Shown piece by piece: positions 1 to 64,000 of a DNA stretch of 64,000 nucleotides. Each line of letters opens with the position of its first letter. The first letter of the stretch is position 1. Origin of the DNA: Nymphaea colorata (lineage: Eukaryota; Streptophyta; Magnoliopsida; Nymphaeales; Nymphaeaceae); the NCBI RefSeq assembly GCF_008831285.2, contig NC_045138.2:38245115-38309114 (forward strand). Reading direction: 5' to 3'. The notes under the pieces were generated by a model. That model had not been told where the DNA came from, did no database searches, and was given only the letters and a program-made list of their open reading frames with translations. Made by a program: the position numbers and the translations under genes.

Positions 1-1065
1 CAATTGCATCAGATGTCGGCTGCACATTGATCCATTCCTCACCCTTTAGAGCTTCAAGCCCTCCAACATCATCCTGTATCAAGAGAGTCACTGCACCCAT
101 ATCAGAATGAGCCTGCAAACCAAGAACAAGATCTGGCTGTGGGCAAGGTGGATAGTAGCTGATTGTGATGTTCTGATATGCTTCTCCAACTGCGTCTTCA
201 ATGTACGAGGATGGCAGGCCAAGACTTTCCGACATCAAATGAAGAAGTCTTTGAGCAAGCAACTTCATTTGATCGCTATATTCCACAACCACTTTTCTGC
301 AGACATGATTTGCAACACTAAATTACAAGCAAGAATAATGCAAAATTTAACTACTCAATTGTTCGACGCTTCGACAGTAATCAGAGAACACATAAAGAGT
401 AAAGGCCGAAAAGTCCAACGGCCATGTCAATAAGTAAAACTCAAAATGAGAATAAAAGCAGAAAATTATCCGCCTGTACATGCCACGTACAGTAACCAGC
501 AGGCTTATTTTCAAAAGTGACAGACAGTACCAAGGAATTTATTTTACAAGACGGGCAAGAAGCCACCTTTGAGGAAGTATAAAGGAAACCGCGAAACCTA
601 CCTGTAATTGGGTGGGTAGGTCGGCCAGCGATCAGGTTTCCGACGAGATTCCGGCAGCGTATGGTGATCGAAATAGTCCCTCCAATCCAGGACCCCGTCG
701 TTCTCGGATGCCAACATACGGCTGCCGTATCCCTCCGATGCCGGAACCTTTGGGTCGCAGGCGAACTTGTTCCGCTCCTCCGTCGGTAGGCTAAAGAAAG
801 CTGCCCCAACCTGCCTCATCGACACCAACAGCTCCGACGGAACCCCATGGCCTATCACCTGGAACACACCCCAATTACGGCACGCCTCCCCAATCGCCCA
901 ACGCACATCGTCGCCGGAACAGCGAAGGTCGACGAGCGGTACGCCGGAAAAAGTGGGCCGACAACCGGCCAGGGGTCTGTGCTCGGGCGGTTGCACATAT
1001 GATGGTGGCACGTGCGAAACGCCCGACTCCGCTAGAACCTGGACTCTCTGTGCTGCGCTCGCCAT
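1..1065 (-). CDS. 2-oxoglutarate/Fe(II)-dependent dioxygenase, DOXC type (partial, C-terminus outside window)
   Basis: Two coding exons, complement(<1..296, 602..1065), are joined by an intron (297-601) with GTAGGT donor and TGCAG acceptor; the split codon makes Arg155. The visible 253 residues begin MASAAQRVQVLAESG. An upstream in-frame GTG at 1077 is not a eukaryotic start, so I use the ATG at 1065. Residues about 40-150 form the DIOX_N domain (IPLVDL-like segment, WGVFQVIGHGV). Exon 2 has the YYPPCPQPDL motif and HSD, giving iron ligands His218 and Asp220; the distal His and the Arg that binds 2-oxoglutarate lie beyond base 1. Family knowledge: soluble oxygenases that hydroxylate or desaturate hormones and specialised metabolites. 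The N-terminus resembles jasmonate-induced or LBO-like members, but substrate cannot be assigned. Exon 1 is much more GC-rich than its surroundings. Confidence 0.9.
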
Positions 1066-2813
1066 GGGAGAATTCACCTCTCCCTCAAGCTCTCCCCCAT
1101 TTCAAGAATATTGTAAACCCGTCAGAATTTGAAGAAAGAACTCGCCAACACACGCTTTATAAACAAAAATTACGAAGTTGTATTTAAAGATGTTTCGTTT
1201 TTATAATGTACATTCCCAAAAGCAAACTTGAGTTCTTTATAATTACTCTTTCTTTTTCACCCCCACAATCACATAAAAAAGGAAAAACGATATCACAAAA
1301 CGCCGGGCCATCCCCAAATTATTATCTGGACGAGGAAAAATGCCGAACTGGCTTGCATGCTGCCATGCGAAGATTGAGTCGTGTGAAATGCTTGCTGTAA
1401 AAGAAGGCTAAGGGCAATGCTAAGACTGAGTCGTGTATGGAAATCTGGACAATCACAGTCTTGGATGTCCTAGCTTCGGTGGAGACAGTTATAATCAATC
1501 ATACGCAAGTTCGTTGCAGGTTAATTGACAGAAGAAGCGTGTTTTTTGTTTTGGGCAGGGGGTTTGGATGTGGATTGTTCGCCGTTGTTTTTGTTCTTAC
1601 AGTCTTCGGACTCCAATGTTTGATGCTTAGCGTCGATTCCAATTCCGGTACATAGTGATCTTTTTCCAAAAAGATAGGGAAGCCTACCTCTTAACACTTC
1701 CTTGTAGGAACTGTCCCCTCCTCTCCCCAGCCAAGTGGAGGTGGAGACTGTTGAGAGGGGAAGAAGACTATGCAGCATGAGAAAAGCGTAAATTTGTAAA
1801 TTCATTTTACAAAATGGCTCTTTGCAAAAAGAAGGTTCTCCGAGGTTAAGCCCCTATTTTACCCAGTGTTAATTCATTATTATAGTTTCTTAGAACTTTG
1901 TTCAAGCAATCACTGCAACAATCCATCGGCAATTAAACTGACAGCTATATCATGTAGTTTCTCACTGATCCAACATTTTGATTTTCAACAAATTTCGGGA
2001 ATTTTCAACATTTTCATTTTCAATAAATTTTGGGAATCAACAATTAGAAAGTGTCAACATGTTTGAATTATTTTCCTTATATTAGGCCCTACATTTAGTA
2101 GCTACTTTATCCGTATAAACTTATGTTGGAATTTTTGGTGTTTACATTTTGCCGGTTCTGTGTTGAAAAATCATGGTAACCGCATACTCCACGCACGACA
2201 CACACAATTGAATATGAAAGGACTTTAAAATCTGCATGCAGATTAGACTCGAAAAAGAAAATCAATTGGTTGGAGGAACAATAGATTTTTCTAATTGACA
2301 TCCATTAAGTGACTGTTCATGCTTGCCTAGTTGCTTCCCTTCCTGCATACTTCAATTTGAATTGACAGTCGTAATTATATCCGACCTGTTTACAAATAAA
2401 ATTCAGGCCGCTCCAAATTCAAACCGAGAAAAACTTCAGAATCTGCCTGGGTACAAGTAAAAATTCAGTCTGCTCCGAAATTCACACCGAGAAAAGCTTC
2501 CCATTAGTCATTACAGATCATAAAAATGTACCCTTGTGGGAACTTCACATCTAAATTTAACCGACAGCAAACACCTTCCCGGAATTCTTGATTATTTCAG
2601 GGCAAAATTTTATGTAAGCATTACACAACATCAAACAACAGATCAAGCAACCTACAACTTTACATTAAGATTATAGGATGCATGACATCAGATAAAAGGC
2701 ACCATCAAGTTGGTCACCCGTCAAAACAAAGACAGGAATATGAACATGAACAGACAGGCACATCATATACTCCAACGAAGTATTGGAAGGGTCTCCTGAT
2801 ATGACCAAAATCC
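1066..2813. other. Intergenic: dioxygenase promoter side and cyclin 3' side
   Basis: This lies between two minus-strand genes. The part next to 1065 should hold the promoter and leader of the dioxygenase, and the part near 2814 the 3'UTR of the cyclin. No coding region is convincing. An imperfect tandem duplication of about 60 bp occurs at 2385-2440 and 2446-2500, sharing the phrases CAAATAAAATTCAG, GCTCC, AAATTCA and ACCGAGAAAA. Confidence 0.6.
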
Positions 2814-5800
2814 TTAATCTCTTAAATCACGGAAGAACTCGGGAGGAATGGTAGCAGGGCAGTGAATGTTGGCCACGCACTTGTACTGTGAAGAACAGGA
2901 AAGCGAAACTGGTTAACAGGCCCCAAGAGAAATGAAAATCTAGGAAAAGCGGTGCTAAACTTAGGGTGACAATAAAAATGATTAAATTTACAGTGGCGGT
3001 GCTAACCATACTTGTGGATATTATCAGGAACGCAATCTGTATTTTATGTGTTCGTACAAGTTATTGGTATGATCAATGACGATTTTCCCAGAAAATTGAA
3101 AACAAAAAGTTTCTGTACCTTATGCTGACTGTATTTCTCCCGGATTGCTGGTAAACTGCTACCCTGGCTGTTAGTGCGGAGGCTATGCAAGGCTTTCACA
3201 CAGTTGCATAGCTCGGAGGGCTGATAACGGGTGTAATGTCTCAAATGAGGGGTCTACCCAAAAAGATTTGGAACAATAACAAAATCAGTCAAAACGGAAG
3301 TAATTACATTAAGCAAAACAGAAACTAGGCGATATCAACTCGTTCCACAACTCAAGAGGTCTACAACCTTGATCCTACCGTATGAAAGACAGAGAGAAAG
3401 AGAGCACATACCCAAGGCATCTTTGATGGTGAAAGCATAAACTTAGCCAAGAAAATTGCTGAGGCAGCTATGAGAGAAGGTATATAACATAACAAGTTGT
3501 ACTCGAGCAAAGAAAGCTCTGCAAGATAACTAGAAAGAAACTCAAGCTGCAAAAGAGGAACCTGAAAAAAAAAATTAAAGATGAAAACTTGAACTCAAAG
3601 ATTAAAAAATACATCATGGAAGCAAAACCAGAGGTTAATATACCTCATTGCCGTCTTGCGCTGCACGTACAAACCGCCTGTGGGCATAAACGAACATAGT
3701 CATTAATGAATTAAGGATGATGTTTGTCGGCTTCCATAGAAGTTAAAGGACAACATGAAAGCAAACCTCAAGAAACATTTTGTTGTTGGAGTAGTCAGCT
3801 CGAAATTCAAATACTTCAGAACATCCGACTCCATTTGCAATACCTGTTATGGACGATTGAGATGAATTAAACAAAATAACGATGAAACAGATAGGATGAA
3901 AGACGTTGACAACTGTAAGCTGACCTCCTCTCTGAAGTATGTATTGTCTGTGATATAGCAGAACTCCTCCACCTGTGGGGCACATATCTCTTCGTACTTG
4001 CTATACATTTCGTAACATCTAGGAGTCAGAAACCCATTTGGCTGCAGCAACATGTAATAATTGCAAAAGGAAAATCAGAACAATGTTTTATCTTACGAGG
4101 CAATGAGCATGCTTGCAACACCTAATAACTGCAACCTCTGCCGGTTCATCACATTGACAGACAGATATCTGTCTATGTAGTTAACGGTCAAGTATAATGT
4201 GTCGGGGACAAGTCTATACTCCTCTGCGACCTGCAGGTTAACAAAAGTAAGCATTTCAATTGAGAGAAAGACAAGCAAAAGAAAAAGCAAAATGTTGGCA
4301 ATTGTTTGATTCTCACCTCAACAAGCCAATCAACCAAAATTGCGCGCATACTTGCATTGATATCTTTTTGTATTTTCTCCATAAAATCAGTGGCCGGCAT
4401 CTTTTTAGTCTGCCAAAACAAATCGAAATGAATGCAACAGCAGAGAAACTGTATCAAAGAAGCCAACACAAGCCAAGCACCAGTAACTGTTTCAAGTAAA
4501 CGAACCAACTGTTCTACAACTTGAAATGCTCAGAGGGCAGCCAATAGACTTTCCACAATAAATTTACAAGTGATAACTAAGACAATCTTACCCACTCCAA
4601 CACAAGCCAAGCACCAGTAACTGTTTCAAGTAAACGAACCAACTGTTCTACAACTTGAAATGCTCAGAGGGCAGCCGATAGACTTTCCACAATAAATTTA
4701 CAAGTGATAACTAAGACACGTACATGCATAGAGAAAACCAGAAGAATTTCAGAACTTCTTGTGCAAACCATAGCAGCTTAACTGCCCACAGAGGTTTTTC
4801 AAAACTTTTACTTTGCAATGAATGTTTCACAACTTCAGCTTCGTCACAGCCGCACCTTTCGAAGACGGGATTTTTCCAGATTGACATAGTTGAAATTAGA
4901 AAGAGTTAGTAATAATCAAATTTTTTCAGCCAAAGCTTAGAGGCAGGAAGGATGTGCTCTTGTTTGGGTTGGGTAGCCAACTTCATGGAAAAAAAAAAAA
5001 AGATTTAGCAAAACAGAAAACAATGGATGCATCAACCGTAGATAATCAGAAAAGCTTGAAACGCCTTATTGAAGTCCAAACTTCTTCAAGTGAATGGTAT
5101 ACCTCAGCAACGCGAAGATGGTCATAGATATCAAACGCATATTCAGCACATAACTGAGGATCTTTATAATCATCATCACAACAAAGAACCTTTGCTCTTT
5201 TCGAATCGGGTGCAAGCGACAGGCTGCTACTCTGCACTAAATTAACTGGAAATGGGGAGAGGATAATGTTTAGAGGTTGAACAAGGAAACTTACTTCAAG
5301 GCCAAGCACTAGATTATGGTTTCCTCACTTTCCTCACTTCAAGACAAAATGAAAGGACAATTTGCTCAGCAAATCAAATTGGACAATGACATACCAGTTT
5401 GAGCATGTGTTTCATCTGAAATACAAAGATGTTCGCTTGTTCTCCTCTCCAAGGAAGCCACAGATGACAAATCAGCAGTGTCAATGTACTCAAAATCTGG
5501 GCTCTTCATTGATTCGCAAGTAGACATCGACTCATCAAGCGAAACAGAACCTTCATCAGACCTACTTCTCATGGGGGACGTGTCCATTCTCCTTGTACCC
5601 AGATTTTGATCAAGAACAGATAACTGTACATTCTGTTTGGGGCGCAATGCTTCATCTTGGGGAATCACAACGGTGAGCTTTTGCACAGAGGGTGCAGGTA
5701 AAGACTTCCGACTTATGCCAGTGACAGGTGCCTGTGTTGCGGCCAAACCCTTTTCTCCTGTAGAAGTAGTTGATCCCACAAGCCCCTTCATCACAGGAAG

Positions 5801-6878
5801 AAAAGGATTACGTTTAATTAAGAAGTAGCAATTATGCAATAGTTTTTCATAAGGTTCACGATCGAGTGTAAAATTGTTGGTGGACGGCACATAAATGCAT
5901 TGTAAACGTACAAGCTCAACTCAAGAAGATGCATGACCTACATCTATCATAAAAGTGCATGCCAAGATGATGAATTCCACGTAACTTTCTCAGCCACTAC
6001 GAACCAGAATCATTTATATCGGCCAGTAGGCTAATCAGTTCACCTCTAAGACAGATTTAGAAACTCACAGTCCAACCATGGCTCTAAATTTTGCTATGAA
6101 TCATGATCAAGATTCGATCATGCTTCTTACATAATTCCGATATAATTCAAGAAAAGGAAGAAAGTAGAACAAATAGAACTGTCACGACAAATTAGTAGGA
6201 GAGTAAATAGTAAACATATCATCCAAATGTCCAAGAAAGTGCGTTGAGCATTTCAGATATTTTAAAGTTGTACTTAAATAGCAAAATTTGAACCAGAGAA
6301 AAAGAACGATGAGAGGAATTTTGTGATTAGCCAATCCATAAAGATTAGATATGGTCATTCTAGATGGTGCATGCTCTTCCGTTTCATTGTTGGATTGAAA
6401 CAACACGACTTCAATAAACAAATTAGAATTCCAAATATTCAACCTCTCTATCAAATATTTTATCTATACAGGGGAAAATTAATCGCATAGGCTACAAGAA
6501 GCAATTCCCCAATAGTGAAGGAAAGTTTGCAAAACTCAAGAACACAAGAACAAAAAGAACCATTCCTTATCAAAGAAGCACCCAAGAACAGATGCAGACT
6601 CTGTCATCCACACCTGTCTTCTGAAGACAACAGAGAAGCAGAACCCATCCACTAAATACCAAACACAACTCAAGCAAGAGAGAAAAGAGGCAGACGATAA
6701 ACCGAACCTGATTGGCCTTCCGCCCAGAAACTCTTGGAATCCCGCTTCGATTAGTGAGGTTAGTAAGAGGCGCCCGTTTCTTTGTCTGCTGCACCGGCGG
6801 AATCCCAAGCCGCCTCCCGGCAGCGGAGGTTGACGAGGCCGACGAAAGGGCGACATTCTGTCGTTTCTGTGTCGCCAT
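2814..6878 (-). CDS. CYCA: A-type cyclin (mitotic/S-phase cyclin), complete, 11 exons
   Basis: Coding exons, complement: 6708-6878, 5395-5785, 5103-5245, 4317-4409, 4097-4230, 3925-4000, 3767-3843, 3644-3677, 3412-3561, 3119-3253, 2814-2885. All junctions are GT-AG and phases agree, giving 491 residues, normal for plant CYCA. The start is the ATG at 6878 (MATQKRQNV). A destruction box, RAPLTNLTN, lies at residues 35-43 and fits APC/C-driven turnover. A low-complexity Ser/Thr region follows. Cyclin_N spans about 225-351, including [12 protein letters not shown] (256-267) and [20 protein letters not shown]; Cyclin_C spans about 353-475; the end is [10 protein letters not shown]. Role from family: nuclear activator of A/B-type CDKs in S to M phase. 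The LVEV-EEY signature favours class A over B; the A1 subclass is my preference but not proven. Intron 3 holds a recent 122-bp tandem duplication. Confidence 0.95.
4463..4718. repeat. 122-bp tandem duplication inside cyclin intron 3
   Basis: Copies at 4463-4584 and 4597-4718 are offset by 134 bp, with a single difference noticed (CCAATAG versus CCGATAG). The short spacer is ATCTTACCCACT. Near-identity implies a recent event. The duplicated block is purely intronic; the adjacent exon 4 (4317-4409) is intact. Confidence 0.9.
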
Positions 6879-9800
6879 CTCCACAACAAGCACAGACAGG
6901 CTACGCAGCAATACAAGAACAAAAACCGCCAACACCCAAGAATCTGAACCGAGAAGAATCCTCCCCTACACCAAACCAATTCCTATCAAGAGAGCCTCAA
7001 ACAACTCCACCGGAGAGCGATCGCCGGAACAGGCGAGATAGAGAGGTGAACCCCATCCCTAACCCCAGACGGGTTCACGCTCCTCGCCATCGAGGATTCG
7101 AGAGGACAGAATGAAAAAGAGAGTGTGAGTGAGTGAAGAGCGGAGGGCTGTTCTATCATAGGGAAAGAAACGTGGAGGAGGTTACGGCTAATTTGAAATG
7201 GATGGGAGGCGCCAAAAGGGAGTATCGGTACCGTTAGATGGCGACAGAGAATCGGCCGCCCCTGGCCGTCCATCGGAGTGGTGGTGAAGACGCTCGAGGG
7301 CCGTTTGGTTAACGTGGCGGGTGGGCCCGGCTTTTTCAAATTTGAATGTAGGAGAACCGAGACGTTGTGCCTCGGCCCTCTTTTTTTGGGGGTTTGTGTG
7401 ACTGCCCTCTCCTCTCCTTGTCTGTGCATTAAATTAAGAGAGAGAGAGAGAGTATATGATCGGGAAATGGAAAGAGAGTTTAAATTCAAAATTCTTGTAA
7501 TAGGGATTTGGATTCAAGAAGCCACTTGACTGAACTTTGTTATGCTGAAATCTAGGGTTCTATTACATGTAAGAAATGCTAATCCTTGGCTTTAAATCTA
7601 CATTTGAAATTTTGAACATAATTCTATCTACATTTATTACATTGACATGTATCGAATCTAATGTTGCTAATATCAGTTTCTGAATCAGGCCGCGTTTGCG
7701 GATTTGATCTCATTTATTCGAAAATTTGTTGGCACAAGCATATTCAAATTCCACATTGTTCGACATTTAGGTTGTGTTGTTTGAACATCTCCCTTTCGTT
7801 TTCTTCTACCAAAAAATGATAAATGTTTCGTATGGCCATTTTCATGTTCTTAAGTTGAATACAACTTATAAGTTTTAGTATATCTGACCATTATTTAACC
7901 ATACTATGTTCATGGTTTTCCCAAACAAAAACTGAAATCAGAAAGACTAGTTCTAAAAGGAGACAGAAGACACACATCCTTCTGAACAATGACGGGAAAC
8001 CAAACACATTGAAATCTGAGCATTTGCAATTCATGCAACACCTTGGAAACCACTCATTCTCTCCAACTGGGCCTTAAGACATTCAAACATGAAACAATAT
8101 AAACCACAGTGGTCAAAAGCAACAACCATTTGAATCCAGCAAGTACCCCGAAGCACACACTTTAAAGTATTATTGGGAAAATCTTTACTCAGAAACAATG
8201 TCAGATTTAGGGTCAGTGGACTCAGAAAAAGAGGTGAGTGGTGGAGTTTCTCTCGGAAAAAAAGGTCTCAACTGCAGGGCATCTGATAAACATTGTTAGG
8301 GTTTCCCACGAAGCGTGAACTCTCCTACCAACGAAAGTTATATCGTTTCTTCTAAACAGTAAGGTGTATCAGCCGATACATACTACTTGAATATGCCGAT
8401 TCGACTATATCCATGTTTGTATGCAGTGGGGTAGGTACATGGTGGCGGGTGTGGGCAAACTGCCCACACCAATCTCTTGAAAGTTCTTTATTTTTAAATA
8501 GAAATCTTAAATATTTATATATATATAAGTGTTCCATCAAATTTAAGAATTTTTAAACAAGTAGTCCTCCAAGGAATTTTTCTGGCTGCGTTAGTGTTAG
8601 TATGTACATGTACAGCATTTTTAATCTGGAAAGTTAAAATTAACTTTACATCATGTTGTCAAAGTCACCCAATGGATGGCACGGCACTATTATGGTCAAG
8701 CAATATCATCTGAGAAAGAAACAAAAGCTCCTGACCTTTGTCCCATGGGAGAACAGTAAGAGCATGCAGGACAAACTTTTCCAGCACAACCAAACACAAT
8801 TTCTGGCATTCAGACACTTCGTCGGAGTAGCAAGGAACAAGGACGCTCCACTGGTCGATTTGTTCCTGTTACGTTGGCAGAGTTGCTGAGGCTTAGTTGG
8901 TAGTCTGCTGTACGGTACAAGTCTTAGCCTGGCCGAAATAGTGAGGACAAATTGGTACCAGGGGTCCTCCCTGACCGCCAGTGCTGAGACGAGGACGGAC
9001 TTGTGCCGGATCAGGGGCATCTTTTGTACCAAATTGAACAGATTTGGTTTTCATTGTGAATTATATCTGATCAACTTCAAGGTAAGACCAACATAACTTA
9101 TTTTCATATTCAGATATTTCATTGTGAATGATTCGAACGTGGAAAAAAACTGCCCTCCCTCCCTCTTTCTAAGTACCATCAAATCCTTGGATTCTTTTCG
9201 CATTTCTGTAATGAAATGTCGATCAAGTTCAGAAATTCTAGTTCGGTTCAGCAAACAGTGGACTGTGGTGAAATTGTCCTTCTCAAAGGAAAACTTGGAC
9301 AGATTTCGAAGGTTAAAAACTGGCCAATTCAAGGACTTCTAGGCAAAGTCTTCTCTGTGAACAGTTTTCTACTGTCGGTGAAACTTTCAGTATCCTCAGT
9401 TGGAGCACGTCAAAATATGCCACGCTTTAGACGCCTATATCGAAGACGGCGGTCATCAAACTTTGGATTGAACTTGATGGGAGGTAGGGACCAGAATTAG
9501 GCATGAACTTTCGAGATATGCGGGAATTGCACGACTCCCATCTTCCTCACCTAACCTTCAAATTGTTTTCATTGCCAACTGTTGAGACTTCAAGAACGGC
9601 GACTGGGCGTGAAAACGAGATGCCATCTAAAACCTGAACATCCGAGCATAGAACAGACTTTCCAAGTCTGAGATGGCCGTCTGCCGCAGTCTAAACTGAC
9701 CGCCATCAATCTTCTCCTTGAAGAAGATCACAATCACCATTTCCTTTTTCACTCGCCATTAACCATTAAAACCGTAAACCTAACCTCAGAAAACCGAATA

Positions 9801-11161
9801 GGCTATTAGGGGGTTGTCTTATTACCCTTCTTCTACATCCACACACCAAAATCGGGCCCTCATCCCACGATCTTAGATAAAATGATTTTCAACGCAAAAG
9901 GTAAAATAAAGATCGACACCGTGTCGTCAAACTCCTTAATCTGATGAGCAATAGATCTTAAAACTCGTGAATCTAAACACCAGACAATGAAACAGCCCCC
10001 TCGACTATATTGAAATGCGAGTTTCTCGTAAAAGCTTCCAAGAGGAACAACACTTACCGACATTTCATTTCTCAGGATAAGCTATGTAAACAGAATTATA
10101 TGGTTATTTAGTAAAGCGGAATTACACTACTACCTGGTTGTGCCATTTCAACTTTATCAACGCAATAGACGACAACCGACTTGGATAAACACCGACCTTT
10201 TAAAGCAAGGGAACAAAGACCTCACCTCCCTCATACACGTGTCTCATATTCGTCCATGCCTGAAGGGAAGGATATGAACCCTCACTAAATGTTAGAGGAC
10301 CCCACTTTGTTTCCTGCCGACAGGAGACCTTGCGTATTCCATCTCGCCGTCTGTGCAGTTGGCAGGAAAAGCAAGCGAGGGAAACAACAAATGACCGTGA
10401 CCGAACCAACAAGAAAACGTAAGAGGATGGTGGAAGACGACGGCACACCCACCACCAAAGACCTTTATAACAATGATAATGAACAAATAAACTTGGCGAA
10501 GAAGAGAGGCTAAAATCAATAATTGGAACTCACCCTTCTCCCTCTGGGGCCCAATATCAGAAACTTGTCGCCAAAGGAGAATGGTGTGCACCAATTTTTT
10601 ATTTTCATCATTATGATTCTGCCATTTTTCAGCTGTGCCTTTTTTTCCTCCATCCTTACAAACACCTTTTCCCGTGCAAAAAAGGCCGCCAACCGACTGG
10701 AAGAAGCCTCTTCTTCTTCCTACCCCCAAGAAACAACCCAACAGCACAAGATAATTCCCAAAACCAAAAAACCCCCCCTTGTGCTAAATCCTAAGACAAA
10801 ACATCACTCGTTTCACGCACCCACCCACCCCTCCCACACGTTAATAGAAGCTAAATCCTTAACTCCTACCCACCAGAATAACAGAAAGAGAATAATCAAG
10901 ATGAAACGCATAGGACCCAAAAAAAGAAAAACAGAAAAAGAAGGACCAGATCACCGGGTACAAGCCCTCCCCGTCAAGAACTAGATCCACGCAGACGAAG
11001 GCTCTGAATCTTGATATTTTTTTTTTCCCTTTTCTCCTTATGTTACACTTTGCCGCTAGAGAACATGATTCATCGAGACATATTTACCCAGCCAGTGATG
11101 GAATGCTCCTCCAGCTGCTTCATATCAAAACCCACCTTCATTTCATTCAGCAACTTTCCAT
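6879..11161. other. Intergenic between cyclin and YTH gene
   Basis: 6879-7300 is the presumed cyclin leader and promoter, with a CT/GA tract at 7436-7452. The rest is AT-rich with scattered short open frames that I do not recognise. A perfect-arm palindrome GTGTGGGC...GCCCACAC at 8449-8469 marks a degraded mobile element related to one at 37925. The stretch just left of 11162 should contain the 3'UTR of the YTH gene. I see no RNA gene. Confidence 0.5.
7208..7217 (-). promoter_or_regulatory. E2F-type site upstream of the A-type cyclin
   Basis: On the minus strand the sequence is TTTTGGCGCC, matching the E2F/DP consensus TTTSGCGC, about 330 bp upstream of the cyclin ATG. Two AACGG cores, the centre of the mitosis-specific MSA element bound by three-repeat MYBs, lie on the same strand at 7231-7235 (TCTAACGGT) and 7300-7304. 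The combination fits a cell-cycle gene; binding is inferred. Confidence 0.55.
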
Positions 11162-14100
11162 TCAGACTTTTATTTCCGTATCAGAAGCCTGTCCGTCTTT
11201 GCTCCTCTTTGACGTAGCCGAAACCCTCGGTTGACCATCACCGGCAGCAATGGGCCTTGAATCACCTGGCTTTGCTGTCGCTGGTACAACTTCATCTGGT
11301 TTTGGCTGAAGACAACATAAAAAGACGAGTTTGAGTCACTGTGTTGAATGTGATACACTGCAACATGGATTTACTATCTACATATAATAAGACATTTATC
11401 AAAAAAAAAAAAAAAACTATACTACTAAATCCACATCCTTCGACGAGGCAAACAAAATTAAACTTCGTTGAAGTGAGAACCTGTGCTGGCTCCAAATGAG
11501 GAGTAGGTGGGCGAGTCCTCTTGTCCTGCATTGCCTTCTGCCGACTTTCATAAAAATCGAAGTCATCAAGTATGGACGTCTTTGCTGAATAGGTTTTGAA
11601 AAGTCCAAGCATTTCAATTCCTTGAGGATATTTCACCTGAGATTGTGGACACGCAACACAAAACAGGAACCATAAATTCTCCTACACCGATCACAGCGAT
11701 AAAAAAAAGGTCTAGAAGGAAACGAATGGCGTACCTCCTGAGTGTCCCTACTATTTGTCACAGGCTTGTTGTCATTATTTTCCAGTATGATGTGCCGGAA
11801 CTGTTGATTCGGCACATCTTTTATTATGTGCCACTTGACAGGGAAAAAACCATTCCATTTGTCTTGTTGCCAAAAGTCCATGTTTTTGTTAAAATTCACC
11901 CTCCCAATCATCTCAGCGACTCCACAAAATTGACCACTTGCATTCACCTGAAACAACAACAGTCCAAAGAAAATAACTAAGCGCTCCACTTTGAGTTAAA
12001 TATCAAAATGACCTATTTAACGAAGACAAAGTATCTAATTAAGCAGAATAATACAACACAACCTAAGACACCTAAGAGCATGAAAAAAATTTAGTCAAAC
12101 AACATATTTGCTGTCTCTGACCATAAGCAGGGAAATCCATGCCAATTTGGAAACAAAGGTTGGGAACAATATTTACTCCCAGAAAAAGCATAAAGTAGCA
12201 AAGCGGAGAAATAAATAAGTTCCAAATATCATCTGGCATTCATAGAAACATAAAATAACATAGATAGGCATACCGAGAAAAAAAGGAACACCGGACATTT
12301 GCTTCCTTTTTCTTCAGATCGACCCTGAGCTTCTTGGTATGCACTGTCAAGCCTCTTATTGCCATTTGGAGTACTTGCCCAAACACTGTACTTGATGCTC
12401 TTATGAATATCATCCTCACTGTAGGATTTGATCACAAAAAACGATGCCTGCTCATACTTCACAGGAAAATCAGAGAGGTTATATTGGTCCCTCCTTATGA
12501 CAACATTTAGATTATTGCTCTTGTTGCTATTGTCAGATCCCAAACATGCAACTGCATCTGCATCCGACACCCAAGAGTTCCTGCCGTTATTGGTTCTAGG
12601 CCCTCGGTTCTGTTCATTCAGCAGGTCAAAGTCACCAATCCCAGATGTTTTAATTCTCGTTTTGAGCTTTTCATTCCCACTCCAACCTCGGTTACTAGAT
12701 TTAAAACCCACAGGACCAGGTGGGTAGATCAGTCCTCCCTTAGTAGGGCTGGCATATGCTGGGAACTTGGCAATAGGCAAATATCCTTTAGGCAGAACCG
12801 CTGTAGGCTGAAAACCAGCTCCCTGCTGTGGTACCTGAAGAATCAAAGAAAGTGAGAAAGAGAGAGAGGGGGGTTTGACATAGAAATGACACTGAAATAG
12901 AACCGTACCTTGTTTCCAGGCTTTAAAGGTTGATTATGAACACCACCCACAGTTATGCTTCCTTGGCTGGGCGGCAGATCCAATGACGGTGGTGAGGCTT
13001 TAGCCTCTAATGCTGTACTTGACTTCACAGACTGCGTGGGTTTCCCATGAGAAGAGACGGAAGATGCATTTGGGGCAGAAAGAGTGGGCTTTGGACCGGG
13101 AGGCACTGGACCTCCACTGATGCCATTTATTTGTGACCCGTCAAGAAAGAAAGGAGATGGATCCCAGGAATAAGCTGGCACAACTTCAGACCCATACGGG
13201 ACTGGAGGCGGAAGGTACCCAGGAGAAGCAAGTTGAGGATACATGTGGCTTGAGAAATACGGCTGTTGGCCTAAAAATTGGCCATCAACACCAATCACAG
13301 GTGCTGGCATGTACGGACTTAATGGAGGTTGGCCACATCCATATCCTGGGATATAGTAAAGAACTGACCCATTTTCCGCTTGAACACCCTGAAGAAGAAA
13401 ATATTTCGTTAAAGAATTTAATAGAGGGGAAAATATATTAAAAAAATGTTAACATAAAACAGTTTGTACATCTCGCAATACAATTACAGAGACACCATTA
13501 GCAAATGTGTAAAAACCAAATGATCTAAGGGTCCAGGATATCAACACATAATGTACAGTAACGCCAGGGAACAAATATTCATGAGGAAGATATGCGTGTA
13601 AAATATGTAGCACTGCCAGGCAATGAACAACCAGCTAGGCTGTCAACAATAGGGTCGGCCATTTGCATGTCATGCAACAAGTAGGCATGTACTTCGCCTT
13701 GCAACAAGTAGAATGCCTCCAGCATCGGCTGCCAGAAGCTTCAGTTAAGAGAACAAATCTCTGGCAATAGGTGACCAAGGGTGATGATGACTGCATCAAT
13801 ATAGGTATTGGGCCAAAGCCTAAGAAATTGGTAAGCATTTTTTTCCCACTCATTTTTACAAATAATCAAGAAAAAGTGGCACGGTCAGCAACTTAAGACA
13901 GCCACTTAAAAATAGTTTTCCAACAATAAGCAAACAAGGCTTCAAAAACGAGAAGAAACCAACTTCAGCATTTGATCAAACTGCCAACAAACAAGCCAAG
14001 AAAATCATCATATTTGCAGAAACTAAAGAGAAATAAATGGAGCATTTAAGTCTGCATATCTAATAATGGATACCGAAGACATATTGACTTACAGGATATT

Positions 14101-15377
14101 GAAATTCAACTCCATCACCACCAAGAATATAGGCTTGATCATCCCACTCCCCAAAGGAGGAGCCATCAAATCCTGTAATTTTTATCAAAAACATTCTAAT
14201 TGTAGCCATAACAGAAAATCCAAGTGGAACGATAAACCTCCAAATCTTCATTTTACTTACCTGGGTAATAATATCCATAGTAATTGCTTGCAGGATAGTA
14301 CATGCACTGTTCAGTACTTACAGATTCCTGATCGACATCACTACCCTTGATGCTGCTAGTAGCATCTCCAGATGAGGATAGACAAGAGATTGCATCACAC
14401 TGACTTCCATTCTTGGCAGCACCCTGCGAGATGATGGACCACCATGAATAACAAGCGGAAAAACAATTTGGATAAGTGAAAGCAAAGCTAGTTGTAAAAA
14501 TTAAAATATCAAAAACAAAGTATGCATACCATTTTGGAATCAGCAACTTTAGAAGTATCAATCTTCAAATTTTGGAACCTTTCATCCAAAGCTGTAGAAT
14601 AAGTTAAGGATCCCATGATGAAGGAACCATTAGATGTCAGGTTACCTTACTATACAAGAGAATATCACACAGGAAAACTGTAACGACAAAACTAACGTCT
14701 TTACATCAAGAAATCCTTAAAGTGCCAATAGTGAGAAAGGTTGGAAACCCTATTACAGCACCTAAAAAGGGTGTCACAGTCGAAAAAGCATTAAAGCATT
14801 GAAATCAACCGTAGCACCCCAACCACAGCCAAGCATCAAACTTCACAGATGATGTGAACGAGGGAACTAAAGACAACAAAAACGCAATAAATTGAGCTCC
14901 ACAACTCCAGACGATGTAATGTAGAACACTGATAAGTGATAAACAAATAACAACCCACGCAAGTTTGCAGCAGGTAATAAACCAATAACCCATCAACCTA
15001 AACCCCGAGCAAGTTTAATTGCTCAATCACGAACTTGAAATAAGAAAATTTTGGAGACTGACATCGTCTATGGAAAATCTCAAATGCCAACCCCGTTACA
15101 GATAGGTCGTCATACAACCTCTTTAAAGAAAGAAGTAGCTAAACAGCAACAAGCAGGAAAATTAAACAGAGAATACAGCAATGACCAAAACGTATACCGG
15201 ACCAAATTCTACAAAATAGGACAATGATCAACCTAAATGGTCCAAAACAGAACACTGTAAGAACCGTAAAAATAATAGAGGAAATTGAACGAATCAATTG
15301 GGCAAGTACTAGAAACAAGCCATTCATATCCATTTAAAAGAAAGGATACTTTTATCAGCTTGCACTTCTGTCGCCAT
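11162..15377 (-). CDS. ECT: YTH-domain N6-methyladenosine reader, ECT type, complete, 9 coding exons
   Basis: Coding exons, complement: 15350-15377, 14530-14591, 14261-14423, 14093-14172, 12909-13388, 12274-12834, 11947-11735, 11481-11636, 11162-11305. Phases agree at every GT-AG junction; the product is 628 residues, usual for plant ECT proteins. It starts MATEVQADK. Residues about 20-400 are a disordered Tyr/Pro/Gly/Gln-rich region, typical of phase-separating readers. The YTH domain begins near 402 ([19 protein letters not shown]) and runs to about 535. The aromatic cage that holds m6A is complete: Trp423 in YSVWAS, and Trp484 and Trp489 in DFWQQDKW, with the expected spacing of five. Family role: cytoplasmic binding of m6A-modified mRNA, affecting stability and growth. 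The tail, ending SDTEIKV, is charged. Introns in the 5' half are longer than those in the 3' half. The first coding exon is only 28 bp. Confidence 0.95.
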
Positions 15378-17160
15378 TAAGTCACACCAAAGATCCCCAC
15401 AGAAAAAGCCTTTATTTCCACCCTCCAGTTCTACTAGATCGCTGCCACCAACAAAGAAAACCAAAAAATAGAGGTAAGAAACGCCAAAAACAATTCAACC
15501 TTAAAAGGAAGAACCAATCCTTTGGCAACTCCAATAAAAGAGCGAAGAATGAGCAAGCTAGAAGCATAAACAGACAGGAAAGAGAAAACACATAAGAATT
15601 AACAAGTCACTAGACTCAGAAAATTTACACTCAGAAACTGAAAAACACAGACTCTGTTAAAAAAGAGGGAAAAAAAAGTAGCTTCCCTTAGACGAAGGAA
15701 AAGAGAGAAAAGAACACAAACTTGTTTGGAGACCACATCCTAATCAAAACTACTAATCCGCAAAAAAAATATTGAGAAATCCCGGTGTCTAAAACGAAAC
15801 CTATGCCAATTCATCGGCCTGAAATAAAACCAACAAAAGCGTCTAATTCTGACGATGATGAAAATGGTGGTAATGATGCCGACAACGGCGATGAGGGGAC
15901 TTCAAATTGATGGGAAAAAACAGAAGCTACAATCAATTGAATGGGGAAAAAAAGGCAACAAACACTGTTAACATGCAAAACAGCTAGAGTCAAATAGGAG
16001 ACCACAAAGAATCACAAGGCATCAACGGAGGGATCAAAAACCAGCAGAACCAAACCCAAAACAACCTTAGGAAAACAAAAACGCTCTAGATCCAACTTGA
16101 GGGAGAAAAAAAAGAACAGCAACAACGAAAACAAGATGCAACCTGCCTCAAAACATTAATAAGTTTTAAAAAATAAAAAAGAAAAAAGAAATATACGAAT
16201 ATTAAAAAACCTAGATCAGAATATTTCTCCAAAAAAAATAAAAATTACAAGCAAAAAATGACTTAAAATCCCTAACGGGAACGTGAACAAAAAAAAATGA
16301 TTAACGAACGAAAAGAAAGCAGAAATCAATAGAACCGCCAATCGGATCTCAACAACACAAGGACAGTACGGAAAAGACGGTTTTTTTCCAAACTCAGAGC
16401 GACATAAAATTTCTTCAGTTCCGAGCATTCAGAAAGCGGCTTGTGGAAGAAATCCCCAAATAAACCCCTTCTAAGAAACAAAACATCCACAAACGAAACA
16501 AAACCCCTCTAGATCCTGAACAAAAACCTCAACGGGACCCAAAACCCTTCCACATGCCACCCGAAAATCGCTCACAAAACCACCTCGAACCGAATCCACC
16601 CAATCAGATCAAGCGTCACCCCAACGGGAACAGAGAAAGCCCAAGAGGAACGAAAAACCCTGACGCACAACTGAAAACAGCCCTTCTTCCCAAGAGGAAC
16701 TAGTAAGCAGACAAACCCGCTTGTACCTACAAAAACCCGCCTTTCTAGCAGGGAAACCACCACCGAACCGGCCGAATATCGCCCTTCTGGACCGATCCGC
16801 TTCCTCCTCCCGCGAGATTCGAGCCGAAACCGCTTCCCTGCGGACCAAATCCGGCCACCTTCGGCCGAAACCGCTTTTATCTACCGAAAAGCGGGAAACG
16901 AAACCAGGCGTAGAGAGGGTCGAAAGAAAACCACCCAAAGAAGGAAAAAAAAGAGAGAGATGGAGAGACGCGAGAAGGGAAAAAGGGGAGAGAGAAAGAA
17001 AGAGAGAGAGAGAGAGAGAGACGGCACCTCGAGGGACTAAGAAGCCGAGGCGAGAAAGGAACGATAGGCATGCTTCCACGTCAGCTTCACTGTCCCATCG
17101 GACGGTCTCAAACCCTCCGAGAGGCGTGTAAATCATTTTCAGCCGTCGGATCAACGCGAG
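15378..17160 (-). promoter_or_regulatory. Presumed 5'UTR, leader intron and promoter of the YTH gene
   Basis: The first coding exon of the YTH gene is just 28 bp, and the upstream sequence to about 16.7 kb is AT-rich and intron-like. A GC-rich block with a long (GA)n tract (CT-rich in the sense direction, about 16981-17021) follows at 16.75-17.1 kb, as is common for plant leaders. I infer a noncoding first exon there followed by a leader intron. Open frames in this block are products of low-complexity CT sequence. Confidence 0.45.
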
Positions 17161-19792
17161 AAAAGGAATCCATTAGAACCGCATTCCCCCCTGTAAGAAC
17201 CCCAATAAATGCGGCCCTTTTTTAAATTCAAACAGGCCTTCACTTTTATGCCTAAAATACCCCCACTGGCCCCACCCAATATATTGAGGGGCGTCGTTGA
17301 CTATCAGCGTGGACGAGATTGAGCCTTCCCGGTCTTGCCTTTGACAAACCCAATCTTCGAGAAAAGACCCGTATCCATAGCTCGTAGAAATTGAGTTGGA
17401 TCCGGATCCCATGTCCGAATTTCCAATCATCAGAGGTCCCACGCCTTCAGTGATGTTGAATATTCTAGTTTACTTATTCATTTACCCGAACCAATTCCCC
17501 CCACAGTTGGTGGCAACAAACGGGAAGAAATAATCAATTCTGGACACTTTTCCATTCGGACCCGACCCGTTGACCCCTAGATGTCATTTATGTTAAACAA
17601 TGACGAAATTGGGTATCCTCGGGGGCTGAGTGAGCTGGGAATCTGCGTGTTGGGGCATCCAAATTGCGGAATCCACTTTTGGGCTTCGAAGAAAGGGAGC
17701 TTTTCGGCACTCTTGTAAGTACAGTTTTGTTATTAGAGACAAACTTTGGGGGCTTCACCGTCCACTTGTTTATAAAATTTTTGATTTTGTTTCTGAAGGG
17801 AACATTTTATAGAAATAATCGAGAGGCTAAATTCGACCACAAAAAAAGTCTCCATATTTGATTGGCAAATATGTCCTTATATGGCTGTTGCATGGACAAT
17901 TTTCAACGCCATAATTGTGGATATTTATGGGCAAGATCGGTCCTCTGGTGAATTCAACGATACACATAGATTTTGCATTCCAGAAACTTCATATTGCACA
18001 TTAAAATAATTTTAATGCATATTGAACATTGTAAAGATTTGAAAGTTAATCGGATTTTAAACTTTGTCTAAAAACATCAAAAAAAAGTTATGAGTTGCAT
18101 ATTTGACTTCTTTATATTTTCAGTGTATATTTCCAACACATACTATACACGGTGAACAGGTTGGTAACAGTAAAATGTGAAAAAACACCAAGCCCGTTCT
18201 GTAATTTGGCTCACATTTTTGGGTTCCATATATTATAAAAAATTGGTGTTGGGTACAACAAATTGCTTAAAATTCCCTGCCGGCAACAGACAAAAAACAT
18301 TTGATCGACATATCATGTAACGTGTTCTTCGAGTTCAATACAATTCTCCATCAAAATTATGACTACGCAATCAAGACTTTATTGTTGATGTTGAGGATAG
18401 ATTGGCCCATCTGGCAAGGTTCCCGACCCGCTTTCTTCAATTTATGGGAGTTTACTGGTTGTTCTAGGAAAATAAGAATACTGAAATGAAAAAAATATAT
18501 AATTGAAGACAGTGAGGACTTTGTCACGCTCCGTAAAGTTAAGGGTACGTACGTCTATTGCCTCGCAAGGAAAGGATAGACGCTAATAATTTATGCAATT
18601 GACAAAGTGGTCCCTTACTTTTTATTACTGTTTTTATATTATTTTTTTCAATTGTGGGTGAGTCGAGAGCACTAAGCCTTGTAAAGACAAGACCGCGCAA
18701 TAAACAACATAATAACGGCGCTTGATCCACCACCACCTGCTTAATCTTAATGGCATAAATTTGGCGGCTTTTCAAAATTTAACGACAATTAGTGGACTGG
18801 CTCCGCAAATGTCTGTTGATCTTTTCCGCTAGAGGACAAACGCGTCATTTTGACAAATAATTTTCTCTTTTTTATTTTTTTATTTTTTAGAGGACAGTGT
18901 GGGAAGAAGGCTGTTGCTTGCATGAGAAGGCTGGCGTCGAGTCAAACCCGCCACAAGAGCCTTCGCGAGACCGAAGACTCGCCACGTCAGACGTCGGAGG
19001 ACTTGATCTGTCCTCTTCCGACGTGGCAACTTCTACGTCGTTCAAAGGTTTGAGGGTGAGCCGTGGCGACAAGTCAGAGTTGTGGGCCCCAGCCCACTAG
19101 ATAAGTGGGTCCCTGTTCCGAGTTGGGGCTCGGATCCGAAACAAGGTCCGAACTCACATCAGATTTTGATCCAGATCTCAAATTCTATAATTTTATGTGC
19201 TTATTTGGATTACCAGCCAACCTTACTTAAATATTAACTTGAGGATTCGATCAAATGTCAATGTAAACGAGAAGGAATTGGGCAGGATTTTGGAAATTAA
19301 AAGCTCTCGTTATGGGTTGGACCAATATCTAAACGCAAAAAACAAATACTCTTCGTGGGCCCAAGTAACATTATATAATAAACTATATGTTTTATTTAAA
19401 TAAAAATATTGAAGGACGGTTGGGAAAGGTGCTGAAAAGTCGTTCCCAAACCCGAATCCCATCCCTGAACCAGGTGCCCATTTCTTTTAAGAGAATCAGA
19501 TTTAAAAAGTTTTCAGATTCGATCTGGTGCGATCCAAATCCAAAAGTTGTGAGCTTCCGTAGCAAAATCCCTGATCGTGTGTGAAGAATAGGGAAAACTA
19601 AAAAGCGAGATGGAACCTAACAGTGAATGACCGTTGCCTGCAAATCTTTAGCGTAAGGATGACGTGCTAAAAAATAATAATTTTTACGACAATTATTGTT
19701 TTAAAATTTTGTTTATTCAGTTTTATATGTATCAATTCTCAACCCGACCCGGCTCAATTGGATCTTGATAATCAATTTATTAAATTTATGAT
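17161..19792. other. Intergenic, no gene seen
   Basis: AT-rich sequence with one GC-richer island near 18.93-19.14 kb that has several ACGTGGC/CGACGT words. No frame shows a recognisable domain. It is probably old repeat debris on the left shoulder of the TRIM element. Confidence 0.4.
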
Positions 19793-19983
19793 TGTAACAC
19801 CCCAGAAGTTTAGTCCCGTATCGAAGATTGTGAGGAATCTTCAAGGACTTATAATGGGAGGCTATTAATGAGATGATTGTCCTGGTTCCTACCCTTTTTA
19901 GGATTGGAACCGAAACTGCTAGGGGACGGGTTGGGATCCGTCGAACCAGGGGCCCGAGCCCGAGAGTGGGTCGGGTTGTTATA
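19793..19983 (+). repeat. Left terminal repeat of the TRIM element
   Basis: 191 bp, TG...TA ends rather than the usual TG...CA. It is followed by one base and then the tRNA-Met primer-binding site. Confidence 0.92.
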
Positions 19984-20059
19984 GTGGTATCAGAGCAGTT
20001 TCAACACTCGGACATGGGGTGCCACACGCGTCCGCGCGTGTGCTTTAAGGGGGGTGGAT

Positions 20060-20250
20060 TGTAACACCTCAGAAGTTTAGTCCCGTATCGAAGATTGTGA
20101 GGAATCTTCAAGGGCTTATAATGGGATGCTATTAATGAGATGATTGTCCTGGTTCCTAGCCTTTTTAGGATTGGAACCGAAACTGCTAGGGGACGGGTTG
20201 GGATCCGTCGAATCAGGAGCCCGAGCTCGGGAGTGGGTCGGGTTGTTATA
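20060..20250 (+). repeat. Right terminal repeat of the TRIM element
   Basis: 191 bp, the same length as the left copy with about 4 percent divergence. It is preceded by the polypurine tract and followed by the ATGAT duplication. Confidence 0.92.
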
Positions 20251-21439
20251 ATGATAGGTTTGGTTTAACAAACTGACCATGTAATCCAATACTTTGATCT
20301 AATATCTAATCGAAGATATACTAAACAATATCAATATCAATACAAACAACATTAACTTAAAATAACAATTACGAGTTCATCTATAAACACACTAACATGA
20401 CAAGAGAAACAAAAATCAAATATAAATAGGCAAATAGAAAAAATTGAATGGTAATTATGAATATCCAAAGTCACCTAGTTTATTCACGAGGGTTGTTTGA
20501 TTATGATAGACTGGTGAACATTTTCATCATCAAATATTAGTTCACACATTTTTTTTTTTCTCAACTATCCATCCCGTTGCACTGCATCTGATAGCCATCA
20601 AAGTAAACATGATGGCAATGGCGGCACTGGATAAGTAGAGTCATAATTCACTTACTCGTATGTATTCTATATTAAAAGCATGAGTACTTTTACATATCCT
20701 TTTATTACCCAATCAGCAGCAGTACAAATAAAAAATTATACTGTCTACAGCACAACCAACAACAAACGTTATCAAGCACATGGCCTCTAATATTTTTTTT
20801 TAATTTGTGATATTAGAAGAATCAAATTTTCTTTAATAAAAATAACTTGAACTATAAGTCTAAAACATGCTTTGGTTGCATGTTTAGAGGCCATAGCATC
20901 CTCGCAACCAGAAAATCCATGTATATATAATATACATATGTATATATATTCATGTGACGTTTTTATTTTGTTATGGAAATTGCTATTAATCATACTTAAC
21001 ATTTATGTACAATTTAAAATTTTAAATTGTTCGAGAACCCAGTGGTTGAAGCAGGGGCCATGGCCTCCCCTCAAGTTTTAAAAATTTAAATCTTACTGAT
21101 CAAAATTTTAAAAAATTATAGTTCGACCATTGTAGATTTTAGTTTCTTAAATAATTGCATATGATCAGCAAATTAAAATGTCAGGCGGCAGGTGGGCAAT
21201 CTTATAGTAAACATTATAATGGGGAAAATCAATTCGTATCAGCCTACGAGCCAGCCTAGAGCTAACCCACCAAAGTGTGGGTTAGGCCTAGGCGTGAACC
21301 TAGTCCGCCCTTAAAGTAAGAGGTCACACTCAACCCAAATGAGATGGGTTAAAACAATATTTTGGATTTGGGAAGTGATTGATAGTTAGGGGTTACTTTT
21401 CGAGTGAGCGATAAGTTAACATTAAGTACGGGGAAGAGA

Positions 21440-21680
21440 AACGTTAAGCCTGGGCCCGGCCCGGCCTAGCTCGATAAGAAGTGGGCTCGAGCCCAGTCCG
21501 ACACTCAAAATGTGGGCTCAGCCCAATCATTAAAACTCAAGTTCGAGCTTGGGCCCAGGCTGACCCGATAAATTATCGGGTCAATCCAGTGTCCTTTTTT
21601 TGGGCTCGAGTCAGGTTGGGTACCGAGTACCCACCGGTGGTCCGACCTCGTGACCACCGGTGGTCCGACCTCGTGACCAG
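21440..21680. mobile_element. Degraded GC-rich repeat (GGGCTCGAGCCC/GGCCCGG type) with internal 23-bp doublet
   Basis: GGCCCGGCCCGGCC, GTGGGCTCGAGCCCAG and GATAAATTATCGGGTC are typical of a widespread nonautonomous plant repeat. At 21630-21676 a 23-bp unit starting CCACCGGTGG is present twice in tandem. The same family appears to begin at 63973, at the right edge of the window. Ends and target duplication are not clear here. Confidence 0.5.
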
Positions 21681-22671
21681 GGTTACTTAACTTTCTAAAA
21701 AAAATAGCACTTATGAGTATGAGAATCAAATTATAGATGTGCCTTGTATAAATGATTTACCCAACTAGTTACGACACTCCCTTTTAAGGGGTTGCTTTCA
21801 CTATTCCATATCCCAAATAAATTTTCTTATTTTAAGCACATAAAGGTAAGCACATATATGGACAATCATTTACTGAGATACAGCCACACAACCACGTTCC
21901 TCATCTTACTTCTGTCTCTTCTTAGTTTCTTGGTTCCGTTCTTGGTTCCGTAACCTGTTTCTCTTCTCATTGAAAACGATCATATCCTATTTCAATATAA
22001 AAGCGCCCTTAAACCAACTTTATTAACTTCCATACGACTCTCTTTCTCCAACTTTCTATTTTTCTTTACTAAGTCCATCAGAATTTTCTCTTCTTGACAA
22101 GTTTATTGATCATTAATACCATCATATGACGAGCGAAATCTGCGACAACCAACCATGATATGATATGACAGATATTTGTTTAAAACTTTAAAGGTGATCT
22201 CTCATTTTTCGTAAATATATATCATAATCTAAATTATATATATTTATATGTACATCTAATCTGTACCGTCTACAAACCTTACTTCATTTTTTTTTTCTCT
22301 CATGTTCTCTTTCCTCCACAGAGGAGCTTGCCTGGCCATCACCAACTGGTCTGCCGGCGGCGACAGCATGGGAGGAGCCGCCGAGGCACCTCCATTCCTC
22401 TACCTATCATGGGTGAAGGGAAAGTAGAGGTAAGGAGAGTCTCGACTGCAGTTGTCAGCAGGATAGATGCTGCCAAAATAGGCAAGTTCTTTACATCTAC
22501 CCATCATGGGTAGGAGCATCGACGGCTCCCCTGTCGTCTCTGAACAGGCTGACGCACGGTGTCACCCCGATGTTGATGGTGGGCCTGCAGGCGACGGTAG
22601 GGAAGCGTCGCCGGAGGGGAAGAGGGATCAGCGCCGGACGGGAAGAGGGATGAGAAGGAGAGGGAGAGAAA

Positions 22672-22791
22672 GAAAGAGATGACTGTTATGGGTCGTCCCA
22701 TCTAAAACTAGACAATCTAAAACCTAAAGGACTCTCGAAAGAGATGACTGTTATGTCTAAAACTAGACAATCTAAAACCTAAAGGACTCTC
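22672..22791. repeat. Tandem duplication with a 10-bp length difference
   Basis: GAAAGAGATGACTGTTATG...GGACTCTC occurs as a 65-bp copy (22672-22736) and a 55-bp copy (22737-22791). They are identical except that the first has GGTCGTCCCA. Confidence 0.85.
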
Positions 22792-23542
22792 TGTATATAT
22801 ATATATATATATGGAGAGAGGTGCACAAAAAGTTAAGCCCTTCTAAACCTCTCACAGGAGACAAAAATCATGACCTAAGAAAGTGAAGTTAGGAATGGGA
22901 AACCAATGATATCATATTGCAAATTTACAAAGGAAAATTTACACATTTCAGCTTACTCTTTATTGTATTTAGAAAAGATTGGTTCTGATTTTTTTACAAA
23001 TGCTTCGCTTTTCATGAAAAATATTAAAGAATTATGTAAACCTAAAAACTAAAATCTTAAGCTGCAACTTCAAATCTTATCTTTGACAATTTTTTTTACA
23101 AAATAAACTTGGTTGGAGAAGACCTTCTGTAAATAAAAAAAAAAAAAAACCCTCTCTGTCTCTTTCTCACGTCACCTCAATGCTCCCATTTCCCGAGTCC
23201 CCATTTTTAACGTGTTGCTCTCTCGCTCTCTCTCTCTCTACCCACTCTCTCTTTCTCTTCTCTCTCCACCTACTCGCCTACTTGCACACGGAGGGAGAGA
23301 GAGGGAGGGAGAACCAACAAACACCCGTCCCCAGTTTCATTGTCAACCCAAATTGTCTTCCTTCACCTACCATTTTCTTTTTCTGATTTGCTTTCCAGTC
23401 TCCACCTTTCCTTCACAATTTTCACTTTCGGCAAAATTGAAAAGAATCCATCCTCTTCCTTTTCTTTCTATTGGCCTTTCTGGATCATCGGGACCGTCCA
23501 GTATTTTAATTTTTTTTTTGCTTTCGTTCGCCGCTTCCGTAG

Positions 23543-26500
23543 ATGGCCGTCGCTCATGACTCCATGAACTCCGATCGCCAGTTCCTCCAACAGAAACCCA
23601 TAATGCACCACCACCTCGACCACCTCTCCGATCACAAGGCCGAGTTCAAGAGGGACATGGAGAACCTCGTTGAATTGCTCTCTAAATTGAACCCATCGGC
23701 TGAGGAGTTCTTCCCCTCTTCCCACGTCGACCATCGGTCCCATTCGGACGACTCCGTCGAACTCAACAAGGAGTCTGCGACTAATGTCTCCGGGAATTTC
23801 AAAAAGGTGGGAAACATCGTCCCTCGGTCAATTCCTGTTGTCTCTGAGTTGGTTTTAGCCTTTTCTCTCAGTAGAACGAGATTATAATATATTTCTTCAT
23901 TAGCTCGAACAATAAGGCGAGAGTGTGATTCATTTCGATCATAAGGTGGTTGATCGGCGTTTTATGGATGTTTTTTTTTTTGTCACGGGCCTGTTTCTGC
24001 TGGTTCTATCAACAGCTCTACAGTTTGATCGTCAGTAACTTGAATTTGTTTTGGGATAAAATTTGTCGGTCGTCGCTTACATTTCGCTTCTTGGGATAAA
24101 ATATTTTTTATCTTTTCCTTTCTTATTTACTTTTTATTTATTTTATGGTTGGGACAAGTCTTCGTCGCTTTTGCATTCCAATTGTGTCCTAGTCCAATTA
24201 AGAAGATCATTTTTTTCTGTGTAGAGAGTTTGTCTTGCAAGCAGTACCGTCAAAATATACAGTATCCTAACTTAACCGGCTTTGTGAATGGAAGATTCCA
24301 TCAAACAGACGTTTGACGTTTGGTGTAGTAGTAGTAAAGTTAGATGTTTGTTTTATGTATTTATGCAAGTTAAATTATGCCTTACAGAAGAGGAACGGTT
24401 ACGGTTTAGGGCGGAGGTCCAATGGAAGGTCCTCAAGAGCTCAACAAGAAGAAAGCATCCGGAGAACCGTTTATGTGTCGGACATTGATCTACAAGTAAG
24501 GGAGTGGCGGACGTCTCCTTCAAATTTTCGATTGGATTGACAGTAGTGTTTTAGAGTTTTAAGAATTCCAGTTAATATGAATATTTGGTTCATTATTAGG
24601 TGACTGAAGAGCAGCTTGCCGTCTTATTCAGCACTTGTGGGGAGGTATGTGTTTTTGTTAACTATGCTGACTTTGGCTCATTCATTTTCAAAAGTATAGT
24701 TAGCTTTTTCTTTTTTTTGTTCTGTTCGTTTCTGTGACTTCCTTCCTCAATCTTGATTTTATAACCAAGCAAGTGAGAGCTACTTGATAGCGATGAACTG
24801 GAACTCTGGCTATTCAGCTGTTGCATCAAAATTCGCCGGTGAAGTTGTTCTAGAGCTTCATCGTTATGGAGAAAATTAGTTGATCAGCTTTAATGAATGC
24901 TTCCAGTAAAGGAATGGTAATCTTCAGAAATGGCATGAGGATCATAAGGCAACCTTGAAGATAGTTCCCTGGTTTAACCTAGACTCAGTTATCATTTTAT
25001 ATCTATCTGATTTATTCTCAAGGATAATTGTCTTCTACTACTTTCATGCTAGGAAGTATTATGCCATGATAAGCTATAAGAAAATGCGATGTGGCAGGTC
25101 ATGCGGTAGTAACTTGGGTCACAAAGTATGTGACCAATAAATAACAATAGAAAAAGAAATTGATGTTAACAGTAAAATGGTAGTACTAGAAGAGAGTTGC
25201 AGGAATGATATGACCAAGCTTCTCTTCTCTGCTCCTCTTCCCGCTCACCATCATTGTAACTGTTATTATTATTATTGTTACTATTATTATTATTATTACT
25301 ATTATTATTATTACTTAATTCCAGAGGTCTGGGCACATGTAAATTAACAAGAATGTTAAAAGCTGCAAACAGAGCCCACACAAGGCTTTCCTGCCACCTC
25401 ACGCTTCTTGTTTTTCCAGAGTGGTGCTTCTGCCAAAATTAATTCGCAGTAATATCTGTACTAGAGAAAACTAAGTGCATCTGCCATTAAGCTTTTACTG
25501 ATCCGAGTCTGATTTGTTTGTGTTGACCAAGATACAGAGAAAAGAGAGTTGTACAATTGGATGATCCGTAAACACAAGCAATCATTTGTCCAAATTTTTT
25601 AGCGTGTTTCCTTAGTAGTATATAACTATACTTCAACTGCTGACCACAGGAGCACTGCAGCCACTTTTTTCGTTGTGCAATGATGAAAAGAACGGGAGTA
25701 TTAGTAATAGTAAGCACCTTTAGTTAGTCTAACAGAAAAACATCTAGCAAATCAGCACCAAAGCTGCCAATATTTCATCAACCTGATAAAAAGGTTACCG
25801 TTACATGATTACATCTAGGAATCCAGCACCAAGAGCTGCTCATTCTTTATGAATCTGGGGGTTCTTTTCTATGCTAGTAGTGATTAACATGAACTGTAAA
25901 TGTGGTTGTGTCTAGCCTTAATGGAACTTGAAATGTTGCTTTGAAAATTTAGGCAAACCAAACTAGTCTTTTGTTATTGAAAGGACACTATGCTGAAGAA
26001 TAAGTTTTGCTGGATTGCTGTGCCAAGATGGCCATGGAAATCAAGAGCTTATTTCCATTTGGTTTATCCCACAAAGTGAAGTTCTATTGAAATGTTAGAT
26101 CACAAATGCATTTTTTGTGAATTTGATAAAATTATTAACATGATTTAGATTGGGTGATGCTTTCTGATGAAATTTGTATATCTTCTGTCAACTCACATGT
26201 ACATGGACTACTCTTTTTCCAGCTTTCCAGTACAGCTTGTGCATTTTAGTTGCATTTTCTTATTTGGAAATTGGAAAACTGTTATTATGTGATTATTTCA
26301 ACACAAGATGATGACATCAGTTGTGAAAAGAAAAAAGTTGCTTGCTTTTCATGCTTGCCTTTCCTCTTCATTTTTGTTTTCCATCAGAAGTTTTTTTTTT
26401 TCTGGTGGTCTCTAAATCCTGAAAATACTTCCACTTAAGGTACTTGATTGCCGTATTTGTGGGGATCCTCATTCAGTGCTTCGATTTGCATTTGTAGAGT

Positions 26501-28792
26501 TTGCTGATGAGAGTAAGTTGCTCTTGATCAAACAACCTCTTTGAGTTGCAATTTGCACTTTTCTGCCAGTAATCATTGTCTTTAAGTTTTGCTTACCAAT
26601 TGTAGTTGAATGTGTGTTCACAGAAGGTGCAAAAGCATCCTTAAATCTTGCAGGGACAATGCTGGGCTATTATCCAGTAAGAGTTTTACCTTCAAAAACT
26701 GCAATCTTGCCTGTTAATCCCACTTTTCTTCCAAAGGTGAGTTTGGTAGTGGCAACTCCTTTAAGACTTTTGCCCTTTTAATTCTCCAGCTTTTCCATAC
26801 AACCTTTTTTGACTGGCCATGCATGAATTATTGATCTTGACACAGTCTGAAGATGAACGGGAAATGTGTGCACGGACAGTCTATTGTACAAATATTGATA
26901 AGAAAGTAAGTAGTCCTTATGAATTGCAAGCACTTTAATCCTAATGTTGTATGCATGAAATCCTTATGCATTGGCGCTGTGAAATTTCAGAGGCTCATGA
27001 AAACTTTGTTACTTATATTCGAATTGAAGTACTGACAGATGATCTATCAAATAAAAAATTTTACAGGCTTCTCAAGCAGATGTGAAAACTTTCTTTGAGA
27101 TGTATTGTGGTGAGGTTAGTTTACTATACGATCAGTTTTAGAACTTTAACTAATGGGTCCTTCTTTCCCTAGATTTTTATTCTTTCTCTGCTACAGGTTT
27201 CCCGCTTGAGGCTTCTAGGTGATCATGTACACTCTACACGGATTGCGTTTGTTGAGTTTGTGTCTGTAAGTATTTGTCAAATTATAAACTGGCTTATCTG
27301 AGTTTCTTGGAGAATGGCATGTTTGAATCTCCTATTATCTGCTGTTTTTGATGACCTCTAGAAAGTCATAAGAAGCAGATGCATGGAAGTCGAAAGTTCG
27401 ACTTGCGATATTTATACTCGTTAGCATAATTCAGTTGACTAGGTAATGCACATTCTGTAAGCATGCAATCTGAAATTACATTAACATAGCATAAAAAGCT
27501 TTCTTACTCCTGCTAAAAGAATACAGTCCAACAGCCAAATGCAAGTTTCGTGAGCTACCAATGTTATAGTTGATCATTATGTCTTAACCCGAGAATGATT
27601 AATAAGATCTGCAGGGCCGTTTGTATATGAGCCGCAAGTCCAGTAGAAAGATGCAGGCCTTTTAATGGTTCACTGAGAAATTCTGATTGAGATTTTAAAT
27701 ATGCTACGTCAATGTAGTTTGACAATAATATCTTTGCTACTTCCACTTAGGAAGATCTATACAAATTGTTTTGATATGACTGGTAGGAGGTCTGGGAAGC
27801 TTGGCCAGTGAAAGAAAAAGGAAAAAACATGTAATGTAGAAGACAGAAGGATGTTTATTCAACATTGCAGATCCAACCAGATGTTGTACAATGGAGTACA
27901 AGACCTATACTTAAGACAAGGAAAAAACATGTAATGTAGAAATGAGTGATGTGGAAGATGGTTCCCTTGTCTGCAGTACGATTAATAGGATCCTGTCAAA
28001 ATGGTCTGTAAAGTCCTGCTGAATAAGAAAAGAAAAGACTGAATTTATGGTTTTCAATGACTAAGAAGGGACACCTCTCTGTATTACAAGGAACTACACA
28101 TCTCTGACACTGCAAGTTTGTGCAATTGTATGGGAGTCTCCCCTTCCTGTGCCTCCTGCAACATGCCTCTTTATGTATGTGTGCGGAGCCAGCTTCCTCC
28201 ACCTGGCAAAGAGTGCTATTTAGAATGGCTATTGCTTTGTTAATTTTGGAATATTTTCTTTTACCACTTTGTTCTCAGTCTTAGTTTGTAATTCCAATAA
28301 TCATGGTTGAGCTTCTTCCAGGAGGATTTATGTCTTCCATTTTGTTTCTTACAAATGCTAATGCTGTCATGAAAACAGTGTAACATCCACATTGCCATAA
28401 GTCAGCGTCAGCTTAAAAGTTTTGGTGTTTTACTTTTGGTCTAATCGGTTGAATCTTATGCACGTAGTTGCTTCGTTGTTCTGTATCCTGATCTCTTGTC
28501 ACATTGGCTTTCAATCAGAATGAGCAGCATTGCACTATTCCTTGTGATTTGCTTGGTTTTGACAATTTGACTTATTTGGACCATTTCAGGCAGAAAGTGC
28601 ATTGAGCGCACTGAATCTTAGCGGAGCAATATTAGGATCACTTCCAATCAGGTAATGATTGCCTAGAAGTTAAATGTCTCTTATATTTTTTGAACTCTGC
28701 ATGGTGATGGATCTCTATCTTGGTCCAGAGTAAGTCCTTCCAAGACACCTGTAAGGCCTCGTGCAGTTCGAGCAACAACACAGTATCAATAG
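23543..28792 (+). CDS. CID: CID-type (PABP C-terminal-domain interacting) RNA-binding protein: PAM2 + two RRMs, complete, 10 exons
   Basis: Coding exons: 23543-23806, 24388-24495, 24600-24644, 26440-26512, 26624-26736, 26846-26905, 27067-27114, 27197-27265, 28590-28651, 28729-28792. All are GT-AG with consistent phases; 301 residues. The PAM2 peptide LSKLNPSAEEFFP (about 47-59) binds the MLLE domain of poly(A)-binding protein. A basic stretch, KRNGYGLGRRSNGR (from 89), may act as a nuclear signal. RRM1 has RNP2 TVYVSDID (115-122) and RNP1 RFAFVEFA (154-161). RRM2 has TVYCTNID (212-219) and RIAFVEFV (252-259). The C-terminus SPSKTPVRPRAVR is typical of the CID8-CID13 group. Likely role: mRNA metabolism with PABP. 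At 301 residues it is somewhat shorter than family members I know (about 350), with a reduced linker after PAM2. Introns 3 and 8 are long (1795 and 1324 bp). Confidence 0.94.
25262..25314. repeat. (ATT)n microsatellite in CID intron 3
   Basis: An interrupted run of TTA/ATT triplets lies inside the longest intron. On the minus strand it makes an artificial poly-Asn frame. Confidence 0.9.
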
Positions 28793-31700
28793 ATAGCTCA
28801 GAGATACCAATCAAAGTCCATGAGGGACTCTGTTGATGGGGTTTTTTCTTCCCATATTGGAGCCTTGGAGGCAGCATCGTTTTATTTTTGGCAGCTGGTA
28901 TTTTGTTTTATTAGATAACTTGTTGCTATATGCACTCCACATCTCTCTCTGTCTCTCTCCTGGAAGAGGTAGCATCAGTTGTAATCCATGTCATTTCTGC
29001 AGTGTGAATACGATGACTTGGGTTTGAACATCAATGCTGAGACTATTGGTTTGTTTCCTTCCATGACTCCGGTTATTATTGCATCTTAATTACGATTTCC
29101 TTGATGAAATTGGAATGCTTACCCTATAAAGGGTGGAATTAGAAAACCTGATTCAGTAACGAAAAGTTTTATAAGAGCTTAATTCATTGGTACGTGGCAA
29201 ACTATTTTGTCAAGTTTGTCAAAATTTTCACACTTCATTCTTCCTACATCTAGAAGAAAAAGCAAAGAAAGAAGAACGGTGTTACGCTGGCTTTAAACTG
29301 GCAAGCAGCCATCTAAGTTCACCAATCCTGAGAAATACCAGATGTTCCCAATTTTCTGGATCCCAGTCCTTGTTCGTGTGAATCACAGTGAGAGTGTGTA
29401 TTACAGAACCAATCATATAGGCCTACCAAGCCTTTACAGTTTCGCATGTCTGCAACCATTCACGCTCTTGATACTTTCTTGGTTAGAAGTACCTCTTATC
29501 TGTATTAGTATATATGCATGGGATGTACATGTGCTTATTCCTTGATGCCTGAGGTCAGATCAAGGTCAGATCATGGCATAGATCATGGCATGGGAGCACA
29601 GTTTCTGAAACGTTCATCTTTGTACATGTATTGTTTGTTCACACGCACACACATGCCCCAGACGCATTTTCTCGGCGTCTACTGGAGCACGAGCCTTTTA
29701 ATTTAGCAGTTTCTTCCAAAGGTTCTTTCATCCAAACAAAAAGAGTACCCTTTCCACAGACGATCCAGGGGGGTGGATTTGTTAGAGCCAAAGGAGTTAC
29801 AACAATGAAATAACTTATGACACGTGAATGACTTGAACAGAGGAGGCTCAGAATTTCATTAAATTCATCGTCCATGCATCTGCCATGGCTGTAGTGATCC
29901 ATACTAAATGCATGTGCGCAGTATCAAGCAGGCCATGGCTTCTGTTGCCTGTAGCTGCAACTTGTCGGTACATTAATGGGGCATGATGGTGATGAAATTG
30001 AGGATCAACACACATGATTTGAAGAAAAAGTGAGAAAAGCTGGACGTTCACTTGCCTGTCGAACGACTAAAATTCAAAAGGTGCTTGTGCTTTTGTGCTA
30101 TTGAATTTGTGGTTTGTAGGGCACTGCGTTAAATGTTTTTTCTTGTAATGTAAAGTGGCCATTATATCTAGATCTTTATTCATTTTTTTTTAAAATTTAA
30201 TTTCAACTTTTCTCAGGTCCGTGTCACGCAATCTGTATCGGTCGCTTGCGGTTACTGCGTTGCCAAAAGTTCATCCGGAAAATGGAAAGATTGAGATGAC
30301 CCGTAGTCAGGATTCACAAATTTCTTTCCGGTTTAGAAGCTCTTATCTGCCTTTTACATCTGCTTGGAACCTAATGCCTTCAATTTTGCCTTTAACAAGT
30401 GATCATTTATCGACATCAGACACAATGATGCCATGTAAGCATTTACTTGTAGGCTCGATGTAACTAAAAAATGTCAATGCGTGCGTTGGGATTAACACAA
30501 ATGAAAAACTCCAATTAAATTCCTCTAGGACTCGGGGGATCATACATGAAACTGAACATGGTTTATGAAATTCTGTAATCAACCTTAGGCTGGGTAGTTG
30601 CCTAAAATTGATCTTGATCTTGTGGTGAACAAGAGATTTCCTAATAAATCCTGATTTAACTGGCAAACCAAGTCGTGTAACTTATCATGTTAACAAAGCC
30701 AGGAAACACTCTTTTCTCAATATAAAACCAAAAAAACTGTGAACCTTGTCAGATCTCAGACCCTTTTATCTGATAAAGCTTAGACGTTGGTGCAGAGCTT
30801 CGATTCATGCCACACCAAATTCTTGAGATTAAGATCCAAGGACCAAGCACACCACATATTGCCGATCGCAGAAAAAGAGGGAGAGAGAGAGAGACGCCGA
30901 TATTTGCCTTGATGCTAAGCTCCTTTTTCCTTTTGCTCGTTCCCCATTCCCTGATAACGGCCTTCATAGAAATCTCTCAAAGATTCAAATCCCAGAGGAA
31001 AAAGCCTGAACCCAGCAAGGATTGACCACAGCATAAAAAAAGAGGGTGAGTCATGGTCGCAATACTTGAAAAAGGTGCTGCCCCTCCCCCACCCACCTTT
31101 CTGCTGGTCAGTGAAGGAGATGATGCCTTGGCAGCACATTTTGTAAAGTTCATGGGGGCCAGGTGATGATGCTCTCACAAGTATTCACAAAGCACATGGA
31201 CCTCATCATCCTTTTGCTTTTCTTGGTGTTCAATTTTGTTCAGGAAAATGTCGAAGTACCAACCATTTCTCAACTCTTTCTGTCTCTCTCTCCCTCTCTC
31301 TGCTTTAATTCTCTACAGGCTTTTGGTTAAACAAGTCGGTCTGTTCCGTAGGATGGTGTAGAGAGAATGGTAAGATTCTGTGAGCGTCCAACCAAACTAA
31401 TACAAGATTTCTTGTGGTAGCACGCTTAAGCTTTCCTGGAGATTCTGTTGCATTCTAGTTTACTCTGGACGACTCTCGTTCCTTTCCACAGGTTCTTGCT
31501 TATACATGGGGTTAACCTCCCCGCAGGCTTCATTTTTTTTTGAAAAAGGAAAGGAATGGAGACTTGCCATGCAGTTAGATGGAAAAGAAAACAAAAAAGA
31601 GGAAAACTTTGACGAATTGTTGTTGTCCTTATTCTTCTCCAAAGGTAGGGGAATCCCCATCTCTTTCCGTCGGTGCTGATGAAAGAATATGCTAAAGAGT

Positions 31701-33421
31701 TGAAAGCATTGTTCCTGAAGAATTCCCGTCACCCTCTACTTTAAACAATATAAATATATAGCTGAGATAGATGAAACAGAGACCTACCAGTTTATGTCGA
31801 GATGCAATTTGGGTGCTAAACTCTGGAACTCTTTCAACTTTAAGGTCTTCAGTCCCTTAATCTGGTGGATGAAGCTCTTGTTGGTTATTTATTTTGCTTA
31901 AATAACTTTGATTAAGTAACTTCAAAATCTGCTAACTTGATTAAGTAATTAGTAGTTTCCAAGAAAAGTCCCATACATTAGGTTAGAAGGTTGGACTTGA
32001 GATCTTCCAGCTGAAGAATTCAAGAATTCAGTAACCAAGAAGTGTCCTCTCTTGGCATAATCTGATATGGGTATGACTAACTCCAGCTAAGGAAAAAACT
32101 AATTAAAACACTTGATATAGATAGCCTTGATAATTATTCTACAAGTCTTTTTTTCCCCTTTCAAACGAACATCTTACGAGGATCAAGCATGTAGAAAAGT
32201 AGAATTCGTCATATTCTTTGAACCAGAAATTTATACTTGAATCTGTCTAAGGTTTTAAAAAAACACATTAAATGCCCCTTTCAAATTGGCTAAGATTCTA
32301 AGGTACTACAATCGCTCTCTTTAATTGGATAAAGGGGTGCGATTAAGAAATAAAGTGACCGAGAAACGATTCCATATTCTGGAGAAATGATATTTACAAA
32401 GAAAAAGAAAGCTCATAGTCTGAAATCAACCATATGTACAGTTTCATATCCGGAAAAGTATAGGAATATGATAAATTGTTTCCTGCAAGTTGTTCATCAT
32501 TGCACTATGGATGTGATTCGTTTTCCTCCAAAAGGGTAGTTTCGCTTCATAATAAAAGCGAAAAGTTATTAAATGATTACTAATAAATATTAATATCATT
32601 ATTTTGGGTTCTCTCTCATGATCTTTCAGTTTGAGAAACAAGAAGTTCAAACATTTTTTCTTGACACCTTTCCAGATTTCATATGTTTCAGTTCAGTGAT
32701 GCAAGTCTGACCGTTACGATTCGATCTCTTTGGGTTTCATGTTTTAAAATTGCAGTCAAATTTATTCACTCATAATTATCTATACCATGGACTTGTTACG
32801 TCTATATAGGTGCTATATTGATTTGTGCCATATCTAAAATCAATCTTTGCTTACTAGCAAATACTGCTATTTTGGGATTTTGAGTTTTTTACATTATTAT
32901 TGCAGGAGATGAAGCCTATCATGAACAAAAAAAAATCCTAGTTATTGTAAGCAAGAGTTCCTTCGAGTCTCCAAGGGAGGTTGGCGCAATGGACGGGGCA
33001 AAGGCTAGTAGATGGGCAACCTTTGTTTCGAATCTGTAAGATGTCAACTCTTTATGTTGCAAAAGGAGGCCACCAATATCCAAGTTGAAATACCGTAGAG
33101 GCGACATCCTAAAGCATGAAAAACATGCTCTATACCTTAAATGGGTTAACGGTTGAGAGATAGAAATGTTAGACACTTATATGCAAGACCCAAAAACAAT
33201 TTCAACTTTTGATCTTCTTTAAATCAAAGGTTGAGAGAAAAACAAAGATAAAAAGGTATGAATTAATACTAATAACAAAAATGGCCATCACTTTTTTCTT
33301 TTATGTTTTTTTTTTATATAACCATCATAAAAGATTAAGGGTTGAGAACTTCATCTTTATCAATCTAACATCTAATTGTCTAACATCTATCAACGAAGCA
33401 ATAAGTTATTAATTTGTGAAC
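28793..33421. other. Intergenic between CID and glucanase genes (tail to tail)
   Basis: The two genes converge, so both 3'UTRs lie here. No convincing coding region was found; an AG-preceded stretch at 30218-30440 looked exon-like but matches nothing I know. A (GA)n tract lies near 30877-30893. A tRNA-like promoter pair occurs at 32990-33040 (listed separately). Confidence 0.5.
32981..33190 (+). mobile_element. Possible tRNA-derived SINE remnant
   Basis: GTTGGCGCAATGGAC (32990 region) resembles a Pol III box A. About 40 bp on, TTTCGAATCTG resembles box B. A non-tRNA body follows. No clear poly(A)/T tail or target duplication is seen. Similar box-A-like words occur near 36270 and 41490. Confidence 0.35.
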
Positions 33422-34826
33422 TTAAATTAAAAATCTCCATCTCATTAAAACAATGAATGAACATATAGATAGAAAAATGCATGCCACGGTGCGGTGAAAG
33501 TCCACGCTCGTTGCCTGTTTCAAGGTCATAAAAAAACAAATAAATTAATCAAGCAGAAACATCAAAATCTTTTGTGCGTGTATGCATGTAGGTAAGTGTA
33601 CAAAACCAAGTTAAGTTTGGCCTAACAAGGGCAATGTTAAAGGGAAAAGAGAAGCATGGACTACTGACCTTGGAGCCATGAGATGCTAAAGAGACAGAGG
33701 TAGATCCAGTTGAGATGTCAGCCAGTCCCACATCATAAACCATGGTGCCATCAGGCTGATAAAGCCCATAATTCCTCTCAGATGTTGGCCCTGGCTTCAT
33801 GTCCTCATTGAACAAGGCAAACAGGTAGACCTCCAGTCTCTGGCTGGGCCTAAGAGGTGTCCCTTCATTCTCAAGCTGCCTCCTCAGCAAGTTCCTGTTG
33901 TAGGACTCAGCATTGTCCATGGTTGCCCCATACTCATCTGGGTCCCCTTTGGAGGGCCACCCTGTCTCAGAAACCCTGACCTCCACCCCCCCAAACCCTA
34001 ACCTAGCCATTGCAATGATCACAGCATCAACCTGTGCATAGAGCATGTTGTCATAGTGCAACCTGGTGTATGGATCCACCATCCCTTCATTGGGCTCAAA
34101 GAGCACATAGCCCAAGGGCACAGTTGTTGGGTTACCCTTATAAGCAAAGAAAGGGTAGGCATTGATCCAAAAGGGTGCACTTGTTTGAACCAAGAACTGC
34201 AACATGGGCTCGATCAGACCGGCAAGGTCCGAGCGGAACGAGCCGGTCGATGGTGGGTAGGAATTTACGAGGACTGCCAGGGAGTTGGAGGTTGACACGT
34301 GTACCGACGAGTCGAGCCCGAGTTGGACTAGTGCACCATAGATGCTGGCCATGGCTGGGACCAAGTTGGTCATGAGTTGTGTGTCATTGCTGGTGAAGAC
34401 CTCATTGCCAATTGAGATGCCACTGATCTTGGTCGCTGGTACGTATGGCTTGATCTGGGTCGTGACCCACTGGAGCGCTTGTTGCGGGTCAACCATTTGG
34501 CTGACGAGCTCGTTGGCGAGCGTCACGGTGAGGTCGATGCCGGAGTTAGCGAAAGCGGTCAACACCTTGGGGTTGGTGTCGTAGATCCTGATTTTGGTGA
34601 CCTTGAGGGACTGCAGGAGAATGACCACCTTGTCTGGTGATGGCAAATTGTCGGCTACTTGTCCATAATTAATCCCCAAAGCTGCACCTTCTTGTAGCAG
34701 TCCAAACTCTGCAAGTGTGTTCCAAAGAAACAAATCAAGAAGACAAACTGTTGATTATGGTGCCCACAAACACACTCAGTTCCAAATAGGCTGTAAGCTA
34801 AGTATCTTCATAATCTGTTTGCAGTA

Positions 34827-34904
<78 letters not shown>

Positions 34905-35159
34905 CAGGCTGGAAATATTTTACTTGAAACTTGGTTGGTAGTAGCAAATGGAAAAGAGTTGTTGATATTGATTTGAAGGAAGATGAAGAAATGTGTGAGA
35001 GAGAGAGGCAGGCTGGGAATGTTTTACTTGAAAATTTGGTTGGTAGTTTCATTATAGCATGAAATCATCAAAGCAAATAGAAGAGTGGTTGATAATGTTT
35101 CAAGGGATGATGAAGAAATGTGAGAAAGCAGAGAGAGAGCGAGAGAGAGAGCGAGAGAG

Positions 35160-35190
<31 letters not shown>

Positions 35191-35445
35191 TACAAGTGAA
35201 AAGCAGCTGGAGACATTTGATCAGAAAACCTGGTTGACAGTTTCCAATTTGGCATGAAAGCATGAAAGCAAATAGAAAGCAAAGCAAAGGGATTCCAGTG
35301 GAGAAGATGGTGAAGAAACGAAAGAAAGCTGACGAAGAGGAAGAGAGAGAAGGAGAGAGATACCTGAAATGGAGAGGTGCAGCAGAAGAACTGTAGCCAA
35401 GAATGAAGGAGAGGGTGCAGGAAAAGAATTGGAAAGAACAGCCAT
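33422..35445 (-). CDS. Glucan endo-1,3-beta-glucosidase, GH17, GPI-anchor type, complete, 3 exons
   Basis: Coding exons, complement: 35364-35445, 33669-34708, 33422-33514; phases agree; 404 residues. Exon 1 encodes the signal peptide (MAVLSNSFPAPS...FLATVLLLHLSIS). Exon 2 is the GH17 barrel: ALGINYGQVADNLPSP at the N-end, proton donor Glu130 in GISIGNEVF, nucleophile Glu275 in VRVSETGWPSKG, and a late FNED. There is no X8/CBM43 module. If exon 2 were read past AAG it would run through a GTCAGT donor into intron sequence; I instead splice to GCAACG at 33514. That gives a 30-residue tail with a hydrophobic core ACIFLSICSFIVLM, as expected of a GPI attachment signal. Family role: hydrolysis of 1,3-beta-glucan (callose) at the cell wall or plasmodesmata. 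Intron 1 carries large AT/GA repeats and a diverged triplication. Confidence 0.93.
34830..34904. repeat. Compound (AT)n(GA)n(G)n microsatellite in glucanase intron 1
   Basis: (AT)n to 34870, (GA)n to about 34894, then a run of G. On the sense strand of the gene this is a pyrimidine tract about 120-190 bp from the acceptor at 34708. Confidence 0.92.
34905..35345. repeat. Diverged triplication in glucanase intron 1
   Basis: Three related blocks near 34905-35007, 35008-35125 and 35200-35330 share CAGGCTGG, TTTACTTGAAA, TTGGTTGGTAGT, AGCAAATAGAA and GATGAAGAAATGTG words. Each is bounded by a (GA)n tract, the longest at 35130-35190. The third block ends next to the exon 1 donor. Confidence 0.75.
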
Positions 35446-37924
35446 ATGAAAGGGGGGAAAAGGCACAAGGAGATGCCTGCATATAAATACATACTGGCCA
35501 TGCAAATAAATTTATTAAATATATCCATTGATCTGTACATCCTTGTGACAGTTGTGACGGCGACCCCTTAAATTACATACCAGTAACCTTCAATTCTTTT
35601 CTTTCATTGCCTGCACAGTTCTGCCTTTGTTTTGCCTTCCTTCACCTCCGACCCACTTTTTAAACATGTTTGCATTTCTTGCACTCATTCTAAGTCCCTC
35701 CCCTCCTCTTTCCTCACCTCGCAAGAAAGCCTTTTTCTTCGCTAGAAAGACTTGCAGTTCTTTTCATTTCACAAAATGCAGTTCTTTTGCACCTCCTTCC
35801 TTTTCCTCTTCTTTTCTCATATTCTGATACTTTTTTCCTGCAAACGAAAAAGAATGTTAAATCAGCGAAGCGTAAAAGAAAGAAAAAAAAAATCAAGTCC
35901 TTCAGTAGGGTCACATGGCTGATTGTGATCAATCGTAAGAAAGCTAAAGTTGCCAACATCAGGTCAAATGCAACCAGATGTACCAGTCTGCTATTCACCA
36001 ACAAAATGGGGCACATTTGTTATCTAGTCAGCCTTTTTGTAATGTTCTTTATAATATATAGTTCTTTTAAAGTTTTTTTTTTTCATCCGAATTAATCTTT
36101 TTGGATTTTAAGATGGCAATCCGTGCATATCTGCACATGGGTGCTTTTCGATTTTTTTTTTTCTTTTTTCTTAAAGGCAAATTAGGCTTATGCAGATCCT
36201 ACCAATTTAGACCCCCCTGGGGATTCGATGGCGGATCAGCTTCAACTTGAAGGTCTTAAGTCTGACTGTGTAGCTAAGTGGGCAACAACTCTTATCTGAG
36301 TAAGATATAAAATTCAATCTTAGAAGAACATAATTTCCTTTAAGAAATTCTCCATTATATATATATATATAAGAATCCTCCAGGTGTTAATTGTTCTTGG
36401 CAAGAAACCATGCACGGTTGGTGATGCCTCTCAAACCATGCTTTATAAAGAGATTGGTGACAAAAGTCTTGGTGTGATAACTTGCAAGCATGTGCAACGC
36501 ACTAAAATTAATTAAGAATGTAGAGTGACCATGTTCTTTCTTCCACAATAGTGCATATAATAAGTTTGCTTAGAGCATATAAATATGATATGATAATCAG
36601 GCTATGATCTTTTGGTGCAAGACCCCGCTTTAAGGGTCCTACCGGAAAACTGTGAGACAGACTGAGCGAACCGGATTGGATACATGCCGATAGGATTTAC
36701 GATCTTGTTCTATACTTCACCGTCTGAAATTGAGGCAGGATCAGGCGATTCTGATGGTTTCTCAGCCAATCCTGTTTGGGAGTGTGGTTGTGAACGGAAT
36801 TCATGAAGTTGCTTTATCTGGAACTTTGAAGATCTTGAACTCGGTCACTTTTGTCTTGACTCCCAAACGCCATCCACATTAAGCTAAGATGAGGGAAACC
36901 TCAATTGGATACAAATCCCATTCTTTGCCAGATCTTCATGACTTGGGGAGCATGATCCTGTCAGGAATATATTATGCTTGTGAGGGTTAGAGGATCATAA
37001 AAGGTTTTTGCTTGCAGCGCTGGGGAAATGGACTTTCAAAAGTTGGATAAGTTGGGGCCTCAAGTTTTGGTAGCCTTCTTTATTGGGAATGGAATATTTT
37101 GAGCCACTTGACTTTTGGAAATAAATGAGGACATAGGTCCACTTCATCATACGTGGGCTCCTTCTAGAGAGAGAAAGAGAGAGATGGAGGAAGTTTCAAT
37201 TATACAGTTCTTCATTACTATCATTAAGTGAAATCAGAATCACAGTGGGAAATTAAAAAATTTGATTTGGGTAGCCTACTCAAGGACTGTTTTTATTAAT
37301 TTTCTTGTTTTTAATCAATTGTTATAAATTTTCATTTACTTTTAAGTATTTTTTTCCGATTCACAGCCGAAACGGCTGAATCACTGAATCGGATGATTCA
37401 CCTAATCGGCAGATATACCAATTCTATTCCATGACAGATTCTGATATCATTGATAATCATAGTTGATTTGAAATAATTCTGTTTGGACTTGGAAAAGAAC
37501 TCCATATGAATCTTCACAAAAACGAGGTCATTAGTCTTAATTGATTTAAGAGAACCGAAAGGGACGGTTTTGAGGGAACACCTTCTTTTGGCAGCACTTG
37601 AAAAAAGCAAGGGCTGTTTAATTGGACAAGTAAAAAGGTGAATTGCTAATTTATTGGATGGAAAGTGCTTTGGGTTCAATGTAGAAGTGACCATTTATTT
37701 ATCCAATTTCTCTGGCATCAAACTTCATTTTTCTTTCTGAAAATTTCGTAGAAGCTCAGTCAACTATATTGTAAAGGTGCAACAAAAAATTACACAAAAA
37801 AATTGTATTTTTTTTTTCATTTAACCGCTTGAAAAAAAAATTTACATTAAATTCCAAATTTTGAGGGGGATAAAAATAAAAATTAATAAAGTTTTTATAT
37901 GGAAATAAAACAAGTTCCATGGCC

Positions 37925-37946
37925 GATGTGGGCAATTGCCCACATC
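37925..37946. repeat. 22-bp perfect palindrome (GATGTGGGCAA / TTGCCCACATC)
   Basis: Each arm is 11 bp with no spacer. It is followed by ACAATGTGGCTCCGCC. The core is shared with 8449-8469 and, decayed, with 39561-39590, suggesting copies of one nonautonomous element family. Confidence 0.7.
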
Positions 37947-39536
37947 AGCCACAATGTGGCTCCGCCATTAATAAACACACTATAAAGCCAAATTGCGTAC
38001 GTTCGACATCTGGAATTTCTCTAGGATCTGAGTTCGCAAGAAAGACGGGGCAAGATACGATATCAAGGTTAATTTCCGATCCTATATCTATAATACTCGC
38101 CGAAGGCCGCACTTGTTGTCGAAACTTCTCGGCGAAGTCTTCTTGCTTATCTTTTCATCGAGCAGTGCCTTTTCTTCCATCGCGACGTGTGTCGCGTTTG
38201 AAGGAATTGAATGCGGCATAGTTGGATTGGGATACCATATTTCTTATCAATCTCAGTCACAAAACGTCAACACCTTTTTCTATAATGATATAATATGATC
38301 GATGAATTTCCATAAGTTGGTATGATGTTATAAATCTGTATGTGACATTCTTAATCACTTATACTTACCAAATCGTAAAAAAATTTTCCATCTTTTTACT
38401 TAAAGATTGGCCAATTATCACTGAATCCTCCTCGTAGTGGATCTGCACTCCTGTTGGCCAAGAAAAGAAAACAATAAAATTCTGCCAATTTTTTACCGGA
38501 GATCGAAAAGTTTCGGCGGCATCTGAAGAACAGGCGTTGAGTAATTGTACTCTGATGCTTGATCGTCCAATAATGGTTGTGAACTTTCCGGCTTTCAGTG
38601 ACAGTTTCACGTCCAATTCTCTGCTTCACAACCCTTGTGATTATGATAACAAGAGCTGTCTCTATTCACCAACTTGAAAGCACAGAGCAAAGACCTTACC
38701 ACCGAAAAAAAAAAAGAATCATCAGATAAAAAGTTTCTCGAGGAAAAGCGTCTGAAACTGTACGACTCAATACGGTTGAAATCTGATCTACTGGTGACAA
38801 AACATTCAAGATTAATGGTCCGTTCATATCTGAATCTACAGCCCTGTCATTTCATGAGAGCTAGAAGAGGTGGAAGATTCATTGAAAAGAAAAGCAACAA
38901 AAATGTTGATAAGATTTCAACCAGCTTTTATGAATAAAAGCTGCTTTTTAGTGGAGGCGAGGGAAGGGAAAGGGGGAGGGTCTCGAGGGACTATGTTATC
39001 CTCAACGCCACCCAGAAGAAAGCACGCTACCGTGTTATAGAGACTGCAGCCGTCCCCTAGTGGGAGGGTTTTCTTCTGCACACCTTTAGATGTTTCATCA
39101 TCAACTCTGAGTCCCCATTCAAAAGGAAAACAAGATAATGGTCCTTCTAAAGAAAGGTAGATGTGGAACAGGAGGCCCTATCTAGCTAGGATTTGTTCCC
39201 AGAAAGCTGCAGAGATCTTGGTTGGTCACTTGAATGTTGGGATAAAAGCATGCAATTTTCAACTAGAAGATTGAATAAGATAATGAATTCTAAGGTGAGG
39301 TATTTACGAGTTGATGAACTCAAAAATGACATCATAAAATTGCTACTCGGGTAGATGGGTATGTCAAATAAAGTTGCTAGTTCAATTATAGTGGGTGCTA
39401 CTTTCTTAAACTGTAAACGATGAGTTCATGACACTCTGTACCCTACCCTACCTAGTCTCAACTTAGCCCTACTACCTTGAACTTGAAGGTAAGACGAAAA
39501 GAAGAGAGGTTGGAGAGGAGAGAGGGGGGCTTCCAG

Positions 39537-39757
39537 TAGCGGATCTACTGTGTGACCGGTGTGGGCGAGACTGCCTATGCCAGTCCCTGAAATCTTGCAT
39601 TTTAATTAAGTTAGACCTAGGTTCAGCTAGGTCCAATCGCATGTGGTGCCCACACCAGACTTAAGTCAGTGCCCTGCAATCACTCATTCTCTTAAGTGAG
39701 AGATCGATTAGTGCCCCTCAACCAAAATTTTTTAACTCTGCCCTTGGTGCGTGTCGG
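39537..39757. mobile_element. Possible nonautonomous TIR element (MITE-like)
   Basis: The left end AGTAGCGGATCT and the right end (reverse complement CAAGGGCAGAGTT) are weakly inverted, resembling AGTGGCGGAGC-type termini. The body holds GTGTGGGC and GTGCCCACACC. No clear target duplication; the call rests on partial termini only. Confidence 0.35.
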
Positions 39758-40965
39758 GTCTTTTTTGGGCAGTAGGTTGTTAACCTCTTGTCTTGCCCGA
39801 GTTTAGAAAGTTGGTCTTAACTCTTGCGATGTGATCACCCCCATGTTGCTGCCATTTAGAATCCTCATATTGTATTTAATGTATGAATGGCTGATTGGGA
39901 CTTATGCTTAATATATTGATCAAGTGTTGTAGGGATTAGGAATTCGTAGATATGGGGCCTTGGAAGTATGAGGCTCCATTCTTTAGAAATCAAGACTTTC
40001 TAGTGGGTCAGGATTGAGTACGGTCGACCTGTTGATTATGGATCCAACTAGACTGGTCTGGTAAACTAGAAAGGATACGGTGACTACTAATTTGGATCTG
40101 GATTTGGTACGTAATCTCATCCAAGTCCAAAATGGCAACCAACATTCGAACTCGTTGAACCCATGTTTGATGTACAGCCCTAGGTTCTTAGCTGACTCCG
40201 ACCTTAGTTTCCTTTCAGAAATCAGGATCCAAGTCCAAACCCGCTAGGAAAGACCTGATAGCCTTCAAGTGAACTCGGAGGACCACGGTCCGACCTTAAC
40301 CCGACCCGTCGATTTCACCATTTGCATTAAGACATGCAGTCCTACAATTTGGCAGTACTCGTTCATGCATTGGCTTTAGTTCTGGTACCGATCAACGGAT
40401 CTTTATGATCTTTTCCACCATGAAGATAAGAAAGTAAAACAAAAAGGGTTTTGTCCTTTGTTTTTTTTTTAAAGAGAAAATTGTACATTGTGGGGAGGGC
40501 TACTTTGACTCCACTTCGTGTTCTTACGTATGTGTGATATCTAAGTGTTGCTAATTGCTGCCCAAGAAGAAACGTACTACTTGAATTTTGGTTTCTCTTT
40601 TTATGGCCTGGTTGGTGGTGTATCAAAAAAGTGGACATTGGAAGGCCAACATCAATGTCGATATGGCCACGAACAAAAAGGATGAAAGAAGTAAAAGACA
40701 TGTCTCTAAGATGACACAGCGCATCGTCAGCAATGTTTGAACCGACAGACCAAATATGCATCTACGCACGCATGACTGTGTATGTGAACATTGAACCATA
40801 AATTTCATCATTCAAAAGGGCAGTTTAATTCATCATACACAAAGAGAAAGATGAAGATTTTCATTATTACTAGTACATACTTTTTTTCCTAGCTTTTTAT
40901 CTTAATCCATCCAACATCATGATGAATCAAACGACTCTTATGAATAAGCTAAGCGACTCTGAATA

Positions 40966-41036
40966 GGCGGAGTTACCATTCACTCACCATGTATATATAT
41001 ATATATATATATATAGGCGGAGTTACCATTCACTCA

Positions 41037-41083
<47 letters not shown>

Positions 41084-41102
41084 CGGAGTTACCATTCACT
41101 CA

Positions 41103-41156
<54 letters not shown>

Positions 41157-41190
41157 CTATGAATCGAGAGAGTTACCATTCACTCACTAT
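40966..41190. repeat. Compound minisatellite: 25-bp units separated by long (AT)n tracts
   Basis: GGCGGAGTTACCATTCACTC... (25 bp, ending ACCAT) occurs at 40966-40990, 41016-41040 and 41082-41106, with a decayed fourth copy ending 41190. The spacers are pure AT runs of increasing length (about 25, 41 and 50 bp). Confidence 0.93.
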
Positions 41191-42732
41191 ATATATATAT
41201 ATGTATATTATTGTTTATTTTATGTGTTCATGAGGTTATTGTAAACCTCTTGCAAGAACCGTCGAACGTTTCCTTTTTTTGGGTTACAATGGAAGTCTTT
41301 GAAACCTGCCCTTTAGAAAGATACAAGAAGGCGACAGGTTAGATTGCATAATAGTTAGTCGCAATTATTTCATTTCTCTAAAATTAGTTCACAAAATTAG
41401 GAGGCCTAGATGATCAAATTTGATGAACAATACCTTCTATTTCATCTTTTCAAGTGACTATATCACCCACCCCAAGGGGTTGTAGCGCACTGGTGCAGGG
41501 GAAGTGCTCCATCCACTATGAACTATTTGGGTTATCCCAAAAAATTATAATAACCAAGATTTTAGCATATTGAGAGGCGTCAAGGGACAGGAGGAGTTAG
41601 CCATACTGAGAAAAGAAGACTTTTCAAAATCAATGGAACGTTCTCTTCTGAAGCCATGAAAGAGCATCTCTACAAGGAAGCATTGCCTTTGCATTATAAA
41701 GCCAACGCACTAGGCTTTCTTAAGGTTTACCTGCAATGCCAAGATAACCAAGTTTCTGTTCAAAACTTGTGTATATCGATCTACCCCATGACGTTGAAAT
41801 CTGAAAGGGAATCCCTTTCTTAAGAGATTGGCCTCTTTCCCACGAACCAAAGGCGAGATTAACTTTTCCCAGCTGACGTGATGAAAGTGACCCTGCTGCT
41901 CCCTCTTTTTCCGCTTCCATAATTGACAATGTTATGACTCTTCGTTTCAAAACTTTTATACGTGGAATTGGAGTCATACTCGGAAAGTGGAACCATGACT
42001 GATGATTTCCCTCAGAAAAGAAGGAAAAAAAAAAGATGAGTCATGCTTATAAAAGCCAGTTTGTGAATCGAATTAGAGGAAGTGTCGATTCAGTGAATTG
42101 GCCGTTCCAGTTGAATCGTTTGTGAATCAGTTAAAAACATTCAAATATTAATAATTCTAAAAATATACAAATAAACGTAGAAAGAATAATTCAAAATTAC
42201 AATATTTTAAAAATAACTAAAAATTGACACGGGCAAGCCATGAAATCGAAACTGCTTGTCATCAGTTTTATTCAGACCGATTATGACAGAACTGATTCTT
42301 ATCATACGCAGGACAATCAAGCTTTTGGTGATCATGAAATCCAAGATTTTGTTTACTTTCTGACCTTGAAAATGAGAGAAGAAACCGATTGGAATATGTC
42401 TGACTATTTTCACCAGATTTTGAGGTGAAAGTAGCATAGCCCTAGTGTGAACAATTCTAATAATGTTAAAACATAGCAAATGGACACACCTTACCATCTG
42501 TCTCTATATTATTCTTATTATTATTATTATATTACTTTTCATCAAGGGGTGTTTAATGAGGCGGGGATTATGTTTCCTATTTTTCATAAAATGAGATCAA
42601 TTGCATTATCAAACAAAAATTTTTGGATTCCAAAATTATACTTTCATTCTCGAATAAAAAATCCGGAATTGTAATTCCAAAATTTTAGATTATACAGAAA
42701 GAATGATAACCAGTCGAAGGCCGCGCCGACGG

Positions 42733-43053
42733 TTAAGATCTCATCTGCGCCCACGACGCCTGCTCATCCAACGACGGCAGCTCCAGGAGCCACCTGAAGT
42801 CGTCCGCCGTCCAATTCTCCATCTTCACCGGACCAACACCATTGATGCAGTCTTCTTTTGCCCTCATCAATCCTTCCTCATGGAACTCCATTGCTGTCCC
42901 TCTGTTTGCCGCCGGTCTCTTCGTCGAGCTGCCGCTCACCGGCGCATCTTTTCCGGTCAGATTCTGAACGGTTGCCTTGAAATTCTGGGGATCTGTCTGC
43001 ACGAACTCGGTGAGGATGACTCTCACCAGAGGCTTCTTCCCTCTCTTAGCCAT
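42733..43053 (-). CDS. VQ: VQ-motif protein, single exon, complete
   Basis: 106 residues starting MAKRGKKPLVRVILTEFVQTD. The VQ motif FKATVQNLTG is at residues 25-34, matching the family consensus FxxxVQxxTG. The preceding in-frame GTG (43074) is not a start; the ATG at 43053 gives the N-terminus usual for short VQ1/VQ10-like members. No introns, no signal peptide and an acidic C-terminal half. Family role: nuclear or plastid cofactors that bind the C-terminal domain of WRKY factors and tune defence and stress transcription. The coding sequence is GC-rich against AT-rich surroundings. Upstream, the phrase AGGGTAGAGA..TTSATCTCTGA.CGCCGA is duplicated (about 43080 and 43180). Confidence 0.92.
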   Translation of the reverse strand: MAKRGKKPLVRVILTEFVQTDPQNFKATVQNLTGKDAPVSGSSTKRPAANRGTAMEFHEEGLMRAKEDCINGVGPVKMENWTADDFRWLLELPSLDEQASWAQMRS

Positions 43054-45812
43054 GACCGCCAACGCAGAGTGCACGAGCGTAGGGTAGAGACCTTGATCTC
43101 TGATCGCCGACGTCTGCCTGAAAGGAGGGAAGGGAAGAAGTTGATATGGTTCGAATCCGGTGGTAGTGAGTCTTGAAATAGGGTAGAGAGCTTCATCTCT
43201 GAACGCCGATGTTCTCTCTACCCCACTTCCTGAAGGATTGGTTGCTACGCAAAGGCCCTTCCAACTTCAGAATATTTCACTTATGCCATTTCTTTCCTTC
43301 CAGAAAGAACCTGCTCTATATAGAAGGAGCCACCAGATTTGAAGATATTACACGTTTGCCATTCCTGTCCAATACAAACAGGTGATGGCATTATGGCAAT
43401 CTCAACTTTTTTCCCAACAAAAAAAACTGCCTAATCTGTTTACATCAAATTAAACCGATTATTAGAAAAATAAAAGAGAATAATAAATCTAACTTTGAGA
43501 ATTTGGTAATACGTTATTCGGTCTTGAGAAAGGGAGTGGCATCTCAGCAGTTTATTTAGGAGATATTGGGCATAAAAGAAATTTTACGCAGCGAGTTATT
43601 GACTGCTGACCATCGTTTTGGTCAAACTTTTAGGGTCTTCTGTTGAGCAGCAAGTTTGACCGAAGGGGGACAAAGAAGTGCTGCCCGAGCCTGACCTGGC
43701 CAGCCGGGCCCATATTCGATCCGGTCAAACAAACAATTCTCAAGTCTCCAAGCGCTTCAACGGAGTTTGCATCTCAGACCCAGCGCTCAACATCGTCAAT
43801 TTCTCTTTCTCCTTCATTAAAAGTCCTGTAGCAGCAAAAAAAAATTCGAAATTTTAAAAAATTTCCGGTTCGATCAAACACGGATTTTTTTTCGGAGCCG
43901 TTAAAACATGTTTCCACCGCGAGGGGTGGAAACATATTTCCGTTTTTTTTTTTTCACGGGCTCGCGTCTTCCTCCTGCAGCTGCTTCATCGTGCGGCTGC
44001 TTCATCGTTACCTGCTGTTGCTTCATCGTGCGTGGTCTCTTCTGGAAACATTTATCCTCGGCGTTGTGGAACTGCCAGAGCGGGACGGAGCTTGATGACC
44101 CCCTTCGGTTTAAAACTCGGCGTTGTGGCACTGTGCATCCTGTTTCTGTATCTGCAACTCTTCTTAGGAAAACGACCGAGTGAGTGAGACCCGTCATCAT
44201 CTTTCTCCGTCCCTCTGTTATTTTCTGTATTCCGCTTCTTTTTGTTGGCAGAAAAAAGCGTGTCCTGTTTTTCTTTCCATATCTGCATTGTTTTTAGCTC
44301 TGGTTTGATCAATAATTTATAAGAAAAGGAAAAAATTATTCCTTTTTTCTTTCGCTCTTTTCTTTTTGGTTTCCTATTTGTGGCTTAGTGTCATCTTGCA
44401 TTATTGAGGTCATATCCCATCTCTGTTTCTGGCATTCCTGTTCCCGTCTCGATTGATTAACGAGTGCCCAGCTCAGTATTTTTCTTTTGTGGTTGATGTT
44501 GTTGTTTTTGTTGTTGTAGTGTTGATTATTCTAGGAACTGGAGTTTCCTAATTTATAAAAGTATATTGGGCAAAAAGTGTCGCCTGCCTTGCGTTTTCGC
44601 CTGCATCTCAGTCGATTTAAGGAGCACCCGCTTTGGGTTTTTTGCATTTTCTGCCTTATACCATCATTTTAGGAGTTGGGTTTGCGGAACCCATCATGAA
44701 TAGGTTTCGTTGAAGGGATGCTTGTTGAGGTACAGGTGGGGAGAGAGAGTTCACAGTTATGATCAAAGAGATATTGTTTATGGGTTTGTTATTGTTTAGT
44801 CTTCTCTTTTTGGTTTTTTGGCAATACAGAGAAATCAGTTTCTGGAATTCTGGGGCTAGGGCGTACATGTTTAGAAGGAAACACTACTTAAGGACATTGG
44901 TTGACAACTGCTTCTGTTTACGGCTATCTGCGTTTAGTTGCCTTCATTCTTCTTCCCCTGTAAGGAAACCAGAAACCCTCTTCGTTGGTCTCCCTTGTAT
45001 AACTTGAAGAATATGATATGTGATATGCAGTTGTGGCTGTCTACCTTCAGAATTGGTAAGTTAAATGCTTGATGTCATATGGACCCTTTCTTTCTTCTTG
45101 CATGTTTTCTGTTTTCATTTCCAATGAAGGTTGCTGGGAGATAGCTCCCACCTTTTCATTCCATATGAATTTATTTGCATCATAAAATGGGGATGCTGCT
45201 GAGCATCAGAAACCAGGAACAGAATTCCCCAAAACAACTATATGGATGAACAGCATCACCAACATGACATGCGACACAACACAATATATCCTAATCAACC
45301 CAAGCAATCTGTTAAGAAGCGTCATGTCGGCTAAGTCTCTTCTATCCCCAACTTCAGCTCTCTCCAACAGTGGCACTACTGTCTTCATAGTCCATTGACC
45401 CATAAAGTCATGGAAAAATCGTTATAGTAATTGTGACCTTTTGCAGGAAAGTTTTTCAAACTGTTTAATCCATGCAAGCTGAACATTAACACGATTAAGC
45501 ATGACCTAAATCTATTAGGTTTCATATGGACGTGTTGTGCATTTTCTGTTTTTGTTTTTTATTATACTTTAACAGAATGCAATTTTTTTTATTTGTGGTG
45601 TCTGTGCTCTTACTGAGTGTGTATAACAGTGTCTCTGGGATTTTTTTGAAGATATACATGTACCAAATGATGCTCTTCCACAGCCATCTAAATTGTACGG
45701 ACCAATTGCTCTTATGATCTCCTTTATCTACTGAAAGAATCAATGTAGTCCTTGTAATACTCTTAATCTGCTTTTCATCTGTGATGCACTTTTCTGCATT
45801 TTTATGTTGCAG
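43054..45812. other. Region between VQ gene and RPC8 fragment
   Basis: 43054-43300 is the VQ promoter and leader. A repeat block at about 43850-44000 (TTTCCGG, ATCAAACA, a T-run, then CGCGTCTTCCTCCTGCAGCT) resembles 47130-47350. An exon-like + frame at 45190-45399 ends in a stop but has no known domain. Otherwise nothing is seen. Confidence 0.4.
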
Positions 45813-46063
45813 GAATGATGATGGCTTGTGGGTTTGGGCTTTGGAAGTTGATGGTGAGACAGTAGATCTGGTACTGCAACCAGGTGAAGAGGTCAGGTTG
45901 TCAGTGCTATCATTAAAATTCAGCCACATTCATCTAGGTGTATGACTCATTACTTTGCTTCATATTTTCAGGTACGTTTTCGTGTTACTGGTGTGAAATA
46001 TATCCTCCCATCCCAATTGAGCAGGAAACAGCCACAAAACCATTTTCTCCTATGCTGATCACT
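45813..46063 (+). pseudogene. Fragment of RNA polymerase III subunit RPC8 (Rpb7/RPC25-like), two exons, frameshifted
   Basis: Exon a, 45813-45891, follows a TTGCAG acceptor and precedes GTCAGG; it reads NDDGLWVWALEVDGETVDL and ends GEE. Exon b, 45972-46063, follows TTTTCAG and ends before GTAAGT; it reads VRFRVTGVKY and then, after two extra bases, PPIPIEQETATKPFSPM. The in-frame reading after those two bases reaches a stop within about 20 codons. The YPPIP-EQ...PF-PM signature is that of the C-terminal OB part of RPC8. The upstream SHS2 exons and the downstream exon are absent. Splice sites and an intron are kept, so it came from genomic DNA, not a reverse transcript. Confidence 0.65.
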
Positions 46064-48099
46064 GTAAGTTTATATTTACTCTTATGAGCAGTATATTAGA
46101 GGATTTATCTGTGATCAATGCTTGAATTTCTTGTGGTATATCAAGCATTGCAAGCTTTTGTCTACAGATATCAATGGTTCATATGTAATCTAGATTGAGC
46201 ATGAACCCACATTCAAGTAGTCGGAGCCGTAATTGGATTTGGTTTGTGCTGATTGTAATTGGATTAACGCTGGAGCACCAGACACTAAGAGTGGTTGAGG
46301 TGCGGACCAGCTAAGTAGACTTGGATTCAGATTTACTCCAATAACACTTGAAATAATAAAATAAAAAATTTATAATGTCTCCATTGATATCTTAAGGACT
46401 GAAATTTTAGCTCTTCAAGAGTGTATGCATCTTTTTCATAAATGACATACATTCATCTCTAGAGTTGAATGTTGAGATTAGATGAAATAATTTCATAGGA
46501 TTTTCATTACTATTTAATTATATTATTGAGAATTAATAGTTGTAATAAAAATATTTATATGATAATGATGTATGAAATCACGACTAGAATGTGATCTTTT
46601 CACAAAATAACATTCACCTAAAGTTGCTATGCAAACAGTGGTCATATCGAATCCCATGCTTCGAAGTTTGTCATTCAACATAATTCATTTACTATTGTAA
46701 TTTATATTCATTAATTTGTTTCATGAATGATGAGTCACACAGCTCTTATTATTCCTTCCTTCCTGCCACCTTGTACACCAAATTGACCCGCCAGGCCGTC
46801 GGTCCATTGATTAAAAATTTAAAAAATAAAAATAGTTAAATAAAACTTCAAAATATATTTAAAAGTCATTAAAAGTCTCACCAATATACAAGATGGGCAG
46901 TTGGGTTCGCACTTCTGACTCTAATCACCAAATATTTTAAAATATATTTTTTAAAAATTTAAATGGATATAATAATTCATTTAAATAAACAAAGTTTATA
47001 AATCATACACAAAATCAAATATAAGAAAACACTTCTCAACCGTTATTTATTATGTTAGGAGGGCTTTCCTTTTTTCCCGCCGAATTCCCTTTAGGTAGCG
47101 TTTGATGCATTGGAAATGTACTATTCAACCGGAAAATTAATTCAAATTTTTTAAAAAAATTCCTTCCCATCAAACAAGGGAAGGAAAAAATAGCCGTTGA
47201 ACCCATTTCCGGCTATTTTTTTTCAGAAACTTTTTTCCGCCTGAGAGACGGAAAAAAATTTCTTCAAATATTTTTCAGCCCGTTGGGCTTCTCGGCGCGT
47301 CTCTCTCCTCGTCTTCCTCTTCTCATCCTTCGCAGCTGCCTCACCCTGCTCATCCTCTGCACCCTCACCCTCACCCTCACCCTCTCACTCTCTCACTGGA
47401 AACCCTCGCTCGAAACCCTTGCGTCTTTTTTTCACCCAACCTGCCTTCATGAAGCCTTTCCCCTTCTCTCCCTGCTGCTACCTCAGACGCATCTGTCCCC
47501 TTCTCTCCCTACTGCTACCTCAGATGCATCCGTCCCCAACACAGCCTTCAGACCAGGGGCTTGATTTGGGCATCTCCTCAGCAGCGCAGTGTATAACAGG
47601 GGTGAAAGGTATGTCTCTCTCTCAATCTCTTCCTCTGCCGTTTTCTCACCGTCCATTGCAGCCTATGTTTATGCATTCCTTTGTAGGTTTTGAAGTGTGA
47701 ATCTCCTGATCACTTGTTGATGCATCCTGATCAATTGTTGATGCATCCTGGAATCCTGTTACAATTGATTGGAGAACGATATTTTGGTTCTAATTTTGAA
47801 AAACCCTTTCATGACAGTTCATGATATTTGTGTTCCTCGTTCCCCTATTTACTGTTAGTTGCTTCCCTTTTTACTGTTAGTCGTTTCCCTTTTATGCTTG
47901 CTTGTAGTCATTCCTTGTTGGAGCAGACACCAAGTATGATATATCTTAACCCATCACATAGCTAGGTTCCACTCAGGCCTTAGAGAAAAGTTACAGAGTG
48001 GCATTTGGTTGTTTTAGATCAATTCTCTCACACACACTCTCTATCTCCCCTTGTTCCTGTCATCCTATTTTGGGTTTTTCGGTCCAAACGTGAGCTTCT
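46064..48099. other. AT-rich intergenic with repeat block
   Basis: 46300-47100 is very AT-rich. GTAGCGTTTGATG at about 47095 and CCATCAAACAAGG near 47165 form an imperfect inverted pair like MULE or MITE ends. 47283-47640 is CT-rich and gives open frames of low-complexity Leu/Ser/Pro that I do not treat as genes. Confidence 0.4.
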
Positions 48100-48540
48100 A
48101 TGAACTTTCATTTTTCAAATGGGGAGTTTTTAAGGGGAAATGGTATTCCTAAGGAAACCTTTCAGGAGCCCTCTCTGTGTCCCTCTGACCACCATTATGG
48201 TGGAGTCTCCAGCGAAACTGACGATAAGCTCCCCTATTTTGAGGCAGTAACCGGCAACCAAAGATGCAAGATTCTGTGGAGTATATAAGTTTTTCAAGGC
48301 TGATTAAAATCTTTACTGTAGATTGTTCTTAAATCCTCTGACATTTATAGGGTGTTAGAGTCCATCCTACTTGAAGAGCAGACATCCGGAGATGTGGAAT
48401 TGTAGGCCCAAATTGTTGAGCTCGTCTGTGATGCCAAGTTAACATTTTCACCCAAAACTGACCCCAACTCTCTGTTTGACAGGTCTCAACGCACCCGATA
48501 CCTTTCATGGTTCACCTCTTAAGAAAGCTATTAACCTGGA
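48100..48540 (+). pseudogene. Unidentified coding remnant (two exon-like blocks)
   Basis: 48100-48285 is open (NFHFSNGEFLRGNGIPKE... to CKILW). After a short AT-rich gap with an ATAG acceptor, 48352-48480 reads RVLESILLEEQTSGDVEL, a TAG, then AQIVELVCDAKLTFSP. The composition is protein-like, but a stop and a non-matching donor break it. I do not recognise the family. It may be another captured fragment. Confidence 0.35.
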
Positions 48541-49733
48541 AATTTGTAGTGTGAGATATATATATATATATATGAGCTTCTCTGAAAATTTTTAATTTGG
48601 GTCTATTTTCAGGTTCTTTCTCATATATGTGTGTGTATGTTTGTGTGAGTGAGAGAAGGAGAGAGTTAACGTAAGCAGCTAAGTCTGCTGCATGGTGATA
48701 AGCATGAGGCATGTTTGGACCTTACCTGCTATACTCCCCAAATAGGTGAATGTTTGTTCCAGTGACATACTGAAATATGAAAAAGGAACAAGTTGTTGGC
48801 TCACCTCTTGCAGACAATTATTCCGGTTATTGCAGTAACTTATTACGGTGCAGCAGACTTAGCTGAAAATAGACCCAAATGGAACAAACATTGAAAACAG
48901 CTTATTCTAAATTTTCTAGTATATAAATTCTTGCTGCTGTCTGTAATCTGTATGTGAAAATGTCTCTGATTTTTCTCTTAACGGTGTGCAAGTGTTTAGC
49001 GGCCCTACACTGTTTTGTGTGCGGCCATTGAGTTATTAAGCTTTCAAAAGAGAGCTGCTCATACTGTATGTCTTGAATTGCTTTGATAGCCAAGTGCTCG
49101 AAGGTTATGTTGCACTCAAAAGAACTGTGTGGTTCTTAATTCTCTAATTTTAGAGTTTTTAGGTTGTTCAATGCTGACAAGTTATTTGTCGTTCATTATC
49201 TCTTTTGTCTTATTAATGTTACTCACTAATTGAAGAACATAATGGAAGGAAACTCGTTTTGTCCTCCTTCCTTTGTGAATTTTTTTCTCATTAAAAATGA
49301 ATTGTCCATGATGCTTTACACTAACATTTTAGAGACTTTACAGTTTACAGGCCTTTAGTTTTTCAACTACATATTTTATTAAGTAAATTGTGACCAAATC
49401 TAAGATGTGATTGACAAAATAATTGATGAATGTGAAATAAGAGGCATTGGGTCATTGTTCTTTGTCGATGTGCACGTTCTTTTGGTTCCTACTTTATCTG
49501 GAAATATGTTTCTTATATCAAACTCAGAAATATATTTTTGGAAATCTGGAAATGTCTTTCTTTTTCATCAAACACAGAAATATATTTCTGGAAATATATT
49601 TCTGAGTCATCACACACACACCAAAATTGGAATTGGAAAGATTTTTCTCATTCCATTTTTCTATTTCCTATATTTCCAGAAATATATTTCCAGACCATCA
49701 AACAGAGGAGGCTGGATCCTCGACGGTGCGACG

Positions 49734-49823
49734 ATGGAGGAGGATGCAGATTGCGTAGGTGGGTTGCTGCAATTCATCCTTCCAAATTACGAGCAGCAGC
49801 TCCTATCCATCATCCTTCCGCTG
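49734..49823 (+). other. Possible first exon of a captured or chimeric transcript
   Basis: ATG in a good context, 30 codons (MEEDADCVGGLLQFILPNY...), then CTG|GTAAGT. It lies 320 bp before a kinesin exon. There is no family match that I can name. Upstream, 49500-49700 is a field of ATATTTCTGGAAAT inverted and direct repeats. Confidence 0.3.
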
Positions 49824-50145
49824 GTAAGTTTCCTTCCTCCTCCCTCTCTCTTTCAGCTTTTCTGCGCTCTCATTAGGGCTTGAGAAAAATTTTGACCCAC
49901 AAGACCAATGCAGGTCGATCGCTATGATCATTGCTTGGAAGGGAAGTGGGCATCTAAAAGGTCGAGAGACAGAGTAGCGAAGTGGAGAATAGTTCGATCT
50001 GCCTCGTCCCTCGCTCGTGGATCCATCGATTCGGATTTCACTATTTAGTGATCAATCGATCGGTCCGTCTCCTTCGCTTTCGGTAAACTCCTTTTGCGCT
50101 CCCGTACTGCAGTGTTCTTCTCTTCTCTGCGGTTCCCTCTTACAG

Positions 50146-50275
50146 TGCAAAAACGCTGAACTGGGCTCTTGGTCTGACTGTGCAGATCACGTATTCGACG
50201 AGACTTGCACGAACTTGCGCGTTTATGAGCGTCACACGAAGGATGTCATCCAAGCGGCAGTCAAGGGATTCAATG
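50146..50275 (+). pseudogene. Kinesin-7 motor-domain exon fragment
   Basis: After a CTCTTACAG acceptor the frame reads SWSDCADHVFDETCTNLRVY, then ERHTKDVIQAAVKGFNG. This matches the part of the KIN-7/CENP-E-like motor just before the P-loop (FAYGQTSSGKT). The block stops at AATG|GTACC, where the P-loop exon should join, and the next bases do not continue the motor. No P-loop or switch exons are nearby. It is therefore one isolated exon with its splice sites. Confidence 0.65.
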
Positions 50276-50493
50276 GTACCCCTTCAGATTAGTTTTTGTT
50301 CTTTTAGTATTTTGAAGGATTGGACGATTCTTAAGTAAATAGATGCCTTCATTGCTCTTATTCCATATCATATAGTTGTTTGTTACCTGTACATCTACAT
50401 CCTACTTTTGTAGGATAGTTTGCCTTTAAATTGTTTAATATACATGAAAAATTAATTTGCTGACATCCTCTGAGCCAGTATGTTGACAAATAA

Positions 50494-50759
50494 TTTGGAA
50501 CTGGACTGCTAACGATAAGCCCTGTACATGATCATATTGATTATGTTCTTGCAAGAAAACTGGGCATCCCAATACTTAATGTCATTAACAAGGATGGAAT
50601 TGAACTTACGGATGCCTGAGTCTCCTACTTTGTGATTTCAGTGGACTTGATCTGTTTAAAGCTTTCAACAAATTGTGGGCAGATTTCGAAGTGGCTGGTC
50701 TTGATGTGAAGAAGGAATCATCTACATCAAGAGTACCAAGATCACAGTGTGGTGGGGAG
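50494..50759 (+). pseudogene. Valyl-tRNA synthetase fragment, two exons
   Basis: Block 1, 50494-50616, reads FGTGLLTISPVHDHIDYVLA, then RKLGIPILNVINKDG, and meets a TGA. Block 2, 50642-50759, follows a GATTTCAG acceptor and reads GLDLFKAFNKLWADF, then VKKESSTSRVPRSQCGGE before GTCAGG. Both match consecutive parts of the editing-domain region of plant organellar-type ValRS (family: FGTG..KISPxHDxxDY, ...RVPRSQRGGE). The spacer is a 25-bp remnant of an intron. No other ValRS exons are present. The Arg to Cys change in RSQCGGE also argues against function. Confidence 0.7.
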
Positions 50760-51973
50760 GTCAGGAAATTTTCCTCTATATATCATAACATAATTGGTTT
50801 TTTGCAAAACAGTTTAATCAAATTAAATGGAGCACTTATATATAATAGGTCATAGTTCGTCGGTAAGCAGTGGTTTGTAGTCATGGGGCCTTAGTGCACT
50901 GGAAAAGGGGGATATATCTATCATTCCTGAGAGGTTTGAAAAGGTACACATGCTACATGAGTTTTTTTTTCCAAAGTGAAGTAATATTCTATAATAGGTT
51001 GCTGAAGGTCCTTCACATTTATCCTGTATCTATTCTATGCTTTGTTTGGAGAACCATGTTGTCATTCATCTGACTGATGATCATCTTGGACTGCCTCCTT
51101 TTATTTGAAAATGTTTTGTGTAGTTGTAGCTTGTTTGTTGCTGATCTAGCAGTTATCTCTATTCCGTGCTTGAAAATACTGTTGACTGTTGTAAAATTCT
51201 GTACTGCTTCTTATTGCCATCCATATGACAATATTTTTACATCCATAGCATCCATAGCTTCTGTTGTATAGGCAACTTATAACAGCTCTTCATAAATGGC
51301 TTTTTTAGTTTTCAAATATATTACTCAGCTGTAACGTTTGTTGCCTTTATGAATATCCTTCTATCATCAGCATTCATATTGATGTTCTTGTTTTGTATTT
51401 TAGATATTTCCTTTTCATTGAAGATAAGGCAGAACACGAGTAAGAAATCCTTGGGTAATGTTTGAATTACTATATGGAGATGCATAAAGAGTCTTTGAAA
51501 CAAGATTTTGCCATAGGTAAAATGAACCAATATGGAAAAACTATAACCAATTATGTAAAAGAAGAGGGGGGACTGGGGAGTAATCCCCTGAGATGTGGGA
51601 ACTACTCAAGGATCTTATGTGGCAATGTCCCCACAATCAAAATCCAAAATAGTAGTTGGTGCAATATTTTTATGATATGTTAACTCGTAAGCATAGACAA
51701 ATGGTAGATGCAGCATCTGGGGGGTACATTCATGATGACAAGCAATGAAGAAGCATCAACTTTGTTTGAGACTTAATAACAATTGTACACATCCTGCCTC
51801 ATCATCTATGCAAGAGAGAGCGCCATGGATGTCTTTGGGAGCACTCAATGAGGAATATGTGAGGTATCATCATTCCGTTATTGGTGCAAAAGGATGGATA
51901 AAATTAGAGATTAGTTGGAGCAAATATTGACACTCATTCGAACAGTGAATGAGACATACTCATGCGGAAACTC
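50760..51973. other. Spacer between exon fragments and satellite array
   Basis: AT-rich; nothing coding is recognised. A box-A-like phrase TTAGTGCACTGG occurs near 50892. The region ends abruptly at the first satellite monomer. Confidence 0.4.
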
Positions 51974-52228
51974 AGTGTGAGACAAAACTATTGACAATGA
52001 AAAAAACTAGGGTAGGAAAGATATAATGAACCCCGTACAACAACAAGAGGGGAAGCAGTTCCGTAAGACATGCGAACTGCATATGGATATTGTTGAGGCA
52101 ACGTCTCCACAATCAAGTTGAAAATGTCAATTACACGCTTTTAAAATAAATAGTGAATTGAAGATATAGCCGACGCATGGCCAACTAAATGCATCGGCAT
52201 AATGATCCGTTTTAGGAGGTTATGTGTG

Positions 52229-55200
52229 AGACAAAAGCATTGACTCTGAAAAAACTGGGGTAGGAAATATGCGATGAACCCTATACATCAAAAGGGGAAG
52301 CAGTACCATGAGACATGGGAATTGCATATGGATCTTGATGAGGCTACGTCCCTACTATCAAGTTCAAAATGTCAATCAAATGCACTGCAAATAAATGGCT
52401 GACTGAAAAAATGGTCGATGCATGGCAAATTAGATGCATCAACATAAAGGTCAGTTTTAGAAGGTCATGTGTGAGACAAAAGTATTGATTATGAAAAACC
52501 TAGACTATGAAAGATGCGATGAACCCCGTACAACAAAAGGGGAAGCAGTCTCGTAAGACATGCGAACTGCATATGGATATTGATGAGGCAACGTCCCTAC
52601 CATCAAGTTCAAAATGTCAATCACATGCATTTGAAATAAATGGCGGACTGAAGACATAGCCGATGCATGGCCAACTAGATGCATCGACATAATGGTATGT
52701 TTTAGGATGTTATATGTGAGACAAAAGTATTGTCTATGAAAATACCATGGTAGGAAAGATACGATGAACCCCGTACAACAAGAGGGGAAGTAGTTTCGTA
52801 AGACATGCGAACTGCATATGAATATTGTTGAGGCAACGTCTCCACAATCAAGTTAAAAATGTCAATTACACACATTTGAAATAAATGGTGAATTTGAAGA
52901 TATAGCCAATGCATGGCCAACTAGATGCATCGACATAATGATACGTTTTAGGAGATTATGTGTGAGACAAAAGCATTGACTCTGAAAAAACTGGGGTAGG
53001 AAAGATGCGATGAACCTATACATCGAAAGGGGAAGCAGTACCATGAGAGATGGGAACTGCGTATGGATCTTGATGAGGCTACGTCCCTACTATCAAGTTC
53101 AAAATGTCAATCAAATGCACTGCAAATAAATGGCTGACTGAAGACATGGTCGATGCATGGCAAATTAGATGCATAAAGGTCAGTTTTAGAAGGTCATGTG
53201 TGAGACAAAAGTATTGACTATGAAAAACCTAGAGTATGAAAGATACGATGAACCCCGTACAACAAAAGGGGAAGCAGTCCCGTAAGGCATGCGAACTGCA
53301 TATGGATATTGATGAAGTAACGTCCCTACCATCAAGTTCAAAATGTCAATCACATGCATTTTAAATAAATGGCGGACTGAAGACATAACCGATGCATGGC
53401 CAACTAGCTGCATCAACATAATGGTATGTTTTAGGAGGTTATATGAGAGCCAAAAGTATTGTTTATGAAAATACAATGATAGGAAAGATACAATGAACCC
53501 CATACAACAAGTGGTGAAGCAGTTCCGTAAGACATGCGAACTGCATATGGATATTGTTGAGGCAACGTCTCGACAACCAAGTTAAAAATGTCAATTATAT
53601 GCATTTGAAATAAATGGTGAATTGAAGATATAGCCGACGCATGGCCAACTAGATGCATCAGCATAATGATTCGTTTTAGGAGGTTATGTGTGAGACAAAA
53701 GCATTGACTGTGAAAAAACTGGGGTACGAAAGATGCGATGAACCCTATACATCGAAAGGGGAAGCAGTACCATGAGACATGGGAACTGCATATGGATCTT
53801 GATGAGGCTACGTCCCTACTATCAAGTTCAAAATATCAATAAGTTGCACTACAAATAAATGGCTGACTGAAGACATGGTCGATGCATGGCAAATTAGATG
53901 CATCAGCATAATGGTCAGTCTTAGAAGGTCATGTGTGAGACAAAAGTATTGACTATGAAAAACTTAGAGTATGAAAGTTACGACGAACCCCGTACAACAA
54001 AAGGGGAAGCAGTCCCGTAAGACATGCGAACTGCATATGGATATTGATGAGGCAACGTCCCTACCATCAAGTTCAAAATTTCAATTATACGCATTTGAAA
54101 TAAATGGTGAATTGAAGATATAGCCGACGCATGGCCAACTAGATGCATCAGCATAATGACTCGTTTTTGGAGGTTATGTGTGAGACAAAAGCATTGACTC
54201 TGAAAAAACTGGGGTATGAAAGATGCGATGAACCCTATACATCGAAAGGGGAAGCAGTACCATGAGACATGGGAACTGCATATGGATCTTGATGAGGCTA
54301 CGTCCCTACTATCAAGTTCAAAATATCAATAAGTTGCACTACAAATAAATGGCTGACTGAAGACATGGTCGATGCATGGCAAATTAGATGCATCAACATA
54401 ATGGTCAGTCTTAGAAGGTCATGTGTGTGACAAAAGTATTGACTATGAAAAACTTAGAGTATGAAAGTTACGACGAACCCCGTACAACAAAAGGGGAAGC
54501 AGTCCCGTAAGACATGCGAACTGCATATGGATATTGACGAGGCAACGTCCCTACCATCAAGTTCAAAATGTCAATCACATGCATTTGAAATAAATGGCAA
54601 ACTGAAGGCATAGCCGATGCATGGCCAACTAGATGCATCGACATAATGGTATGTTTTAGGATGTTATATGTAAGACAAAAGTATTGTCTATGAAAATGCC
54701 ATGGTAGGAAAGATACGATGAACCCCGTACAACAAGAGGGGAAGCAGTTCCGTAAGACATGCGAACTGCATATGGATATTGTTGAGGCAACGTCTCCACA
54801 ATCAAGTTAAAAATGTCAATTACGCGCATTTGAAATAAATGGTGAATTGAAGATATAGACGATGCATGGCCAACTAGATGCATCGACATAATGATCCGTT
54901 TTAGGAGGTTATGTGTGAGAGAAAAGCATCGACTCTGAAAAAACTGGGGTAGGAAAGATGCGATGAACCCTATACATCGAAAGAGGAAGCAGTACCATGA
55001 GATATGGGAGCTGCATATGGATCTTGATGAGGCTACGTCCATACTATCAAGTTCATAATGTCAATCAAATGCACTGCAAATAAATGGCTTACTGAAGTCA
55101 TGGTCGATGCATGGCTAATTAGATGCATCAGCATAATGGTCAGTTTTAGAAGGTCATGTGTGAGACAAAAGTATTGACTATGAAAAACCTAGAGTGTGAA

Positions 55201-56999
55201 AGTTACGACAAACCCCGCACAACAAAAGGGGAAGCAGTCCCGTCAGACATGCGAACTACATATGGATATTGATGTGGCAACGTCCCTACCATCAAGTTCA
55301 AAATGTCAATCACATGCATTTGAAATAAATGGCGGACTGAAGACATAGCCGATGCGTGACCAACTAGATGCATCAACATAATGGTATTTTAGGATGTTAT
55401 ATGTGAGACAAAAGTATTGTCTATGAAAATACTATGGTAGGAAAGATACGATGAACCCCGTACAACAACAGGGGAAGCAGTTTCGTAAGACACGCGAACT
55501 GCATATGGATATTGTTGAGGCAACGTCTCCACAATCAAGTTAAAAATGTCAATTACACGCTTTTGAAATAAATGGTGAATGAAGATATAGCCGATGCATG
55601 GCCAACTAGATGCATCGGCATAATGATCCGTTTTAGGAGGTTATGTATGAGACAAAAGCATTGACTCTGAAAAAACTGGGGTAGGAAAGATGCGATGAAC
55701 CCCATATATCGAAAGGGGAAGCAGTATCATGAGACATGGGAACTGCATATGGATCTTGATGAGGCTACGTCCCTACTATCAAGTTCAAAATGTCAATCTA
55801 ATGCACTGCAAATAAATGGCCGACTGAAGACATAGTCGATGCATGGCAAATTAGATGCATCAGCATAATGGTTAGTATTAGAAGGTCATGTGTGAGACAA
55901 AAGCATTGACTTTGAAAAAACTGGGGTACGAAAGATGCGATGAACCCTATACATCGAAAGGGGAGGCAGTACGATGAGACATGGGAACTGCATATGGATA
56001 TTGATGAGGCAACGTCCCTACCATCAAGTTGAAAATGTCAATCAGATGCATGGTCAACTAGATGATCGACATAATGGTATGTTTTAGGATGTTATATGTG
56101 AGACAAAAGTATTGTCTATGAAAATACTATGGTAGGAAAGATACGATGAAACCCGTACAACAAGAGGGGAAGCAGTTTCGTAAGACATGCGAACTGCAGA
56201 TGGATATTGTTGAGGCAACGTCTCCACAATCAAGTTAAAAATGTCAATTACAGGCTTTTGAAATAAATAGTAAATTGAAGATATGGCCGATGCATGGCTA
56301 ACTAGATGCATCGGCATAATGATCCGTTTTAGGAGGTTATGTTGTGAGACAAAAGCATTGACTCTGAAAAAACTGGGGTAGGAAAGATGCGATGAACCCT
56401 GTACATCGAAAGGGGAAGAAGTCTCATGAGACATGGGAACTGCATATGGATCTTGATGAGGCTACGTCCCTACTATCAAGTTCAAAATGTCAATCAAATG
56501 CACTGCAAATAAATGGCAGACTGAAGACGTGGTAGATGCATGGCAAATTAGATGCATCAGCATAATGGTCAGTTTTGGAGGGACATGTGTGTAACAAAAG
56601 TATTGACTATGAAAAACCTAGATTGTGAAAGATACGATGAACCCCGTACAACAAAAGGGGAAGCAGTCCCGTAAGACATGCGAACTGCATATGGATATTG
56701 ATAAGGCAACGTCCCTACCATCAAGTTCAAAATCTCAATCAAGTGAGACAAAAGTTTTAGGATGTTATATGTGAGACAAAAGTATTGTCTATGAAAATAC
56801 CATGGTAGGAAAGATACGATGAACCCCGTACAACAAGAGGCGTAGCAGTTCCGTAAGACATGTGAACTGCATATGGATATTGATGAGGGAACGTCCATAC
56901 CATCAAGTTCAAAATCTCAATCACATGCATTTGAAATAAATGGCGAACTGAAGACATAGCCGATGCATGGCCAACTAGATGCATCGACATAATAGCAAT
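52229..56999. repeat. Left part of array: mainly 3-monomer (B-C-A) higher-order period, about 735 bp, more diverged
   Basis: B-class starts fall near 52229, 52965 and 53697 (3 x 245 apart), then after a 2-monomer step near 54184, then again at 3-monomer steps. Class C monomers are frequent here and absent from the right half except as a trace at the very end. Small indels and truncated monomers near 56040 and 56750 show decay. Confidence 0.8.
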
Positions 57000-57470
57000 G
57001 TTTTAGGATGTGTATGAAAGATACGATGAACCCCGTACAACAAGAGGGGAAGCAGTTCTGTAAGACATGCGAACTGCATATGGATATTGTTGAGGCAACG
57101 TCTCCACAATCAAGTGAAAAATGTCAATTACACGCCTTTGAAATAAATGGTGAATTGAAGATATAGCCGATGCATGGCCAACTAGATTCATCGGCATAAT
57201 GATCCGTTTTAGGAGGTTATGTGTGAGACAAAAGCTTTGACTCTGAAAAAACTGGGGTAGGAAAGACGTGATGAACCCTATACATCGAAAGGGGAAGCAG
57301 TACCTTGAGACATGGGAACTTCTTATGGATCTTGATGAGGCAACGTCCCTACCATCAAGTTCAAAATGTCAATCACATGTATTTTAAATAAATGGCAGAC
57401 TGAAGACATAGCCGATGCATGGCCAACTAGATGCATCGACATAATGGCATGTTTTAGGATGTTATATGTG

Positions 57471-58653
57471 AGACAAAAGTATTGTCTATAAAAATACCAT
57501 GGTAGGAAAGATTCAATGAACCCCGTACAACAAGAGGGGAAACAGTTCCATAAGACATACGAATTGCATATTGATATTGTTGAGGCAACGTCTCCACAAT
57601 CACGTTAAAAATGTCAATTACACGCCTTTGAAATAAATGGTGAATTGAAGATATAGCCGATGCATGGCCAACTAGATGCATCGGCATAATGATCCGTTTT
57701 AGGAGGTTATGTATGAGACAAAAGCATTGACTCTGAAAAAACTGGGGTAGGAAAGATGTGATGAACCCTATACATCGAAAGGGGAAGCAGTACCTTGAGA
57801 CATGGGAACTGCATATGGATCTTGATGAGGCAACGTCCCTACCATCAAGTTCAAAATGTCAATCACATGTATTTTAAATAAATGGTAGACTGAAGACATA
57901 GCCGATGCATGGCCAACTAGATGCATCGACATAATGGCATGTTTTAGGATGTTATATGTGAGACAAAAGTATTGTCTATGAAAATACCATGGTAGGAAAG
58001 ATACGATGAACCCCGTACAACAAGAGGGGTAGCAGTTCCGTAAGACATGTGAACTGCATATGGATATTGAAGAGGCAACGTCCATACCATGAAGTTCAAA
58101 ATCCCAATCACATGCATTTGAAATAAATGGCGAACTGAAGACATAGCCGATGCATGGCCAACTAGATGCATCGACATAATGGCAATGTTTTAGGATGTGT
58201 ATGAAAGATACGATGAACCCCGTACAACAAGAGGGGAAGCAGTTCTGTAAGACATGCGAACTGCATATGGATATTGTTGAGGCAACGTCACCACAATCAA
58301 GTAAAAAATGTCAATTACACGCCTTTGAAATAAATGGTGAATTGATGACATAGCCGATGCATGGCCAACTAGATTCGTCGGCATAATGATCCGTTTTAGG
58401 AGGTTATGTGTGAGACAAAATCATTGACTCTAAAAAAACTGGGGTAGGAAAGATGTGATGAACCCTATACATCGAAAGGGGAAGCAGTACCTTGAGACAT
58501 GGGAACTGCATATGGATCTTGATGAGGCAACGTCCCTACCATCAAATTCAAAATGTCAATCACATGTATTTTAAATAAATGGCAGAAGACATAGCCGATG
58601 CATGGCCAACTAGATGCATCGACATAATGGCATGTTTTAGGATGTTATATGTG
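57471..58653. repeat. HOR unit 1 (A-B-A-Ashort-B), 1183 bp
   Basis: Monomer landmarks at 57471, 57716, 57961, the short A near 58190, and 58413. The short A lacks about 38 bp covering AGACAAAAG...CATGG. A 4-bp deletion (GGCAGAAGAC) shortens the last monomer. Confidence 0.85.
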
Positions 58654-59880
58654 AGACAAAAGTATTGTCTATGAAAATACCATGGTAGGAAAGATACGAT
58701 GAACCCCGTACAACAAGAGGGGAAACGGTTCCGTAAGACATACGAACTGCATATGGATATTGTTGAGGCAACGTCTCTACAATCACGTTAAAAATGTCAA
58801 TTACACGCCTTTGAAATAAATGGTGAATTGAAGATATAGCCGATGCATGGCCAACTAGATGCATCGGCATAATGATCCGTTTTAGGAGGTTATGTGTGAG
58901 ACAAAAGCATTGACTCTGAAAAAACTGGGGTAGGAAAGATGTGATGAACCCTATACATCGAAAGGGGAAGCAGTACCTTGAGACATGGGAACTGCATATG
59001 GATCTTGATGAGGCAACGTCCCTACCATCAAGTTTAAAATGTCAATCACATGTATTTTAAATAAATGGCAGACTGAAGACATAGCCGATGCATGGCCAAC
59101 TAGATGCATCGACATAATGGCATGTTTTAGGATGTTATATGTGAGACAAAAGTATTGTCTATGAAAATACCATGGTAGGAAAGATACGATGAACCCGGTA
59201 CAACAAGAGGGGTAGCAGTTCCGTAAGACATGTGAACTGCATATGTATATTGATGAGGCAACGTCCATACCATCAAGTTCAAAATCTCAATCACATGCAT
59301 TTGAAATAAATGGCGAACAGAAGACATAGCCGATGCATGGCCAACTAGATGCATCGACATAATAGCAATGTTTTTGGATGTTATATGTGAGACAAAAGTA
59401 TTGTCTATGAAAAATACTATGGTAGGAAAGATACGATGAACCTCGTACAACAAGAGGGGAAGCAGTTCTGTAAGACATGCGATCTGCATATGGATATTGT
59501 TGAGGCAACGTCTCCACAATCAAGTGAAAAATGTCAATTACACGCCTTTGAAATAAATGGTGAATTGAAGATATAGCCGATGCATGGCCAACTAGATTCA
59601 TCGGCATAATGATCCGTTTTAGGAGGTTATGTGTGAGACAAAAGCATTGACTCTGAAAAAACTGGGGTAGGAAAGATGTGATGAACCCTATACATCGAAA
59701 GGGGAAGCAGTACCTTGAGACATGGGAACTGCATATGGATCTTGATGAGGCAACGTCCCTACCATCAAGTTCAAAATGTCAATCACAGGTATTTTAAATA
59801 AATGGCAGACTGAAGACATAGCCGATGCATGGCCAACTAGATGCATCGACATAATGGCATGTTTTAGGATGTTATATGTG
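58654..59880. repeat. HOR unit 2 (A-B-A-A-B), 1227 bp
   Basis: Landmarks at 58654, 58899, 59144, 59390 and 59636. The fourth monomer is full length, unlike units 1, 4 and 5. Confidence 0.87.
59086..59111. repeat. Representative dyad within the satellite monomer
   Basis: CGATGCAT, a 10-bp spacer GGCCAACTAG, then ATGCATCG: perfect 8-bp arms. In class B monomers followed by CGGC the arms extend to 10 bp (GCCGATGCAT). The same dyad recurs in most monomers at the same place. Confidence 0.9.
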
Positions 59881-61597
59881 AGACAAAAGTATTGTCTATG
59901 AAAATACCATGGTAGGAAAGATACGATGAACCCCGTACAACAAGAGGGGAAACAGTTCCGTAAGACATACGAACTGCATATGGATATTGTTGAGGCAACG
60001 TCTCTACAATCATGTTAAAAATGTCAATTACACGCCTTTGAAATAAATGGTGAATTGAAGATATAGCCGATGCATGGCCAACTAGATGCATCGGCATAAT
60101 GATCCGTTTTAGGAGGTTATGTGTGAGACAAAAGCATTGACTCTGAAAAAACTGGGGTAGGAAAGATGTGATGAACCCTATACATCGAAAGGGGAAGCAG
60201 TACCTTGAGACATGGGAACTGCATATGGATCTTGATGAGGCAACGTCCCTACCATCAAGTTCAAAATGTCAATCACAGGTATTTTAAATAAATGGCAGAC
60301 TGAAGACATAGCCGATGCATGGCCAACTAGATGCATCGACATAATGGCATGTTTTAGGATGTTATATGTGAGACAAAAGTATTGTCTATGAAAATACCAT
60401 GGTAGGAAAGATACGATGAACCCCATACAACAAGAGGGGAAACAGTTCCGTAAGACATACGAACTGCATATGGATATTGATGAGGCAACGTCCATACCAT
60501 CAAGTTCAAAATGTCAATTACACGCCTTTGAAATAAATGGCGAACTGAAGACATAGCCGATGCATGGCCAACTAGATGCATCGGCATAATGATCCGTTTT
60601 AGGAGGTTATGTGTGAGACAAAAGCATTGACTCTGAAAAAACTGGGGTAGGAAAGATGTGATGAACCCTATACATCGAAAGGGGAAGCAGTACCTTGAGA
60701 CATGGGAACTGCGTATGGATCTTGATGAGGCAACGTCCCTACCATCAAGTTTAAAATGTCAATCACATGTATTTTAAATAAATGGCAGACTGAAGACATA
60801 GCCGATGCATGGCCAACTAGATGCATCGACATAATGGCATGTTTTAGGATGTTATATGTGAGACAAAAGTATTGTCTATGAAAATACCATGGTAGGAAAG
60901 ATACGATGAACCCGGTACAACAAGAGGGGTAGCAGTTCCGTAAGACATGTGAACTGCATATGGATATTGATGAGGCAACGTCCATACCATCAAGTTCAAA
61001 ATCTCAATCACTTGCATTTGAAATAAATGGCGAACTGAAGACATAGCCGATGCATGGCCAACTAGATGCATCGACATAATAGCAATGTTTTTGGATGTAA
61101 TATGTGAGACAAAAGTATTGTCTATGAAAAATACTATGGTAGGAAAGATACGATGAACCTCGTACAACAAGAGGGGAAGCAGTTCTGTAAGACATGCGAA
61201 CTGCATATGGATATTGTTGAGGCAACGTCTCCACAATCAAGTGAAAAATGTCAATTACACGCCTTTGAAATAAATGGTGAATTGAAGATATAGCCGATGC
61301 ATGGCCAACTAGATTCATCGGCATAATGATCCGTTTTAGGAGGTTATGTGTCAGACAAAAGCATTGACTCTGAAAAAACTGGGGTAGGAAAGATGTGATG
61401 AACCCTATACATCGAAAGGGGAAGCAGTACCTTGAGACATGGGAACTGCATATGGATCTTGATGAGGCAACGTCCCTACCATCAAGTTCAAAATGTCAAT
61501 CACAGGTATTTTAAATAAATGGCAGACTGAAGACATAGCCGATGCATGGCCAACTAGATGCATCGACATAATGGCATGTTTTAGGATGTTATATGTG
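59881..61597. repeat. HOR unit 3, seven monomers (A-B-A-B-A-A-B), 1717 bp
   Basis: This equals the 5-monomer unit plus one extra A-B pair, as expected from unequal exchange within the array. The A monomer at 60370-60600 is a visible A/B hybrid. Confidence 0.85.
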
Positions 61598-62784
61598 AGA
61601 CAAAAGTATTGTCTATGAAAATACCATGGTAGGAATGATACGATGAACCCCGTACAACAAGAGGGGAAACAGTTCCGTAAGACATACGAACTGCATATGG
61701 ATATTGTTGAGGCAACGTCTCCACAATCACGTTAAAAATGTCAATTACACGCCTTTGAAATAAATGGTGAATTGAAGATATAGCCGATGCATGGCCAACT
61801 AGATGCATCGGCATAATGATCCGTTTTAAGTGGTTATGTGTGAGACAAAAGCATTGACTCTGAAAAAACTGGAGTAGGAAAGATGTGATGAACCCTATAC
61901 ATCGAAAGGGAAAGCAGTACCATGAGACATGGGAACTGCATATGGATCTTGATGAGGCTACGTCCCTACTATCAAGTTCAAAATGTCAATCACATGTGTT
62001 TTAAATAAATGGCAGAGTGAAGACATAGCCGATGCATGGCCAACTAGATGCGTCGACATAATGGCATGTTTTAGGATGTTATATGTGAGACAAAAGTATT
62101 GTCTATGAAAATACCTTGGTAGGAAAGATACGATGAACCCCGTACAACAAGAGGGGTAGCAGTTCCGTAAGACATGTGAACTGCATATGGATATTGATGA
62201 GGCAACGTTCATGCCATCAAGTTCAAAATCCCAATCACATGCATTTGAAATAAATGGCAAACTGAAGACATAGCCGATGCATGGCCAACTAGATGCATCG
62301 ACATAATAGCAATGTTTTAGGATGTGTATGAAAGATACGATGAACCCCGTACAACAAGAGGGGAAGCAGTTCTGTAAGACATGCGAACTGCATATGGATA
62401 TTGTTGAGGCAACGTCACCACAATCAAGTAAAAAATGTCAATTACACGCCTTTGAAATAAATGGTGAATTGATGATATAGCCGATGCATGGCCAACTAGA
62501 TTCGTCGGCATAATGATCCGTTTTAGGAGGTTATGTGTGAGACAAAATCATTGACTCTGAAAAAACTGGGGTAGGAAAGATGTGATGAACCCTATACATC
62601 GAAAGGGGAAGCAGTACCTTGAGACATGGGAACTGCATATGGATCTTGATGAGGCAACGTCCCTACCATCAAGTTCAAAATGTCAATCACATGTATTTTA
62701 AATAAATGGCAGACTGAAGACATAGCCGATGCATGGCCAACTAGATGCATCGACATAATGGCATGTTTTATGATGTTATATGTG
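61598..62784. repeat. HOR unit 4 (A-B-A-Ashort-B), 1187 bp
   Basis: Carries the same 38-bp deletion in its fourth monomer (near 62318) as units 1 and 5, including the flanking GATGTGTATGAAAGATACG junction. Confidence 0.86.
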
Positions 62785-63972
62785 AGGCAAAAGTATTGTT
62801 TATGAAAATACCATGGTAGGAAAGATACGATGAACCCCGTACAACAAGAGGGGAAACAGTTCCGTAAGACATACGAATTGCATATGGATATTGTTGAGGC
62901 AACGTCTCCACAATCACGTTAAAAATGTCAATTCCACGCCTTTGAAATAAGTGGTGAATTGAAGAAATAGCCGATGCATGGCCAACTAGATGCATCGGGA
63001 TAATGATCCGTTTTAAGAGGTTATGTGTGAGACAAAAGCATGGACTCTGAAAAAATTGGGGAAGGAAAGATGTGATGAACCCTATACATCGAAACGGAAA
63101 GCAGTACCATGAGACATGGGAACTGCATATGCATCTTGATGAGGCTACGTCCCTACTATCAAGTTCAAAATGTCAATCACATGTATTTTAAATAAATGGC
63201 AGACTGAAGACATAGCCGATGCATGGCCAACTAGATGCATCGACATAATGGCATGTTTTAGGATGTTATATGTGAGACAAAAGTATTGTCTATGAAAATA
63301 CCATGGTAGGAAAGATACGATGAACCCCGTACAACAAGAGGGGAAACAGTTCCGTAAGACATACGAACTGCATATGGATATTGTTGAGGCAACGTCCATG
63401 CCATCAAGTTCAAAATCTCAATCACATGCATTTGAAATAAATGGCGAACTGAAGACATAGCTGATGCATGGCCAACTAGATGCATCGATATAATAGCAAT
63501 GTTTTAGGATGTGTATGAAAGATACGATGAACCCCGTACAACAAGAGGGGAAGCAGTTCTGTAAGACATGCGAACTGCATATGGATATTGTTGAGGCAAC
63601 GTCACCACAATCAAGTAAAAAATGTCAATTACATGCCTTTGAAATAAATGGTGAATTGAAGATATAGCCGATGCATGGCCAACTAGATTCATCGGCATAA
63701 TGATCCGTTTTAGGAGGTTATGTATGAGACAAAATCATTGACTCTGAAAAAACTGGGGTAGGAAAGATGTGATGAACCCTATACATCGAAAGGGGAAGCA
63801 GTACCTTGAGACATGGGAACTGCATATGGATCTTGATGAGGCTACGTCCCTAGTATCAAGTTCAAAATGTCAATCAAATGCACTGCAAATAAATGGCTGA
63901 CTGAAGACATGGTCGATGCATGGCAAATAGATGCATCAAGATAATGGTTAGTTTTAGAGGGTCATGTGTGAG
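62785..63972. repeat. HOR unit 5 (A-B-A-Ashort-B), last before interruption
   Basis: Short A near 63504. The final monomer changes to a left-type tail (CTGACTGAAGACATGGTCGATG) and stops in mid-phrase at GTGTGAG, where GC-rich sequence begins. Confidence 0.85.
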
Positions 63973-64000
63973 CAGGGTTGGGCGTCGGGCCTGGGCCGGG
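63973..64000 (+). mobile_element. Start of a GC-rich mobile repeat interrupting the satellite
   Basis: CAGGGTTGGGCGTCGGGCCT... begins exactly where the monomer phrase GTGTGAGACAAAAG breaks. CAGGG is a common hAT-type terminus and the GGGCCTGGGCCGGG body matches the family near 21450. The rest lies outside the window. Confidence 0.5.

Follow-up and report, generated by a model that had tools for sequence, protein, structure and literature searches.

A probably low-copy satellite with higher-order repeats beside a dispersed gene-fragment block in Nymphaea colorata

The window analysed here, a stretch of 64,000 nucleotides from Nymphaea colorata (NC_045138.2, positions 38,245,115 to 38,309,114), ends in a tandem array of 245-bp monomers that are arranged in higher-order repeats, an A-B-C trimer being followed by a five-monomer unit that includes chimaeric monomers. 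The array is probably a satellite of low copy number, linked to a block of gene fragments that is itself dispersed, and its higher-order organisation probably arose by out-of-register recombination, separately at different loci. The first-pass annotation of this DNA was correct in its observation of the satellite, but understated it.

Organisation of the array

Both the TRF period of 245 from position 51975, which is accompanied by rows of period 490, and the cutting of individual monomers bear out the tandem satellite first described, although the anchor scan and cutting raise its estimated 49 head-to-tail monomers to 50 (52015–63972). Monomers are exactly 245 bp long in 36 of the 50 cases and 182–247 bp in the remaining 14, and they are preceded by 40 bp of a partial first monomer (51975–52014, plus strand; profile positions from about 210) seen with TRF and in the profile search. 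Core matches in the window array are all forward (50, with none in reverse), and the repeat thus has the head-to-tail, single-orientation arrangement over many kilobases that is expected of satellite DNA. Position 63972, which had been taken as the end of the array, is instead the place where a B monomer (m50; 63758–63972, plus strand) is interrupted by an insertion of 1950 bp, with its first 28 bases at 63973–64000, and the satellite continues past this 1.95-kb segment at the window edge. We refer to it merely as an insertion because the full 1950-bp insert gave no clear target-site duplication; a hAT identity, suggested by its CAGGG start (it also contains internal tandem repeats), was dropped for the same reason. 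A similar insert (79%) occupies the same place in a B monomer 42 kb beyond it. In the genome the whole array spans about 85 kb, from C1:38297089 to about 38382350, of which insertions make up about 22.6 kb; there are 258 profile matches over about 84 kb, 236 of them near-full monomers. We found no coding product or known-function motif in the array, and no match to Rfam at the gathering threshold in the window.

Class painting and order tests divide the window array into two zones. The first is an A-B-C trimer zone (m1–m20; 52015–56804, plus strand), in which m9 is a C/A chimaera replacing C plus A, m17 is a B/C chimaera, and m16 is a B monomer with an A-like end. The second (m21–m49; 56805–63757, plus strand) has the order AC-A-BC-A-BC and contains five complete units of 1183–1227 bp that are 96.7–98.3% alike, together with an extra pair, m36–m37. 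At lag 3, m1–m20 show an identity of 0.909, compared with a mean of 0.849 in permuted orders, and at lag 5, m21–m50 show 0.956 compared with 0.878; the observed values were reached in none of 5000 permutations in either case; in both zones neighbouring monomers are less similar than under permuted orders. The contrast expected of higher-order repeats is evident in m21–m49, where in-register identity is 0.974 (17 pairs) versus 0.831 for neighbours, and every monomer there is painted as A, B-then-C or A-then-C, with the exception of the mixed m36 and of single sites. Class painting and permutation tests thus support the earlier claim of true higher-order repeats; the regular order of at least three monomer classes also stands, the classes themselves now being three base types and two chimaeric ones (BC and AC).

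The C1 array as a whole is layered: ABC trimers lie at its two outer sides and enclose a middle of longer units, and the units at the right edge are degenerate. The strongest lags between the outer ABC zones include 5, 8, 10, 12, 14, 15 and 17. Members of the BC chimaera class lie predominantly in the middle zone (47 of 49). Class A identity is 0.931 in the left layer, 0.944 in the middle and 0.942 on the right (0.939 without the recent duplication), and class B shows no gradient (0.933, 0.932 and 0.924); the gradient between layers is therefore modest, and we count it against a reading of layered expansion.

Transitions per site amount to 0.234 at CG, 0.291 at CHG and 0.123 at CHH, whereas A and T sites have 0.05–0.06 (p 7e-4 for CG and CHG together versus CHH, in a comparison made without an unmethylated control), and this substitution pattern suggests that the array may be methylated at cytosines. 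Counting against this, CpG is not depleted in the array relative to its flanks (observed/expected 0.71 versus 0.52–0.71). The array is most likely silenced, recombination-driven repeat DNA lying beside genes.

The gene-fragment block and its sister loci

As had been proposed, gene-derived sequence adjoins the array. The core of a duplicated block (49705–51974, plus strand) recurs with 89–95% identity at C1:29.45, C1:33.24, C2:1.26, C6:17.26 and C6:0.06 Mb, the C2:1.26 Mb copy reaching only 51538, and satellite follows it in each of these five other copies. Within its 2.3 kb are broken pieces of a kinesin and a synthetase gene: a short kinesin motor-domain fragment (50182–50280, plus strand) that falls short of the curated cut-off in Pfam (Kinesin, E 0.0019) and has kinesins alone among its 15 solved-structure matches (best E 4.6e-4), and two fragments of the same broken valyl-tRNA synthetase gene identified by genome search, at 50497–50619 (plus strand; TGA at its end; 1wk9 E 4e-4) and 50625–50759 (plus strand). 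The nine structure matches of the former include leucyl- as well as valyl-tRNA synthetases, and a solved-structure search with the latter alone gave no match. To the left is a nested insertion of about 2.6 kb (47090–49704), the flanking matches of which are only tens of bases apart in five other copies, and then the left part of the duplicated region (46154–47089, plus strand), which is 75–83% identical to other copies and partly present in the C3 paralogue of the VQ gene described below. Sequence comparison shows that 44030–46153 is shared with C2:31514066–31516208 (92%), with a sharp end at 46153, and has no match in the four block copies compared. Because three other copies remain similar further left, we rejected 46153 as the left start of the family; the left junction in the window is a truncation or rearrangement. 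The C2:31.51 Mb locus was also rejected as an empty site, its 3.3-kb continuation matching neither flank convincingly (low-complexity matches only). Some segments of the right flank have matches at 81–88% in other places, for example C1:34.9, C1:35.1 and C3.

The VQ-motif gene noted about 9 kb from the array (42736–43053, minus strand; 106 aa, with no stop) has an intact frame (Pfam VQ E 1.3e-8); its nearest other copy in a genome search, C3:27155655–27155975 (89% amino acid identity), has neither the synthetase block nor a monomer within 10 kb. The long frames on the minus strand were rejected as being of coding origin: of three scanned, none had a Pfam match at the cut-off.

The block also contains relics of the satellite outside the array. 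A diverged monomer relic (51575–51650, plus strand; profile positions 36–111; nhmmer E 1.1e-9) has a counterpart at the equivalent position in four of the five other block copies; we looked for it in the C2 copy and found none. Sequence comparison further identifies a relic of the approximately 205-bp spacer of old array units (51721–51848, plus strand), which is matched at 71–72% identity (E 4e-7 to 2e-11) in three of the five other copies and at 75% inside the copy at C1:29.45 (E 7.5e-19). Extension of the relic to a whole monomer is weak, as 9 (A), 148 (B) and 48 (C) of 3000 control places score equally well, and a loose local alignment of the flank with the monomers gave real scores inside the shuffle range. 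We take the relic to be a putative founder rather than an outlying decayed unit.

At every one of the ten loci examined, all on C1, C2 and C6, the synthetase fragment lies beside a satellite array (15 loci have a match), and the array thus has a fixed place in a dispersed repeat, as in Ogre-type satellites. Genome DNA searches scored 7 of 288, 8 of 120 and 5 of 113 candidates, such that the locus counts are lower bounds and more loci may exist; among the scored candidates of the 783-contig genome, satellite loci are on C1, C2 and C6 alone. The array on C2 has its own six-monomer unit of 1447 bp, with register-matched pairs 95.9–99.6% identical and neighbours 84.4% (n 12). The nearest neighbour is at the same locus for all 40 sampled C1 core monomers and all 14 C2 monomers, and at other loci for seven of eight monomers at the right edge of C1. 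Old array units consist of a truncated monomer of about 147 bp, the spacer, and whole monomers, and are about 836 bp on C6. In the interiors of the C1:29.4 and C2 arrays 2 kb of each were read, and the copies at C6:0.06–0.22 Mb lie among assembly gaps.

The constant order of gene fragments and then array in dispersed copies raises the possibility that the block represents a transposable element, either a gene-capturing one (Helitron or Pack-MULE) or one of another kind, and that the array is its internal tandem region, as Ogre 3′ regions seed satellites. This would be compatible with the explanation we prefer and would name the copying vehicle, and it gained weight because of the kinesin fragment: this lies on the same strand as the synthetase, about 0.2 kb away, and the two genes are unrelated, as expected of capture; pieces of the 5′ region of the VQ gene are also present in other copies. 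However, we regard it as rather unlikely: comparison of the left and right flanks yielded no LTR pair, but only array-derived sequence and a low-complexity match of 21 bp, the 20 open frames scanned in the block and right flank have no transposase, reverse-transcriptase or Ty3/gypsy domain match, and neither shared termini nor a target-site duplication emerged from a limited inspection. A terminal inverted repeat based on GATAACGATTATC was rejected, the stretch of right flank compared containing no good partner.

A functional centromere or pericentromere could also have its edge here, the organisation of the array resulting from centromeric homogenisation; the first-pass annotation had allowed for a centromere-edge, knob or euchromatic satellite. 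Higher-order, layered arrays are documented at centromeres, including those of plants, in excerpts of PMC4053949, PMC11406182 and PMC12046899, and, with up to two substitutions allowed, the window array contains 47 occurrences of a dyad resembling GATGCATGGCCAACTAGATGCATC. However, the CENP-B core has no exact match there and one with a single mismatch, and the centromere-named repeat of the related N. minuta is, in a source excerpt, Cen-42. Because the scored loci are confined to three contigs and an intact gene is so near, the sequence speaks against a main centromere satellite; such a role seems unlikely, and we give the centromere-edge reading little credence. Misassembly, in which collapsed or misplaced reads would have created the regular order, is more improbable still, for although a stretch of about 8.5 kb occurs twice in the right part of the C1 array, its 4.8-kb insertion being 99.96% identical, and C6 copies adjoin 100-N gaps, the longest exact repeat within the window array is 336 bp, complete five-monomer units differ by 1.7–3.3%, there is no N in 90 kb of C1, and the same kind of order is built from other monomers on C2.

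A proposed origin

The origin of higher-order satellites, and whether they need a centromere, have mostly been studied in huge arrays in which the first steps are erased. For a satellite tied to the gene-fragment block and homogenised locus by locus, we infer the following sequence of events. Flank sequence would have been tandemly duplicated to give a complex unit of truncated monomer, spacer and whole monomers, and plain monomers of 245 bp would then have followed from loss of the spacer. An A-B-C trimer may have become fixed from three monomer types at C1:38.3 Mb, the chimaeric monomers presumably arose when B and A each exchanged out of register with C, and a five-monomer unit carrying them could have expanded inside the array, leaving ABC layers on both sides. 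The block would have been copied to other sites, where monomers from the same pool were probably homogenised separately, yielding the six-monomer unit on C2.

We suggest tentatively that this one genome may hold a near-complete series of satellite birth off the main centromere repeat, from single-copy founder through spacer units, plain monomers and trimer to five-monomer and longer units, with the separate six-monomer unit on C2. If so, higher-order organisation would be a generic result of recombination among tandem copies, with no need for a centromere. As a kind of DNA this satellite is already known, and its interest lies in the preserved stages of satellite growth; an array short enough to assemble, with a presumed founder adjoining, sister arrays, and chimaeras that record single exchanges, is a possible test case.

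Comparison with known systems

The monomer had matched no plant satellite that could be named, and we likewise found no published match in open-licence PMC, where stretches of the monomer had no matches in papers. A soybean paper (PMC2330051) was considered as describing a 245-bp satellite and rejected, since in its excerpt '245 bp' refers to a probe. A 21-base monomer core is absent from IMG/VR and from GTDB genomes, as expected for plant DNA.

In the excerpts of PMC11406182 and PMC12046899, human and Papaver arrays have newer repeats flanked on both sides by older layers, as here; those are centromere arrays, whereas this one spans about 85 kb and gives no sign of being a genome-wide centromere repeat. 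The centromere satellite of switchgrass (Panicum virgatum), as excerpted from PMC4053949, similarly combines full monomers with one truncated monomer, in units of 792 and 1131 bp there and 1187 bp here (with a 207-bp monomer). However, it is a candidate centromere repeat with a 175-bp monomer, whereas the satellite described here has 245-bp monomers, few loci found, a position beside genes, and chimaeras traced to their parent classes. The remaining comparison is with the Ogre-derived satellites of Lathyrus sativus in the excerpt of PMC7004042, in which the higher-order peaks belong to another satellite, FabTR-2. In that species the arrays are carried by an LTR retrotransposon that has protein domains, whereas here the carrier is a gene-fragment block in which an LTR pair was not found. 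The two are alike in that a dispersed repeat has short arrays at a constant position, which have expanded into long ones at some loci.

The satellite array and its higher-order organization

The first-pass annotation described a satellite at this end of the window, and the array is indeed present: 50 monomers (m1–m50, numbered left to right) occupy positions 52015–63972 in one orientation, preceded by a 40-bp partial monomer, and 36 of them are exactly 245 bp long. The annotation proposed at least three classes in regular order; clustering recovers three base classes (A, B and C, with consensus identities of 0.824 for A-B, 0.886 for A-C and 0.853 for B-C), and there are chimaeric AC, BC and C/A monomers besides. 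A BC monomer has B-specific bases in its first part and C-specific bases later, and AC is defined likewise. ABC order runs across m1–m20, with the C/A chimaera m9 replacing one C plus one A, while m21–m49 follow the order AC-A-BC-A-BC with one additional pair (m36, mixed, and m37, BC); four of the six AC monomers (m21, m26, m43 and m48) are 207 bp and the others (m31 and m38) 247 bp. Identity among the trimers is 91.5–95.1%, among complete five-monomer units 96.7–98.3%, and 94.2–95.6% for a sixth, partial unit that includes m50. The higher-order repeats themselves are well supported, as the identities at lag 3 (m1–m20) and lag 5 (m21–m50) were each matched in 0 of 5000 order permutations. The window array is a genuine higher-order satellite, and it extends past the window.

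Genome search (407.8 Mb, 783 contigs) maps the window to contig C1:38245115–38309114. The apparent array end at 63972 is caused by a 1950-bp insertion, beyond which monomers resume, up to approximately 38382350. Matches to an nhmmer profile of the monomer over the C1 array (258, of which 236 are near-full monomers) are broken by six gaps of 1.4–5.5 kb each, 22.6 kb in total. The left part is in ABC order and is followed by inner stretches whose strongest lags are 5, 8, 10, 12, 14, 15 and 17, differing by stretch; to the right of these longer units ABC order predominates once more as far as about 38373 kb, and the right edge is degenerate, with eight monomers that each form a separate cluster. 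The BC class is mostly confined to the middle zone (47 of 49 members, with zone limits set by eye). Class A local identity is highest mid-array (0.961, versus 0.932 at the left end and 0.925–0.947 at the right), the class A zone means differ little, and class B has no identity gradient across zones.

One insertion in the C1 array has GCAAC on either side and end repeats that are 81% alike, and another has 459-bp end repeats that are 99.6% alike; the array thus contains LTR-like elements of seemingly different ages. Two inserts that are 79% alike, C1:38309087–38311036 (beginning at window positions 63973–64000) and C1:38351046–38352412, lie at the identical site in a B monomer; both consist of their own tandem repeats in varying number, and they are probably a single insertion multiplied along with the array. 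At C1:38354462–38371842 about 8.5 kb of array plus an LTR-like insertion is present twice in tandem, with the insertion 99.96% identical; either the stretch was duplicated very recently or the assembly is in error here.

The dispersed gene-fragment block

The exon fragments reported beside the array were also recovered. They match tRNA synthetases, best valyl-tRNA synthetase (E 4e-4 for one piece); the second piece, taken by itself, matches no solved structure. Searching the genome with the two pieces together gives 26 matches at 15 loci, and at all ten of the loci examined (on C1, C2 and C6; 74–98% identity) a satellite array lies beside the fragment, nine having one TGA within the first-piece match. 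The other five loci (C1:20.15 Mb, two on C12, C336 and C3:16.09 Mb; 71–78%), we infer to be synthetase genes. Among 20 open frames of the block and right flank, a fragment at 50182–50280 matches kinesin (Pfam E 0.0019, below cut-off), with kinesins in 15 of 15 solved-structure matches (best E 4.6e-4). VirB3 (E 0.006, below cut-off), the one remaining Pfam match with an E value no higher than 0.01, was taken as chance, and no transposase or reverse transcriptase was seen in these frames.

The block core (49705–51974) is 89–95% identical across five compared copies, the C2 copy extending only to 51538. In the window the array directly abuts the block; in four of the other copies the match ends 0.9–1.8 kb short of the first monomer piece of appreciable size. 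The sequence flanking the C1 array on the right is found again at the C1:29.4 and C2 arrays, 89–95% identical over several kilobases, which suggests that the block and its array were copied as one; portions of this flank are also present elsewhere at 81–88%. A VQ-gene paralogue at C3:27.155 Mb has the left neighbourhood, and 10 kb at that locus contains neither a synthetase-block match nor a monomer. The satellite is tied to a dispersed gene-fragment block.

We note several other features of these regions. Near its start, C6 carries synthetase fragment plus array five times (C6:60000–223000), in both orientations and with the copies much alike; the parts read include 100-N gaps at C6:69501, 135687 and 183269. 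The window block has a 2.6-kb insertion (47090–49704), absent from the other copies, whose ends carry similar GTTTGATG-like sequence, inverted with respect to each other. The segment at 46389–46609, about 220 bp long and with at least 20 dispersed relatives (70–78% identity), is probably a small transposon, and a glycosyl hydrolase family 17 gene lies at 33549–34754 on the minus strand (Pfam E 4e-81).

Origin of the monomer and divergence among loci

Diverged pieces lie just left of the array, one resembling the monomer at 51575–51650 (E 1.1e-9) and one, at 51721–51848, resembling the spacer of old array units. Their order, monomer then spacer, matches that of the old units seen at C6, at C1:29.45 and on the right edge of the C1 array; in those units a monomer cut short to about 147 bp precedes about 205 bp that the profile does not match. 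The monomer relic is present in four of five other block copies (it is absent from C2), and the spacer matches in three of five. Our reading is that these flank relics represent the sequence from which the repeat arose; alternatively, they may be a decayed outlying unit, which would have the same appearance.

Two stretches of the C2 array, separated by 9 kb, show a 1447-bp unit made up of six monomers, with identity of 95.9–99.6% in register versus 84.4% between neighbours. Across 96 monomers compared jointly, nearest neighbours are at the same locus for all 40 C1 core monomers (sampled from 228), all 14 from C2 and 21 of 23 from C6, whereas they are at other loci for 7 of 8 at the C1 right edge, 7 of 9 at C1:29.4 and 2 of 2 at C1:33.2. 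This pattern indicates that an old monomer pool is common to the loci and that the higher-order forms are local.

Substitution pattern and relation to known satellites

Private within-class substitutions show more transitions per site at CG (0.234) and CHG (0.291) than at CHH (0.123; p 7e-4), the pattern expected of methylated plant repeats, but array CpG shows no depletion compared with flanking sequence, which counts against this reading. No Rfam family and no exact CENP-B core was found, and three long frames contain no Pfam domain above cut-off.

Judged from sequence, this satellite is probably not the main centromere repeat of Nymphaea colorata, whose genome is given as 409 Mb in 14 chromosomes in the available text of PMC13254204, which also names a centromere tandem repeat, Cen-42, for N. 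minuta. Among the matches listed from open-licence PMC literature there was nothing relevant on a satellite of 245 bp, either for plants at large or for water lilies; the 245 bp in the accessible portion of a soybean paper (PMC2330051) is a probe and not a satellite. The satellite is known in kind, and what is unusual is the number of stages that seem to be preserved. The layering of the C1 array, with ABC outside and longer units inside, resembles the layered expansion of human and Papaver centromeres, as portrayed in the available parts of PMC11406182 and PMC12046899.
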